From an uncultured Eubacteriales bacterium (GTDB taxonomy: Bacteria > Bacillota > Clostridia > Saccharofermentanales > UBA5734): a DNA stretch of 43,764 nt. The notes under the pieces were generated by a model, which was given only the letters and a program-made list of their open reading frames with translations, ran no database searches and was not told the origin of the DNA. The DNA is taken from the NCBI GenBank assembly GCA_903919045.1, contig CAIXGU010000254.1:1-43764 (forward strand), read 5' to 3'. Below are positions 1 through 43,764 of the stretch, in pieces (position 1 is the first letter of the stretch; each line of letters begins with the position of its first letter). The position numbers were made by a program, and so were the translations under genes.

Positions 1-92
1 GAACGTGCTGTGATCGTCTCGCCCGGTTGGACGAAGTGCTCGATCCGGTAGACGCTATCGAGGTTCATCGAACCGAAATTGAGGATCCTCAT
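1..92 (-). CDS. Ribokinase/PfkB-family sugar kinase, N-terminal fragment cut by window edge
   Basis: Only the first 30 codons lie in the window; the rest runs off the left edge. The translation begins MRILNFGSMNLDSVYRIEHF and continues VQPGETIT. That matches the opening of ribokinase-like kinases: a beta strand, an N-x-D motif that contacts the sugar, then a PGET segment. The ATG is preceded by GAGGTG at a spacing of about five bases. The family phosphorylates ribose, fructose or related sugars with ATP in the cytosol; the substrate cannot be told from this fragment. It is divergent from the GH18 gene across a 179-base gap. The family call is fairly sure from the motif order, but no catalytic GAGD motif is in view. 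Confidence 0.72.
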   Translation of the reverse strand, partial: MRILNFGSMNLDSVYRIEHFVQPGETITAR

Positions 93-170
93 GTGGCACC
101 TCGTCTCTCGCGCTGCGGCGACATCCATGTTCTCCCTGCTGCACGGTCCATTCCATCATCCGCATGGAAT

Positions 171-227
171 TCGCTTCGGTTCGCTTCGATAAGGGCGAAT
201 GGATCGGGGCTTCTGCTAGAATCGAAG
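171..227 (+). promoter_or_regulatory. Candidate extended -10 promoter and repeats upstream of the GH18 gene
   Basis: TGCTAGAAT at 214-222 is an extended -10 (TGn plus TAGAAT, five of six matches) with no good -35. It would start transcription near 229 and leave a leader of about 43 bases before the ATG at 272. Just upstream, TCGCTTCGGT and TCGCTTCGAT (171-190) form a direct repeat with one mismatch. CTTCGAT (184-190) and ATCGAAG (221-227) form a 7-base inverted repeat around the promoter core, which could be an operator. This is pattern matching only. Confidence 0.35.
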
Positions 228-271
228 ATGCCGGGATTTCACGAAGCTTCCTCTGGAAAGGCGGAGATATC

Positions 272-1288
272 ATGGTTTTCATGGGCTATTGCCTCGCTGA
301 GCATCTCCATGCGGTGAACGACAGGCAGGCGCATGGACTGACGCACCTGAACGTTGCGTTCGGCGTGGTCAGGAATGGCGCCGTCGACATCGAGGGCATC
401 CGCGCCTCCCGCGCGGAGTTGCCGAGGTTGCGAGCGGCTCATCCGGGTCTCCGGATCCTCCTGTCGATCGGGGGCGGCGACGAGAACCAGCGGCATCCCT
501 TCGGCGTCGCGACGCGGACGCAGGGCGACATCGACCGGCTGGCCGATTCGGCCATGGAGGCGGTCCGGGAATTCGGCTTCGACGGCATCGACTGCGATTG
601 GGAATACCCCTGTTCGAGCGGCGACCCCGCGGAACGGGGCCAGCATCTCGCGCTCATGCGGACGCTCCGGTCCCGCCTGGACGCTTCCGCCGCGAGACGG
701 GGGACGAAGGGCTGGCTGACCTACGCGGCGCCGTGCACGGAGGAATACATCCGGAACGTGGCCGTGCGGGAGCTGGCGCAGGTCGCCGACTACGTCAACC
801 TGATGGGCTACGATTTCCGATGGGCCGGCCCGCGCACGGGGCTGCACTGCAACACCTACAGCCCTTCGGACGACCCGGATCCGACCAGCATCGACTGGGC
901 CGTCGGGAAATTCATGGAAGCCGGGGTTCCGCCGGGCGGCATCGTCCTCGGGGCGGCCTTCTATTCGCATCGCTATGACGGCGTGCAAGGCGGCGGGAAC
1001 GGGTACGGGCAGCCGTATACGGGTGCGTATTCCTATGGACCCGGCTATGGGGAGATCAAGAACCGGTACGAGACGGACCCCCGCTTCACGCGGCACTGGC
1101 ATGAAGAGGCGAAGGAGCCCTGGTTGTTCGACGGAGAGAGCTTCCTCACGTACGACGACGCGGAAGCGATGGCCCACAAGGCCGAGCTGGCGAAGCGGAG
1201 GGGCCTGGCCGGCATGATGTACTGGGAACATGGGTGCGATCGGACCGGCACGCTCTTCGATGCGATCCACGACGCATTGAAGCGGTGA
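272..1288 (+). CDS. GH18 glycosidase (chitinase/endo-GlcNAcase-like), cytosolic
   Basis: The 338-residue protein is a single GH18 TIM barrel. The family hydrolyses beta-1,4 linkages between GlcNAc units (chitin, or the chitobiose core of N-glycans) by substrate-assisted catalysis. SIGGGD near residue 65 is the strand-3 motif. FDGIDCDWEYP gives the D-x-x-D-x-D-x-E signature, with D104, D107, D109 and the acid E111. LMGYDF is the later substrate-contact strand and MMYWEH the final strand. I chose the ATG at 272 because GGAAAGGCGGAG precedes it and the protein then starts with a barrel strand; the in-frame ATG at 164 adds 36 residues with no signal-peptide character. The enzyme is therefore probably intracellular and acts on imported oligosaccharides. 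It converges with the GH3 gene, leaving five bases between stop codons. Chitinase versus endo-beta-GlcNAcase is undecided. Confidence 0.9.
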   Translation: MVFMGYCLAEHLHAVNDRQAHGLTHLNVAFGVVRNGAVDIEGIRASRAELPRLRAAHPGLRILLSIGGGDENQRHPFGVATRTQGDIDRLADSAMEAVREFGFDGIDCDWEYPCSSGDPAERGQHLALMRTLRSRLDASAARRGTKGWLTYAAPCTEEYIRNVAVRELAQVADYVNLMGYDFRWAGPRTGLHCNTYSPSDDPDPTSIDWAVGKFMEAGVPPGGIVLGAAFYSHRYDGVQGGGNGYGQPYTGAYSYGPGYGEIKNRYETDPRFTRHWHEEAKEPWLFDGESFLTYDDAEAMAHKAELAKRRGLAGMMYWEHGCDRTGTLFDAIHDALKR

Positions 1289-1293
1289 GCCCT

Positions 1294-3387
1294 TCATCGC
1301 GGATCGGGATGTTCCGCTCCCAGAAGTGAATAGACGACGGCGGACGGCACGATGGAGCGATTCCCGGCGCCGTCGAACAGCCGCCTCGCATCGGAAGGGA
1401 TCGCGAACTCCACGGAGCACGACGCGCCCGGCTCGAGGAAGACCTTCTCCATGCCGACGAGGCGCTCGATCGGCTGGTCCGGTCCGGTGCCGGGCGTCCG
1501 CAGGTACAGCTGCAGCACGCGATGGGAGGCGACCGGACCCTCGTTCCGCACGGTCGCGCCCACGCGGTCCGTGCCGTCCTCCGCACGGGAGGTCCGCAGG
1601 CCGTCGTGCACGAACCGCGCATAGGAAAGGCCGGCACCGAAGCGGTACAGGGGCTCCTTCCTGAAGTAGCGGTAGGTCCGTCCTTCCATGGCGTAGTCCC
1701 GGAAGTCCGGAAGGTCCGCCGTCGAGCGGTAGAACGTGACGGGGAGGCAGCCGCAGGGGGAGAACTCGCCGAAGAGGACCTTGGCGACGGCGAGACCGCC
1801 CATCGCCCCGGGGTAGAAGGCCTGGAGGACGGCGCCGGTCGAAGGCCCTTCGCCGAAGGGGGAGAGCGCGCTTCCGGAGAGGAGGACGAGGGCGATGGGT
1901 TTTCCGGTCGACCGGATCGCGTCGAGGAGACGCGCCTGGACGTCGGGAAGCTCGACGCCGGGCTTGTCTCCGCTCGCGAACGAATTCCCGGCGTCGCCTT
2001 CCTCGCCCTCCAGCGTGGAGTCCAGCCCGAGGCAGAGCACGACGGCATCGCAGAGCGATGCGGTCTCCATGGCCTCGGCCAGGAGGTCGCCCTTCGCGCA
2101 CAGGGACTGGTTCGGATCCCGGAACGGATGGGATCCCTGCGCATAACGGACTTCCACGGTCGGAGGGACGATGGAGCGGATCCCCCGGAGAATGGTCCAG
2201 GGATCCGACGGCGTGCCGTGGTAATTGCCGAGCAGGGCGGTGAGGGAATCCGCATTCGGGCCGATGACGGCGATGCGGCGCATCCGCGCGGCATCGAGCG
2301 GCAGGAGGCCGTCGTTCTCGAGCAGCACGAGGGAGTGGAGCGCGGCTTTCAGGTTGAGCGCCCGATGCTCCGCGCAGTCGACCCGATCGTACGGGATCGA
2401 GGCGTAGGGATGGCCGTCGGACGCCTCCCCGAGGAGCCCGAGACGGAAGCGGGCGACCAGGAGGCGCTCGAGGCTCCGGTCGAGGTCCCGCTCCTCGGCG
2501 AGGCCTCCGCGGACCGCCGAGAGCAGATGCAGGTATGCGTTCCCGCAGTTCAGGTCGCAGCCGGCGCGGAGGGCGAGCGCCGCCGATTCCTCCATCGTCG
2601 CGGTGACGCCGTGGCCCTCGTGGAAATCGCGGATCGCCCAGCAGTCCGACGTCACGTGGCCGTCGAACCCCCAGCGCTCCCGCAGGAGCTTCGTGAGGAG
2701 GCGCGCGCTCCCGCAGGCCGGTTCGCCGTTCACCCGATTGTAGGCGCCCATGACCGCTTCCGCCCGGCCTTCGCGGACGAGGGCCTCGAAGGCGGGAAGA
2801 TAGGATTCGAAGAGGTCCTTGTCGGAGACCCGGGCGTCGAACGAATGCCGTTCCGCCTCCGGGCCGCTGTGCACCGCGAAATGCTTGGCGCAGGCGGCGG
2901 CCTTGAGGACCGCCGGGTCGTCTCCCTGCAGCCCCCGGACGAAGGCGACGCCGATGCGGGAGGTCAGGTACGGGTCCTCGCCGTAGGTCTCGTGGCCGCG
3001 CCCCCAGCGCGGGTCGCGGAACAGGTTGACGTTCGGCGCCCAGAAGGTGAGGCCCTTGTATTGGTCGCGGTCGCCGTGCCGGACCGCAGCGTGGTGCTTG
3101 GCGCGCGCCTCCGTCGCCACGGCGTCGGCGATCTCCCCGACGAGCGCGGGGTCGAAGGTCGCGGCGAGTGCGATGGCCTGCGGGAACACGGTCGCGACCC
3201 CGGCGCGCGCGACGCCGTGCAGCGCCTCGTTCCACCAGTTGTAGGCCGGAATCCCGAGCCGTTCGAGCGCGGCAGCGCCGTGGACCAGCTGGAGGACCTT
3301 CTCCTCGAGCTCCATTCCGGCGACGAGGTCGCGGGCCCGTTGCCGGTAGACCGCATCGAGGGCGGGGTCGATGGCTCCCGTCGGCAT
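1294..3387 (-). CDS. GH3 beta-glycosidase (beta-xylosidase/beta-glucosidase type)
   Basis: This 697-residue protein has the full GH3 layout: an N-terminal barrel (about 1-300), an alpha/beta sandwich (about 320-540) and a C-terminal fibronectin-III-like domain (about 590-670). YNWWNEALHGVARAG near residue 49 is typical of the xylosidase/glucosidase branch. The KHF motif at 168-170 and HVTSDCWAIRDF, with the likely nucleophile D248, are in place. The protein has no signal peptide, so it probably releases terminal beta-linked sugars from imported oligosaccharides in the cytosol. It is the last gene of the minus-strand operon, ten bases after the oxidoreductase stop, with a GAGGT site seven bases before the ATG. 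Whether it removes glucose, xylose or GlcNAc cannot be settled from sequence alone. Confidence 0.93.
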   Translation of the reverse strand: MPTGAIDPALDAVYRQRARDLVAGMELEEKVLQLVHGAAALERLGIPAYNWWNEALHGVARAGVATVFPQAIALAATFDPALVGEIADAVATEARAKHHAAVRHGDRDQYKGLTFWAPNVNLFRDPRWGRGHETYGEDPYLTSRIGVAFVRGLQGDDPAVLKAAACAKHFAVHSGPEAERHSFDARVSDKDLFESYLPAFEALVREGRAEAVMGAYNRVNGEPACGSARLLTKLLRERWGFDGHVTSDCWAIRDFHEGHGVTATMEESAALALRAGCDLNCGNAYLHLLSAVRGGLAEERDLDRSLERLLVARFRLGLLGEASDGHPYASIPYDRVDCAEHRALNLKAALHSLVLLENDGLLPLDAARMRRIAVIGPNADSLTALLGNYHGTPSDPWTILRGIRSIVPPTVEVRYAQGSHPFRDPNQSLCAKGDLLAEAMETASLCDAVVLCLGLDSTLEGEEGDAGNSFASGDKPGVELPDVQARLLDAIRSTGKPIALVLLSGSALSPFGEGPSTGAVLQAFYPGAMGGLAVAKVLFGEFSPCGCLPVTFYRSTADLPDFRDYAMEGRTYRYFRKEPLYRFGAGLSYARFVHDGLRTSRAEDGTDRVGATVRNEGPVASHRVLQLYLRTPGTGPDQPIERLVGMEKVFLEPGASCSVEFAIPSDARRLFDGAGNRSIVPSAVVYSLLGAEHPDPR

Positions 3388-3397
3388 GGCGCGGACC

Positions 3398-4432
3398 TCA
3401 GCCGTAGTCGACGTCCACGGGCTCGCGGCGCGCCGCGGAGTCCATGATCGCGAGGATGGAAAGGCTGGTGTTCGCCGCGTCCTCGAGGGTCACGGGGAAG
3501 GGCCTCCCGTCGGCCATCCGGTCGATGAAGGTCCGGATGCTCTCGAACGCGAACCCTTTCGCTTCCCCGTAGATGCGATGCTTCACCAGCATGTCGGGCA
3601 CCTCGACGCCGGTGTCCGTGACCTTCTGCAGCAGGGTGTGGTGGCTGGCATCGATGGCGATCATGCCCTTCGTGCCGAGCAGGTTGCACTTGATGTCGTT
3701 GACGTTCGGATTGCCGTTCGGCGTGATCCAGCCGTTCTCCATCTGGGCGATGCCGCCGTTCCCGAATTCCAGCGTGCTCTGGTAGAGGTCGACCGTGTCG
3801 ACGCCCAGCGAACGGAGCAGGCCGGACCGGCTGACCGCGAAGACGCGCTTCACCTCGCTGCCGAAGAACCACCGCAGGGTATCGAGGCTGTGGCTTCCGA
3901 GGAACCAGAGGATCGAGGAGCGGGCGGCCCAGGAGAGCATGTCGGTGGCGACGGACCGGACGTCGTTGAGGCGGAAGTACGCGCTGACGAGGTCGCCCAG
4001 CTCGCCGCGCTCGAGGGATTGGTGGGCGACGTGGAAGGCGGGGCTCCAGCGGTTGTGGAGGTCGACCATGGCGCGCACGCCGTTGCGCTCCACGGCCTCG
4101 CGGATCCGGAACACATCCTCCCGCGTCGTCGCGAGCGGCTTCTCGATGATCATGCTCCGGCCGGCGTTCGCCGCATCGATCGCGATGTCGGCGTGGGCGA
4201 AGTCCGGCGTCACGATCGCGAGGACGTCGCAGCCGGAGTGCGCGAGCATCTCCCGGTGGTCCGTGTAGACGCCGGAGACGCCGAGCGTTCCGGCCAGCGC
4301 CGCCGCGCGCGCGGCATCGCGGTCGCAGACCGCGACGACCTCCGTGAGCGGGTGGTCCTGGTACAGCCGCCCGTGGTTCTCTCCCCACAGGCCGGCGCCG
4401 ACGATGGCGACCTTCATGCGGCTCGTGAGCAT
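3398..4432 (-). CDS. Gfo/Idh/MocA-family NAD(P)-dependent oxidoreductase
   Basis: The 344-residue protein begins with a Rossmann strand and dinucleotide loop, KVAIVGAGLWGENHGR. Next comes IVTPDFAH and the family's signature EKPLATT near residue 98, whose lysine is usually catalytic. The C-terminal half is the mixed alpha/beta substrate domain, with GSHSLDTLRWFFG containing the expected histidine and aspartate. Members oxidise or reduce sugars, inositols or sugar acids, and some act as NAD-dependent glycosidases. The start at 4432 has GGAAGGAGGAG four to five bases upstream; the internal ATG at 4417 (MKVAIV) has no such site. It lies between the GH20 and GH3 genes, so a role in processing a released sugar is likely, but the substrate is unknown. 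Confidence 0.9.
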   Translation of the reverse strand: MLTSRMKVAIVGAGLWGENHGRLYQDHPLTEVVAVCDRDAARAAALAGTLGVSGVYTDHREMLAHSGCDVLAIVTPDFAHADIAIDAANAGRSMIIEKPLATTREDVFRIREAVERNGVRAMVDLHNRWSPAFHVAHQSLERGELGDLVSAYFRLNDVRSVATDMLSWAARSSILWFLGSHSLDTLRWFFGSEVKRVFAVSRSGLLRSLGVDTVDLYQSTLEFGNGGIAQMENGWITPNGNPNVNDIKCNLLGTKGMIAIDASHHTLLQKVTDTGVEVPDMLVKHRIYGEAKGFAFESIRTFIDRMADGRPFPVTLEDAANTSLSILAIMDSAARREPVDVDYG

Positions 4433-4464
4433 GGTCTCCTCCTTCCGGCGGCCCCGCGTCCGGT

Positions 4465-6369
4465 TCAGAACTGACCGACGGTCGCGGTGCGGGTGAAGCT
4501 GTTGTAATGGGGAAGGGCCGCGGGACCCGAGGGGACCGTGCCGTGGCAGGTGAGACGCTCCTCCTCGAGTTCCTCGATGCGGGATGACTCTCCGAGGAGG
4601 TAGGCATCCAGGCGGTGGACCACCGTCTCGGCCCGGGCCCGCAGGAACCCGTACTTGATGTCCTCGACCTCCCAGCCGAACGGCTTGTAGAAGTGCGACC
4701 ACGCGTCGCGATGGGCGTGGTGCAGCGCCGTCACGCGGTCGAGGTACTCCCCGGCGACGAGGTCCCGCAGCCCGGAGAGCGCGGCGCGGTCCCCGGCGTC
4801 GTAGGCGCGCTTCAGCCGGAGCCCCAGGTCGACCTTGACCTCGAGGACGCGGCACAGCTGCAGGCCCAGGCGCAGCCCCCACAGCGCGTCGGGTTCGCAC
4901 CCGCCCGCGTCGGCGAGGGCGGCCAGCGCATCCGCCTTCGCCCGATAGACGGCGGCGAAATCGCCTCGGGAGGCCTCGACGTCGAACTGCCCCAGCAGGA
5001 GGTCCTGCCAGAGGAAGTAGCGCTGCGGATTCGGGGATTCGAGTCCGACCAGGCTCAGGCCGTCCTCGATCTCGTCGATGCTGCCGACGGCCCAGAAGCT
5101 CTCGTAGGGCGCGCCCGTCATCACGCGGGCGTTCCTCCGGCTCTTCGGGGCGCCCGCATCGGCGCCGCCGAAGCAGGTTTCGGCGTAGATCATCATGCCG
5201 AGCAGGTCGGGGCCGGGCGGCGCCTCCCCGCCGTCGTCCTTCCAGACGCAGAGGAACATCTCCTCGAGTCCCCTGTCCCGCGCGGCGGCGACGCTCGCAC
5301 GGGTGGTCGCGGCGGTCCGGACGAGGTTCGGCACCAGTCCGATCCAGCTGCAGACCCCCGCCGCGAACAGCGGGCGGATCCCCTGGCGCAGGTGCTCGTC
5401 GATGTATTTCCGGTAGAAGGCCTCGTCCGTGTGGTAGTAGTCCCAATAGATGACGTCGTAATCCTTCGGGATGATCGCGCCGGTTCCCTCCGGAAGCACG
5501 ACGTCCGGGTCGTAGTATCCCGAATCCCGGATGTTCATGCGGAAGATCATGTCGCCCCACATCATCGGCCGGAGCCCGTGCCTCGTGCAGAGGGCCGCGA
5601 GCGCCTCGAGATGCTCGCGCATGATCTCCTCGGGCTTCGTGTAGCCGTGCTTCGAGAGATAGCGGCCCAGCCCGAGCCCATGCGCTTCGTCGAGGCCGAG
5701 ATGGATCCGGCGGGAGCGCACGCAGCCGCTGACGGAGACGATCATGTCCTCGATCAGGGAGAGGACCGCGGGATCCCCGGCGAGGAGGACGTGGGAGGTG
5801 TCCTGGAGGGGATCGGTCACGTTCCAGCGCAGGAAGCGCTCGAGATGCGCGAGCGCCTGGATGCAGGGGATGAGCTCGATGCCCAGGCCGTGGGCGAAAT
5901 CGTCGATCGCGGTCAGCTCGGCGGCGGTGTACCGGCCGCGGTAGTGCCCGAATTCGGGGTGGCCGGGCAGCGGGTAGGTGTCCTCGGTATAGAGCATCAG
6001 CGTGTCGTAGCCCATGAGGGCCATCTTGACGAGGAGGCCCTGCACGGTCCGGACGGTCGGGACGGAATTCCGGCTGCAGTCGTACATGACGCCCAGCGTC
6101 CGGAAGGGACGGTCCTGCCGGATCGTCTCCGGCGCGCCGCCCGCGAGCAGCGCGGAGGACGCGAGCCCGATGCCGCGGAACATCTCCGCCGGGCGGGAGA
6201 AGAGGACCTCCGCGCCATCGCCCGCCACCGTCACCCGGACGCCGGGCTCGTCCCTGCGCCGGAGGACCAACCGCCCCTCCAGCTCTGCGGGAAGCGCCGC
6301 CCTCACGGCTTCCAGTCCGCTCTCGAGCCCATCCGGCGCAGCCGTTCCATCGAACGCGATCCGCAGCAT
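4465..6369 (-). CDS. GH20 beta-N-acetylhexosaminidase
   Basis: This 634-residue protein has a short GH20b-like N-terminal domain (about 1-88) and then the catalytic barrel, starting at RTLGVMYDCSRNSVP. RIHLGLDEAHGLG carries the catalytic Asp-Glu pair D227/E228 of GH20, which removes terminal beta-GlcNAc or beta-GalNAc by substrate assistance. MMWGDMIFR and YWDYYHTDE are the expected later barrel strands. The C-terminal 200 residues look mainly helical. No signal peptide is seen, so it acts in the cytosol. The gene has a strong AGGAGGA ribosome site and follows the GH18-like gene by 30 bases. With the GH18 and GH38 genes nearby, this points to GlcNAc-containing oligosaccharides as substrate. 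N-terminal domain boundaries are approximate. Confidence 0.92.
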   Translation of the reverse strand: MLRIAFDGTAAPDGLESGLEAVRAALPAELEGRLVLRRRDEPGVRVTVAGDGAEVLFSRPAEMFRGIGLASSALLAGGAPETIRQDRPFRTLGVMYDCSRNSVPTVRTVQGLLVKMALMGYDTLMLYTEDTYPLPGHPEFGHYRGRYTAAELTAIDDFAHGLGIELIPCIQALAHLERFLRWNVTDPLQDTSHVLLAGDPAVLSLIEDMIVSVSGCVRSRRIHLGLDEAHGLGLGRYLSKHGYTKPEEIMREHLEALAALCTRHGLRPMMWGDMIFRMNIRDSGYYDPDVVLPEGTGAIIPKDYDVIYWDYYHTDEAFYRKYIDEHLRQGIRPLFAAGVCSWIGLVPNLVRTAATTRASVAAARDRGLEEMFLCVWKDDGGEAPPGPDLLGMMIYAETCFGGADAGAPKSRRNARVMTGAPYESFWAVGSIDEIEDGLSLVGLESPNPQRYFLWQDLLLGQFDVEASRGDFAAVYRAKADALAALADAGGCEPDALWGLRLGLQLCRVLEVKVDLGLRLKRAYDAGDRAALSGLRDLVAGEYLDRVTALHHAHRDAWSHFYKPFGWEVEDIKYGFLRARAETVVHRLDAYLLGESSRIEELEEERLTCHGTVPSGPAALPHYNSFTRTATVGQF

Positions 6370-6399
6370 TGCGATTCCTCCTGTCCTCCGTCGGGACGC

Positions 6400-7323
6400 T
6401 CAGCCCTTCTTCGACTCCGCCAGCGCGGCATAGTTCGGGTTGTCGTAGGGGAAATCGTCGTCGAGCGGATTCCCGTGCGGCGGCAGGATCGACCACGAAT
6501 TGTAGTGATGGACCGCATACCCGGCCTCCGGGACGCGCCATTCCGTCTCGACGATCCGCCGGAGCGCGTGGAGCTCCTCGCAGAGCCGGACGGTCCCGAT
6601 GTGGTCGAAGGTGATGTTGATCTCCTCGTAGATGCGTCCGGTCTCGAATGCCAGGGAGATCCGCCGGCCCAGGCGCTCCGCGAGCGCGAGCCCCGTCCTC
6701 GCGAATTCGACGGCGCCGCGCGCGGTGTCGCGATAGGACATGAAGAGGGTCGTGTCGGCGTGGCGGATGCAGAACTCCGTCAGGTCCATCGGACGTCCGT
6801 CGGCATCGGCGCACGGGTAGCGATCGAACCAGCAGGGGATGTCGAGCTCGAGCGCCGTCCCGGTGCGGTCGGCGACCTGGCGCGCACGGAGGAGGAACGA
6901 CCGGTACGCCGCGACGACGGTGGCGTTGTCGGTCTCCCACGCGGGGAGCTGATGCGGCTCGATGTCGAGATGCAGGCCGTAGAAGCGTTCCTCGGGGGCG
7001 GAGACGCGCTGGTGGTCCTCATAGAACGCGAAGAACCGCTCTCCCTCCTGCCGGCCCTCCGGCAGCACCCAGCGAGCGTCCGCGCCGATCAGGGCGACCC
7101 GCACGCCGGCCGCGCGGCAGGTCCGGACGAAGGTCCGGTACTCCTCGGCGCTCCTCTTCCCGGGCGCGTAGACCAGGTAGATCTCGTTGACGCCGTTCGG
7201 GACGAGGAAGCGCAGGACCTCTTCGGGCCAGCCGATCTCCTCCGCGCGCCAGACCCAGGTGCCGAAGGGGACTCTTCTTCCGACCCGGTTGAAATCGCAG
7301 GGTTCCGCGTGGTTCGTGGACAT
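6400..7323 (-). CDS. GH18-like TIM-barrel protein of unrecognised family (cytosolic paralogue)
   Basis: I do not recognise a named family for this 307-residue protein. It is clearly related to the lipoprotein encoded at 12501-13487. Shared blocks are GTWVW (21-25), NGVNEIYLVY (43-52), FYGLHLDIEP (114-123), MSYRDTA (195-201), FETG (226-229) and HHYNSW (272-277). FYGLHLDIEP resembles the GH18 catalytic strand F-D-G-I-D-L-D-x-E with the first aspartate replaced, keeping D120 and E122. MSYRD resembles the GH18 M-x-Y-D strand. I infer a GH18-like glycosidase fold; catalysis is untested. The ATG at 7323 is preferred because GGAAGGAG lies upstream; an ATG at 7341 has no ribosome site. It is the first gene of the operon with GH20, oxidoreductase and GH3, and has no signal peptide. 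Confidence 0.72.
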   Translation of the reverse strand: MSTNHAEPCDFNRVGRRVPFGTWVWRAEEIGWPEEVLRFLVPNGVNEIYLVYAPGKRSAEEYRTFVRTCRAAGVRVALIGADARWVLPEGRQEGERFFAFYEDHQRVSAPEERFYGLHLDIEPHQLPAWETDNATVVAAYRSFLLRARQVADRTGTALELDIPCWFDRYPCADADGRPMDLTEFCIRHADTTLFMSYRDTARGAVEFARTGLALAERLGRRISLAFETGRIYEEINITFDHIGTVRLCEELHALRRIVETEWRVPEAGYAVHHYNSWSILPPHGNPLDDDFPYDNPNYAALAESKKG

Positions 7324-7362
7324 GGCGGCCGCTCCTTCCATTCATCGGAGATCGATGGACCC

Positions 7363-7463
7363 ATCATACACGACTCCTTCGGCGGCGGCTGGAATCTGTG
7401 CAGAAAAGCGAAGGGATGGACAGGACCCAATGCGATTTCGGTATTATGCACATATCCGTGCGT
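7363..7463. promoter_or_regulatory. Divergent promoter region between the GH20 operon and the binding-protein operon
   Basis: The 183-base gap between 7323 and 7507 must hold two divergent promoters. On the plus strand, TGGACA (7417-7422) and TATTAT (7442-7447) are each one base from consensus, but 19 bases apart. On the minus strand, TATGAT (complement of 7363-7368) is a good -10 with no clear -35. ATGCAC-ATATCC-GTGCGT (7446-7463) is an imperfect palindrome just after the plus-strand -10 and is a possible operator. These are consensus matches, not demonstrated sites. Confidence 0.35.
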
Positions 7464-7506
7464 CTATACTGGAACGGAAGGACGCAACGGGGGAGGGAAG
7501 GACGCA

Positions 7507-9147
7507 ATGGTCCCGACGAAGTCGATCGCATGGATCCTCGCCGCCAGTCTGGTCCTCGCGCTCGCGGGCTGCGCGGAGTGCGCGCCGAGCGACGCGACGC
7601 CCGAACCCTCCGCGAACGGGAAATACCGCCCCGCGATCGAGCTGACGGTCCCCGGCCGGGTCCTCGTGCGCGACGCGGCAGGCTACGATGATTTCCGCAA
7701 TCCGTGGACCGAGGCCTACGAGGACGAGCTCGGAATCACGCTCGTGCCCAAGTGGACCGCCGCCGCCGCGGAGAACGTGACGCTGAGCGAGCAGCTGGCG
7801 GCGGGCGTCGTCCCGGACCTGATGCCGGGACTGGGCCGCGCCGAATTCGAGCTCGTGGTCCGGCTCGGGCTCGCGGCGGACATGGGGGACCTGGTCGACC
7901 GCTTCGCGAGTCCCCTCACGAAGGAGATCCTCCACAGCGACGGCGGCTATTCGATCCAGAGCTCCACGATCGACGGGAAGCTGTACGCGCTGCCCCACGT
8001 CTATGGGAATACGGACAACATCCCGATGATGTGGATCCGGACGGACTGGCTCCGGGAGCTCGGGCTCGAGGTCCCCAAGACGCAGGACGACCTCGAGGCC
8101 GTCCTCGAGGCCTTCGTGCGCAGGGACCCCGACGGGAACGGCGTCGAGGATACGTTCGGTCTCTGCAGCACCGGCAGCCTGTGGGAATTCGGAGCCGTCT
8201 TCAACATGTTCGGAGCCCAGCCGTTCTGGAGCTGGTACTATGACGGGTACCACCGGCTCCGCTACTCCACCGTCTCGTTCGTCCCCCAGATGAAGGAGGC
8301 GCTCGCCTACCTCCAGCGCCTCTATCGCGCCGGCCTGGTCTACCCCGAATTCGGCGTGCTTCCTGCGGACCGCTACTACCGGACCTTCGCCGATGGCAAG
8401 GCGGGCGTCGCGTTCGAATACAAGTACCTGCCGCTGCACATCCAGGAGGATGCCGCCGGAGGCCGCGTCACGGCCGAATGGAAGGCGTACCCCCTCCCGA
8501 CGGCGCTGCCCGGCGGACAGCCGGCGCGCCCGTTCTCCTACCATGGTCCGGCGGCCTACAATGTCGTCTCCTCGAAATGCAGGTACCCCGAGGCGGCGAT
8601 CCGGATGCTGGACCTGTACACCGAGAAGGTCCATTCGGACCGGAGCGACGACTCCTACGACCGGTTCGTGCAGACCCCCGGCGGCGTCTCCGTGGAGAGA
8701 TACGCCGTGTTCCGGATGTCCGTCGCGAACGACCTCTCCGAATTCGACGACATCGCGGCGGCGGTCGAAGCCGGGGACCCGGCCGGACTCACCCGCAGCG
8801 AAGCCGAGAAGTACCGCCTGTGCATCCAGTACGAGGAGGGCGACCTGACCCGGTGGGCGGATTACCAGTATTATGGTCCGGGAAACGCCACGGTGACGGT
8901 CATCCGCTACTACTCGACCGCGGTGACCCCGTTCTTCTCCGACTACTATGGGCCGGAGCCGCAATCGGCGGGCCTCTATTTCGGCCAGCTCAACAGCCGC
9001 TGGCTGGAGACCTGCACCCGGATCATCATGGGGGACGCGGACGTCGGCATCTACGACGACTTCGTCCGGGCCTTCTATTCGCTCGGCGGCCAGCAGGCCG
9101 AGGACGAGCTGAACGCCATGGTGGCGGCGGCGACGGTGACGCCGTGA
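7507..9147 (+). CDS. LplA-like ABC transporter substrate-binding lipoprotein
   Basis: The 546-residue protein opens with a lipoprotein signal peptide ending LALAGC, so C22 would be lipidated and the protein anchored outside the membrane. It has the large two-lobe layout of the LplA/YtcQ-type sugar-binding proteins. A calcium-loop-like segment DPDGNGVEDTFG near residue 212 is common in this group. The ATG at 7507 is preceded by GGGAGGGAAGG. It is the first gene of the plus-strand run and overlaps the sensor-kinase start by four bases. No permease gene is adjacent. It may therefore feed one of the permease pairs farther downstream, or present ligand to the kinase. The ligand is unknown. Confidence 0.9.
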   Translation: MVPTKSIAWILAASLVLALAGCAECAPSDATPEPSANGKYRPAIELTVPGRVLVRDAAGYDDFRNPWTEAYEDELGITLVPKWTAAAAENVTLSEQLAAGVVPDLMPGLGRAEFELVVRLGLAADMGDLVDRFASPLTKEILHSDGGYSIQSSTIDGKLYALPHVYGNTDNIPMMWIRTDWLRELGLEVPKTQDDLEAVLEAFVRRDPDGNGVEDTFGLCSTGSLWEFGAVFNMFGAQPFWSWYYDGYHRLRYSTVSFVPQMKEALAYLQRLYRAGLVYPEFGVLPADRYYRTFADGKAGVAFEYKYLPLHIQEDAAGGRVTAEWKAYPLPTALPGGQPARPFSYHGPAAYNVVSSKCRYPEAAIRMLDLYTEKVHSDRSDDSYDRFVQTPGGVSVERYAVFRMSVANDLSEFDDIAAAVEAGDPAGLTRSEAEKYRLCIQYEEGDLTRWADYQYYGPGNATVTVIRYYSTAVTPFFSDYYGPEPQSAGLYFGQLNSRWLETCTRIIMGDADVGIYDDFVRAFYSLGGQQAEDELNAMVAAATVTP

Positions 9148-10889
9148 AGCGCGTCTTCCACCCCTCCTCCCTCTTCATGAAGCTCACGGGCGTCTTCCTC
9201 GCCGTCGTGGCGATCCTGTGCGCCGTCTATCTGTATTCGTACGTCTCGAGCATGAATCTTCTGCAAAGCGAGAAGACGACGTCGCTGGCGAATGCGGGTC
9301 GCAGCCAGGTCCAGACGATCGACTGGCAGATCGCGAACGCGAAGCGCGCGATCTACAACCTCTATTCGCTGCAGGACTGGAATTCGCTCGCAATGGCGCA
9401 CGGCTACGTCCTCGACTACGACGTGCTGCAGCAGGTCAAGGCCGCCGAGGACCGGATCCGGCTGCTCGTCAACGACAGCGAGATCCCGAGCGAGGTCGTC
9501 GTCCATTTCCCTCGGTGGGGACGCAGCATCTCGGCGAACCTCGGGCTGGTCGACTACGACGCGGAGCGGTGGGAAGGCGTCTCCATGCCGCGGAACTCCG
9601 TCGGAGCCCAGATCGTGTACCGCGACGGGTCCGCCTATCTCACCACCCGCTACCAGACGGCCGGCCCGGCCCTGTACGGCGTCGACGCGGTGCTGTCCTT
9701 CGAGCGGAGCTACCAGGCGTTCGGGGATTACGCGATGATGGGGGTGCCGCTGAACAACTATCTGTACGACACGGCGAGCGGGAACCTCCTGTACCGGCAC
9801 GAGGAGTTCGGGGGCGAGGCCGATGCGTTCCTCGCGGACCGCCTGGAGGGACTGGACCTCGCGAGCGGGAACCCGGCGACGCTGCGCTTCGGCGGCGATC
9901 GCTACCTGGTGCTGTCGGCCTCCTCCTCCTACAGCCGGCTGCGGGTCGTGAACATCGTCCGCCCGTCCGACCTCATCGAGCCGTTCGCGCGGCAGACCCG
10001 GCTCGTCATCCTCTTCACCGCCCTCATGTCCCTCTCGCTCGTCCTGACCCTGGCGTACCTGAGGCACAGCATCGTCCGCCCGGTCGAACGGATGGTCCAG
10101 GCGTTCAAGCCGGTCGAGCAGGGGGACTTCTCGGTGAGCCTCGCCCCGACGTCGAACGACGAGTTCGCGACGCTGTACCGGTCCTTCAACCACATGGTGG
10201 AGAACCTGCATGTGCTGGTCAACGAGGTGTACCAGAAGGAGCTGCTGGTCCAGCGCGCTTCCCTGAAGCAGCTGCAGAGCCAGATCAGCCCGCATTTCCT
10301 GTACAACAGCCTCTATGCGCTCTCGGCCATGATCAAGATCGGGGACAACGAGAACGCCGAGCGCTTCTGCATGTACCTCTCGAACTATTTCCGGTACATC
10401 ACCCGGAGCGACGCGGACCTCGTGCCGCTGGCCGACGAATGGCGGCATGCCGAGAACTACCTGAACATCATGGCCATGCGCAGCGGCACGGTGCGGGTCG
10501 AATTCCAGGAGGAACTCCCTGCCGGCGTGCGAGACCTCCAGGTCCCGCGCCTGATCGTGCAGCCCATCGTCGAGAACGCCTTCGTCCATGGCGGCAAGAG
10601 CGTGAAGACGTTCCATCTGCGCGTCACCGCGGCCGCCGACGCCGACCGGGTCCTGATCCGCGTGGAGGACAACGGCACGGGCACGGACGACCGGCTCATC
10701 GAGGCGATGAACGACCGCCTGCAGGACCTTCTCGCGCACGAGGAGGTCACCGGCCTCATGAACATCCACCGCCGCCTCCGGATCGTGTTCGGCCCGGAGG
10801 CCGGTCTCTCCGCCAGCCGGAGCGAGCTCGGCGGCGTCTGCGTGACGGAGACGCTGGTCCGGAAGGGAGGCGACGAGGATGACCTATAG
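9144..10889 (+). CDS. YesM-like sensor histidine kinase
   Basis: The 581-residue kinase has TM1 at about 12-30, an extracellular sensing domain, TM2 at about 287-306, a HAMP linker, then a His_kinase (LytS/YesM-type) domain. QSQISPHFLYNSL holds the phospho-accepting H384. QPIVENAFVHGGKS is the N-box and VEDNGTG the G-box of the ATPase domain. The GTG start at 9144 overlaps the previous stop codon (GTGA), implying translational coupling; an internal ATG at 9177 has no ribosome site. The partner is the YesN-like regulator, whose gene overlaps the 3' end by 11 bases. Such pairs sense extracellular oligosaccharides or loaded binding proteins and switch on neighbouring uptake genes; the adjacent lipoprotein may be part of the signal. 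Confidence 0.93.
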   Translation: MKRVFHPSSLFMKLTGVFLAVVAILCAVYLYSYVSSMNLLQSEKTTSLANAGRSQVQTIDWQIANAKRAIYNLYSLQDWNSLAMAHGYVLDYDVLQQVKAAEDRIRLLVNDSEIPSEVVVHFPRWGRSISANLGLVDYDAERWEGVSMPRNSVGAQIVYRDGSAYLTTRYQTAGPALYGVDAVLSFERSYQAFGDYAMMGVPLNNYLYDTASGNLLYRHEEFGGEADAFLADRLEGLDLASGNPATLRFGGDRYLVLSASSSYSRLRVVNIVRPSDLIEPFARQTRLVILFTALMSLSLVLTLAYLRHSIVRPVERMVQAFKPVEQGDFSVSLAPTSNDEFATLYRSFNHMVENLHVLVNEVYQKELLVQRASLKQLQSQISPHFLYNSLYALSAMIKIGDNENAERFCMYLSNYFRYITRSDADLVPLADEWRHAENYLNIMAMRSGTVRVEFQEELPAGVRDLQVPRLIVQPIVENAFVHGGKSVKTFHLRVTAAADADRVLIRVEDNGTGTDDRLIEAMNDRLQDLLAHEEVTGLMNIHRRLRIVFGPEAGLSASRSELGGVCVTETLVRKGGDEDDL

Positions 10890-12504
10890 GATCATGGTCG
10901 TGGACGACGAGACCGTCATCACCGACTGGGTCGCCCATCTCCTCGCGACGCGCTTCGGACCTGCGGTCGAGGTCTATCGCCACAACGACGCGTCGGCCGC
11001 CCTCCGGCAGCTCCTGACGGGCCTCTTCGACATCGCGGTCCTCGATATCAGCATGCCGGGCATCTCCGGCATCGACATCCTCCAGGAACTCGAGGCCAAG
11101 CGGATCGGCACGCGGATCATCTTCCTCACGGCGTACGGGGAATTCGAATACGCGAAGCGGGCCATCACGCCGCAGGTCGCGGCCTACATCCTCAAGGGCG
11201 AGCCGGACGAGATGCTGGAGCAGGCGGTCCGCGACGCCATGAAGCGGATCGAGGAACAGGTCGAGACCGAGAATCTCGTCCGCATCGCGCGCCGGCGGAT
11301 CGAGGCGGCGCCGACCGGGATCCGCCGCGAATACCTGGTCCGGCTCCTCCAGGGGCAGGGCGCGCCGGGTCCGGACGGGCCGCAGGTCCCGATGCTGCTG
11401 TCGCCGGAGAAGGGGACGCGGATGCTGATCTGCGCCCTGAACGGACGGGACGAGGAACCGCCGGTCCCGGGGCTCCTCCTGGAGATGGGCGCGCACATCG
11501 AGGAGGCGCTGGGACGCTCCTACGTCTTCGAGGGCGTCATGATGCAGAACGACAGCCTCGTGTGGCTGCTGCAGCCCCGCAGGGAGGAGGACGCCGGACC
11601 GGAGCCCCTCCTGGCGGTGATCGAGGGAGCGCAGACGCTCTACAGCCGGCATACAGGACACGACCTGCTGTTCGTCCATTCGAGCGCGCCGTTCCCGTTC
11701 GCCGAGACGGGACGGGTCTACCAGCAGCTGCTGCCGCTGCTCGCGTTCGGCTACGGCAAGGGACACATCGTGCTGGCCGAGGAGGACCTCCCGGAAGCGG
11801 GAGCGGCGGCGACGCCCGGGGAGGAGCGTTCCGCACCGCCGCTGCGTCGCGCGCCCATGCTGCTTTCGCTGCTCGAGCGCGGCGAACGCAAGGAGAGCCT
11901 CGAGCTGCTGGACGAGATGCTGGCGCCGTTCGGGAAGCTCCGACCCGACGGCGACCCGGCGCTCCTCGAGACCTACAGCATCGTGAGCGGCGTCCTGCTG
12001 GCCGCCCTGAACCGGACGGGCGCCTACGCCGACATCAGCCGCAGGCATCCGCTCGTCTGGCTGGGAGACCCCCATGCGTTCTCTTCGGGAGAGAAGGCCG
12101 CGGAGGCGTTCCGACGACTGGCGGGGATGCTGCTCCTGCGGACCGAGCGGAAGAAGGACGGCCGTTCCCAGGCCTGCGTCGAGAAGGCGAAGGAATACAT
12201 CGCGGCGCATCTGGACCAGGACCTGTCCCTCATCCTCCTCGCCGAGCAGGTGTTCCTCAACCCGTCGTACCTCTCCATCCTCTTCAAGAACAAGGCCGGA
12301 TGCACCGTCTCCGACTACATCAAAGGGGAGCGGCTGAAGAAGGCGGAGCAGCTCCTCGCGGAGACGAGGATCAAGATCAACGAGATCGCGCGGAGCGTCG
12401 GCTACCCGAACGCGACGTACTTCGGACGCTTCTTCAAGCAGGAGACGGGGCTCACGCCGCTCGAGTACCGCGACCGGCATGCGGTCCGGGAGGACCGGGC
12501 ATGA
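10879..12504 (+). CDS. YesN-like response regulator with AraC-type DNA-binding domain
   Basis: The 541-residue protein has a receiver domain (about 1-120) with acidic pocket D9/D10, phospho-acceptor D56 in AVLDISMPG, the threonine in FLTAYGEF and K106 in YILKGEP. A middle segment of about 300 residues is of the type found in long YesN regulators. The C-terminal 100 residues are an AraC-type double helix-turn-helix, with VFLNPSYLSILFK and EIARSVGYPNATYFGRFFK. It should be phosphorylated by the kinase encoded just upstream and activate the sugar-uptake genes. Its stop overlaps the next ATG by four bases, so kinase, regulator and lipoprotein are translated as a set. Confidence 0.94.
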   Translation: MTYRIMVVDDETVITDWVAHLLATRFGPAVEVYRHNDASAALRQLLTGLFDIAVLDISMPGISGIDILQELEAKRIGTRIIFLTAYGEFEYAKRAITPQVAAYILKGEPDEMLEQAVRDAMKRIEEQVETENLVRIARRRIEAAPTGIRREYLVRLLQGQGAPGPDGPQVPMLLSPEKGTRMLICALNGRDEEPPVPGLLLEMGAHIEEALGRSYVFEGVMMQNDSLVWLLQPRREEDAGPEPLLAVIEGAQTLYSRHTGHDLLFVHSSAPFPFAETGRVYQQLLPLLAFGYGKGHIVLAEEDLPEAGAAATPGEERSAPPLRRAPMLLSLLERGERKESLELLDEMLAPFGKLRPDGDPALLETYSIVSGVLLAALNRTGAYADISRRHPLVWLGDPHAFSSGEKAAEAFRRLAGMLLLRTERKKDGRSQACVEKAKEYIAAHLDQDLSLILLAEQVFLNPSYLSILFKNKAGCTVSDYIKGERLKKAEQLLAETRIKINEIARSVGYPNATYFGRFFKQETGLTPLEYRDRHAVREDRA

Positions 12505-13487
12505 AGCGCGTGCCGGCCGTTCTCGCCGGGATCCTGCTGATCGCCGCGCTGGCCTCCTGCGCCGCCCCGTCCGCCGCGGCGCCGACGCCCACCCCGCCGG
12601 AAGCGACGCCGACCGCCGGAACCGCCGCGCCGACCGCCCCCGGATCCCCGACCTCCCTGGCGTCGATCTACGCTGGAAGGGAGAGCCACGTCCTCGGCAC
12701 CTGGTGGTGGAACGCGGACCTGATCCGCAAGGCGGCCGACCGGAAGATCCGGCTCGATTTCCTTCAGGCGAACGGCGTGACGGAGATCTACCTCTCCTTC
12801 GGCGGCGTCGTCTGGGATTCGCAGTACCGGGACTTCATCGCCGACTGCACCGCGCGGGGCATCCGGGTCTCCGCCCTGGACGGAGACGCAGCCTGGCTGA
12901 ACGCCGAAGGGTACGCGGCCTACGAGCGCTGGCTGGCGCATGTCGCGGCATACCAGGAAGCGGCGGTCGAAGGGGAGCGATTCTACGGCATCCACCTGGA
13001 CCTCGAGCCCCTGCAGAACGCGGAATACGCCGCCGATCCGGCATCGATGGCGACCGATGTCGCCCGCATCTACGACCGGGCGCGGGCCTTCTGCGACGCG
13101 CAGGATCTCGAGTTCGCCGCCGACGTGAGCCTGTGGCTCGACGACCCCGCGCTGGGGACGCCGGATCCGCAGGACCCGGTGACCCTCGGGGAATACATCG
13201 CCCGCCGCGTGGACACGCTGGCGCTCATGGCCTACCGGGACACCGCGGCCCGTCAGTTCGCGGATGCGCAGCCGATGCTCCGGATCGCGCAGCGGACGGG
13301 CAAGGCGGTCGTCGTCGGCAGCGAGACCGGGAAGGTCGACGAGCCGGAATTCGTCACGTACTACGAGGAAGGCAAGGCCGCCCTCGTGGACCAGATGGGG
13401 AAGCTCCAGATCCTGATGGACGGAACGGGACTGCGCTATGGACTGGCCATCCATTACGTCGAGTCCTGGTTCGACCTGAAGGACTGA
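12501..13487 (+). CDS. GH18-like TIM-barrel lipoprotein of unrecognised family
   Basis: The 328-residue lipoprotein has a signal peptide ending LASC with C20 as the lipidation site. A Pro/Thr/Ala linker to about residue 50 precedes a globular domain related to the cytosolic protein encoded at 6400-7323. Shared blocks are GTWWWN (66-71), NGVTEIYLSF (91-100), FYGIHLDLEP (161-170), MAYRDTA (243-249), SETG (274-277) and AIHYVESW (316-323). FYGIHLDLEP resembles the GH18 catalytic strand, keeping D167 and E169. I infer an extracellular glycan-binding or glycan-cleaving role; no assigned family is known to me. The ATGA overlap with the response-regulator gene suggests it could be a ligand-sensing or ligand-generating partner of the two-component system. 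Confidence 0.75.
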   Translation: MKRVPAVLAGILLIAALASCAAPSAAAPTPTPPEATPTAGTAAPTAPGSPTSLASIYAGRESHVLGTWWWNADLIRKAADRKIRLDFLQANGVTEIYLSFGGVVWDSQYRDFIADCTARGIRVSALDGDAAWLNAEGYAAYERWLAHVAAYQEAAVEGERFYGIHLDLEPLQNAEYAADPASMATDVARIYDRARAFCDAQDLEFAADVSLWLDDPALGTPDPQDPVTLGEYIARRVDTLALMAYRDTAARQFADAQPMLRIAQRTGKAVVVGSETGKVDEPEFVTYYEEGKAALVDQMGKLQILMDGTGLRYGLAIHYVESWFDLKD

Positions 13488-13495
13488 GGTGAGGC

Positions 13496-13511
13496 GCCGT
13501 CGGAAGACGGC
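13496..13511 (+). promoter_or_regulatory. GNRA-capped hairpin between lipoprotein and binding-protein genes
   Basis: GCCGTC-GGAA-GACGGC forms a perfect 6-base-pair stem with a GNRA-type tetraloop, 39 bases before the next start codon. No U-run follows, so it is a poor intrinsic terminator. It may stabilise the downstream transcript or mark a processing site. Confidence 0.4.
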
Positions 13512-13549
13512 ATATCGCAATCGCCAGGAGAGAGATTGAAGGAGGAATC

Positions 13550-14905
13550 ATGAAACGTCTGACTGGTCTCGTCCTCATCCTCGTCCTCGTCTTCGCAGTG
13601 GCCGCCTGCGCCCCTGCGCCGACGCCGACATCCACGCCCGTGCCCACGGCGACGCTCACGCCCGAGCCGACCTATGATTACGGCGGCCTTACGGTCCGCC
13701 TGGCCTGGGGCTGGGGTCCGCGCTTCACGGAACCGGGCGAGGACAAGGACCGCTTCGATGCCCGCGTCAAGGAAGTCGAGGAGAAGCTCAACATCAAGTT
13801 CGAGTGGAAGCAGATCGACGCCGGCGAGTTCTGGGACAACATGGTCACGAACACCCTGGCCAACAAGAGCCCCGGAACCGTCAACTTCACCTTCCCGTGG
13901 GTCTTCCCCGACTGGATCAAGGCGGGTCTGCCCGCCGACGTCAAGACCATCGCTTCGCGCGTCGGGATCGACATGGGCTCGACGGCCTGGGATCCGCTGG
14001 CCCGCGTGGCGGGAACGTACGGCGACAAGCTGTACTGCTTCGACAAGTTCCCGCTCGAGGTCAACGGCGGCTTCATCTTCAACAAGCGCCTGCTGCAGGA
14101 AGCCGGACTCAAGAGCCCGTATGACCACGTCAAGGACGGCACCTGGAACTGGGATACCCTTCGCGCCTATTCGAAGCTGCTGACCAAGGTCGACGCGGAC
14201 GGCAAGACCACGCAGTACGGCCTCTCGTCGATGTATCCCCAGTCCCTCGCCGACCTGCTGGTCCTCAGCAACGGCGGCGACCTCGTCGACAGCTCGGGCG
14301 CCACGCCGGTCGTGACCGCCGATTCCGAGCCGGTCCTCGAGGCCCTCAGCATGTACCAGCAGCTGGTCGCGGTCGACAAGAGCGTCCGCATCGGCGACCC
14401 GAACGACTGGGAGAGCAACATCAAGGCCTTCGCCAGCGGCGAGGTGGCCATGATGCTGGCCGAGCAGTGGGTCGTCGACTACATCAACACCATGAAGCCG
14501 GAGGAGTTCGGCTTCGTGTACTTCCCCAAGGGGCCGAAGGGCACCGACTATGTCTCGACGGCCGGCTACTTCATGTTCTGGATTCCCGCGAATCTCGACG
14601 AGAAGACGCAGGACGCCACGCTGCTGGCCTACAGCATGATCTTCGACAACCTCTATCCCGAGATGACCCTGACGGACTACTACAAGCAGATGGCGGAGAA
14701 GTACGTCCACGATGAGGACGGCGCCGCGATCTACGCGGACATCCAGGCCAACCAGCGCTTCAAGATGATGGCGGGCGACCGCTACGGCGTCGACAGCTGG
14801 GCGCTGTACAACCTGCTCGCCACCCTGGACAACACCCCGCAGTCCGCCGTGGCCGCGCAGAAGCCGGTCATGGAGGCCAAGATCGCCGACTTCCTCGCGA
14901 AGTAG
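13550..14905 (+). CDS. ABC transporter sugar-binding lipoprotein
   Basis: The 451-residue protein has a signal peptide ending AVAAC (C20 lipidated) and a Pro/Thr linker, then a typical family-1 sugar-binding fold. LNIKFEWKQID opens the first lobe, and TQYGLSSMYPQSLAD and WESNIKAFASGEVAMMLAE are characteristic hinge and second-lobe segments. GGAGGA lies seven bases before the ATG. Codon choice looks even more restricted (AAG, CTC/CTG, ATC, GAC) than in neighbours, as in highly expressed genes. A perfect hairpin follows the stop and probably lets this gene be expressed above the downstream permeases, as is common for binding proteins. It is the best candidate to serve one of the two permease pairs downstream; the ligand is unknown. 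Confidence 0.93.
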   Translation: MKRLTGLVLILVLVFAVAACAPAPTPTSTPVPTATLTPEPTYDYGGLTVRLAWGWGPRFTEPGEDKDRFDARVKEVEEKLNIKFEWKQIDAGEFWDNMVTNTLANKSPGTVNFTFPWVFPDWIKAGLPADVKTIASRVGIDMGSTAWDPLARVAGTYGDKLYCFDKFPLEVNGGFIFNKRLLQEAGLKSPYDHVKDGTWNWDTLRAYSKLLTKVDADGKTTQYGLSSMYPQSLADLLVLSNGGDLVDSSGATPVVTADSEPVLEALSMYQQLVAVDKSVRIGDPNDWESNIKAFASGEVAMMLAEQWVVDYINTMKPEEFGFVYFPKGPKGTDYVSTAGYFMFWIPANLDEKTQDATLLAYSMIFDNLYPEMTLTDYYKQMAEKYVHDEDGAAIYADIQANQRFKMMAGDRYGVDSWALYNLLATLDNTPQSAVAAQKPVMEAKIADFLAK

Positions 14906-14927
14906 GCGGAGCAACGAATCGCCCGAA

Positions 14928-14953
14928 CCCGGCGGAGGGAGACCTCCGCCGGG
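14928..14953 (+). promoter_or_regulatory. Intercistronic stem-loop with GAGA tetraloop
   Basis: CCCGGCGGAGG-GAGA-CCTCCGCCGGG is an 11-base-pair perfect stem closed by a GNRA tetraloop. It lies 22 bases after the binding-protein stop and ends 17 bases before the next ATG. There is no U-tract, and the right arm abuts the purine-rich ribosome site of the next gene. It could protect the upstream mRNA, partly terminate, or reduce translation of the downstream gene. Confidence 0.65.
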
Positions 14954-14970
14954 GGAGGCCCGGGGGAGAG

Positions 14971-17859
14971 ATGGCAAGACGTCGTTCCGCAGCGCTGATC
15001 CTGGCCCTACTGGTCGCTTCGCTGCCGGTCCTCGCGGTCGGCGCGGATGCGGGGTACGTTCCCGGCACCGGCTCGTCCGATCCGGGCGGCGGCCTCCTCC
15101 TCTCGGCAGGAAGCGCGGACTCCCTCGTTTCCTATCGGGACTACCTCGATTTCCTCGCGGAGAACACGGCGATCCCTCCGGCCGAAGCCGACCTCCCGAT
15201 CCCGTTCGACCGGCTGGAGCAGGGCGGAGGCGTCTTCGAGACGCTTCCGGACGCCGTCCACATCGACGAGGACGGCTCGCTGACCGTCGAGGTGACCGCC
15301 CCGCGGACCGCCCTCTACGAGCTCCGGTTGACGTACATGCCCGAGCCCGGCCGGTCCGCGGCCTGCGAGCTGTCCGTCCTGGTCGGCGACGCCGTGCCCT
15401 ACCGCCAGGCGGCGACGATCCTCGCGGACCGCATCTGGAAGCCTCGGTCCGGCACGATCGAACAGGACAGCAACGGGAACGACATCCGGCCGACGGAGGT
15501 CGAGGACGCCCGCTACAGCACCCTCCGCGCCATGGACAGCACCGGCTACACGACCACGCCGCTGCTTTTCCGTCTCGAGGGAGGCGTGAACCGGATCACG
15601 ATCCACGACAACCGGGAGAGCATCCGGATCCGGGAGATCGCGCTCTGCGCCCCCGAGGCCCTCCCTTCCTACGAAGAATACATCGCGGAGCATGCGGACG
15701 CCTCCATGGCGTCCGAGAGCTGCGCTCGCATCCAGGCGGAGCATCCCGCCTGGACGAACGATCCGGTCCTCGTTCCGACCTCGGACCGGACCTCTCCTCT
15801 GACCGAGCCGTACAAGGGCTCGAAGATCAGCCTCAACACCATCGGCCAGGACGGGTGGAGCCTGACCGGGCAGACCATCGCCTGGAGCTTCGACGCCCCG
15901 CAGGACGGGCTGTACGAGATCCGCTTCAAGGCCAAGCAGAACTACACGAGGGGCACCTATTCCAGCCGCACCCTGCTGGTCGACGGCCGGATCCCCTTCG
16001 CGGAGGCCCAGTCCGTCCGGTTCACGTACAGCAGCCGCTGGCAGCGGGTCACGCTCGGGGACGGAACGGATCCGTACTTCGTCTACCTCGGCGCCGGCCG
16101 GCACGAGCTGGCCCTTCGGGTGACGCTGGGCGACCTGGGCGACGTGCTCGGCCGGGTCGATGCGTGCGCCGCGGAAGTCGGCTCGATCTACCGCAAGTTC
16201 CTGATGATCATGGGCGCGAATCCGGACACGATGCGCGACTACAAGCTCGACCGGCAGCTGCCGGACGTCTTCGTCGAGATGGCGGACCTCGCGGACCGCC
16301 TGGACGCGGTCGCCGCCGACATGGGCGCGATCACGGGCACACGGGGGACGGAGCTGCTCAGCCTCACGCGCATGGCGATGACCCTCCGCGACTTCGTGGA
16401 GAAGCCGTACGAGATCCCCGCGAAATTCGCGATCTTCACCGGCGACATGTCGTCCCTGAACGCCTGGAAGAACGACGCCGCCTATCGTCCGCTCGAGCTG
16501 GACTCCATCGACGTCGCGGCGCCGGACGCCCCGGAGGAGCGGGTGCGGCCGAGCATCTGGGAGACGATCGCCCATGGCGCGACGCTGTTCTTCTCTTCCT
16601 TCTTCGAGAACTACGACGACCTCGGCCGCACGTCGGACACCGCGAAGACGCTGACGGTCTGGTCGACGACCGGGCGGGACCAGGCGCAGGTGCTGAACCA
16701 GCTGGTCAAATCGGGCTTCCGTCCGGACCGCGACGTCAACGTGCAGATCCAGCTCGTGCGGATCGATGCGATCCTCCCGTCCACCGTCGCCGGCAACGGC
16801 CCGGATGTCATCCTGTACGCTCCCCAGCAGATGCCGGTCAATTTCGCCATCCGCGGAGCCGCCCTCGACCTGAGCCGCTTCCCCGGATTCGACGACGTCG
16901 CGGCCCAGTTCCGCGAGAGCGCCCTGACGCCGGCCCGGTTCAACGGAGGCGTCTACGGCCTTCCGGAGACCGAGACGTTCCCCATGCTCTTCTACCGCGC
17001 GGACATCCTCCGGGAGATCGGCGTCTCGGTCCCGCGGACCTGGCCGGAGGTGCTGCAGGCCATCCCCGACCTCCAGAAGAGCAACATGAGCCTGCTCCTC
17101 GAGACGGGCATCTCGAACACCGTCGACAACACCCTGGGGCTTTCCGCCTACGCGATGCTGCTCTACCAGAACGGCGGCCGGTTCTACGAAGGGGACGGGA
17201 TCCGGACGCTGCTCGACCAGGAGACCGCGATCGAGACCTTCCGGACCTGGTGCCGCCTGTACACGAACTACGGCCTGCCGACGACCTTCAATGCGGCCTA
17301 CCGGTTCCGGACGGGCGAGAGTCCTCTCGTCATCTCCGACATGAGCCTCTACAACACCCTGATGATCTCCGCTCCGGAGATCAAGGGCCTGTGGGGCATG
17401 ACCACCGTGCCCGGCACGCCGCGGAACGGGACCGTGGACCGGTCCGTCAAGACCGCGACCACCTACACGATGGCCACGAGGACCTGCGACGATCCGGACG
17501 ACGCCTGGACCTTCATCCGGTGGTGGCTGGGCGAGGACACCCAGCTCGCCTACGCCCGCGACCTGGAGAGCCTCATGGGGACGGCCGCCCGCTACATGAC
17601 CGCCAATGTCGATGCGTTCTCCCGCCTGCCCTGGGCGACGAAGGACCTCGACTCCATCCTGGAGCAGAGCCGCTGGACCGTCGGCGTCCCGGAGGTCGCG
17701 GGCGGGTACTTCCTGCCGCGCCACATCAACAACGCCTTCCGCAGCGTCGTGATCGACAAGGCCGACCCCCGGGAGGCCCTGATCTCGTATGCCAAGGTGA
17801 TCGACGAGGAGCTCCGCGAGAAGCGCCTCGAGTTCGGGCTGCCGGTCGACGGCGGCTGA
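14971..17859 (+). CDS. Large secreted ABC binding protein with two N-terminal beta-sandwich modules
   Basis: At 962 residues this is about twice the usual binding-protein length. A signal peptide covers about 1-25 without a lipobox cysteine. Two related modules follow, each starting with a similar helix (SYRDYLDFL at 54, SYEEYIAEH at 233). Each then has a beta-sandwich resembling carbohydrate-binding modules (for example LYELRLTYMPEPG and LYEIRFKAKQNYTRGTY). A helical stretch (about 415-555) connects to a sugar-binding-protein domain (about 558-950) starting TLTVWSTTGRDQAQVLNQLV. I infer that the modules hold polymer or oligomer at the cell surface while the last domain delivers it to the permeases encoded directly downstream. 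Without a lipid anchor it must be held by another protein, or its signal sequence stays uncleaved. Similar fused binding proteins occur in DUF5696 gene neighbourhoods of Paenibacillus-like bacteria. Confidence 0.85.
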   Translation: MARRRSAALILALLVASLPVLAVGADAGYVPGTGSSDPGGGLLLSAGSADSLVSYRDYLDFLAENTAIPPAEADLPIPFDRLEQGGGVFETLPDAVHIDEDGSLTVEVTAPRTALYELRLTYMPEPGRSAACELSVLVGDAVPYRQAATILADRIWKPRSGTIEQDSNGNDIRPTEVEDARYSTLRAMDSTGYTTTPLLFRLEGGVNRITIHDNRESIRIREIALCAPEALPSYEEYIAEHADASMASESCARIQAEHPAWTNDPVLVPTSDRTSPLTEPYKGSKISLNTIGQDGWSLTGQTIAWSFDAPQDGLYEIRFKAKQNYTRGTYSSRTLLVDGRIPFAEAQSVRFTYSSRWQRVTLGDGTDPYFVYLGAGRHELALRVTLGDLGDVLGRVDACAAEVGSIYRKFLMIMGANPDTMRDYKLDRQLPDVFVEMADLADRLDAVAADMGAITGTRGTELLSLTRMAMTLRDFVEKPYEIPAKFAIFTGDMSSLNAWKNDAAYRPLELDSIDVAAPDAPEERVRPSIWETIAHGATLFFSSFFENYDDLGRTSDTAKTLTVWSTTGRDQAQVLNQLVKSGFRPDRDVNVQIQLVRIDAILPSTVAGNGPDVILYAPQQMPVNFAIRGAALDLSRFPGFDDVAAQFRESALTPARFNGGVYGLPETETFPMLFYRADILREIGVSVPRTWPEVLQAIPDLQKSNMSLLLETGISNTVDNTLGLSAYAMLLYQNGGRFYEGDGIRTLLDQETAIETFRTWCRLYTNYGLPTTFNAAYRFRTGESPLVISDMSLYNTLMISAPEIKGLWGMTTVPGTPRNGTVDRSVKTATTYTMATRTCDDPDDAWTFIRWWLGEDTQLAYARDLESLMGTAARYMTANVDAFSRLPWATKDLDSILEQSRWTVGVPEVAGGYFLPRHINNAFRSVVIDKADPREALISYAKVIDEELREKRLEFGLPVDGG

Positions 17860-17877
17860 CGTCCGGGAGGAGCGCGC

Positions 17878-18834
17878 ATGGAATCGAGATCCCAGAGAAG
17901 CGCCCGGCGCCTGCTGGACTGGTCCCGGTCCCGGGACCCCTGGCTGCGCCTGCTGGCCCGGGTCTGGCGGTACCGGACGGCCTATCTCTTCCTCCTGCCG
18001 TTCGCCGTCGTCTTCCTCGTCTTCACGGTGGCGCCCGTCGTCATCTCCATGCTCTACGGCTTCACGTACAACAACCTCCTCGAGCCGGCCCGCTTCATCG
18101 GATTCGCGAACTACATCAAGCTCGCCACCCACGACGACGTCTTCCTCATCGCCCTGAAGAACACCATCGTCTTCGCCGTGCTCACGGGGCCCCTCGGCTA
18201 CGTCCTCAGCTTCATGGTCGCCTGGTTCATCAACGAGCTGCCGAAGCGCATCCGGCCGCTGTTCGTCCTGATCTTCTATTCGCCGTCGATCGCCGGATCG
18301 ATCTACATCATCTTCGGGATCCTCTTCAGCGGCGATTTCTACGGGTACGTGAACGCCACCCTGATGAACTGGGGATTCATCGATCAGCCGATCAACTGGC
18401 TCGCGGACCCGAAGTACATGGCCTTCGTCGTGGTCATCTGCGTGCTGTGGACGAGCATGGGCGCCGGGTTCCTGTCCTTCGTCGCCGGCCTGCGCAGCAT
18501 GGACAGGCAGTATTTCGAGGCCAGCGCCATCGACGGCGTCCGCAACCGCTGGCAGGAGCTCTGGTACGTCACGCTCCCCCTCATGAAGCCCCAGCTGATG
18601 TTCGGGGCCATCCTGAGCATCACGGCCGCCTTCTCCATCCACGAGGTCACGATCGCGCTCATGGGATTCCCCAGCACCGAATACGCGGCGCACACCGTCG
18701 TGAACCACCTATGGGACTACGGATACCTCCGCTTCGACATGGGCTACGCGTCGGCGATCGCCACGGTGCTGTTCCTGGTCATGATCGGGTGCAACAAGGC
18801 GATCAACGCCATGCTTCGAAAGGTGGGGAAGTAG
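17878..18834 (+). CDS. Sugar ABC transporter permease (MalF/LplB type), first pair
   Basis: This 318-residue membrane protein has six predicted helices, starting with YLFLLPFAVVFLVFTVAPVV. The cytoplasmic EAA loop, EASAIDGVRNRWQELW followed by LPLMKP, is where the ATPase docks. It is the first member of a MalF/MalG-type heterodimer that moves mono- or oligosaccharides inward. A GGGAGGAG site precedes the ATG, 18 bases after the large binding-protein gene. The partner gene starts immediately after its stop. No ATPase gene is in the window, so a shared MsmX-like ATPase elsewhere is inferred. Confidence 0.95.
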   Translation: MESRSQRSARRLLDWSRSRDPWLRLLARVWRYRTAYLFLLPFAVVFLVFTVAPVVISMLYGFTYNNLLEPARFIGFANYIKLATHDDVFLIALKNTIVFAVLTGPLGYVLSFMVAWFINELPKRIRPLFVLIFYSPSIAGSIYIIFGILFSGDFYGYVNATLMNWGFIDQPINWLADPKYMAFVVVICVLWTSMGAGFLSFVAGLRSMDRQYFEASAIDGVRNRWQELWYVTLPLMKPQLMFGAILSITAAFSIHEVTIALMGFPSTEYAAHTVVNHLWDYGYLRFDMGYASAIATVLFLVMIGCNKAINAMLRKVGK

Positions 18835-19788
18835 ATGGCCGCACGCAGGGCGAACGGCGGGGACCTGCTCCGCCTGGCCGGCCGGAGCGTCCGGACGCTC
18901 GGGGAAGGCTATGTCCGCACCCGGTCCGGAATCCGCCGCACGTTCCACGTCCGGGCGACGCGCAGCGCGAGCGGCAACCTCGCCAATCTCCTGATGCTCG
19001 CGATCTTCTCCGTCCTGATGCTCGTGCCCATGCTGTACGTCGTCAACAACGCCTTCAAGCCGGTGGACGAGCTGTTCATCTTCCCGCCGCGGATCTTCGT
19101 GCAGAACCCGACGCTCGACAATCTCCGCGACCTCGCCTCGATCCTGGGCAACTCCTGGGTGCCGGTGACCCGCTACCTCTTCAACACGGTGCTGATCACC
19201 TCGGCGGGAACCGCCCTGCACGTCCTCTTCGCGAGCATGGCGGCCTATGTCCTCGAGAAATATCCCTTCCCGGGATCGAAGGCGTTCTTCGCGCTCGTGA
19301 TCACGACCCTGATGTTCTCCGCGACCATCACCAGCATCCCCAATTTCATCATCCTGTCCCGCCTCGGGATGGTCAACACGCTCTGGTCGATCATCGTCCC
19401 CGCCATCGGCGCGCCGCTCGGCCTGTTCCTGATGAAGCAGTTCATGTCGACGGTGCCCGACAGCGTCATCGAGGCCGCGAAGATCGACGGCACGAGCGAG
19501 ATGCGCCTCTTCTTCCGCATCGTCATGCCCATGGTGAAGCCGGCCTGGCTCGCCCTGATCATCTTCTCGGCGCAGAACCTGTGGAACACGACCGGCGACA
19601 TCTACATCCGCAGCGAGTCGCTCAAGCCCCTTCCGTACGCCATGCAGCAGATCATGTCCGCGGGCGTGGCGCGCGCCGGGGCGGGCTCCGCCGTGGGGCT
19701 CCTCCTGATGGTCGTGCCGATCGCGGTCTTCATCGCCAGCCAGAGCAGCATCGTCGACACCATGGCGACCTCGGGGATCAAGGAATGA
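18835..19788 (+). CDS. Sugar ABC transporter permease (MalG type), first pair
   Basis: The 317-residue protein has an N-terminal cytoplasmic stretch of about 45 residues rich in arginine and then six membrane helices, beginning LANLLMLAIFSVLMLVPMLY. Its EAA loop is EAAKIDGTSEMRLFFRIVMP. The start codon directly abuts the stop of the partner permease, with AAAGGTGGGG as ribosome site. Its own stop overlaps the next ATG by four bases. It forms the membrane channel with the upstream permease and should accept sugar from the large binding protein. Confidence 0.95.
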   Translation: MAARRANGGDLLRLAGRSVRTLGEGYVRTRSGIRRTFHVRATRSASGNLANLLMLAIFSVLMLVPMLYVVNNAFKPVDELFIFPPRIFVQNPTLDNLRDLASILGNSWVPVTRYLFNTVLITSAGTALHVLFASMAAYVLEKYPFPGSKAFFALVITTLMFSATITSIPNFIILSRLGMVNTLWSIIVPAIGAPLGLFLMKQFMSTVPDSVIEAAKIDGTSEMRLFFRIVMPMVKPAWLALIIFSAQNLWNTTGDIYIRSESLKPLPYAMQQIMSAGVARAGAGSAVGLLLMVVPIAVFIASQSSIVDTMATSGIKE

Positions 19789-21368
19789 GCGCGCGGCGGG
19801 GAAGACCCGCGGAACGGGCGGCGTCCCGCTGGCCGGGCCGGATCGCGGCGGTCCTCGCCGCGGCGGCGCTGGCCGCCTCCTGGCCGGTGCGCACGGCGGC
19901 GTCGGAGGACGTCTACCTCTCGCCCGACCACCGGAGCTACACGACGACGTACACGGGAGCCCCGGCGGAGGGCCCCCAGCCCTATGCGATCGAGAAGGTG
20001 CTCCTCGGCGCGGAGATCGGATGCGGCTCCTTCGACGACCCTTCGGACATCTTCGTGGCCGACGACGGCGCGCTCTACATCGCCGACACCAGCAACAACC
20101 GCATCGTCGTGCTCGAAGCGGACGGCACGTTCCGGCGGCAGTACCTCGGCGCATCGATTCCGGGCGGAGGATCGCCGCACCTGTTCAACGCGCCGCAGGG
20201 CGTCTTCGTCGCGCCGGACGGGGACCTGTACGTCGCCGACACCGAGAACGGGGCGGTGGTGCAGATGGACGACGACGGCCGCCTCGTCCGCCTCCTCGAA
20301 CGGCCCACCGGCGCGGTCGTCAGCGAGACCCTGGTCTTCAAGCCCTCCCGCGTCGTCGTCGATGCGGTCGGCCGCATCTTCGTCGTCTCCCTGTTCGTCA
20401 ACCAGGGGATCCTCGAATACTCCCCGGAAGGGGAATTCAAGGGCTTCCTCGCGGCGGGCAAGGTCAACCCGAGTCCGATCGAGGTCTTCTGGAAGCGGAT
20501 CTCCACGGCCGCGCAGCGGGCCCGCATGGTCGATTTCGTTCCGATCGAGTACAACAACCTCGCCCTGGATGACGAAGGATTCATCTACGCGACCATGGCC
20601 GCGATGGACAAGGACATCCTCTTCAGCGAGATCGCGGCGAAGACCGGAACGGAGGAAGGCACCCTGGTCCGCCGCCTCAACATGCTGGGCAACGACATCC
20701 TGCGGCAGGAAGGCTTCTTCCCGCCGGTCGGCGACGTGGACATCCTCGACTACCGCGTCAACCTGTTCGGCGCCTACCAGGGCCCCTCCCTCATCGTGGA
20801 CGTCTCCTGCGCCTCCCATGGGAAGTTCAGCCTCCTGGACAACAACCGCAAGCGGATCTTCGTCTACGACGGAGAAGGGGACATGCTCTTCGCGTTCGGC
20901 GGACCGAATTCCGCCGTCGGAGGGTTCGTCACGCCCCTCTCCATGGACCAGGGGGACGGCCGGTACTACGTCCTGGACAAGCAGACGGGCGCCCTGACGG
21001 TCTTCCGCGTCACCGAATACGGACAGCACGTCCTGAACGCCATCGACCTCTACGAGACCGGACAGTACGATGCGAGCGCCGCCGAATGGGAGCAGGTCCT
21101 CGCGCGGAACGCCAACATGGAGCTCGCCTATTCCGGAATCGGCAAGGCGCTCTACAGCAAGGGCGACTACGCGGCGGCGATGCGCTTCTTCCGGGACGCC
21201 AACGACAAGTCCTGGTACTCGAAGGCCTACAAGGAATACCGCAACGCGCTCGTGGCGGCCTGGTTCCCCGTCCCGGCGGCCGCGGTCCTCGCCCTCGCGC
21301 TCTTCCTCTTCCTGCGGAAGCTCGTCCGGACGACGCGGGGTTTCCTGAAAGGAGGGACGGCGCCATGA
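19785..21368 (+). CDS. Membrane-anchored beta-propeller (NHL-like) protein with TPR segment
   Basis: The 527-residue protein has a signal sequence at about 18-40. An NHL-like beta-propeller spans about 80-410, with repeats such as PSDIFVADDGALYIADTSNN and PQGVFVAPDGDLYVADTENG. A TPR-like helical pair covers about 415-485 (YETGQYDASAAEWEQVL and YSKGDYAAAMRFFRDA). One membrane helix lies at about 492-511, with a basic tail inside the cell. Propellers of this kind bind proteins or glycans; the TPR segment suggests docking of a partner. The gene overlaps the permease stop and the YIP1 start by four bases each. The product likely forms a membrane complex with the YIP1 protein, the permeases or the DUF5696 lipoprotein. 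No enzyme motif is seen. Confidence 0.82.
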   Translation: MSARRGRPAERAASRWPGRIAAVLAAAALAASWPVRTAASEDVYLSPDHRSYTTTYTGAPAEGPQPYAIEKVLLGAEIGCGSFDDPSDIFVADDGALYIADTSNNRIVVLEADGTFRRQYLGASIPGGGSPHLFNAPQGVFVAPDGDLYVADTENGAVVQMDDDGRLVRLLERPTGAVVSETLVFKPSRVVVDAVGRIFVVSLFVNQGILEYSPEGEFKGFLAAGKVNPSPIEVFWKRISTAAQRARMVDFVPIEYNNLALDDEGFIYATMAAMDKDILFSEIAAKTGTEEGTLVRRLNMLGNDILRQEGFFPPVGDVDILDYRVNLFGAYQGPSLIVDVSCASHGKFSLLDNNRKRIFVYDGEGDMLFAFGGPNSAVGGFVTPLSMDQGDGRYYVLDKQTGALTVFRVTEYGQHVLNAIDLYETGQYDASAAEWEQVLARNANMELAYSGIGKALYSKGDYAAAMRFFRDANDKSWYSKAYKEYRNALVAAWFPVPAAAVLALALFLFLRKLVRTTRGFLKGGTAP

Positions 21369-21997
21369 AGCCGGCCACGTTCGGAAGCGGGCTGCGGTAC
21401 GCCCTCCACATCGTCGCGCATCCCTTCGACGGCTTCTATGACATGCGCCACGAGAAGCGGGGGAACCTGGGAGCGGTCCTGCTCCTCTACGCCCTCTTCG
21501 TGGAATCCGTGCTGGCGATGCAGCAGTACGGCGGGTTCCTGATGTTCGATTTCGACCCCCGCTCCTACAATGTCCTCCGGAGCCTGCTGACCATCGTCCT
21601 GCCGATCGTCCTCTTCTGCGTCGCCAACTGGTCCTTCACGGCCCTGACCGACGGCGAGGGCCGCTTCGTCGACATCGTGATGGCGCTCGGCTACGCGCTG
21701 GTGCCGGCGATGGCCGCGAACTTCCTCGGGACGCTCCTGTCCAACGTCGTGGTCGAGAATGAAACGGACTTCGTGGGCATGCTCATCGGTCTGGGCGTGG
21801 TCTGGAGCGGATTCCTGGTCTTCGCCGGAATCCTGACGATCCACCGCTTCACGGTCCGCAAGACCCTCTTCACGCTGGTCATCACGGTCGCCGGGATGGT
21901 CTTCATCGTCTTCCTGGCCCTGCTGTTCGGCAGCGTCATCGACAAGCTGATCGGCTTCGTCACGGGCCTGATCACCGAAATCCGGCTGAGGAGCTGA
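21365..21997 (+). CDS. YIP1-family integral membrane protein
   Basis: This 210-residue protein begins with a short cytoplasmic segment containing HPFDGFYDMRHEKRG, a motif that recurs in bacterial YIP1-like proteins. Five hydrophobic helices follow at about 36-56, 69-92, 102-127, 134-157 and 166-193. Bacterial YIP1 proteins have no settled function. Here it is translationally coupled (ATGA) to the propeller/TPR gene and followed four bases later by the DUF5696 lipoprotein gene. I infer a scaffold or accessory channel role in the same membrane assembly. Confidence 0.8.
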   Translation: MKPATFGSGLRYALHIVAHPFDGFYDMRHEKRGNLGAVLLLYALFVESVLAMQQYGGFLMFDFDPRSYNVLRSLLTIVLPIVLFCVANWSFTALTDGEGRFVDIVMALGYALVPAMAANFLGTLLSNVVVENETDFVGMLIGLGVVWSGFLVFAGILTIHRFTVRKTLFTLVITVAGMVFIVFLALLFGSVIDKLIGFVTGLITEIRLRS

Positions 21998-22001
21998 AGC
22001 G

Positions 22002-24617
22002 ATGGCCATGCGCATCCCCCTGTCCCGGCGCGGCCGGGCGATCCTTCCGCTGGTGGCGCTGACCCTGTGCGCCGCCCTTCTCCTGTCCGGCTGCGAAGCG
22101 TTCTCGGCTCCCGTCTTCTATCCGCTTCTCACCCAGGACGGCATCGAGGCGTTCCCGTCGTCGGAGACGGCATGGAAGCCCTCCGCGGAGGACCTCGGGC
22201 TCGGGAGCATGCGGGTCGTCGCCGAGGACGAGGATGCGGCGCTGTACTTCCATCCGAAGACCACGGAGATCGCCGTCCTCCGCAAGGCCACGGGCGCGGC
22301 ATGGTATTCGAATCCGCAGGACCGCGCGGGAACGGACGACGCGCTCCTCAACGCCCAGGCCGTGGTCGTCACGCTGAACCGGCGGGACGTCGCGCGGATC
22401 TGGAACACGTTCGACGACAGCGTCGCCTACGGCCAGTTCAGGACGACGCCGATCGACGGGGGCATCTCCGTCGAATACCTGATGGGCAAGCGCCAGGAGG
22501 AGCTGCTGTACCCGGCCGGACTGACCGAGGAGCGCTTCCAGGCGCTGCTCGACCAGATGCCGTCGGACAAGGAGCGCAGCTACCTGAAGCGGATGTACGG
22601 GCACGTGGATCTCACCGCGATCCCGAGCGCCCAGCAGCGGGACGACCTCAAGGCGAAGTTCACCGAGCTCGACCCGGACCTCGGCGGGAAGATGTACGCC
22701 CTGAAGAGCCTCCTGTCGAAGCTCGAGCAGAAGAACCTGAAGGCGACCCTGGAGAGCGCCGGCTACACCGCGGAGATGCGCGCGGCCGACGAGGCCGCGG
22801 TCGGCTATGCGGGCTCCGGGGATTCCGACGACAGCTTCACGCTGGCCATCGACTACACGCTCGAGAACGGGTCGCTGGTGGTCCGCGTCGATCCCGCGCG
22901 GATCCGCGCGACGGAGAAGCTGAAGGTATCCGAGATCACGGTGCTCCGGAACTTCGGCGCGCAGAAGCCGGGCGGCGGGGGCACCCTGTTCGTGCCGGAC
23001 GGGAGCGGGGCCATCATCGACGCCGATTCCGCCCGGCCAGCCCCCTGGGCCGAGTACGTCCGGAAGGTGTACGGCCAGGACTACGGCGTCCTCCGGACCG
23101 ACCGGGTGGATTACAGCGAGCAGACGTATCTGCCGGTCTTCGGGGCCTACGGATCCGCCGGCGGATTCCTCGGGATCGCCGAGAAGGACGACGGGCAGAT
23201 GTCCGTGACGGCCGGCATCGCGCAGGTCGAGTCGGGCTATGGATTCGTGGCCCCCCGGTTCACGCTGCTCACGTTCGCGTTCGTCGCCCTCGAATCCTCG
23301 GCGAAGAACGCCCTGAACCTCTATCCGCGGGAGGCCGTCGACGATCCGATCCAATTGAGGTACCTGTTCGTCGACGGGGCCGGGACCTCGTACGACGACC
23401 TCGCGGTGGCGTACCGGAACGCCATGATCGCGGAAGGCGCGCTCGACGGCGTGAACGGGCGCGACGGGCTGGCGACGGCCGTGCGCGCGATCGGCGCCAT
23501 CGACGGGATCCGCTCGATCCTCGGGTATCCCGCCCGGATCGTCCGGGAGCTGACGTCCTTCGACGAAGCGAGGGAGCTGGGCCTCGCCCTGCGGAGCGCC
23601 GCACCCTCCGCCGACGTCGTCCTCTCCTACGCCGGCTGGCAGCGGGGCGGCCTGCGGAGCGGCTACCTGCGCATGCCTGCGGTCGAGCCGAAGCTCGGGA
23701 ACGCTCGGCGGCTCACGGAGCTGGCCGAAGCCCTGCAGGCCGAAGGCGTGGTCCTCCTGCCGGAAATCGAGCCCCAGTACTGCTACCCCGGCCCCGCGCC
23801 CGGAGGATTCAATCCGCTGCGCCAGGCGATCCGCTTCATCACGCGGGACACAGGGTACAAGCCGGTCCACGACATCGCCAACTTCTACATGGAGTCGGGC
23901 GTCCCGGTCCCCTACATCGTGCGTCCGGACCTGGTTGCGGCGGATGCCGGCTCCTACATGGAGCGGTACCGTGCGCTCGGCATCGGCGGCATCGGCGTCG
24001 GCGCCCTGTCCTCGGAGCTCTACTCGGATTTCAATGCCCGCCGCGTCCTGTCCGAGAACGACACGATCGGGTACTTCCGGCAGGCCCTGGAAGGGATCGG
24101 CGCGGACGGGACGCTGGTCGGAGGAACCGGAGCGAACGCCTATGCGCTCTTCGCGCTGGACTATGCGATGGGTCTTCCGGTCACCTCGTCGAACCACCCG
24201 ATCCTCACCCGCAGCGTGCCGTTCCTGCAGATCGCGCTGTCCGGGTCCGTTTCATATACGATGCCGGAGCTCGACCGGGCGACGGATCCCGCCCTGTATG
24301 CCCTGCAGGCCATCGAGACGGGGTCCGGCGTCTATTTCGACTACTTCGCCGACGAGGCGTCGGCCATCAAGGACACCGATTTCGACGCGCTCTACGGAGC
24401 GGCCGCCGCGAGCATCGGCGACCTCGGCGCCTCGGTCGCGGCGGAGGTCTCCGCGGCGCTCGCACCGGTGGCCAATCGGCGGATCGTCGCCCACGAGCGT
24501 CTCGAGGAGGGCGTCTACCGCACGACGTACGAGAACGGGTACGCGGTCGAGGTCAACTACGGCCGGACCCCGTGGAACGGCATCCCGGCCCGCGGCTACC
24601 GGGTGGTCGCCCCGTAG
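22002..24617 (+). CDS. DUF5696-family lipoprotein, candidate glycoside hydrolase
   Basis: The 871-residue protein starts with a lipoprotein signal ending LLLSGC (C31). The N-terminal half (about 55-450) is rich in beta strands, like the mutarotase-type sandwiches that precede some glycosidase barrels, and contains a helical insertion at about 155-250. The second half (about 470-770) reads as a TIM barrel: VVLSYAGWQRGGL (539-551), LLPEIEPQY, VHDIANFYMESG, GALSSELYSDFN and VPFLQIALSGSVSY (from 739). The last segment resembles the closing strand of several barrel glycosidases. Candidate acids include D538, E588 and E590. I believe the family carries only a DUF name; a glycosidase role is my inference. 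It lies between YIP1 and the second permease pair, and would act at the outer face of the membrane. Confidence 0.78.
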   Translation: MAMRIPLSRRGRAILPLVALTLCAALLLSGCEAFSAPVFYPLLTQDGIEAFPSSETAWKPSAEDLGLGSMRVVAEDEDAALYFHPKTTEIAVLRKATGAAWYSNPQDRAGTDDALLNAQAVVVTLNRRDVARIWNTFDDSVAYGQFRTTPIDGGISVEYLMGKRQEELLYPAGLTEERFQALLDQMPSDKERSYLKRMYGHVDLTAIPSAQQRDDLKAKFTELDPDLGGKMYALKSLLSKLEQKNLKATLESAGYTAEMRAADEAAVGYAGSGDSDDSFTLAIDYTLENGSLVVRVDPARIRATEKLKVSEITVLRNFGAQKPGGGGTLFVPDGSGAIIDADSARPAPWAEYVRKVYGQDYGVLRTDRVDYSEQTYLPVFGAYGSAGGFLGIAEKDDGQMSVTAGIAQVESGYGFVAPRFTLLTFAFVALESSAKNALNLYPREAVDDPIQLRYLFVDGAGTSYDDLAVAYRNAMIAEGALDGVNGRDGLATAVRAIGAIDGIRSILGYPARIVRELTSFDEARELGLALRSAAPSADVVLSYAGWQRGGLRSGYLRMPAVEPKLGNARRLTELAEALQAEGVVLLPEIEPQYCYPGPAPGGFNPLRQAIRFITRDTGYKPVHDIANFYMESGVPVPYIVRPDLVAADAGSYMERYRALGIGGIGVGALSSELYSDFNARRVLSENDTIGYFRQALEGIGADGTLVGGTGANAYALFALDYAMGLPVTSSNHPILTRSVPFLQIALSGSVSYTMPELDRATDPALYALQAIETGSGVYFDYFADEASAIKDTDFDALYGAAAASIGDLGASVAAEVSAALAPVANRRIVAHERLEEGVYRTTYENGYAVEVNYGRTPWNGIPARGYRVVAP

Positions 24618-24633
24618 GGCGAAGGGGGACGGC

Positions 24634-25554
24634 ATGAAGCGAATGAAGCGACGGAAGCAGCTGCTGGCCGCGAAGAGGAACCGGTACGGCTATCTCTTCG
24701 TCGCGCCCTTCCTCATCGGATTCGCGCTGTTCACCCTGCTCCCGATCCTCCAATCCATCCTGTTCAGCCTATCGGACCTGAAGCTCACGTTCACGGGCTA
24801 CGAACTGTCCTTCGCCGGCCTGAAGAGCTACCAGCGGGCCCTGCTCGTCGACGCGGACGTCCGCCGCCTCATCGTCAACGCGCTCGTGCAGACCTTCACG
24901 CAGCTCCCCGTCATCCTGGCGTTCAGCTTCTTCGCCGCCCTTCTCCTGAAGAACCCGTTCCCGGGCCGCGGACTGGCGCGGTCGATCTTCTTCCTCCCGG
25001 TCATCATGGTGTCGGGCGTCATCGCCAGCATCGACAATTCGAACCTGACGCTCGCGACCATGATGAACCGGAACACGGCCGATCTCGTCAACGGCGTGGC
25101 CACCTCCTTCTCGGCGAACAAGCTGATCCTGTCGCTGTTCAGCGACGCGATCCCGGCCTTCGTCCTCGACTTCCTCGGGAAAGCCGTCGACGGCATCTAC
25201 GACATCATCATGGCCTCGGGACTCCAGATCATCATCTTCATCGGGGGCCTCAACACGATCTCCCCCTCCGTCTTCGAGGCCTCCAGCATCGAGGGCGCGA
25301 CGGCGTGGGAGAGCTTCTGGAAGATCACGTTCCCCATGATGGGCCCGTACCTGCTGCTCAACACGGTCTATACGATCATCGATTCCTTCCTGAACGTGAA
25401 GAACCCGCTGATCCTGACCATCCAGAACTACCTCATGTCGTTCTCCGAGTTCAGTTTCGGTTCCGCGGTCTCCTGGATCTACTTCGGCATCATCCTGCTG
25501 GTCGTCGGCGTCACGCTGGCCATCATCTCGAAGAGGGTGTTCTACTATGAATGA
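24634..25554 (+). CDS. Sugar ABC transporter permease (MalF type), second pair, with insertion
   Basis: The 306-residue membrane protein starts RNRYGYLFVAPFLIGFALF, the usual first helix of MalF-type permeases. Its EAA loop reads EASSIEGATAWESFWKITFP. Between the third helix and the EAA region it carries an extra segment (about 130-185, from IDNSNLTLATMMNRN to FLGKAVDGIYD), longer than in the first-pair permease. AGGGGGA precedes the ATG. Its last codons overlap the next gene by eight bases. It probably forms a second importer with the following gene; which of the three binding proteins supplies it is unknown. Confidence 0.93.
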   Translation: MKRMKRRKQLLAAKRNRYGYLFVAPFLIGFALFTLLPILQSILFSLSDLKLTFTGYELSFAGLKSYQRALLVDADVRRLIVNALVQTFTQLPVILAFSFFAALLLKNPFPGRGLARSIFFLPVIMVSGVIASIDNSNLTLATMMNRNTADLVNGVATSFSANKLILSLFSDAIPAFVLDFLGKAVDGIYDIIMASGLQIIIFIGGLNTISPSVFEASSIEGATAWESFWKITFPMMGPYLLLNTVYTIIDSFLNVKNPLILTIQNYLMSFSEFSFGSAVSWIYFGIILLVVGVTLAIISKRVFYYE

Positions 25555-26494
25555 CCCGCGCAGCCTCCTCCGCCGCCTCGGCCCCCGCCACTGGGGGAAG
25601 TGGGCGCTCTCGCTCGCCAAGGCCGTCTTCATCCTCGGCATCTGCTTCACGATCCTCTATCCGCTCATCGTGAAGTTCTCCATGTCGCTGATGGACCAGC
25701 GGGACCTGTTCGACCGGATGGTCAAGTTCATCCCCAACACGCTGCGTCTCAGCAACTACCCCGAGCTCATCGGCTACATGAAATACTGGACCGCGCTGGG
25801 GAATACCCTCTGGCTGTCCCTCGCGGTCGCCCTCGCCCAGGTGTTCTCGTCCAGCCTCGTGGGCTACGGCTTCGCCAAGTTCGACTTCAAGGGGAAGGGC
25901 CTCCTGTTCGCCTGCGTCCTCGTCGCCATGGTCCTCCCGCCGTTCGTCAGCATCACGCCGCTCTACCTGAATTTCAAGAGCTTCCATCTCTTCGGGCTCC
26001 TTCCCGCGGACGCGCTCGTCGGGAATCCGGCGCCGCTCCTGATCCTGTCCCTGACCGCCTCCGCGCCGCGATGCGCGCTCTACGTCTTCCTCGCCCGCCA
26101 GTTCTTCCGGGGGGTTCCGAAGGAGATCGAGGAAGCCGCCTCGATCGACGGAGCGGGAACGGTCCGGGTCTACTTCTCGCTCATGCTGCGCATGGCCTCC
26201 TCCATCCTCGTCACCATCTTCCTGTTCGCCTTCGTCTGGCAATACAGCGACACGCTGTTCACGGGGATGTTCTACAGCGGCCTCGACACCCTCTCCAAGC
26301 GCCTCTATCTCCTCGGGTACACGTTCGGGGCCGCCATCAGCATGGACGCGAGCGGCACGGCCGGCAACATCGGCTACATCTCCATCATGCAGGCGACCGG
26401 AACGCTGATGACCATCCTGCCGCTGGTCATCCTGTATTTCTTCATGCAGAAGACCTTCGTCCAGTCCGTGGAGCGGACCGGACTCGTCGGCTGA
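25547..26494 (+). CDS. Sugar ABC transporter permease (MalG type), second pair
   Basis: The 315-residue protein has six membrane helices, beginning ALSLAKAVFILGICFTILYP. The coupling loop EEAASIDGAGTVRVYFSLML is recognisable but lacks the proline that usually closes the EAA motif (the first-pair loops end in LPLMKP and MPMVKP). It is translated from an ATG inside the 3' end of its partner gene. It completes the second import channel. The altered EAA end might affect which ATPase docks, or be harmless drift. Confidence 0.93.
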   Translation: MNDPRSLLRRLGPRHWGKWALSLAKAVFILGICFTILYPLIVKFSMSLMDQRDLFDRMVKFIPNTLRLSNYPELIGYMKYWTALGNTLWLSLAVALAQVFSSSLVGYGFAKFDFKGKGLLFACVLVAMVLPPFVSITPLYLNFKSFHLFGLLPADALVGNPAPLLILSLTASAPRCALYVFLARQFFRGVPKEIEEAASIDGAGTVRVYFSLMLRMASSILVTIFLFAFVWQYSDTLFTGMFYSGLDTLSKRLYLLGYTFGAAISMDASGTAGNIGYISIMQATGTLMTILPLVILYFFMQKTFVQSVERTGLVG

Positions 26495-26512
26495 CGCCGG
26501 AAAGGAAGACGC

Positions 26513-27889
26513 ATGCTGCGCAAGCTTCCCTGGTTCGCCCCGGACGGCGGGCTCGAGTACGAATACGCCCAGGCGGTCTCGGAAGGCCTGCCGGTGCAGG
26601 CGATGCAGGCGCGATTCGAGGCGGCGGCCTCCCTCGAGCCCGGAAGCCCGGAGCGGATCCGCCTCGCCGTCGCGCTCCACGAGGAGGTCGCCGCCCTCGC
26701 GGCGGCGCATCCGGAAGCCGCCGCCGCGGAGCCCTCCGACCTGGAGGGGATCCTGGCGCTCGCGCCCGCACCGCCGGACCTGCCGCCTCCGGACACGGAC
26801 GACGGGCTCCGGTACGACCGCGTCTACGGCGCCTGGCTCGGACGCTGCGCCGGCTGCCTGCTGGGACAGCCCGTCGAGGGCTGGGATCGCGCGCGGATCG
26901 AAGGATTCTGCCGCGAGACCGGCAACCTGCCGGTCCGCGGATACCTGCGGTCGGACGTCCCCGAAGGGATCCGCGCGACGTACCGCGTCGCCGACCGGCT
27001 CGACTGGGCCGGCGGGAAGACCGTGAACTGGCTCAACAACGTCGCCTGCATGCCCGAGGACGACGACACGAACTACACGATCCTCGGCCTCCGCATCCTC
27101 GAGACGTACGGCCCCGGCTTCACGTCGGACGACGTCGCCGAGGCCTGGCTGCAGAACCTGCCGATGCTCCACCTGTGCACGGCGGAGCGCGTCGCCTACC
27201 GGAACGTCGCGAACGGGATCTTCCCGCCGGCCAGCGCCGCTTTCCGCAATCCGTTCCGCGAATGGATCGGAGCGCAGATCCGCGCCGACTTCTTCGGCTA
27301 CATCGCGCCGGGCGACCCGCGGCGCGCGGCGTCGGCCGCCCATCGCGACGCCGCCGTCTCGCACGTCCGCAACGGGATCTACGGCGAGATGTGGGTCGCC
27401 GCGATGCTCGCCGCGGCCGCCGTCACGCAGGACGCCGGGCTCGTGCTCGAAGCCGGCCTGTCCGTCGTTCCGGCCGGGAGCCGGCTCGCGGCGGCCGTCC
27501 GCGGCATCGCCGAGGCGCATCGCCGGGGCGAAGGCGTCCGGGAGACGGTCGACGGGATCCACGCGCGGCATCGGGAGAGCTGGGAGCATGACTGGTGCCA
27601 CGTCCTCTCCAACGCGCAGGTGGTCGCCGCGGCGCTGCTCTACGGCGGCGGGGACCTCGGTACGACGCTCGGCATCGCGCTGACCAGCGGCTTCGACACC
27701 GACTGCAACGGCGCGACCGCGGGCAGCCTCGTCGGGATGATGCGCGGCGCCTCCGCGCTGCCCGCGGAATGGATCGCCCCGCTCCGCGACACGGTCCTAT
27801 CGGGAGTCGACGGCATGGGCAGGGCCGCCCTCTCGGACCTGGCCCGCCGCACGATGGCCTTCGTCCGGCTTCCGGACGCCGGCGCCTGA
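26513..27889 (+). CDS. ADP-ribosylglycohydrolase-fold protein
   Basis: This 458-residue cytosolic protein has an unassigned N-terminal stretch (about 1-95) and then the all-helical ADP-ribosylglycohydrolase fold. GAWLGRCAGCLLGQPVEG opens the fold. PEDDDTNYT (181-189) and SGFDTDCNGATAG (D395, D397) supply the two-metal (Mg) binding acids. The family classically removes ADP-ribose from proteins, but many members sit in sugar-utilisation operons with unknown N- or O-glycoside substrates. It follows the second permease pair by 18 bases, with GGAAAGGAAG as ribosome site, and precedes two glycosidase genes. I therefore favour a role on a small glycoside or nucleoside-like compound over protein ADP-ribosylation, without proof. 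Confidence 0.85.
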   Translation: MLRKLPWFAPDGGLEYEYAQAVSEGLPVQAMQARFEAAASLEPGSPERIRLAVALHEEVAALAAAHPEAAAAEPSDLEGILALAPAPPDLPPPDTDDGLRYDRVYGAWLGRCAGCLLGQPVEGWDRARIEGFCRETGNLPVRGYLRSDVPEGIRATYRVADRLDWAGGKTVNWLNNVACMPEDDDTNYTILGLRILETYGPGFTSDDVAEAWLQNLPMLHLCTAERVAYRNVANGIFPPASAAFRNPFREWIGAQIRADFFGYIAPGDPRRAASAAHRDAAVSHVRNGIYGEMWVAAMLAAAAVTQDAGLVLEAGLSVVPAGSRLAAAVRGIAEAHRRGEGVRETVDGIHARHRESWEHDWCHVLSNAQVVAAALLYGGGDLGTTLGIALTSGFDTDCNGATAGSLVGMMRGASALPAEWIAPLRDTVLSGVDGMGRAALSDLARRTMAFVRLPDAGA

Positions 27890-27899
27890 CGCCGCCGCC

Positions 27900-30800
27900 A
27901 TGGCAGGACCGGATCCGACCGCCCCGTTCGCGCTGGTCCCGACCGTCCTCGTCCGACGGTCGGCCCGCGGTCCGCAGCGGATCCTTCGGATCGAGAGCCG
28001 GACCGTCGCGGGGGACGCCGAGGCGGTCCTCTTCGGGCCCGACGGACCGCTCGGTGCGACGCGCGGACCGTTGCGCCCCGGCGCCTTCCTCGAGGCCGAG
28101 GTGCCGGAGCCGGAGGCGCCGATCGCGCTCCGCGCCTTCCTTTCCCTCGACGGCGCACCGGCGGTCCCGCTGGATCTCCAGCTCGCCCCTGCGCGGCGCT
28201 GGTCGGTCCATCTCGTCCAGGCCTCCCATCATGACCTGGGCTACACGTCGCTGCCGTCGATCGTGAAGGCGGAGCAGGTCCGCTGGCTGGAGGAAACGCT
28301 CGAATTCTGCCGGGAGAGCGACGGGGAGCCGGAGGACGCCCGGTTCCGGGCCGTCATCGAGCAGGCGTGGTCGCTCGAGGCCTTCTTCGCGTCCGCCCGC
28401 CCCGCGCATCGACGGGAGATGGCCCGCCGCCTCCGGGAAGGACGCCTGGAATGCGGCGCGACGTTCGGGAACATGGTGACCGAGTCCCTGGGCCACGCCG
28501 AAATGCTCCGCTGCCTCGAGCCGGCGGCGGCGCTCGCGCGCCGGTACGGCTTCGTCCTCACGAGCGCCGAACACAACGACATCCCGGGCTTTTCCTGGGG
28601 ACTCGCCGCCGCGCTCTCCGCCGCCCGCATCCGCCTGCTGGTCCTCGGCCTGCCCCTGTACCACCTCTGGGGCGGAGAGGGCATCGAAGCGCTCTGGGAC
28701 GAACGCGTCCTCTTCGGGCGCGGCGTTCCCACCGTCGCGCGGTACGCCGCCCCGGACGGCGGGCAGGTCCTCCTCTGGAGCGGCAATCGGGGCTGCGGCG
28801 GGGATGCGCGGACGCGGATCGACGCGCTGCCCGACCATCTCGGCGGACTCGAGGCGAACGGCTATCCGCATGACATCCTCCGGTGGGCCGTGCAGGGAGC
28901 CGCCCGCGACAATTCCCCGTACATCCCGGGCTATGTCGCCTTCGTGAAGGACTGGAACGAGCGCTACGCCTCCCCGCGGCTGGTCGTGTCGACGAACGCC
29001 CGCTTCCTGCGCGACTTCGAGGAGCGCCTCGCGCATCCGCTGCCGACGGTCCGCGGCGATCTTCCCGGACAGGACTACCCCTCCGGCCTGCTGTCCGTCG
29101 CCCGCGCCACGACCGTGAACCGGTCCACGCAGCGCCGCCTCCCGGAAACAGAAAGCCTCGCTGCCGTCGCCCGGCTGCACGGCGCAGCGGACCCGCCGCT
29201 CGGGACCGTCCGGCAGGCCTGGGACGACCTGCTCGCCTACGACGAGCACGCCTTCGGACTGCATTTCCCGGCGGGACCGGCCGCCGCCGCCGCCGAAGCG
29301 GAGAAGTCGCTGGCCGCCCTCCGGAGCGCGGCGCTCGTCCACGACGCGTCCTGCCGGACGTTCGCGGCGCTCCTCGACGGCCTTCCGCCGGTACCGGACG
29401 GATGCTGGCTGGCCGTGCGCAATCCGTCGCCGCACCGGGCGACGCGGCCGGTGCGGACGTCGCTCCGGGAGATCGACAATTTCCTCGGGGACCTCCACGC
29501 CGTGCCTCCGGAACAGGATCCGGCCGGCCAGGGCCTTCTCGTCGGCGTGCCGCTGGGCAACCGGTGGCACGACTTCCCGCCGGATGCCTTCCTGCAGGGG
29601 GCGTTCCGCCTCGTGGACGCGAACGGCGGGAACGTGCCGTTCTCCCTCACGCTCGCCGAGGAGCTGCGCATGGACGAGGACGCCGCCCGGCGGGCGGGCC
29701 TTGGGCGGAGCGGCGGCCGCATCGACTTCCAGCCGACGGCGACGGGACTGCTCGTCGACCTCTCGTTCGTGGCGACGGATCTGCCGGCCTGCGGCGTCGC
29801 GCTCTATCGCCTGGTCCCGTCGACGGAAGCCCGGCCGGTCGCGCGGTACGTCCCCTGCCGGGAGGGGGCGGTCGAGAACGCGTTCTATCGCCTCTCGGTC
29901 CGGGAGGGGCGCGTGCGCATCCGCAGCTTGGCGCTGGGGAAGGAGCTGCTGGAGGAGGACGGCCCCGACCTGCCCTTCCAGTTCCTCGTCGCGTCGGGAG
30001 GCGACCCGCCCGTCCGAGGCGCGGCGACAGGCTTCCGGACGCTGGAGTCCCCCGTGGTCCGCGCCCTCCGGATCGACGGGACCGCGCCGGGGCACCCGAG
30101 GACGGCGGTGACGCTGGTCCTCCACGAGGGTCTCGACCGGATCGACTTCCGCGTGGAAGCGCTCAAGGACGACGATCCCCTCCTCGACGTCCAGCTGGCC
30201 GTCCCGCTGGCCGCGGATTCGCCCCGCCTGCTCTGCGACGGGGTCCTCTCCGCAGCGGAGCCCGGCTGCGACTGGATCGCCCCGGTCCGGGCGGGCGCCG
30301 TCCCGGTCGGCGAGTGGGTGGTCCTGAACGATGCGGACCATGCCGTGCTGCTGGGGTCGCTGTCCCCGATGGCGGGCTACGACGAGCCGACGCCGGCGAA
30401 CGTCTCCTTCGCCCACCGGTCCGTCTACCGACGGGACGCGGAACGGCCGTTCAAGGGTCCCGCCCGGAGCGGACGGCTCTACTGGCATCTGTTCGACAAC
30501 GATTTCGGCACGAACTTCGCCGTGACCCAGAGCGGACGCTTCGGATTCGCCGGGACGCTCCGTGCCTTCCGCGATCCCCTATCGGAAGCCGAGGCGGACC
30601 GCGCGGCCCGGTCGCTGCAGGAGGCCGCGGCGACGCAGTTCCGCCGGGGCCGGGAAGACGCCGGGCCTATGGACTTCCCGTTCGGCCGGGACCTCGTCCG
30701 CCTGCCGGACGACCTGCGCCTGCTCCGCCTCGAGGCGATGCCGGACAGGGATGCCTACAGGGTCGCGGTCTGGAACCGATCGGACCGGCCGCGCCGCGCG

Positions 30801-30995
30801 CGGCTGGAGTTCCCCGGAACGCGCGTCGGGCGCGTCCGGCGGACGACGGCGACCGGAGAGGCGATCGGCGCGGTGCGTGCGGAACCGGAGGCCGTCCCGC
30901 TCGACCTCCCGCCACATGGCATCTCGTTCCTCGCGATGACGCTGGTCCGGCGCGATGCGGCGCCACCGGACCTTTCGGAAGGAGAGCGACGATGA
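27900..30995 (+). CDS. Diverged GH38-like (alpha-mannosidase-related) protein
   Basis: The 1031-residue protein has a short N-terminal beta domain (about 1-100) and then a barrel beginning WSVHLVQASHHDLGYTSL. Here HHDLGY (110-115) replaces the GH38 H-x-D zinc motif, and EHNDIPGFSWG with D227 replaces the nucleophile loop seen as DSFGQ in the neighbouring GH38. The remaining 500 residues are beta-rich, as in GH38 C-terminal domains. No signal peptide is seen. It lacks the H-x-D spacing of true GH38 but keeps two histidines and an aspartate that could still bind zinc. Substrate is unknown. Its ATG lacks a clear ribosome site. The GH4 gene overlaps it by four bases, which suggests coordinated amounts of the two enzymes. 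Confidence 0.75.
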   Translation: MAGPDPTAPFALVPTVLVRRSARGPQRILRIESRTVAGDAEAVLFGPDGPLGATRGPLRPGAFLEAEVPEPEAPIALRAFLSLDGAPAVPLDLQLAPARRWSVHLVQASHHDLGYTSLPSIVKAEQVRWLEETLEFCRESDGEPEDARFRAVIEQAWSLEAFFASARPAHRREMARRLREGRLECGATFGNMVTESLGHAEMLRCLEPAAALARRYGFVLTSAEHNDIPGFSWGLAAALSAARIRLLVLGLPLYHLWGGEGIEALWDERVLFGRGVPTVARYAAPDGGQVLLWSGNRGCGGDARTRIDALPDHLGGLEANGYPHDILRWAVQGAARDNSPYIPGYVAFVKDWNERYASPRLVVSTNARFLRDFEERLAHPLPTVRGDLPGQDYPSGLLSVARATTVNRSTQRRLPETESLAAVARLHGAADPPLGTVRQAWDDLLAYDEHAFGLHFPAGPAAAAAEAEKSLAALRSAALVHDASCRTFAALLDGLPPVPDGCWLAVRNPSPHRATRPVRTSLREIDNFLGDLHAVPPEQDPAGQGLLVGVPLGNRWHDFPPDAFLQGAFRLVDANGGNVPFSLTLAEELRMDEDAARRAGLGRSGGRIDFQPTATGLLVDLSFVATDLPACGVALYRLVPSTEARPVARYVPCREGAVENAFYRLSVREGRVRIRSLALGKELLEEDGPDLPFQFLVASGGDPPVRGAATGFRTLESPVVRALRIDGTAPGHPRTAVTLVLHEGLDRIDFRVEALKDDDPLLDVQLAVPLAADSPRLLCDGVLSAAEPGCDWIAPVRAGAVPVGEWVVLNDADHAVLLGSLSPMAGYDEPTPANVSFAHRSVYRRDAERPFKGPARSGRLYWHLFDNDFGTNFAVTQSGRFGFAGTLRAFRDPLSEAEADRAARSLQEAAATQFRRGREDAGPMDFPFGRDLVRLPDDLRLLRLEAMPDRDAYRVAVWNRSDRPRRARLEFPGTRVGRVRRTTATGEAIGAVRAEPEAVPLDLPPHGISFLAMTLVRRDAAPPDLSEGERR

Positions 30996-32353
30996 ATGGA
31001 AAGATCGCCCTGATCGGTGCCGGAAGCGGGATGTTCTCCCTGAACCTCGTCCGGGACCTGTGCCTCGCCCCGGGGCTGTCCGGGATGGAGGTCTGCCTGA
31101 TGGACATCGACCCGGAGAGGCTGGACGGCATCCACCGCTTCTGCGTCCGCTACGCGGCGGAGGTCGGCGCCCCTCTCTCGGTCACGAAGACCCTGTCCCG
31201 CGCGGAGGCGCTCGCAGGAGCTTCCTTCGTCGTCCACACGGCGCTGGCCGCCTCCCATGCGAAGCTGCGCGAGGGCTGGGCCATCGCGGAGCGTCTCGGC
31301 TACCGCTTCGGCGGAAGCCTGCAGATCCTCCACGACGAGGCCTTCTGGATCAATTTCCACCAGTTCCGCCTCATGGAGGACATCCTGCTCGACATCCGGC
31401 GGATCTGCCCCTCGGCGTGGTACCTCGTGGTCGCCAATCCCGTCGTGACGGGCATCACGTACCTCAAGAGGAAGTATCCGGATTCGAACATCGTCGGGAT
31501 GTGCCACGGCTTCGGCGCCATCTATCGCCTCGCCGACCTGCTCGGACTTCCGAAGGACGGGATTTCCTTCGAAAGCATCGGGGTCAACCACTTCGTCTTC
31601 CTGAACAGGTTCCTGTTCAAGGGCGAGGACGCCTATCCGCTGCTCGACCGATGGATCCGGGAGAAGAGCGAAGCGCATTTCGCGAAGGTCTGGTATTCCG
31701 ATTTCGAAGGCCCCATGGTCGTCGACCTCTACCGGAAGTACGGCCTGTGGCCGGTCGGGGACACCGCGACGCCGGGAGGCGGCTCCTGGCCGTGGTGGTA
31801 CCACACGGACGACGAGACCGCCGAAGCGTGGCGGGAGAAGCCCATCGAGGGATATCTGGGCTATTTCGGCTGGGTGGAGTCGCAGGCGAAGCGGATCCGG
31901 GAAGCGTCGGCGCGCTCCGACCTGCGGCTGACGGAGGAATTCCCGCCGCAGGCGTCGGGAGAGCCCGTCGTCCCCCTGATCGAGGCCCTGCATGCCGGCG
32001 TCGAGCGGGTGGTCATCGTGAACATCCTCAACGACGCGGAGTACGTCCCCGGACTCCCCCGGGACTTCGCCGTCGAGATCCCCGCGCTCTGCAGCGCGAA
32101 GGGCATCCAGGGCATCCGGTGCAATCCCCTCCCGCGGCAGATCCTGTCCTTCGTGCACCGCGACAAGATCGCACCCTGCGAGATGGAGCTCGCCGCCTTC
32201 GAGCAGGGCTCCTACGACCTGCTCCTCGCCATGGTGATGATGGATCCGTTCACCCGCAGCGAGCGCCAGGCGAGGGAGCTGCTGGACGCGATCCTCGCGC
32301 TCGAGTGGAACGGCGCGATGCGGGAGCATTACCGCCGCGAACCGCTCCGGTAG
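30992..32353 (+). CDS. GH4-family NAD/Mn-dependent glycosidase
   Basis: This 453-residue protein starts with a Rossmann motif, KIALIGAGSGMFSLNLVRDL, for NAD. VVANPVVTGI is the conserved NP strand, and C171 in GMCHGFGAI with H200 in GVNHF are the Mn ligands of GH4. The family cleaves alpha- or beta-glycosides, phosphorylated or not, by an oxidation-elimination-reduction cycle. The cysteine branch (C-H-G) is shared with AglA-like alpha-glucosidases and MelA-like alpha-galactosidases. GGAAGGAG lies before the ATG, which overlaps the GH38-like stop. It is the last gene of the plus-strand run. Substrate is undecided between alpha-glucosides, alpha-galactosides and glucuronides. Confidence 0.92.
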   Translation: MNGKIALIGAGSGMFSLNLVRDLCLAPGLSGMEVCLMDIDPERLDGIHRFCVRYAAEVGAPLSVTKTLSRAEALAGASFVVHTALAASHAKLREGWAIAERLGYRFGGSLQILHDEAFWINFHQFRLMEDILLDIRRICPSAWYLVVANPVVTGITYLKRKYPDSNIVGMCHGFGAIYRLADLLGLPKDGISFESIGVNHFVFLNRFLFKGEDAYPLLDRWIREKSEAHFAKVWYSDFEGPMVVDLYRKYGLWPVGDTATPGGGSWPWWYHTDDETAEAWREKPIEGYLGYFGWVESQAKRIREASARSDLRLTEEFPPQASGEPVVPLIEALHAGVERVVIVNILNDAEYVPGLPRDFAVEIPALCSAKGIQGIRCNPLPRQILSFVHRDKIAPCEMELAAFEQGSYDLLLAMVMMDPFTRSERQARELLDAILALEWNGAMREHYRREPLR

Positions 32354-32418
32354 GGGAGGACCTCGCGATCGGAACGAGCGGTGCGGCGCAGCCGGTTGCG
32401 GCGAAGCCGCGGAGGAGG

Positions 32419-32895
32419 TCAGCCTTCCTGGACGTAGTTCTTGAGCGGAGTCCGGTAGATGCCGGGCGTCGAGCCCTCGACGACGGTCGCTCCGACGGCC
32501 TTGGCGTAGAAATCCACGGGGCCCGCGCCGCCGATGAAGGCGTAGGCGTGTCCCTGGGACTTCATGTCCTCGAGGCAGGCGTACAGGAGGCGGGTTCCGA
32601 TCCCAAGCCCCCGGCACGACGGATCGACGCCCGTCGGCCCGAAGAAGCCGCGGCAGGTGGCGTCATGGCACGCGAAGCCGACGACGCAGTCCTCCCGGAC
32701 GGCGAGGAAGCAGGTGATCGGCTGGCGGGAGAAGGCGACGGCGCATTCGCCCTCCCAGCCGGGCCCGAAGGCTTCGGACACCCAGCGGAGGACGGGCTGG
32801 CGGTCATAGGCCAGGGCGCGTCGGATCTCGACGCCGGCATCGGCGGACGGCGGAGCGGGAGGAAGCGCATAGAGTCTCACGAGCATGTCGGGCAT
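32419..32895 (-). CDS. GNAT-family N-acetyltransferase
   Basis: The 158-residue protein has a single GNAT fold. FGPTGVDPSCRGLGIGTRLL contains the R-x-x-G-x-G/A acetyl-CoA pyrophosphate loop. ITCFLAVREDCVVGFACHD is the strand pair before it, and FIGGAGPVDFYAKAVGA the typical C-terminal strand and helix. It transfers an acetyl group from acetyl-CoA to an amine; the substrate is unknown. The start at 32895 has GGAGGTG five bases upstream. It is convergent with the GH4 gene and divergent from the GH38 gene, so it is its own transcription unit. Confidence 0.9.
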   Translation of the reverse strand: MPDMLVRLYALPPAPPSADAGVEIRRALAYDRQPVLRWVSEAFGPGWEGECAVAFSRQPITCFLAVREDCVVGFACHDATCRGFFGPTGVDPSCRGLGIGTRLLYACLEDMKSQGHAYAFIGGAGPVDFYAKAVGATVVEGSTPGIYRTPLKNYVQEG

Positions 32896-32925
32896 GGGGC
32901 ACCTCCGAAGGGTCCTGGGGATCCG

Positions 32926-35547
32926 ATGCGGCATGGGCTCCGGCACACGGGAGCCACCCAGTCGATTATACCTCACGAGAGCCCCGAAAGGGGCCGGGGG
33001 CGCGGCCGGACGATCCACGTCGCACCCCACGCGCACGTCGATCTCGCCTGGTACTGGACCCGGGAGGAGACGCGGCCCCTCCTCCGGGACATCTTCGACG
33101 GGGCCCTGCTGCCCCTGATGGAGGCGGACCCTGCGTTCCGCTTCACGCAGGACCAGGCCTTCCTCTTCGAAGAGCTCCAGGCCATCCTTCCGCCCGATCG
33201 CTGGGAGCGGCTCCGCTCGCTCGTCGCGGAGGGGCGCCTCGAGCCGGCCGGGGGCCTCTACGTGCAGCCGGAATTCGCGGAGCCCTGCGGGGAGAGCCTC
33301 GTGCGGCAGCTCCTCTACGGACGCCGCTCCTTCGAGGCGATGTTCGGCCGAACGGTCGACTGCCTCTGGAACGTCGACTCCTTCGGCCAGACGTCCCAGC
33401 TCCCGCAGCTCGCCCTGCAGAGCGGTATCCGTCGCATGGCTTTCATGCGCGGCATGCCGTCCGACGAGGCGGCGGAGGCGCCGACGGAATTCCTCCTGCG
33501 CGGCCCGGACGGCTCCCGGATCCTCTGCCACTGGATGGCGGGCACGTATTTCATCGGCCGTCATGGACCGATCGCGGAGAAGCTGGCGCTCCTCTCCTCG
33601 AAATGCACGACGGATGCGCTCCTCCTTCCGTTCGGCGGGGACCTGTACCGACACCGCCAATCCGCCCGGGAGATCGCCGCGCTCGTCGAGGACGCCGCGC
33701 GGGCCGCCGGGGTTCCGTTCCGGGAGGTCCGCGTCTCCACGGCTTCGGCGTTCTTCGACGATGTGGAGGCCTCCGCGGACTCGGGGTCCGCGGCCCTCCC
33801 GGAACGGGCGACGGACCTCTCCGTACCGCTGCACCTGCAGGATCTCCGAGGCACCTTCGCGAACCGGATCAGCCTCAAGCTCGCGAACCGCCGCGCCGAG
33901 CGCGCGGTCCTCGCCGCCGAGGCGCTGCTCGCGCTCCTGGGCGGCGACGCGGCGGAACTGGACCCGCTGTGGAAAGAAGTCCTCTTCTGCCAGTTCCACG
34001 ACATCCTGGGAGGCAGCTGCATCGATGCCGTCGCGGAGGATGCCGCGACGCGGCTGGCCGAGGCGGAGGCGTCGGCGGTGAGCCTGATCGGAAGGCGGCT
34101 CGGTGCCCGGGAAGGCGGACCCTTCCTCTCCGTCCTGAATCCGTCCGCCGCACGAATCGCCCCCATCCGGGCGGAGGCTTCCTTCCCGAAGGGCGCATTC
34201 TCCGGAGGCTTCGACGCCGTCGGGGAGGACGGCCCGCACCCCTGCGCCCTCTCGTCCCTCGAACGGCATGCCGACGGCTCCCTCGCCCGCGCGCAGGTGG
34301 AATTCATGGCTGCACTGCCTCCCTGGTCGGTCCGGAGCTTCCGGCTGGTCCCCGCCGCGACGTCTCCCGCCGCTCCGGTAGCGGAAGGCCCTCCGGTCCT
34401 GGACAACGGCATCCTGCTCGTGGAGATCGATCCGTCGACCGGGGATCCGCAGCGCATCCTCCACCGGCCTTCCGGACGCGAACTGCTCGACGGTCCCGGC
34501 AATCTCCTGCGCTTCGAGGAGGAGTCGGATCCCGACCTGGAGGGGCGGATCGGCTCCATCGGCCGGTGGGCGGAAGACGGCGAGGCCATTCCGGAGAGGG
34601 TCCTGCAGGGCGCCTCGCCGTCAGGCGCCTGGGTCTCGGTCCGGAAGCGCGTCGACGGGTGCCTCGTCGAGAAGGAGATCCGCCTCATGGCAGGAGAGGA
34701 CCTCGTGCGCTTCACGACGGCGATCGAGGTCCTGGACCGGCGGAACCGGCTCGTCTGGACGGAGTTCGCGGTGCGGGGCGCCCGCGCCGCGCTCCATGCG
34801 GTGCCGTTCGCCATCCTGGAGCGCCCCGACGGTCTCTTCCCATCGGAGCATGCCGCGGGCTTCGCCGTCGATGGGGGCGTCGTCGCCGTGCTGGACCAGG
34901 GCACCTGCGGTCGACGGACCGCGGAAGGACGAATCGGGACGGCTCTCCTGCGCACGATCGCCGACTTCAGGGACTACCGGGCCATGCGCGCCGCCAACGG
35001 CTTCGCAGGAGAAGCGGCCGGCGACTGCACGAAGGCGGCCGAGGTGGGACGCCATGTCTTCCGCTACGCGCTGGCGTTCCGGACCTCGAAGGCCGGAATG
35101 GCGGCGGCGGGCCACGCCTTCAACCACCAACCCTTCGCGTTCCAGTGCACGGAGGAGCGCACGGCGGAACTCTGGACCGGTGCGTCCGAGGGGTTCCTCG
35201 TCACCTCCCTCCGGCCGGCCGACGGATCCGCGGTCCTCCTCCGGGGCTACGAGACGAACGGTGCCGGCGGCACGTCTTCGCTCTCCTTCGCGCGGCGACC
35301 GGTCGCCTTCGAGGCGGCCCCTCTGCTCGAAGTTCCCGCCGGTCATCGGACGGAACGGGACGCGGGGCCGGGCGACCCGGTCCCGGATCCGACGGGGATG
35401 CTCTATGCATTCGACGTGGCGCCCTTCGGGATCCGGACCTTCCGGTTGGTCCCGCACGCCAGCGGCACGTCGGAGTACCGTCCTTCGGGGGAAAGCGGTA
35501 CGATGGGAAATGGACCGGGAGCGGACCTCGCCGGTCCCGAAGCATGA
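32926..35547 (+). CDS. GH38 alpha-mannosidase
   Basis: This protein, about 873 residues from the ATG at 32926, has clear GH38 motifs. APHAHVDLAWYW holds the zinc ligands (H37, D39). WNVDSFGQTSQLPQ carries the nucleophile D151. FCQFHDILGGSCIDAV is the conserved histidine-aspartate segment of the middle domain, and the C-terminal 450 residues are the beta-sandwich region. GH38 removes alpha-linked mannose with a zinc-assisted retaining mechanism. There is no signal peptide, so it is cytosolic. The start is doubtful: residues 1-29 are arginine-rich and unlike the family, which normally begins right at the strand before APHAHVD, yet no in-frame ATG, GTG or TTG lies closer. It precedes the GH172 gene by 10 bases. 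Confidence 0.9.
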   Translation: MRHGLRHTGATQSIIPHESPERGRGRGRTIHVAPHAHVDLAWYWTREETRPLLRDIFDGALLPLMEADPAFRFTQDQAFLFEELQAILPPDRWERLRSLVAEGRLEPAGGLYVQPEFAEPCGESLVRQLLYGRRSFEAMFGRTVDCLWNVDSFGQTSQLPQLALQSGIRRMAFMRGMPSDEAAEAPTEFLLRGPDGSRILCHWMAGTYFIGRHGPIAEKLALLSSKCTTDALLLPFGGDLYRHRQSAREIAALVEDAARAAGVPFREVRVSTASAFFDDVEASADSGSAALPERATDLSVPLHLQDLRGTFANRISLKLANRRAERAVLAAEALLALLGGDAAELDPLWKEVLFCQFHDILGGSCIDAVAEDAATRLAEAEASAVSLIGRRLGAREGGPFLSVLNPSAARIAPIRAEASFPKGAFSGGFDAVGEDGPHPCALSSLERHADGSLARAQVEFMAALPPWSVRSFRLVPAATSPAAPVAEGPPVLDNGILLVEIDPSTGDPQRILHRPSGRELLDGPGNLLRFEEESDPDLEGRIGSIGRWAEDGEAIPERVLQGASPSGAWVSVRKRVDGCLVEKEIRLMAGEDLVRFTTAIEVLDRRNRLVWTEFAVRGARAALHAVPFAILERPDGLFPSEHAAGFAVDGGVVAVLDQGTCGRRTAEGRIGTALLRTIADFRDYRAMRAANGFAGEAAGDCTKAAEVGRHVFRYALAFRTSKAGMAAAGHAFNHQPFAFQCTEERTAELWTGASEGFLVTSLRPADGSAVLLRGYETNGAGGTSSLSFARRPVAFEAAPLLEVPAGHRTERDAGPGDPVPDPTGMLYAFDVAPFGIRTFRLVPHASGTSEYRPSGESGTMGNGPGADLAGPEA
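32965..32970 (-). promoter_or_regulatory. Perfect -10 box for the GNAT gene
   Basis: The complement of ATTATA reads TATAAT, a perfect -10 hexamer, rare in such GC-rich DNA. Transcription would start near 32958 and leave a leader of about 63 bases. No convincing -35 lies 16-18 bases upstream. The box falls inside the annotated 5' end of the GH38 gene on the other strand. Confidence 0.45.
32981..32994 (+). promoter_or_regulatory. GAAA-capped hairpin near the GH38 5' end
   Basis: GCCCC-GAAA-GGGGC is a perfect 5-base-pair stem with a GNRA tetraloop, located 22 bases before the first family-like codon of GH38. If translation starts at 32926 it is coding sequence; if the true start is later it is leader structure. 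Confidence 0.3.
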
Positions 35548-35557
35548 GGTGGGACGC

Positions 35558-36637
35558 ATGGATGCCTGCAACGGACCGGACCTCGGCCTGACGAACCTGA
35601 GCCGTCTGTCCACGGCGCGGACGCGCTCGATCAGTCCGGAAAACCGCAACGGCGGGAAGGGAGAGGGCGGCCGGTCGACCGACGGCACGGGCGCACGCTT
35701 CGCACGGGACCTCGGCGTCGGGTGGAAGATCTCCCCGAGCCTCGTCGTCGGACCGGGCGAGCGCATCGACATCGCGGACGCCGAGGGCGAGGGCGTCATC
35801 CAGCACATCTGGATGACCCCGACGGGCCGTTGGCGGAACACGATCCTCCGATTCCACTGGGACGGGTCCCCGTCCCCCTCGGTGGAATGCCCGATCGGCG
35901 ACTTCTTCGCCTGCGGCTGGGGCGAGTTCGCGCCGCTGGTGTCCCAGGCCGTCTGCGTGAACCCGGGCAGCGCCTTCAACTGCTATTGGCCCATGCCCTT
36001 CCGGAAGGGGTTCCGCATCGAAGTCGAGAACCGCGACGACGAGCCGATGGTCCTCTTCTACCAGATCGATTTCGCGTTGACCGACGTTCCCGGGGACGCG
36101 GCCTATTTCCACGCGCAGTTCCGGCGCTCGAACCCGCTGCCCTATGCGGTGCCGCACACGATCCTCGACGGCGTGCGAGGCGCGGGCCAGTACGTCGGGA
36201 CCTACCTCGCGTGGGGGTCGAACAGCGACGGCTGGTGGGGCGAAGGCGAGGTCAAGTTCTATCTGGACGGCGACGAATGGCCGACGATCTGCGGGACCGG
36301 CACGGAGGACTACTTCTGCGGCTCGTACAACTTCGAGGACAAACGCATCCGCCAATACCGGGAGTTCTGCACGCCGTATGCGGGGCTCCCGCAGGTCCTC
36401 CGCCCCGACGGGGTCTATCGGTCGCAGCAGCGGTTCGGCCTGTACCGCTGGCACATCCCCGATCCGATCCGGTTCGCCTCGGACCTGCGGGTGACGGTCC
36501 AGGCGCTGGGATGGCGCAGCGGCGAGCGCTACCTTCCCCTGCGGGACGACATCGCCTCGACGGCCTTCTGGTACCAGACGCTTCCTGCGGCCCCGTTCCC
36601 TCCGCTCGGCAGCCGGGACGACCTCGAGGTCGTCTGA
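35558..36637 (+). CDS. GH172 (DUF2961) glycoside hydrolase
   Basis: The 359-residue protein has the DUF2961 signatures now classed as GH172. They are GEGVIQHIWMTPTG, CPIGDFFACGWGE, a NPGSAFNCYWPMPF core strand, WGEGEVKFYLDGDEWPTICG and GTGTEDYFCGSYNF. E229 or E231 in GEGE and E250 in GTGTEDY are the likely catalytic pair by analogy to characterised members. GH172 enzymes are active on alpha-fructofuranosides (difructose anhydrides) or alpha-D-arabinofuranosides and assemble as trimers or larger. A GAGGTGGG site precedes the ATG. There is no signal peptide, whereas several described members are secreted or periplasmic. It follows GH38 by 10 bases, so co-transcription is likely. The substrate in a mannosidase context is unclear. 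Confidence 0.9.
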   Translation: MDACNGPDLGLTNLSRLSTARTRSISPENRNGGKGEGGRSTDGTGARFARDLGVGWKISPSLVVGPGERIDIADAEGEGVIQHIWMTPTGRWRNTILRFHWDGSPSPSVECPIGDFFACGWGEFAPLVSQAVCVNPGSAFNCYWPMPFRKGFRIEVENRDDEPMVLFYQIDFALTDVPGDAAYFHAQFRRSNPLPYAVPHTILDGVRGAGQYVGTYLAWGSNSDGWWGEGEVKFYLDGDEWPTICGTGTEDYFCGSYNFEDKRIRQYREFCTPYAGLPQVLRPDGVYRSQQRFGLYRWHIPDPIRFASDLRVTVQALGWRSGERYLPLRDDIASTAFWYQTLPAAPFPPLGSRDDLEVV

Positions 36638-36683
36638 GCGCCGCCCTCTATGGACGCGGAAGGGGCGCCGGACCTCTCGCCTT

Positions 36684-37559
36684 TCAGCGCCGTCGGGTCA
36701 CGCCGCCGACGCGCCGGTACTCGCGCGGGCTGTACTCCATCTCCCGCTTGAAGAACCGCGAGAAATAGAACTCGTCCGCGAACCCCAGCCGCTCCGCGAC
36801 CTCCTTCACCGGGAGGTCCGTGAGCAGCAGGAGCTTCGCGGCGCGCTGCACGAGCTGCGCGTGGACATACTGGTTCAGCGTGATGCCGGTGTCGCGCCGG
36901 TAGGCGCGGGCGCAGGCCGTCTCGGACAGGCCCAGCGCGCGGGCGACCGTCGCGGCCGAGAGACACGCGTCGAGATGCGCCGCGACGTAGTCGTGGAGCC
37001 GGCGGTACTTCGTGGCGAGGCTCATCCGGGAGCCGACGTCGGGAAGGAAGGCGCGGACGAACCGCGCGACCGTCTCGTGCACGACGCCCTGGAAGGCGAG
37101 GATGTCGGCGGCCTCCACGCCCCGGAACGAGGCGAGGAGCCGGTCGAGGAGGTCCTGCGGCAGGGGGAGTTCGAGGACGCGGGAGACGCCCTCGAAGAGG
37201 TCGAAGCCGGAGAAGCTGGCGGTGAAGTGGAAGTAGAACTTCTCGATCCGCCCGGCCGTGCGCAGGTCCACCCGGGTGTACGAAGGGATCAGGTACATGC
37301 GGCCCGGGACGAGGTCGACCCGGCCGTGCTCCGTGTCGAGCCATCCCGCGTCGGCCACCATGCAGTAGAGGCGGCTGAACGGGGAGGAGACGCCGTACCG
37401 GTTCCAGGAGAGGTCGCCGCGGAAGTAGCCGTGGTCGAACATCTCGATCTGCAACTGATTCACATAGGCCGTGAACATCTCGTTGCGGGCGATCCCGTGG
37501 GTGTCGATGCGGGACAGCCCGTCCTGCTTCAGGGCCTCCTGCTTCGTACGTCCGTCCAT
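36684..37559 (-). CDS. AraC-family transcriptional regulator
   Basis: The 291-residue protein has an N-terminal cupin-like effector domain (about 25-130, with DLVPGRMYLIPSYT typical of sugar-responsive members). The C-terminal AraC DNA-binding domain has two helix-turn-helix units, SAATVARALGLSETACARAYR and EVAERLGFADEFYFSRFFKR. I chose the ATG at 37559, with GGGAGGT seven bases upstream. A GTG at 37580 would lie almost at the predicted transcription start. It is divergent from the fucose isomerase gene and probably regulates it in response to fucose or a related sugar. It converges with the GH172 gene across 46 bases. Confidence 0.92.
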   Translation of the reverse strand: MDGRTKQEALKQDGLSRIDTHGIARNEMFTAYVNQLQIEMFDHGYFRGDLSWNRYGVSSPFSRLYCMVADAGWLDTEHGRVDLVPGRMYLIPSYTRVDLRTAGRIEKFYFHFTASFSGFDLFEGVSRVLELPLPQDLLDRLLASFRGVEAADILAFQGVVHETVARFVRAFLPDVGSRMSLATKYRRLHDYVAAHLDACLSAATVARALGLSETACARAYRRDTGITLNQYVHAQLVQRAAKLLLLTDLPVKEVAERLGFADEFYFSRFFKREMEYSPREYRRVGGVTRRR

Positions 37560-37591
37560 GGTCCGCACCTCCCGGGGCACGCCCCTCTTCC

Positions 37592-37658
37592 TTGATAGCG
37601 CGAATGCATCCTTGCGTCAATCCCGTCCATGTTTCGCCCTGCCGCAGGTGGGTACAAT
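37592..37658. promoter_or_regulatory. Divergent promoters between the araC-type gene and fucI
   Basis: On the minus strand TTGACG (complement of 37615-37620) and TATCAA (complement of 37592-37597) are 17 bases apart, a plausible sigma-A promoter with a start near 37585. On the plus strand TACAAT (37653-37658) is one base from a consensus -10 but has no -35, which fits an activator-dependent promoter for fucI. Neither site is demonstrated. Confidence 0.5.
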
Positions 37659-37733
37659 GAGGCTGGAATGGTGCCTGTCGGCGCGCGGGAGGGTCCGCGC
37701 CCGCCGCTTCGTCCATGTTGCAGGAGGTACGGG

Positions 37734-39569
37734 ATGGCTGCCGGGAAGACGACGAAGATGCCCGCGACGGAAGGCCCTGCGCCGGCGAACCGGCTGATCG
37801 GGCGCATGCCGCGAATCGGGATCCGCCCCTGCATCGACGGGCGGCGCGAGGGCGTGCGCGAGTCGCTCGAGGAGCGGACGATGGGGATGGCCCGCCAGGC
37901 GGCGGCGCTGATCTCGACGACGCTGCGGCACGCGAACGGTCTGCCCGTGGAGTGCGTGGTCGCGGAGACCTGCATCGGCGGCGTGGCGGAGGCGGCGCGC
38001 TGCGCGGACCTGTTCGCGCGGGAGAACGTGACGGCGACGCTGTCGGTGACGCCGTGCTGGTGCTACGGCACCGAGACGATGGACATGGACCCGCTGACCG
38101 TGAAGGCGGTGTGGGGCTTCAACGGGACGGAGCGACCCGGCGCGGTGTACCTCGCGGCGGTCATGGCCGCGCACGCGCAGCGGAAGCTGCCGGCGTTCGC
38201 GATCTACGGGCGCGACGTGCAGGATGCGGACGACACGCGGCTGCCGGACGACGTACGGGAGAAGATCCTGCTGTGGGCGAAGGCGGCGCTGGCGGTCGGC
38301 ACGATGCGCGGCAAGTCGTACGTGAACATCGGCGGCCCCTGCATGGGCATCGCGGGGTCGGTGGTCGACCCGCAGCGGTTCCAGGAGACGTTCGGGCTCC
38401 GCACGGAGTGGCTGGACCAGGTCGAGATCGAGCGGCGCATCGCGCGGGGGATCTACGATCCGGCCGAGTTCCTCACGGCGAAGGCGTGGCGGGCGGCGAA
38501 GTGCCCGGAGGGCGTCGACATCAACGTCGGGCAGAAGTACGCGCACACGCGGGCGCAGCTGGACGCGGAGTGGGACCGGGTGGTCCTGCAGACGATGGTC
38601 ATCCGGGATATCCTGGTGGGCAACCCGCGGCTCGCGCAGCTGGGCTTCGGCGAGGAGGCGCTCGGCCGCAACGCGATCGCGGGCGGCGTGCAGGGGCAGC
38701 GGCAGTGGACGGACCACTTCCCGAATCACGACTTCTCGGAGGCGATCCTGAACTCGTCGTTCGACTGGACGGGGATCCGGGAGCCGTACATCCTCGCGAC
38801 GGAGAACGACGGGCTGAACGGGATGGCGATGCTGTTCGGGCACCTGCTGACGGACCGCGCGGCGGTTTTCGCGGATGTGCGCACGTACTGGAGCCCGGAC
38901 GCGATCGCGCGGGTGACGGGATGGACGCCGACGGGCGCGGCCTCGGGCGGGCTGATCCACCTGATCAATTCGGGGGCGGCGGCGCTCGACGGGAGCGGCG
39001 CGATGCACGACGAGGGCGGAAAGCCCACGATGAAGCCGTTCTACGCGATGACCGGGAAGGACGCCGACGCCTGCCTCAAGGCGACGAAGTGGTGTCCGGC
39101 GGACGTCGGCTACTTCCGCGGCGGCGGGTTCTCGTCGCAATTCGAGACCAAGGCCGAGATGCCGGTGACCATGGTCCGCCTGAACCAGGTGGAGGGCGTG
39201 GGGCTGGTGCTCCAGCTCGCGGAAGGGAAGACGGTCGCGCTGCCGGGGCTGATCAGCCGCAAGCTGCAGGACCGCACGAGCCCGACCTGGCCGACGACGT
39301 GGTTCGCGCCGCGGACGACGGGGCAGGGCGCATTCACGGACGTCTATTCCGTCATGGCGAACTGGGGCGCGAACCACGGGGCGTTCTGCTACGGGCACAT
39401 CGGGTCGGAGCTGATCGCGCTCGCGAGCATGCTGCGCATCCCGGTGGCGATGCACAACGTGCCGGTCGAGCGCATCGTGCGCCCGCACGCCTGGGCCGCG
39501 TTCGGCACGACGGAGACGGAGTCCGCGGACTACCGCGCCTGCGCCGCCTACGGGCCGCTGTACGGCTGA
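37734..39569 (+). CDS. fucI: L-fucose isomerase
   Basis: The 611-residue protein follows the E. coli L-fucose isomerase along its whole length. Matching segments are [40 protein letters not shown] (with E357 and D359 near the Mn site), [28 protein letters not shown]-like [20 protein letters not shown] and [20 protein letters not shown]. It converts L-fucose to L-fuculose, and often D-arabinose to D-ribulose, using Mn in the cytosol as the first step of fucose catabolism. AGGAGGT lies five bases before the ATG. A fuculose kinase and aldolase are not in the window. It heads an apparent operon with a URO-D-family gene and an SGNH esterase, and is divergent from the AraC gene. Confidence 0.96.
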
Positions 39570-39607
39570 GCGAAGACCGGCGCGGCGCGCTCGGAAAGGA
39601 ACGACCG

Positions 39608-40747
39608 ATGGAACGGAGATCCTTCCGGAAGACGATCCGAAGCCCCTGGCCCGGCAGGATGACCGGGCGCGAGCGCTTCCGCCGGCAGATGCACTTCCAG
39701 CCCGTCGACCGCTCCTTCCACATGGAGTTCGGGTACTGGGAGGAGAACTATGCGGAGTGGGGGATGCTCCGCGACAACGGCATCCGCGCCGAATGGCAGG
39801 CGAACCGGTTCTTCGGGTTCGACCCCATCGAGGTCGTCTCGGGCGCAACGTTCCTGAAGCCGGCCTTCCGCGAACGCGAGGCGGGGCGAACGGAAAACGG
39901 GCGCATCCTGCTCATGAACGGCGACGGCCTGCTCGCCGAGATCCCGGCCGACGGCCACAGCTCGATCCCGCACTACCTGAAGCCGACGGTCGCGACGCCG
40001 GAGGACTGGCGGCGCGTGAAGAAGGAGCGGTTCGATCCGGACCACCCCGGCCGCAAGGTCGACGTCGCCGCGCTGCAGGCGCTGCATGGCCCGGACGAGG
40101 CGCGGGACTACCCGCTCGGCGTCGACTGCGGGTCCATGATCGGGCGCATCCGGGACATGCTGACGTTCGAGGGCGTCTGCTTCGCGTACGCCGACGAACC
40201 GGCGATGCTCGAGGACATGGTGGAGACCTGTTGCGTGCTGGTCGAGCGGTTCCTGGACCAGGTGCTGCCGCACTTCCGGTTCGACTACGCGAGCGGCTGG
40301 GAGGACATCTGCTTCAACAAGGGCCCGATCCTGCCGCCGTCGTTCTTCCGGGATGTCGTGAAGCCGCGGTACCGGCGCATCCGGGACAAGCTGGAGAAGC
40401 ACGGCGTCGACGTCTGGTACACCGACTGCGACGGCGACGTCCGCCCGATCCTGCCGCACCTGATGGATGGGGGCATCAACTGCCTGTTCCCGTTCGAGGT
40501 GAACTCGTGCGCGCATCCGGGCGAGCTGCTGGCGGAATACCCGGAGCTGCGGATCATGGGCGGCGTGGACAAGATCGAGCTGGGCAAGGGCCCGGCGGCG
40601 ATCGACGCGTACCTCGAGACGCTGGTGCCGTGGGTGGAGCGAGGCGGGTACATCCCGTTCTGCGATCACCGCTGCCCGCCGAACGTCAGGGAAGAGGACT
40701 ACCTGTACTACCTGGACCGCAAGAAGGCGCTGTTCGGGATGGGATGA
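39608..40747 (+). CDS. Uroporphyrinogen decarboxylase-family protein (URO-D fold)
   Basis: The 379-residue protein has the URO-D TIM barrel: TGRERFRRQMHFQPVDR at the start, LGVDCGSMIGRIRDMLTFEG, ASGWEDICFNKGPILPPSFF, KHGVDVWYTDCDGDVRPILP, and RIMGGVDKIELGKG. The relatives are less like HemE than like corrinoid methyltransferase-type members (MtaA/MtbA clan), and FCDHRCPPNV near the end offers Cys/His metal ligands. URO-D-like genes are common in sugar clusters of Bacillota and their function there is unsettled. It lies 38 bases after fucI, with GGAAAGGA before the ATG, so a link to deoxysugar metabolism is possible but unproven. Confidence 0.85.
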   Translation: MERRSFRKTIRSPWPGRMTGRERFRRQMHFQPVDRSFHMEFGYWEENYAEWGMLRDNGIRAEWQANRFFGFDPIEVVSGATFLKPAFREREAGRTENGRILLMNGDGLLAEIPADGHSSIPHYLKPTVATPEDWRRVKKERFDPDHPGRKVDVAALQALHGPDEARDYPLGVDCGSMIGRIRDMLTFEGVCFAYADEPAMLEDMVETCCVLVERFLDQVLPHFRFDYASGWEDICFNKGPILPPSFFRDVVKPRYRRIRDKLEKHGVDVWYTDCDGDVRPILPHLMDGGINCLFPFEVNSCAHPGELLAEYPELRIMGGVDKIELGKGPAAIDAYLETLVPWVERGGYIPFCDHRCPPNVREEDYLYYLDRKKALFGMG

Positions 40748-41580
40748 GATCCACGGGCAGGCAGGCAGTGAAACGGGAGGAGACGGACATTCTGAGGGAC
40801 TTCGGGCAGGAGAAATTCGACGTCGTCATCCAGGCGGGTCAGTCGAACAGCGAAGGTTCTGGATTCGGCGATGCGTCGACCCCATTCACGCCGGAGGAGA
40901 GGATCTGGTTCCTCCAGGGGGACATGACCCTATCCCAGGCGGCCGAGAAGGTCGAAGGAAACCGAGTGGTGGGCAACTTCTCGCTCGCCTTCGCGGAGCG
41001 CTATATACAGGAAGGCATGCTTGCGGAAGGCAGGAAGCTGATGATCCTTCGGGCCGCCGTCGGAGGGACCGGCTTCTCGGACCATCGATGGGGACCCGGA
41101 GACGATCTGCAGAAGCGGATGATCGACATGATCGCCGCTTCCTTGGGCTTGAACGGCGAGAACCAGGTCGTCGCGATGCTCTGGCATCAAGGCGAGACGG
41201 ATGCCTACAATCAAGTGGACATCCGGACGCACTACGGGAATCTGGCCACGCTCGTCCAACGGACCCGGGAGGCATCCGGAATCGAAGACCTCCCCTTCCT
41301 CGCGGGAGATTTCGTCGAGGACTGGAAGAAGGACAATGCTGCGATCAGCCTTCCGATCGTGAGTGCCATGCGGACCTTCTGCGTCGATGCAACAGCCGCA
41401 GGATTCGTGGAATCGACAGGCCTGCTGTCGAACGATGAAGCGATCCACGACGGGGATACGATCCATTTCTGCAGGGAGTCGCTCTACAAGCTGGGCAGAC
41501 GATACTTCGCCCGGTACCAGCGGATCGTCGCATGCCGGCAGGAGAGCCGCGACCTCTCGGCGACGAGTTCGGAAGACTGA
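40744..41580 (+). CDS. SGNH/SASA-type carbohydrate esterase
   Basis: The 278-residue protein belongs to the sialate O-acetylesterase-like (SASA) SGNH hydrolases. VVIQAGQSNSEGSG holds S34, LRAAVGGTGF is block II, MLWHQGETDAY (H148 onward) block III, and DTIHF supplies D238 and H241. It should remove acyl groups from sugars. There is no signal peptide, so it would act in the cytosol. I use the ATG at 40744, which overlaps the previous stop codon; a GTG at 40768 is possible. Codon use looks less GC-restricted than in fucI and the URO-D gene (more GGA, GAA, AAT, CAA), which may mean a later arrival in the cluster. Confidence 0.88.
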   Translation: MRSTGRQAVKREETDILRDFGQEKFDVVIQAGQSNSEGSGFGDASTPFTPEERIWFLQGDMTLSQAAEKVEGNRVVGNFSLAFAERYIQEGMLAEGRKLMILRAAVGGTGFSDHRWGPGDDLQKRMIDMIAASLGLNGENQVVAMLWHQGETDAYNQVDIRTHYGNLATLVQRTREASGIEDLPFLAGDFVEDWKKDNAAISLPIVSAMRTFCVDATAAGFVESTGLLSNDEAIHDGDTIHFCRESLYKLGRRYFARYQRIVACRQESRDLSATSSED

Positions 41581-41599
41581 TTTCGGGCGCCCCGGCTTC

Positions 41600-41627
41600 C
41601 TTCGCGGGCGATTTCGCCTTCACGAAG
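41600..41627 (+). terminator. Weak hairpin after the SASA gene
   Basis: CTTCG (41600-41604) pairs with CGAAG (41623-41627) around an inner GGCGA-TT-TCGCC stem. It lies 20 bases after the stop codon and before the DUF362 promoter. There is no U-run, so intrinsic termination is uncertain. Confidence 0.25.
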
Positions 41628-41663
41628 CGGATTCTGCCGCTGGAAGGGGTCCGCGCCTCCTCC

Positions 41664-41692
41664 TCGACTCTTCGCCTCCGGCACGGTATCAT
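41664..41692 (+). promoter_or_regulatory. Candidate sigma-A promoter for the DUF362 gene
   Basis: TCGACT (41664-41669) and TATCAT (41687-41692) are exactly 17 bases apart, with four and five matches to consensus. Transcription would start near 41699. AAGGAGG then lies about 11 bases before the ATG at 41728. Confidence 0.45.
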
Positions 41693-41727
41693 CGGACCGG
41701 ACAAGCTCCGAAGGAGGATCCGGGACG

Positions 41728-42861
41728 ATGGAGGCACCGAAGGTCTATTTCACCGATTTCCGCACCGAGATGTACGGCGCCGGGCTGCCGGCGAAGCTGA
41801 AGAAGCTCCTGAAGAAGGCCGGCTTCGGGACGCTGGATATCGAGCACCGGTTCGTGGCCGTGAAGATGCATTTCGGCGAGCTCGGGAACGTCGCGTTCCT
41901 GCGCCCGAACTACGCGAAGGCCGTCGCGGACCTCGTGAAGGAGATGGGCGGACGCCCGTTCCTGACCGACGCGAACACCCTGTACCCGGGGAGCCGCAAG
42001 CACGCGCTCGAGCACCTCGAGACCGCCTGGGAGAACGGCTTCTCGCCGCTGTCCGCCGGTTGCCCCGTGCTCATCGCGGACGGCCTCAAGGGCACGGACG
42101 ACGTGGCCGTTCCAGTCCGCAACGGCGTGCTCCTCAAGGAGGCGAAGATCGGCCGCGCGGTGATGGACGCGGACGTCGTCGTCAGCCTCACGCATTTCAA
42201 GGGGCACGAGGCGACCGGCTTCGGCGGCGCGCTCAAGAATATCGGGATGGGCTGCGCGAGCCGCGCCGGGAAGTCCGAGCAGCACAGCTCGGGGAAGACC
42301 GCGGTCGATGCGGACGCCTGCACCGGCTGCCGCGTGTGCTGCAAGCAGTGCGCGAACGGCGCGATGCTCTTCGACCCGGTCGCGAAGAAGATGCGCATCG
42401 ACCCCGCCGCGTGCGTGGGCTGCGGCCGCTGCATCGGCGCGTGCGCCTTCGACGCGATCGCCCCGATGGAATCGAGCTCGAACGCCGACCTGAACCGCAA
42501 GATCGCCGAGTACGCCCAGGCGGTCCTCGACGGCCGGCCGCACTTCCACGCGAGCCTCGTGATGGACATCTCCCCGAACTGCGACTGCCACGGCGAGAAC
42601 GACGCGCCGATCCTCCCGGATGTCGGGATGTTCGCGTCCTTCGATCCCGTCGCGCTCGACCAGGCCTGCGTCGACGCCTGCCGCAAGCTCCCGCCGATGC
42701 CGAACTCGCAGCTCGCCGACAACCTCGCGCGCACCGGGTTCGTCGATCTCCATGATCCCTTCCGGAACAGCACGCCGGAGTCGGAGTGGAAGACCTGCCT
42801 CGCGCACGCCGAGAGGATCGGCCTCGGGCGCCGCGACTACACGCTCGTCCGCGTCAAGTAG
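41728..42861 (+). CDS. DUF362 protein with two [4Fe-4S] clusters
   Basis: The 377-residue protein has a DUF362 domain (about 1-190, 245-350). It is interrupted by a ferredoxin insert with CTGCRVCCKQC (C198, C201, C204, C208) and CVGCGRCIGAC (C229, C232, C235, C239), each a C-x2-C-x2-C-x3-C cluster site. VAVKMHFGELGN and SLTHFKGHEATGFGGALKNI are the typical DUF362 segments. Its biochemical role is not established; members are frequent in strict anaerobes and probably handle electron transfer. It has its own promoter-like sequence and does not look like part of the sugar operon. Its last eight bases overlap the 3' end of the convergent esterase gene. Confidence 0.93.
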   Translation: MEAPKVYFTDFRTEMYGAGLPAKLKKLLKKAGFGTLDIEHRFVAVKMHFGELGNVAFLRPNYAKAVADLVKEMGGRPFLTDANTLYPGSRKHALEHLETAWENGFSPLSAGCPVLIADGLKGTDDVAVPVRNGVLLKEAKIGRAVMDADVVVSLTHFKGHEATGFGGALKNIGMGCASRAGKSEQHSSGKTAVDADACTGCRVCCKQCANGAMLFDPVAKKMRIDPAACVGCGRCIGACAFDAIAPMESSSNADLNRKIAEYAQAVLDGRPHFHASLVMDISPNCDCHGENDAPILPDVGMFASFDPVALDQACVDACRKLPPMPNSQLADNLARTGFVDLHDPFRNSTPESEWKTCLAHAERIGLGRRDYTLVRVK

Positions 42862-43764
42862 GCGTCGTCTTCCTCCAGGTCCTGCCCTCGCCCCACATCC
42901 CCTCGAGCCAGTGCAGGACCAGCTGCGGCCAGACCGCGACGGCGGGTACGGGCCGCGCGGGGTCGGCCTCGTAGAGGCCCGCGAGGAACCGCATCCAGGC
43001 CTCCGCGAAGGCCTGCGGGTCGTCCGCCGCCACCGCGGAGCGCAGGGCCTCGGGCAGCGCCTCGGGACGCGTCCTCGCGAGCGCCGCGAGGTACTGCATC
43101 ACGGCCTCCATGCACGCGTCGGCGTCCTCGCCGAACTTGCCGGCCGCCCAGTCCTCGTCCGCCAGGCTGAGCCCGTGGCGCCCCTCGCGGAAGACATGGA
43201 GCTCGCACGGGACGCCCTGCGCGCGGCACGCCGCGGCGAAGCGCAGGCTGTTCTCGACGGGGACCAGCTCATCGGTCATCGTATGCCAGACGAACATCGG
43301 CGGCGCATGCGGCCCGACGCGCGTCTCGAGGCTGGCGGCGGCGAGCGCCTCCGTGGACGCGTCCCTCCCGAGGAGCGCGTGGAACGACCCTTCGTGCCAG
43401 ACGGCCGGATCGGTCGTGATCACGGGGTAGGACAGGACGACCGCGTCGGGCCGGTTGGGGACGCCCGGGAAGGCGGCGTCGGCGGGGTCGACCTCCGGGT
43501 GGCGCGTCGCGAGCGAGCCGGCGAGGTGGCCCCCGGCGGAGAAGCCGCACACGGCCACGCGGTCGGGCCGGACGCACCAGGCGTCGGCATGGTGCCGCAC
43601 GGCCTGCACGGCCCGCGACAGGTCCCGCAGCGGCTGCATCCCGAGCGGCGTCGTCTCCTCGTCGAACAGGCGGCCCGTGGCCGTCGAGTAGATCACGGTG
43701 AAGGCCTGGAAGCCGGCCTCGAAGAAGCGCATCGCGACGTTCTGCGCCTCGGTCGGGCTCGTGA
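42854..43764 (-). CDS. Alpha/beta-hydrolase carbohydrate esterase, 5' end cut by window edge
   Basis: The reading frame continues past the right edge: upstream of the internal methionine at 43732 it reads SPTEAQNVA, a segment expected in the middle of these esterases, so the true start lies outside the window. The visible part has VAVCGFSAGGHLAG with the nucleophile serine, DELVPVENS with the acid, and EGRHGLSLA with the histidine. It resembles the BD-FAE / acetyl-xylan-esterase-like serine hydrolases that remove acetyl or feruloyl groups from glycans. The last 80 residues form an extension beyond the hydrolase fold, with helices and a tryptophan-rich end (WPQLVLHWLEGMWGEGRTW). This tail is unusual and of unknown purpose. 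Confidence 0.88.
   Translation of the reverse strand, partial: TSPTEAQNVAMRFFEAGFQAFTVIYSTATGRLFDEETTPLGMQPLRDLSRAVQAVRHHADAWCVRPDRVAVCGFSAGGHLAGSLATRHPEVDPADAAFPGVPNRPDAVVLSYPVITTDPAVWHEGSFHALLGRDASTEALAAASLETRVGPHAPPMFVWHTMTDELVPVENSLRFAAACRAQGVPCELHVFREGRHGLSLADEDWAAGKFGEDADACMEAVMQYLAALARTRPEALPEALRSAVAADDPQAFAEAWMRFLAGLYEADPARPVPAVAVWPQLVLHWLEGMWGEGRTWRKTTPT

Follow-up and report, generated by a model that had tools for sequence, protein, structure and literature searches.

The window analysed here (the whole stretch of 43,764 nucleotides, from an uncultured Eubacteriales bacterium) encodes two related proteins, one cytosolic (P0003, 6400–7323, minus strand) and the other a lipoprotein (P0002, 12501–13487, plus strand), and it raises the question of which family these proteins belong to, whether they cut glycans and, if so, by what chemistry and in which biological setting. 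A sequence-only reading had taken the two proteins as a GH18-like family of their own, and had considered a role in the breakdown of HexNAc oligosaccharides plausible. The question is not restricted to this locus, since hundreds of genomes contain the family, yet it is still without a Pfam or NCBIfam entry and its solved member is doubtfully labelled.

Genomic setting of P0003 and P0002

The coordinates proposed for P0003 were found to be right, the coding strand being the minus strand. The Shine-Dalgarno sequence GGAAGGAG precedes the ATG at 7323 by 8 nt, and we therefore preferred this start over an alternative in-frame ATG at 7341, which would add six residues (giving 313 aa); the residue numbers used below refer to the 307-aa form. 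Neither a signal peptide nor a lipobox was seen in this protein. The gene also opens, as had been proposed, a GH20 operon on the minus strand, in which a co-directional gene for a GH20C-type beta-hexosaminidase begins 30 nt downstream (6369–4465; Pfam Glyco_H_20C_C, 8.5e-45) and is followed by genes for a Gfo/Idh/MocA oxidoreductase (3398–4432; Pfam, 1.1e-28) and a GH3 beta-glycosidase (1294–3387; Pfam, 6.1e-47). A gene for a canonical GH18 chitinase-like protein (164–1288, plus strand; Pfam, 9.3e-53) converges on this operon.

On the other side of P0003, a gene for a solute-binding lipoprotein diverges from it (7507–9147, plus strand; Pfam SBP_bac_8) and is followed on the same strand by a histidine kinase (9144–10889) and an AraC-type response regulator (10879–12504), both assigned by Pfam. 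The end of the regulator gene overlaps the start of P0002 (ATGA), a 328-aa lipoprotein with the lipobox LASC, downstream of which lie the genes for two solute-binding proteins and two ABC sugar permeases (13550–19788, plus strand; Pfam). From this gene content, the locus appears to have the anatomy of a system for oligosaccharide uptake and breakdown, with P0002 placed outside the cell and P0003 inside it. The window also encodes a 962-aa protein whose solute-binding domain comes after a long N-terminal part (14971–17859, with the ABC permeases following) and a DUF5696 protein (22002–24617).

The blocks said to be shared by the two proteins are collinear, with 33% identity over 263 residues (E 1e-40), and thus reflect homology and not chance. 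A homologue search of the window genome gave no clear third copy (third match E 0.013), and among 23 genomes of its taxonomic family only the window genome has a family gene. In a quick tree with long branches, P0003 and P0002 group together, yet with a suspect Methylocystis branch. We also counted 30 AP_endonuc_2-type barrels in the window genome, many for 2.6 Mb, which fits a sugar-degrading lifestyle.

A large family without a name

The notion of a two-protein family had to be abandoned. When a genome collection was searched with one motif pattern, at least 593 stretches matched, and at least 395 related stretches were confirmed by tblastn, mostly from Bacillota (the best 80 all being from this phylum). 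Relatives are found in plasmid records of Bacillus, Priestia, Paenibacillus, Pontibacillus, Methylocystis and Devosia, and the family is present in 25 of the 121 genomes of one Bacillota order. No credible family was found for P0003 and P0002 in Pfam, NCBIfam or PHROGs, nor in Pfam for 36 aligned relatives, whose scattered weak matches disagree between members. A literature search with most subscription journals outside its scope returned neither a description of the family nor a described enzymatic activity of any member.

One member has a solved structure, PDB 10yv (Cellulomonas fimi, 275 aa), which matches the family profile over nearly the whole chain (E 3.6e-26, and 4e-24 in a second search). 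This actinobacterial protein keeps the D-x-E-P motif, the beta-7 glutamate and the terminal tryptophan, and differs from P0003 in having F for Y197, I for R198 and Q for both H118 and H272. We do not follow its title ('Putative GH97 from Cellulomonas fimi'): it has no GH97 Pfam match (243 residues being visible in the alignment) and its chain is far too short. The same applies to the family as a whole, whose members have no GH97 Pfam match and, in single-domain form, 275–330 aa against roughly 600 aa or more in GH97.

Two other assignments were also rejected. The name 'amidase', given in its record to a relative from Bacillus badius (L004:5893–6795), is unsupported by profile searches of that relative, and for a phage origin there is no phage homologue of the relative L040 and none of P0003 in viral contigs. 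Tandem two-domain members occur in Paenibacillaceae (L072, L075, L092, L062 and L109–L111).

Fold and conserved residues

Structure prediction, which had been suggested as a check, gave a TIM barrel for both proteins: AlphaFold models P0003 as a complete (beta/alpha)8 barrel (pLDDT 91, pTM 0.87), and P0002 likewise (pLDDT 87). In the P0003 model, the residues conserved in the family (counted over 119 sequences) cluster at the C-terminal strand ends of the barrel. They comprise W23/W25 on beta-1, Y49 on beta-2, W85 after beta-3, H118-x-D120-x-E122-P123 on beta-4, D161 and W165 on beta-5, M195-x-Y197-R198 on beta-6, E227 on beta-7, and H272 and W277 on beta-8. The beta-4 segment FYGLHLDIEP (6955–6984, minus strand, as are the following three) ends the strand with H118, D120 and E122, the aspartate being kept in 118 and the glutamate in 116 of the 119 sequences, while the beta-6 segment MSYRDTA (6721–6741) contributes M195 (114/119), Y197 (110/119) and R198 (114/119). 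A second conserved carboxylate, E227 at the end of beta-7 (6643–6645), is glutamate in 109 sequences, and H272 at the end of beta-8 (6508–6510) is histidine in 117. The counterparts in P0002 are D167/E169, M243-x-Y245-R246, E275 and H318. In the N-terminal copies of several of the tandem Paenibacillaceae proteins the beta-7 glutamate is replaced by asparagine and, in three of them, the beta-4 glutamate is replaced by lysine as well; the C-terminal copy is intact.

Relationship to GH18, GHL10 and other barrels

HMM–HMM comparisons (hhalign) used profiles that were derived from same-phylum genomes. Against GH18, the family reached a probability of 95% (E 3.8e-8, for one comparison), with an alignment that keeps register at beta-4 and beta-6 as well as at the C-terminus and is stable to gap settings. 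The match is unchanged when the window proteins are left out; with nothing but the window pair it drops to 71%. In this alignment, FYGLHLDIEP falls on the DxxDxDxE strand of GH18 and MSYRD on its MxYD strand, so that both placements made from the sequence are borne out. What does not hold is the detail, given that FYGLHLDIEP had been described as lacking only the first aspartate, but the second is also missing (the two positions being Y115 and H118), and MSYRDTA reads MxYR instead of MxYD.

The similarity to GH18 (PF00704, the family of chitinases and SleL) consists of a TIM barrel with D-x-E ending beta-4 and M-x-Y on beta-6. Where GH18 has a complete DxxDxDxE, P0003 has YxxHxDxE, in which the third aspartate and the glutamate are retained; throughout the family these two are kept, and the second aspartate position is almost always H, Q or N. 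Unlike GH18, the family has an additional conserved glutamate on beta-7 and a histidine on beta-8. PF00704 matched neither P0003 nor P0002 nor any of the 36 aligned members at any useful threshold, and this, together with the replacement of two of the three GH18 aspartates and the change from MxYD to MxYR, places the family outside GH18.

Nor is GH18 uniquely the nearest kin, since GHL10 (PF02638), an uncharacterised glycosidase-like family, matches equally well (96%, E 3e-9, with GHL10 against GH18 giving 95.7%); the GHL10 Pfam model had no sequence-level match in any tested member. The control comparisons gave 6–10% for GH20, 1–44% for GH5 (depending on gap settings), 0.2% for AP_endonuc_2, 0.06% for reversed GH18 and less than 0.4% for GH25, the last being a weak negative because its profile was built from 5 sequences only. 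With HMM similarity weak or absent, the GH20, GH25, GH5 and AP-endonuclease barrels were rejected as nearest kin, and the GH20 Pfam profile matched neither P0003 nor P0002. The profile–profile comparison yielded no confident match to a non-glycosidase family.

Foldseek agrees with this picture at the level of the superfamily. For the P0002 model the top two chains are those of a putative chitinase (4wiw), and about 19 of the top 50 matches belong to GH18 or GH20 (including SleL and dispersin B), while for P0003 a GH20C and several GH18 structures are listed among other barrels. With TM-scores of no more than about 0.5, rmsd values above 5 Å and non-glycosidase barrels mixed in, the matches back the superfamily and not membership. 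The GH18-like character claimed for the protein is accordingly retained in fold, register and structural neighbours, with GHL10 sharing it to the same degree. P0003 belongs to a large, unnamed family of glycosidase-like proteins and not to GH18, and P0003 and P0002 are probably the cytosolic and the lipid-anchored members of one TIM-barrel glycosidase family, distantly related to GH18.

A c-di-GMP-I riboswitch upstream of many relatives

The translated leaders of many relatives resembled structured RNA, and for 10 of the 11 loci searched Rfam (RF01051 or RF03167, at the gathering score) gave a c-di-GMP-I riboswitch immediately before the family gene. An RNA model (R1) built from these ten loci gave 52 matches in 89 loci (1.12 Mb), 42 of them outside the training set; all 52 lie immediately upstream of the family gene and on its strand, and none was found anywhere else in the 89 loci. 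The same model detected five further c-di-GMP-I riboswitches in a phylum sample. In an order-level sample, 25 genomes had the family, and in 10 of them the riboswitch preceded a family gene. A hairpin after the aptamer usually covers the Shine-Dalgarno sequence, whose mean pairing is 0.80 (against 0.62 when the upstream part is shuffled) and exceeds 0.7 in 38 of 49 loci, suggesting that the riboswitch controls translation. In the window no c-di-GMP-I riboswitch was found, neither for P0003 nor for P0002.

This association gives the family a biological address, namely matrix or surface polysaccharide under c-di-GMP control in Gram-positive bacteria, a group in which few c-di-GMP outputs are known, and makes direct tests of the family's role possible. 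Enzymes able to cut biofilm polysaccharides have practical uses as well.

Exopolysaccharide genes next to relatives

In 18 of the 89 loci, the family gene is found with a GT2 synthase (also matching the Chitin_synth_2 model) and a HEAT-repeat protein, the hosts being Planococcus, Planomicrobium, Jeotgalibacillus, Clostridium and clostridial MAGs. Hpt-receiver-GGDEF regulators are also present in many of these loci, and in some there is a large protein which, by eye, resembles a clan GH-A glycosidase. Related arrangements were seen in Niallia (HEAT and regulator genes, with no GT2 in view), in Devosia (receivers, with a HEAT protein and GT2 nearby) and in Methylocystis, where TackOD1, GT2, a membrane-fusion-like protein, the family gene and TolC occur together. 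Such gene sets are typical of synthase-dependent exopolysaccharide systems, and the loci with GT2 and HEAT (and often GGDEF) genes resemble an exopolysaccharide operon.

Hydrolases associated with exopolysaccharides are known from c-di-GMP-controlled operons, in the form of BcsZ, the hydrolase domain of PelA, and PgaB. The loci described here share with those systems a GT2 synthase that has a gene for a secreted hydrolase-like protein next to it, as well as control by c-di-GMP, and differ from them in the HEAT-repeat partner of the synthase and in having the riboswitch on the hydrolase-like gene itself; moreover, the P0003 family has no Pfam match to the BcsZ, PelA or PgaB families. Passages of a 2013 survey (PMC3766115) count polysaccharide-degradation and unknown genes in the GEMM regulon, and the family is not named in them. 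The link of this family to c-di-GMP riboswitches and exopolysaccharide genes is likely, but not proven, to be new, most subscription journals having been outside the literature search.

Proposed mechanism and alternatives

The reading that we favour, with a probability of roughly 0.5, is that P0003 and P0002 are GH18-like retaining glycosidases for HexNAc-containing glycans, from a family linked to the matrix and controlled by c-di-GMP in many Bacillota, and that they serve oligosaccharide catabolism in the window organism. In this mechanism, the glycan would sit at the C-terminal face of the barrel, with E122 as the predicted catalytic acid, protonating the leaving glycosidic oxygen, and D120 in an orienting role, positioning (with Y197) the 2-acetamido group of a HexNAc residue. 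The acetamido group would attack C1 to form an oxazoline, which water would then open with retention, as in GH18 and GH20. This chemistry is favoured by the HMM register, by the conservation of D120, E122 and Y197 and by the GH20/GH18 gene context; against it stand the absence of the first two GH18 aspartates and of the MxYD aspartate, and the conserved E227, for which GH18 offers no counterpart and which resembles a clan GH-A nucleophile.

This last residue is at the centre of a different, somewhat doubtful proposal, in which the proteins would be clan GH-A-like (4/7) Koshland retaining glycosidases, having E122 as acid/base and E227 as nucleophile, with no acetamido participation and no need for a HexNAc substrate. 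Both glutamates are near-invariant and lie where beta-4 and beta-7 end on the C-terminal side, and the tandem Paenibacillaceae proteins have lost E227, and in three cases E122 too, from their N-terminal copies, as if both residues were catalytic. Nevertheless, the family lacks the asparagine that precedes the beta-4 glutamate in clan GH-A (the NEP motif) and instead has D-x-E-P, like GH18, the hhalign probability for GH5 varies with the settings and stays far from the value for GH18, and few clan GH-A structures are found among the top 50 Foldseek matches of P0003 and P0002.

An unlikely alternative is a non-catalytic barrel that binds or senses carbohydrates and regulates the matrix or sugar uptake without cutting, comparable to the GH18-like lectin narbonin. 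GH18-like barrels in which DxxDxDxE is incomplete are known to serve as lectins or inhibitors, and the first two of these aspartates are missing here; however, the third aspartate and the glutamate, those most needed in GH18, are among the best conserved residues of the family, and the glutamate is lost solely in accessory tandem copies. It is very improbable that the proteins are sugar-acting barrel enzymes other than hydrolases (epimerases, isomerases or lyases), as suggested by the D-tagatose 3-epimerase and F420-dependent barrels among the top Foldseek matches of P0003, considering the negligible hhalign similarity to AP_endonuc_2 barrels, a set of conserved residues in which epimerase-like metal ligands are not evident, and the first rank of chitinases for the P0002 model.

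Under the preferred GH18-like reading, P0002 would trim a HexNAc-containing glycan outside the cell, the ABC system would take up the resulting oligosaccharides, and P0003, together with the GH20, GH3 and oxidoreductase proteins, would finish them inside. HexNAc catabolism is plausible for the window on the basis of gene context, the HexNAc specificity being likewise deduced from the neighbouring genes. In many Bacillota, the secreted relative is preceded by a c-di-GMP-I riboswitch that apparently acts at the level of translation. Based on this riboswitch and on the frequent exopolysaccharide operon neighbours, the more widespread role of the family probably lies in cutting or remodelling matrix polysaccharide made by the cell itself, a role that may not apply in the window, whose copies have no riboswitch. 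A more far-reaching proposal, which we put forward tentatively, treats the relatives of P0003 as a new glycosidase family. Its core members would supply the dedicated hydrolase of a hitherto undescribed exopolysaccharide system under c-di-GMP control (GT2, HEAT and GGDEF regulator), common to Bacilli, Clostridia and some Alphaproteobacteria, and the window organism would have a catabolic version that eats the polymer.

Some further observations were made in the loci of relatives. A large protein of the exopolysaccharide cluster in L088 (985–3156) forms, with its relatives, a cluster (c7) without any Pfam or PDB sequence match, and shows the glycosidase-like motifs KGVN and AEFG. The same locus has a c-di-GMP-II riboswitch (8831–8913) about 60 nt upstream of a gene for a methyl-accepting chemotaxis protein; the c-di-GMP-I riboswitch that belongs to the family gene lies 3 kb away. 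In Anoxybacillus (L065, L068, L071, L078 and L089), where no riboswitch was detected, the family gene adjoins a NodB-type polysaccharide deacetylase gene on the opposite strand.
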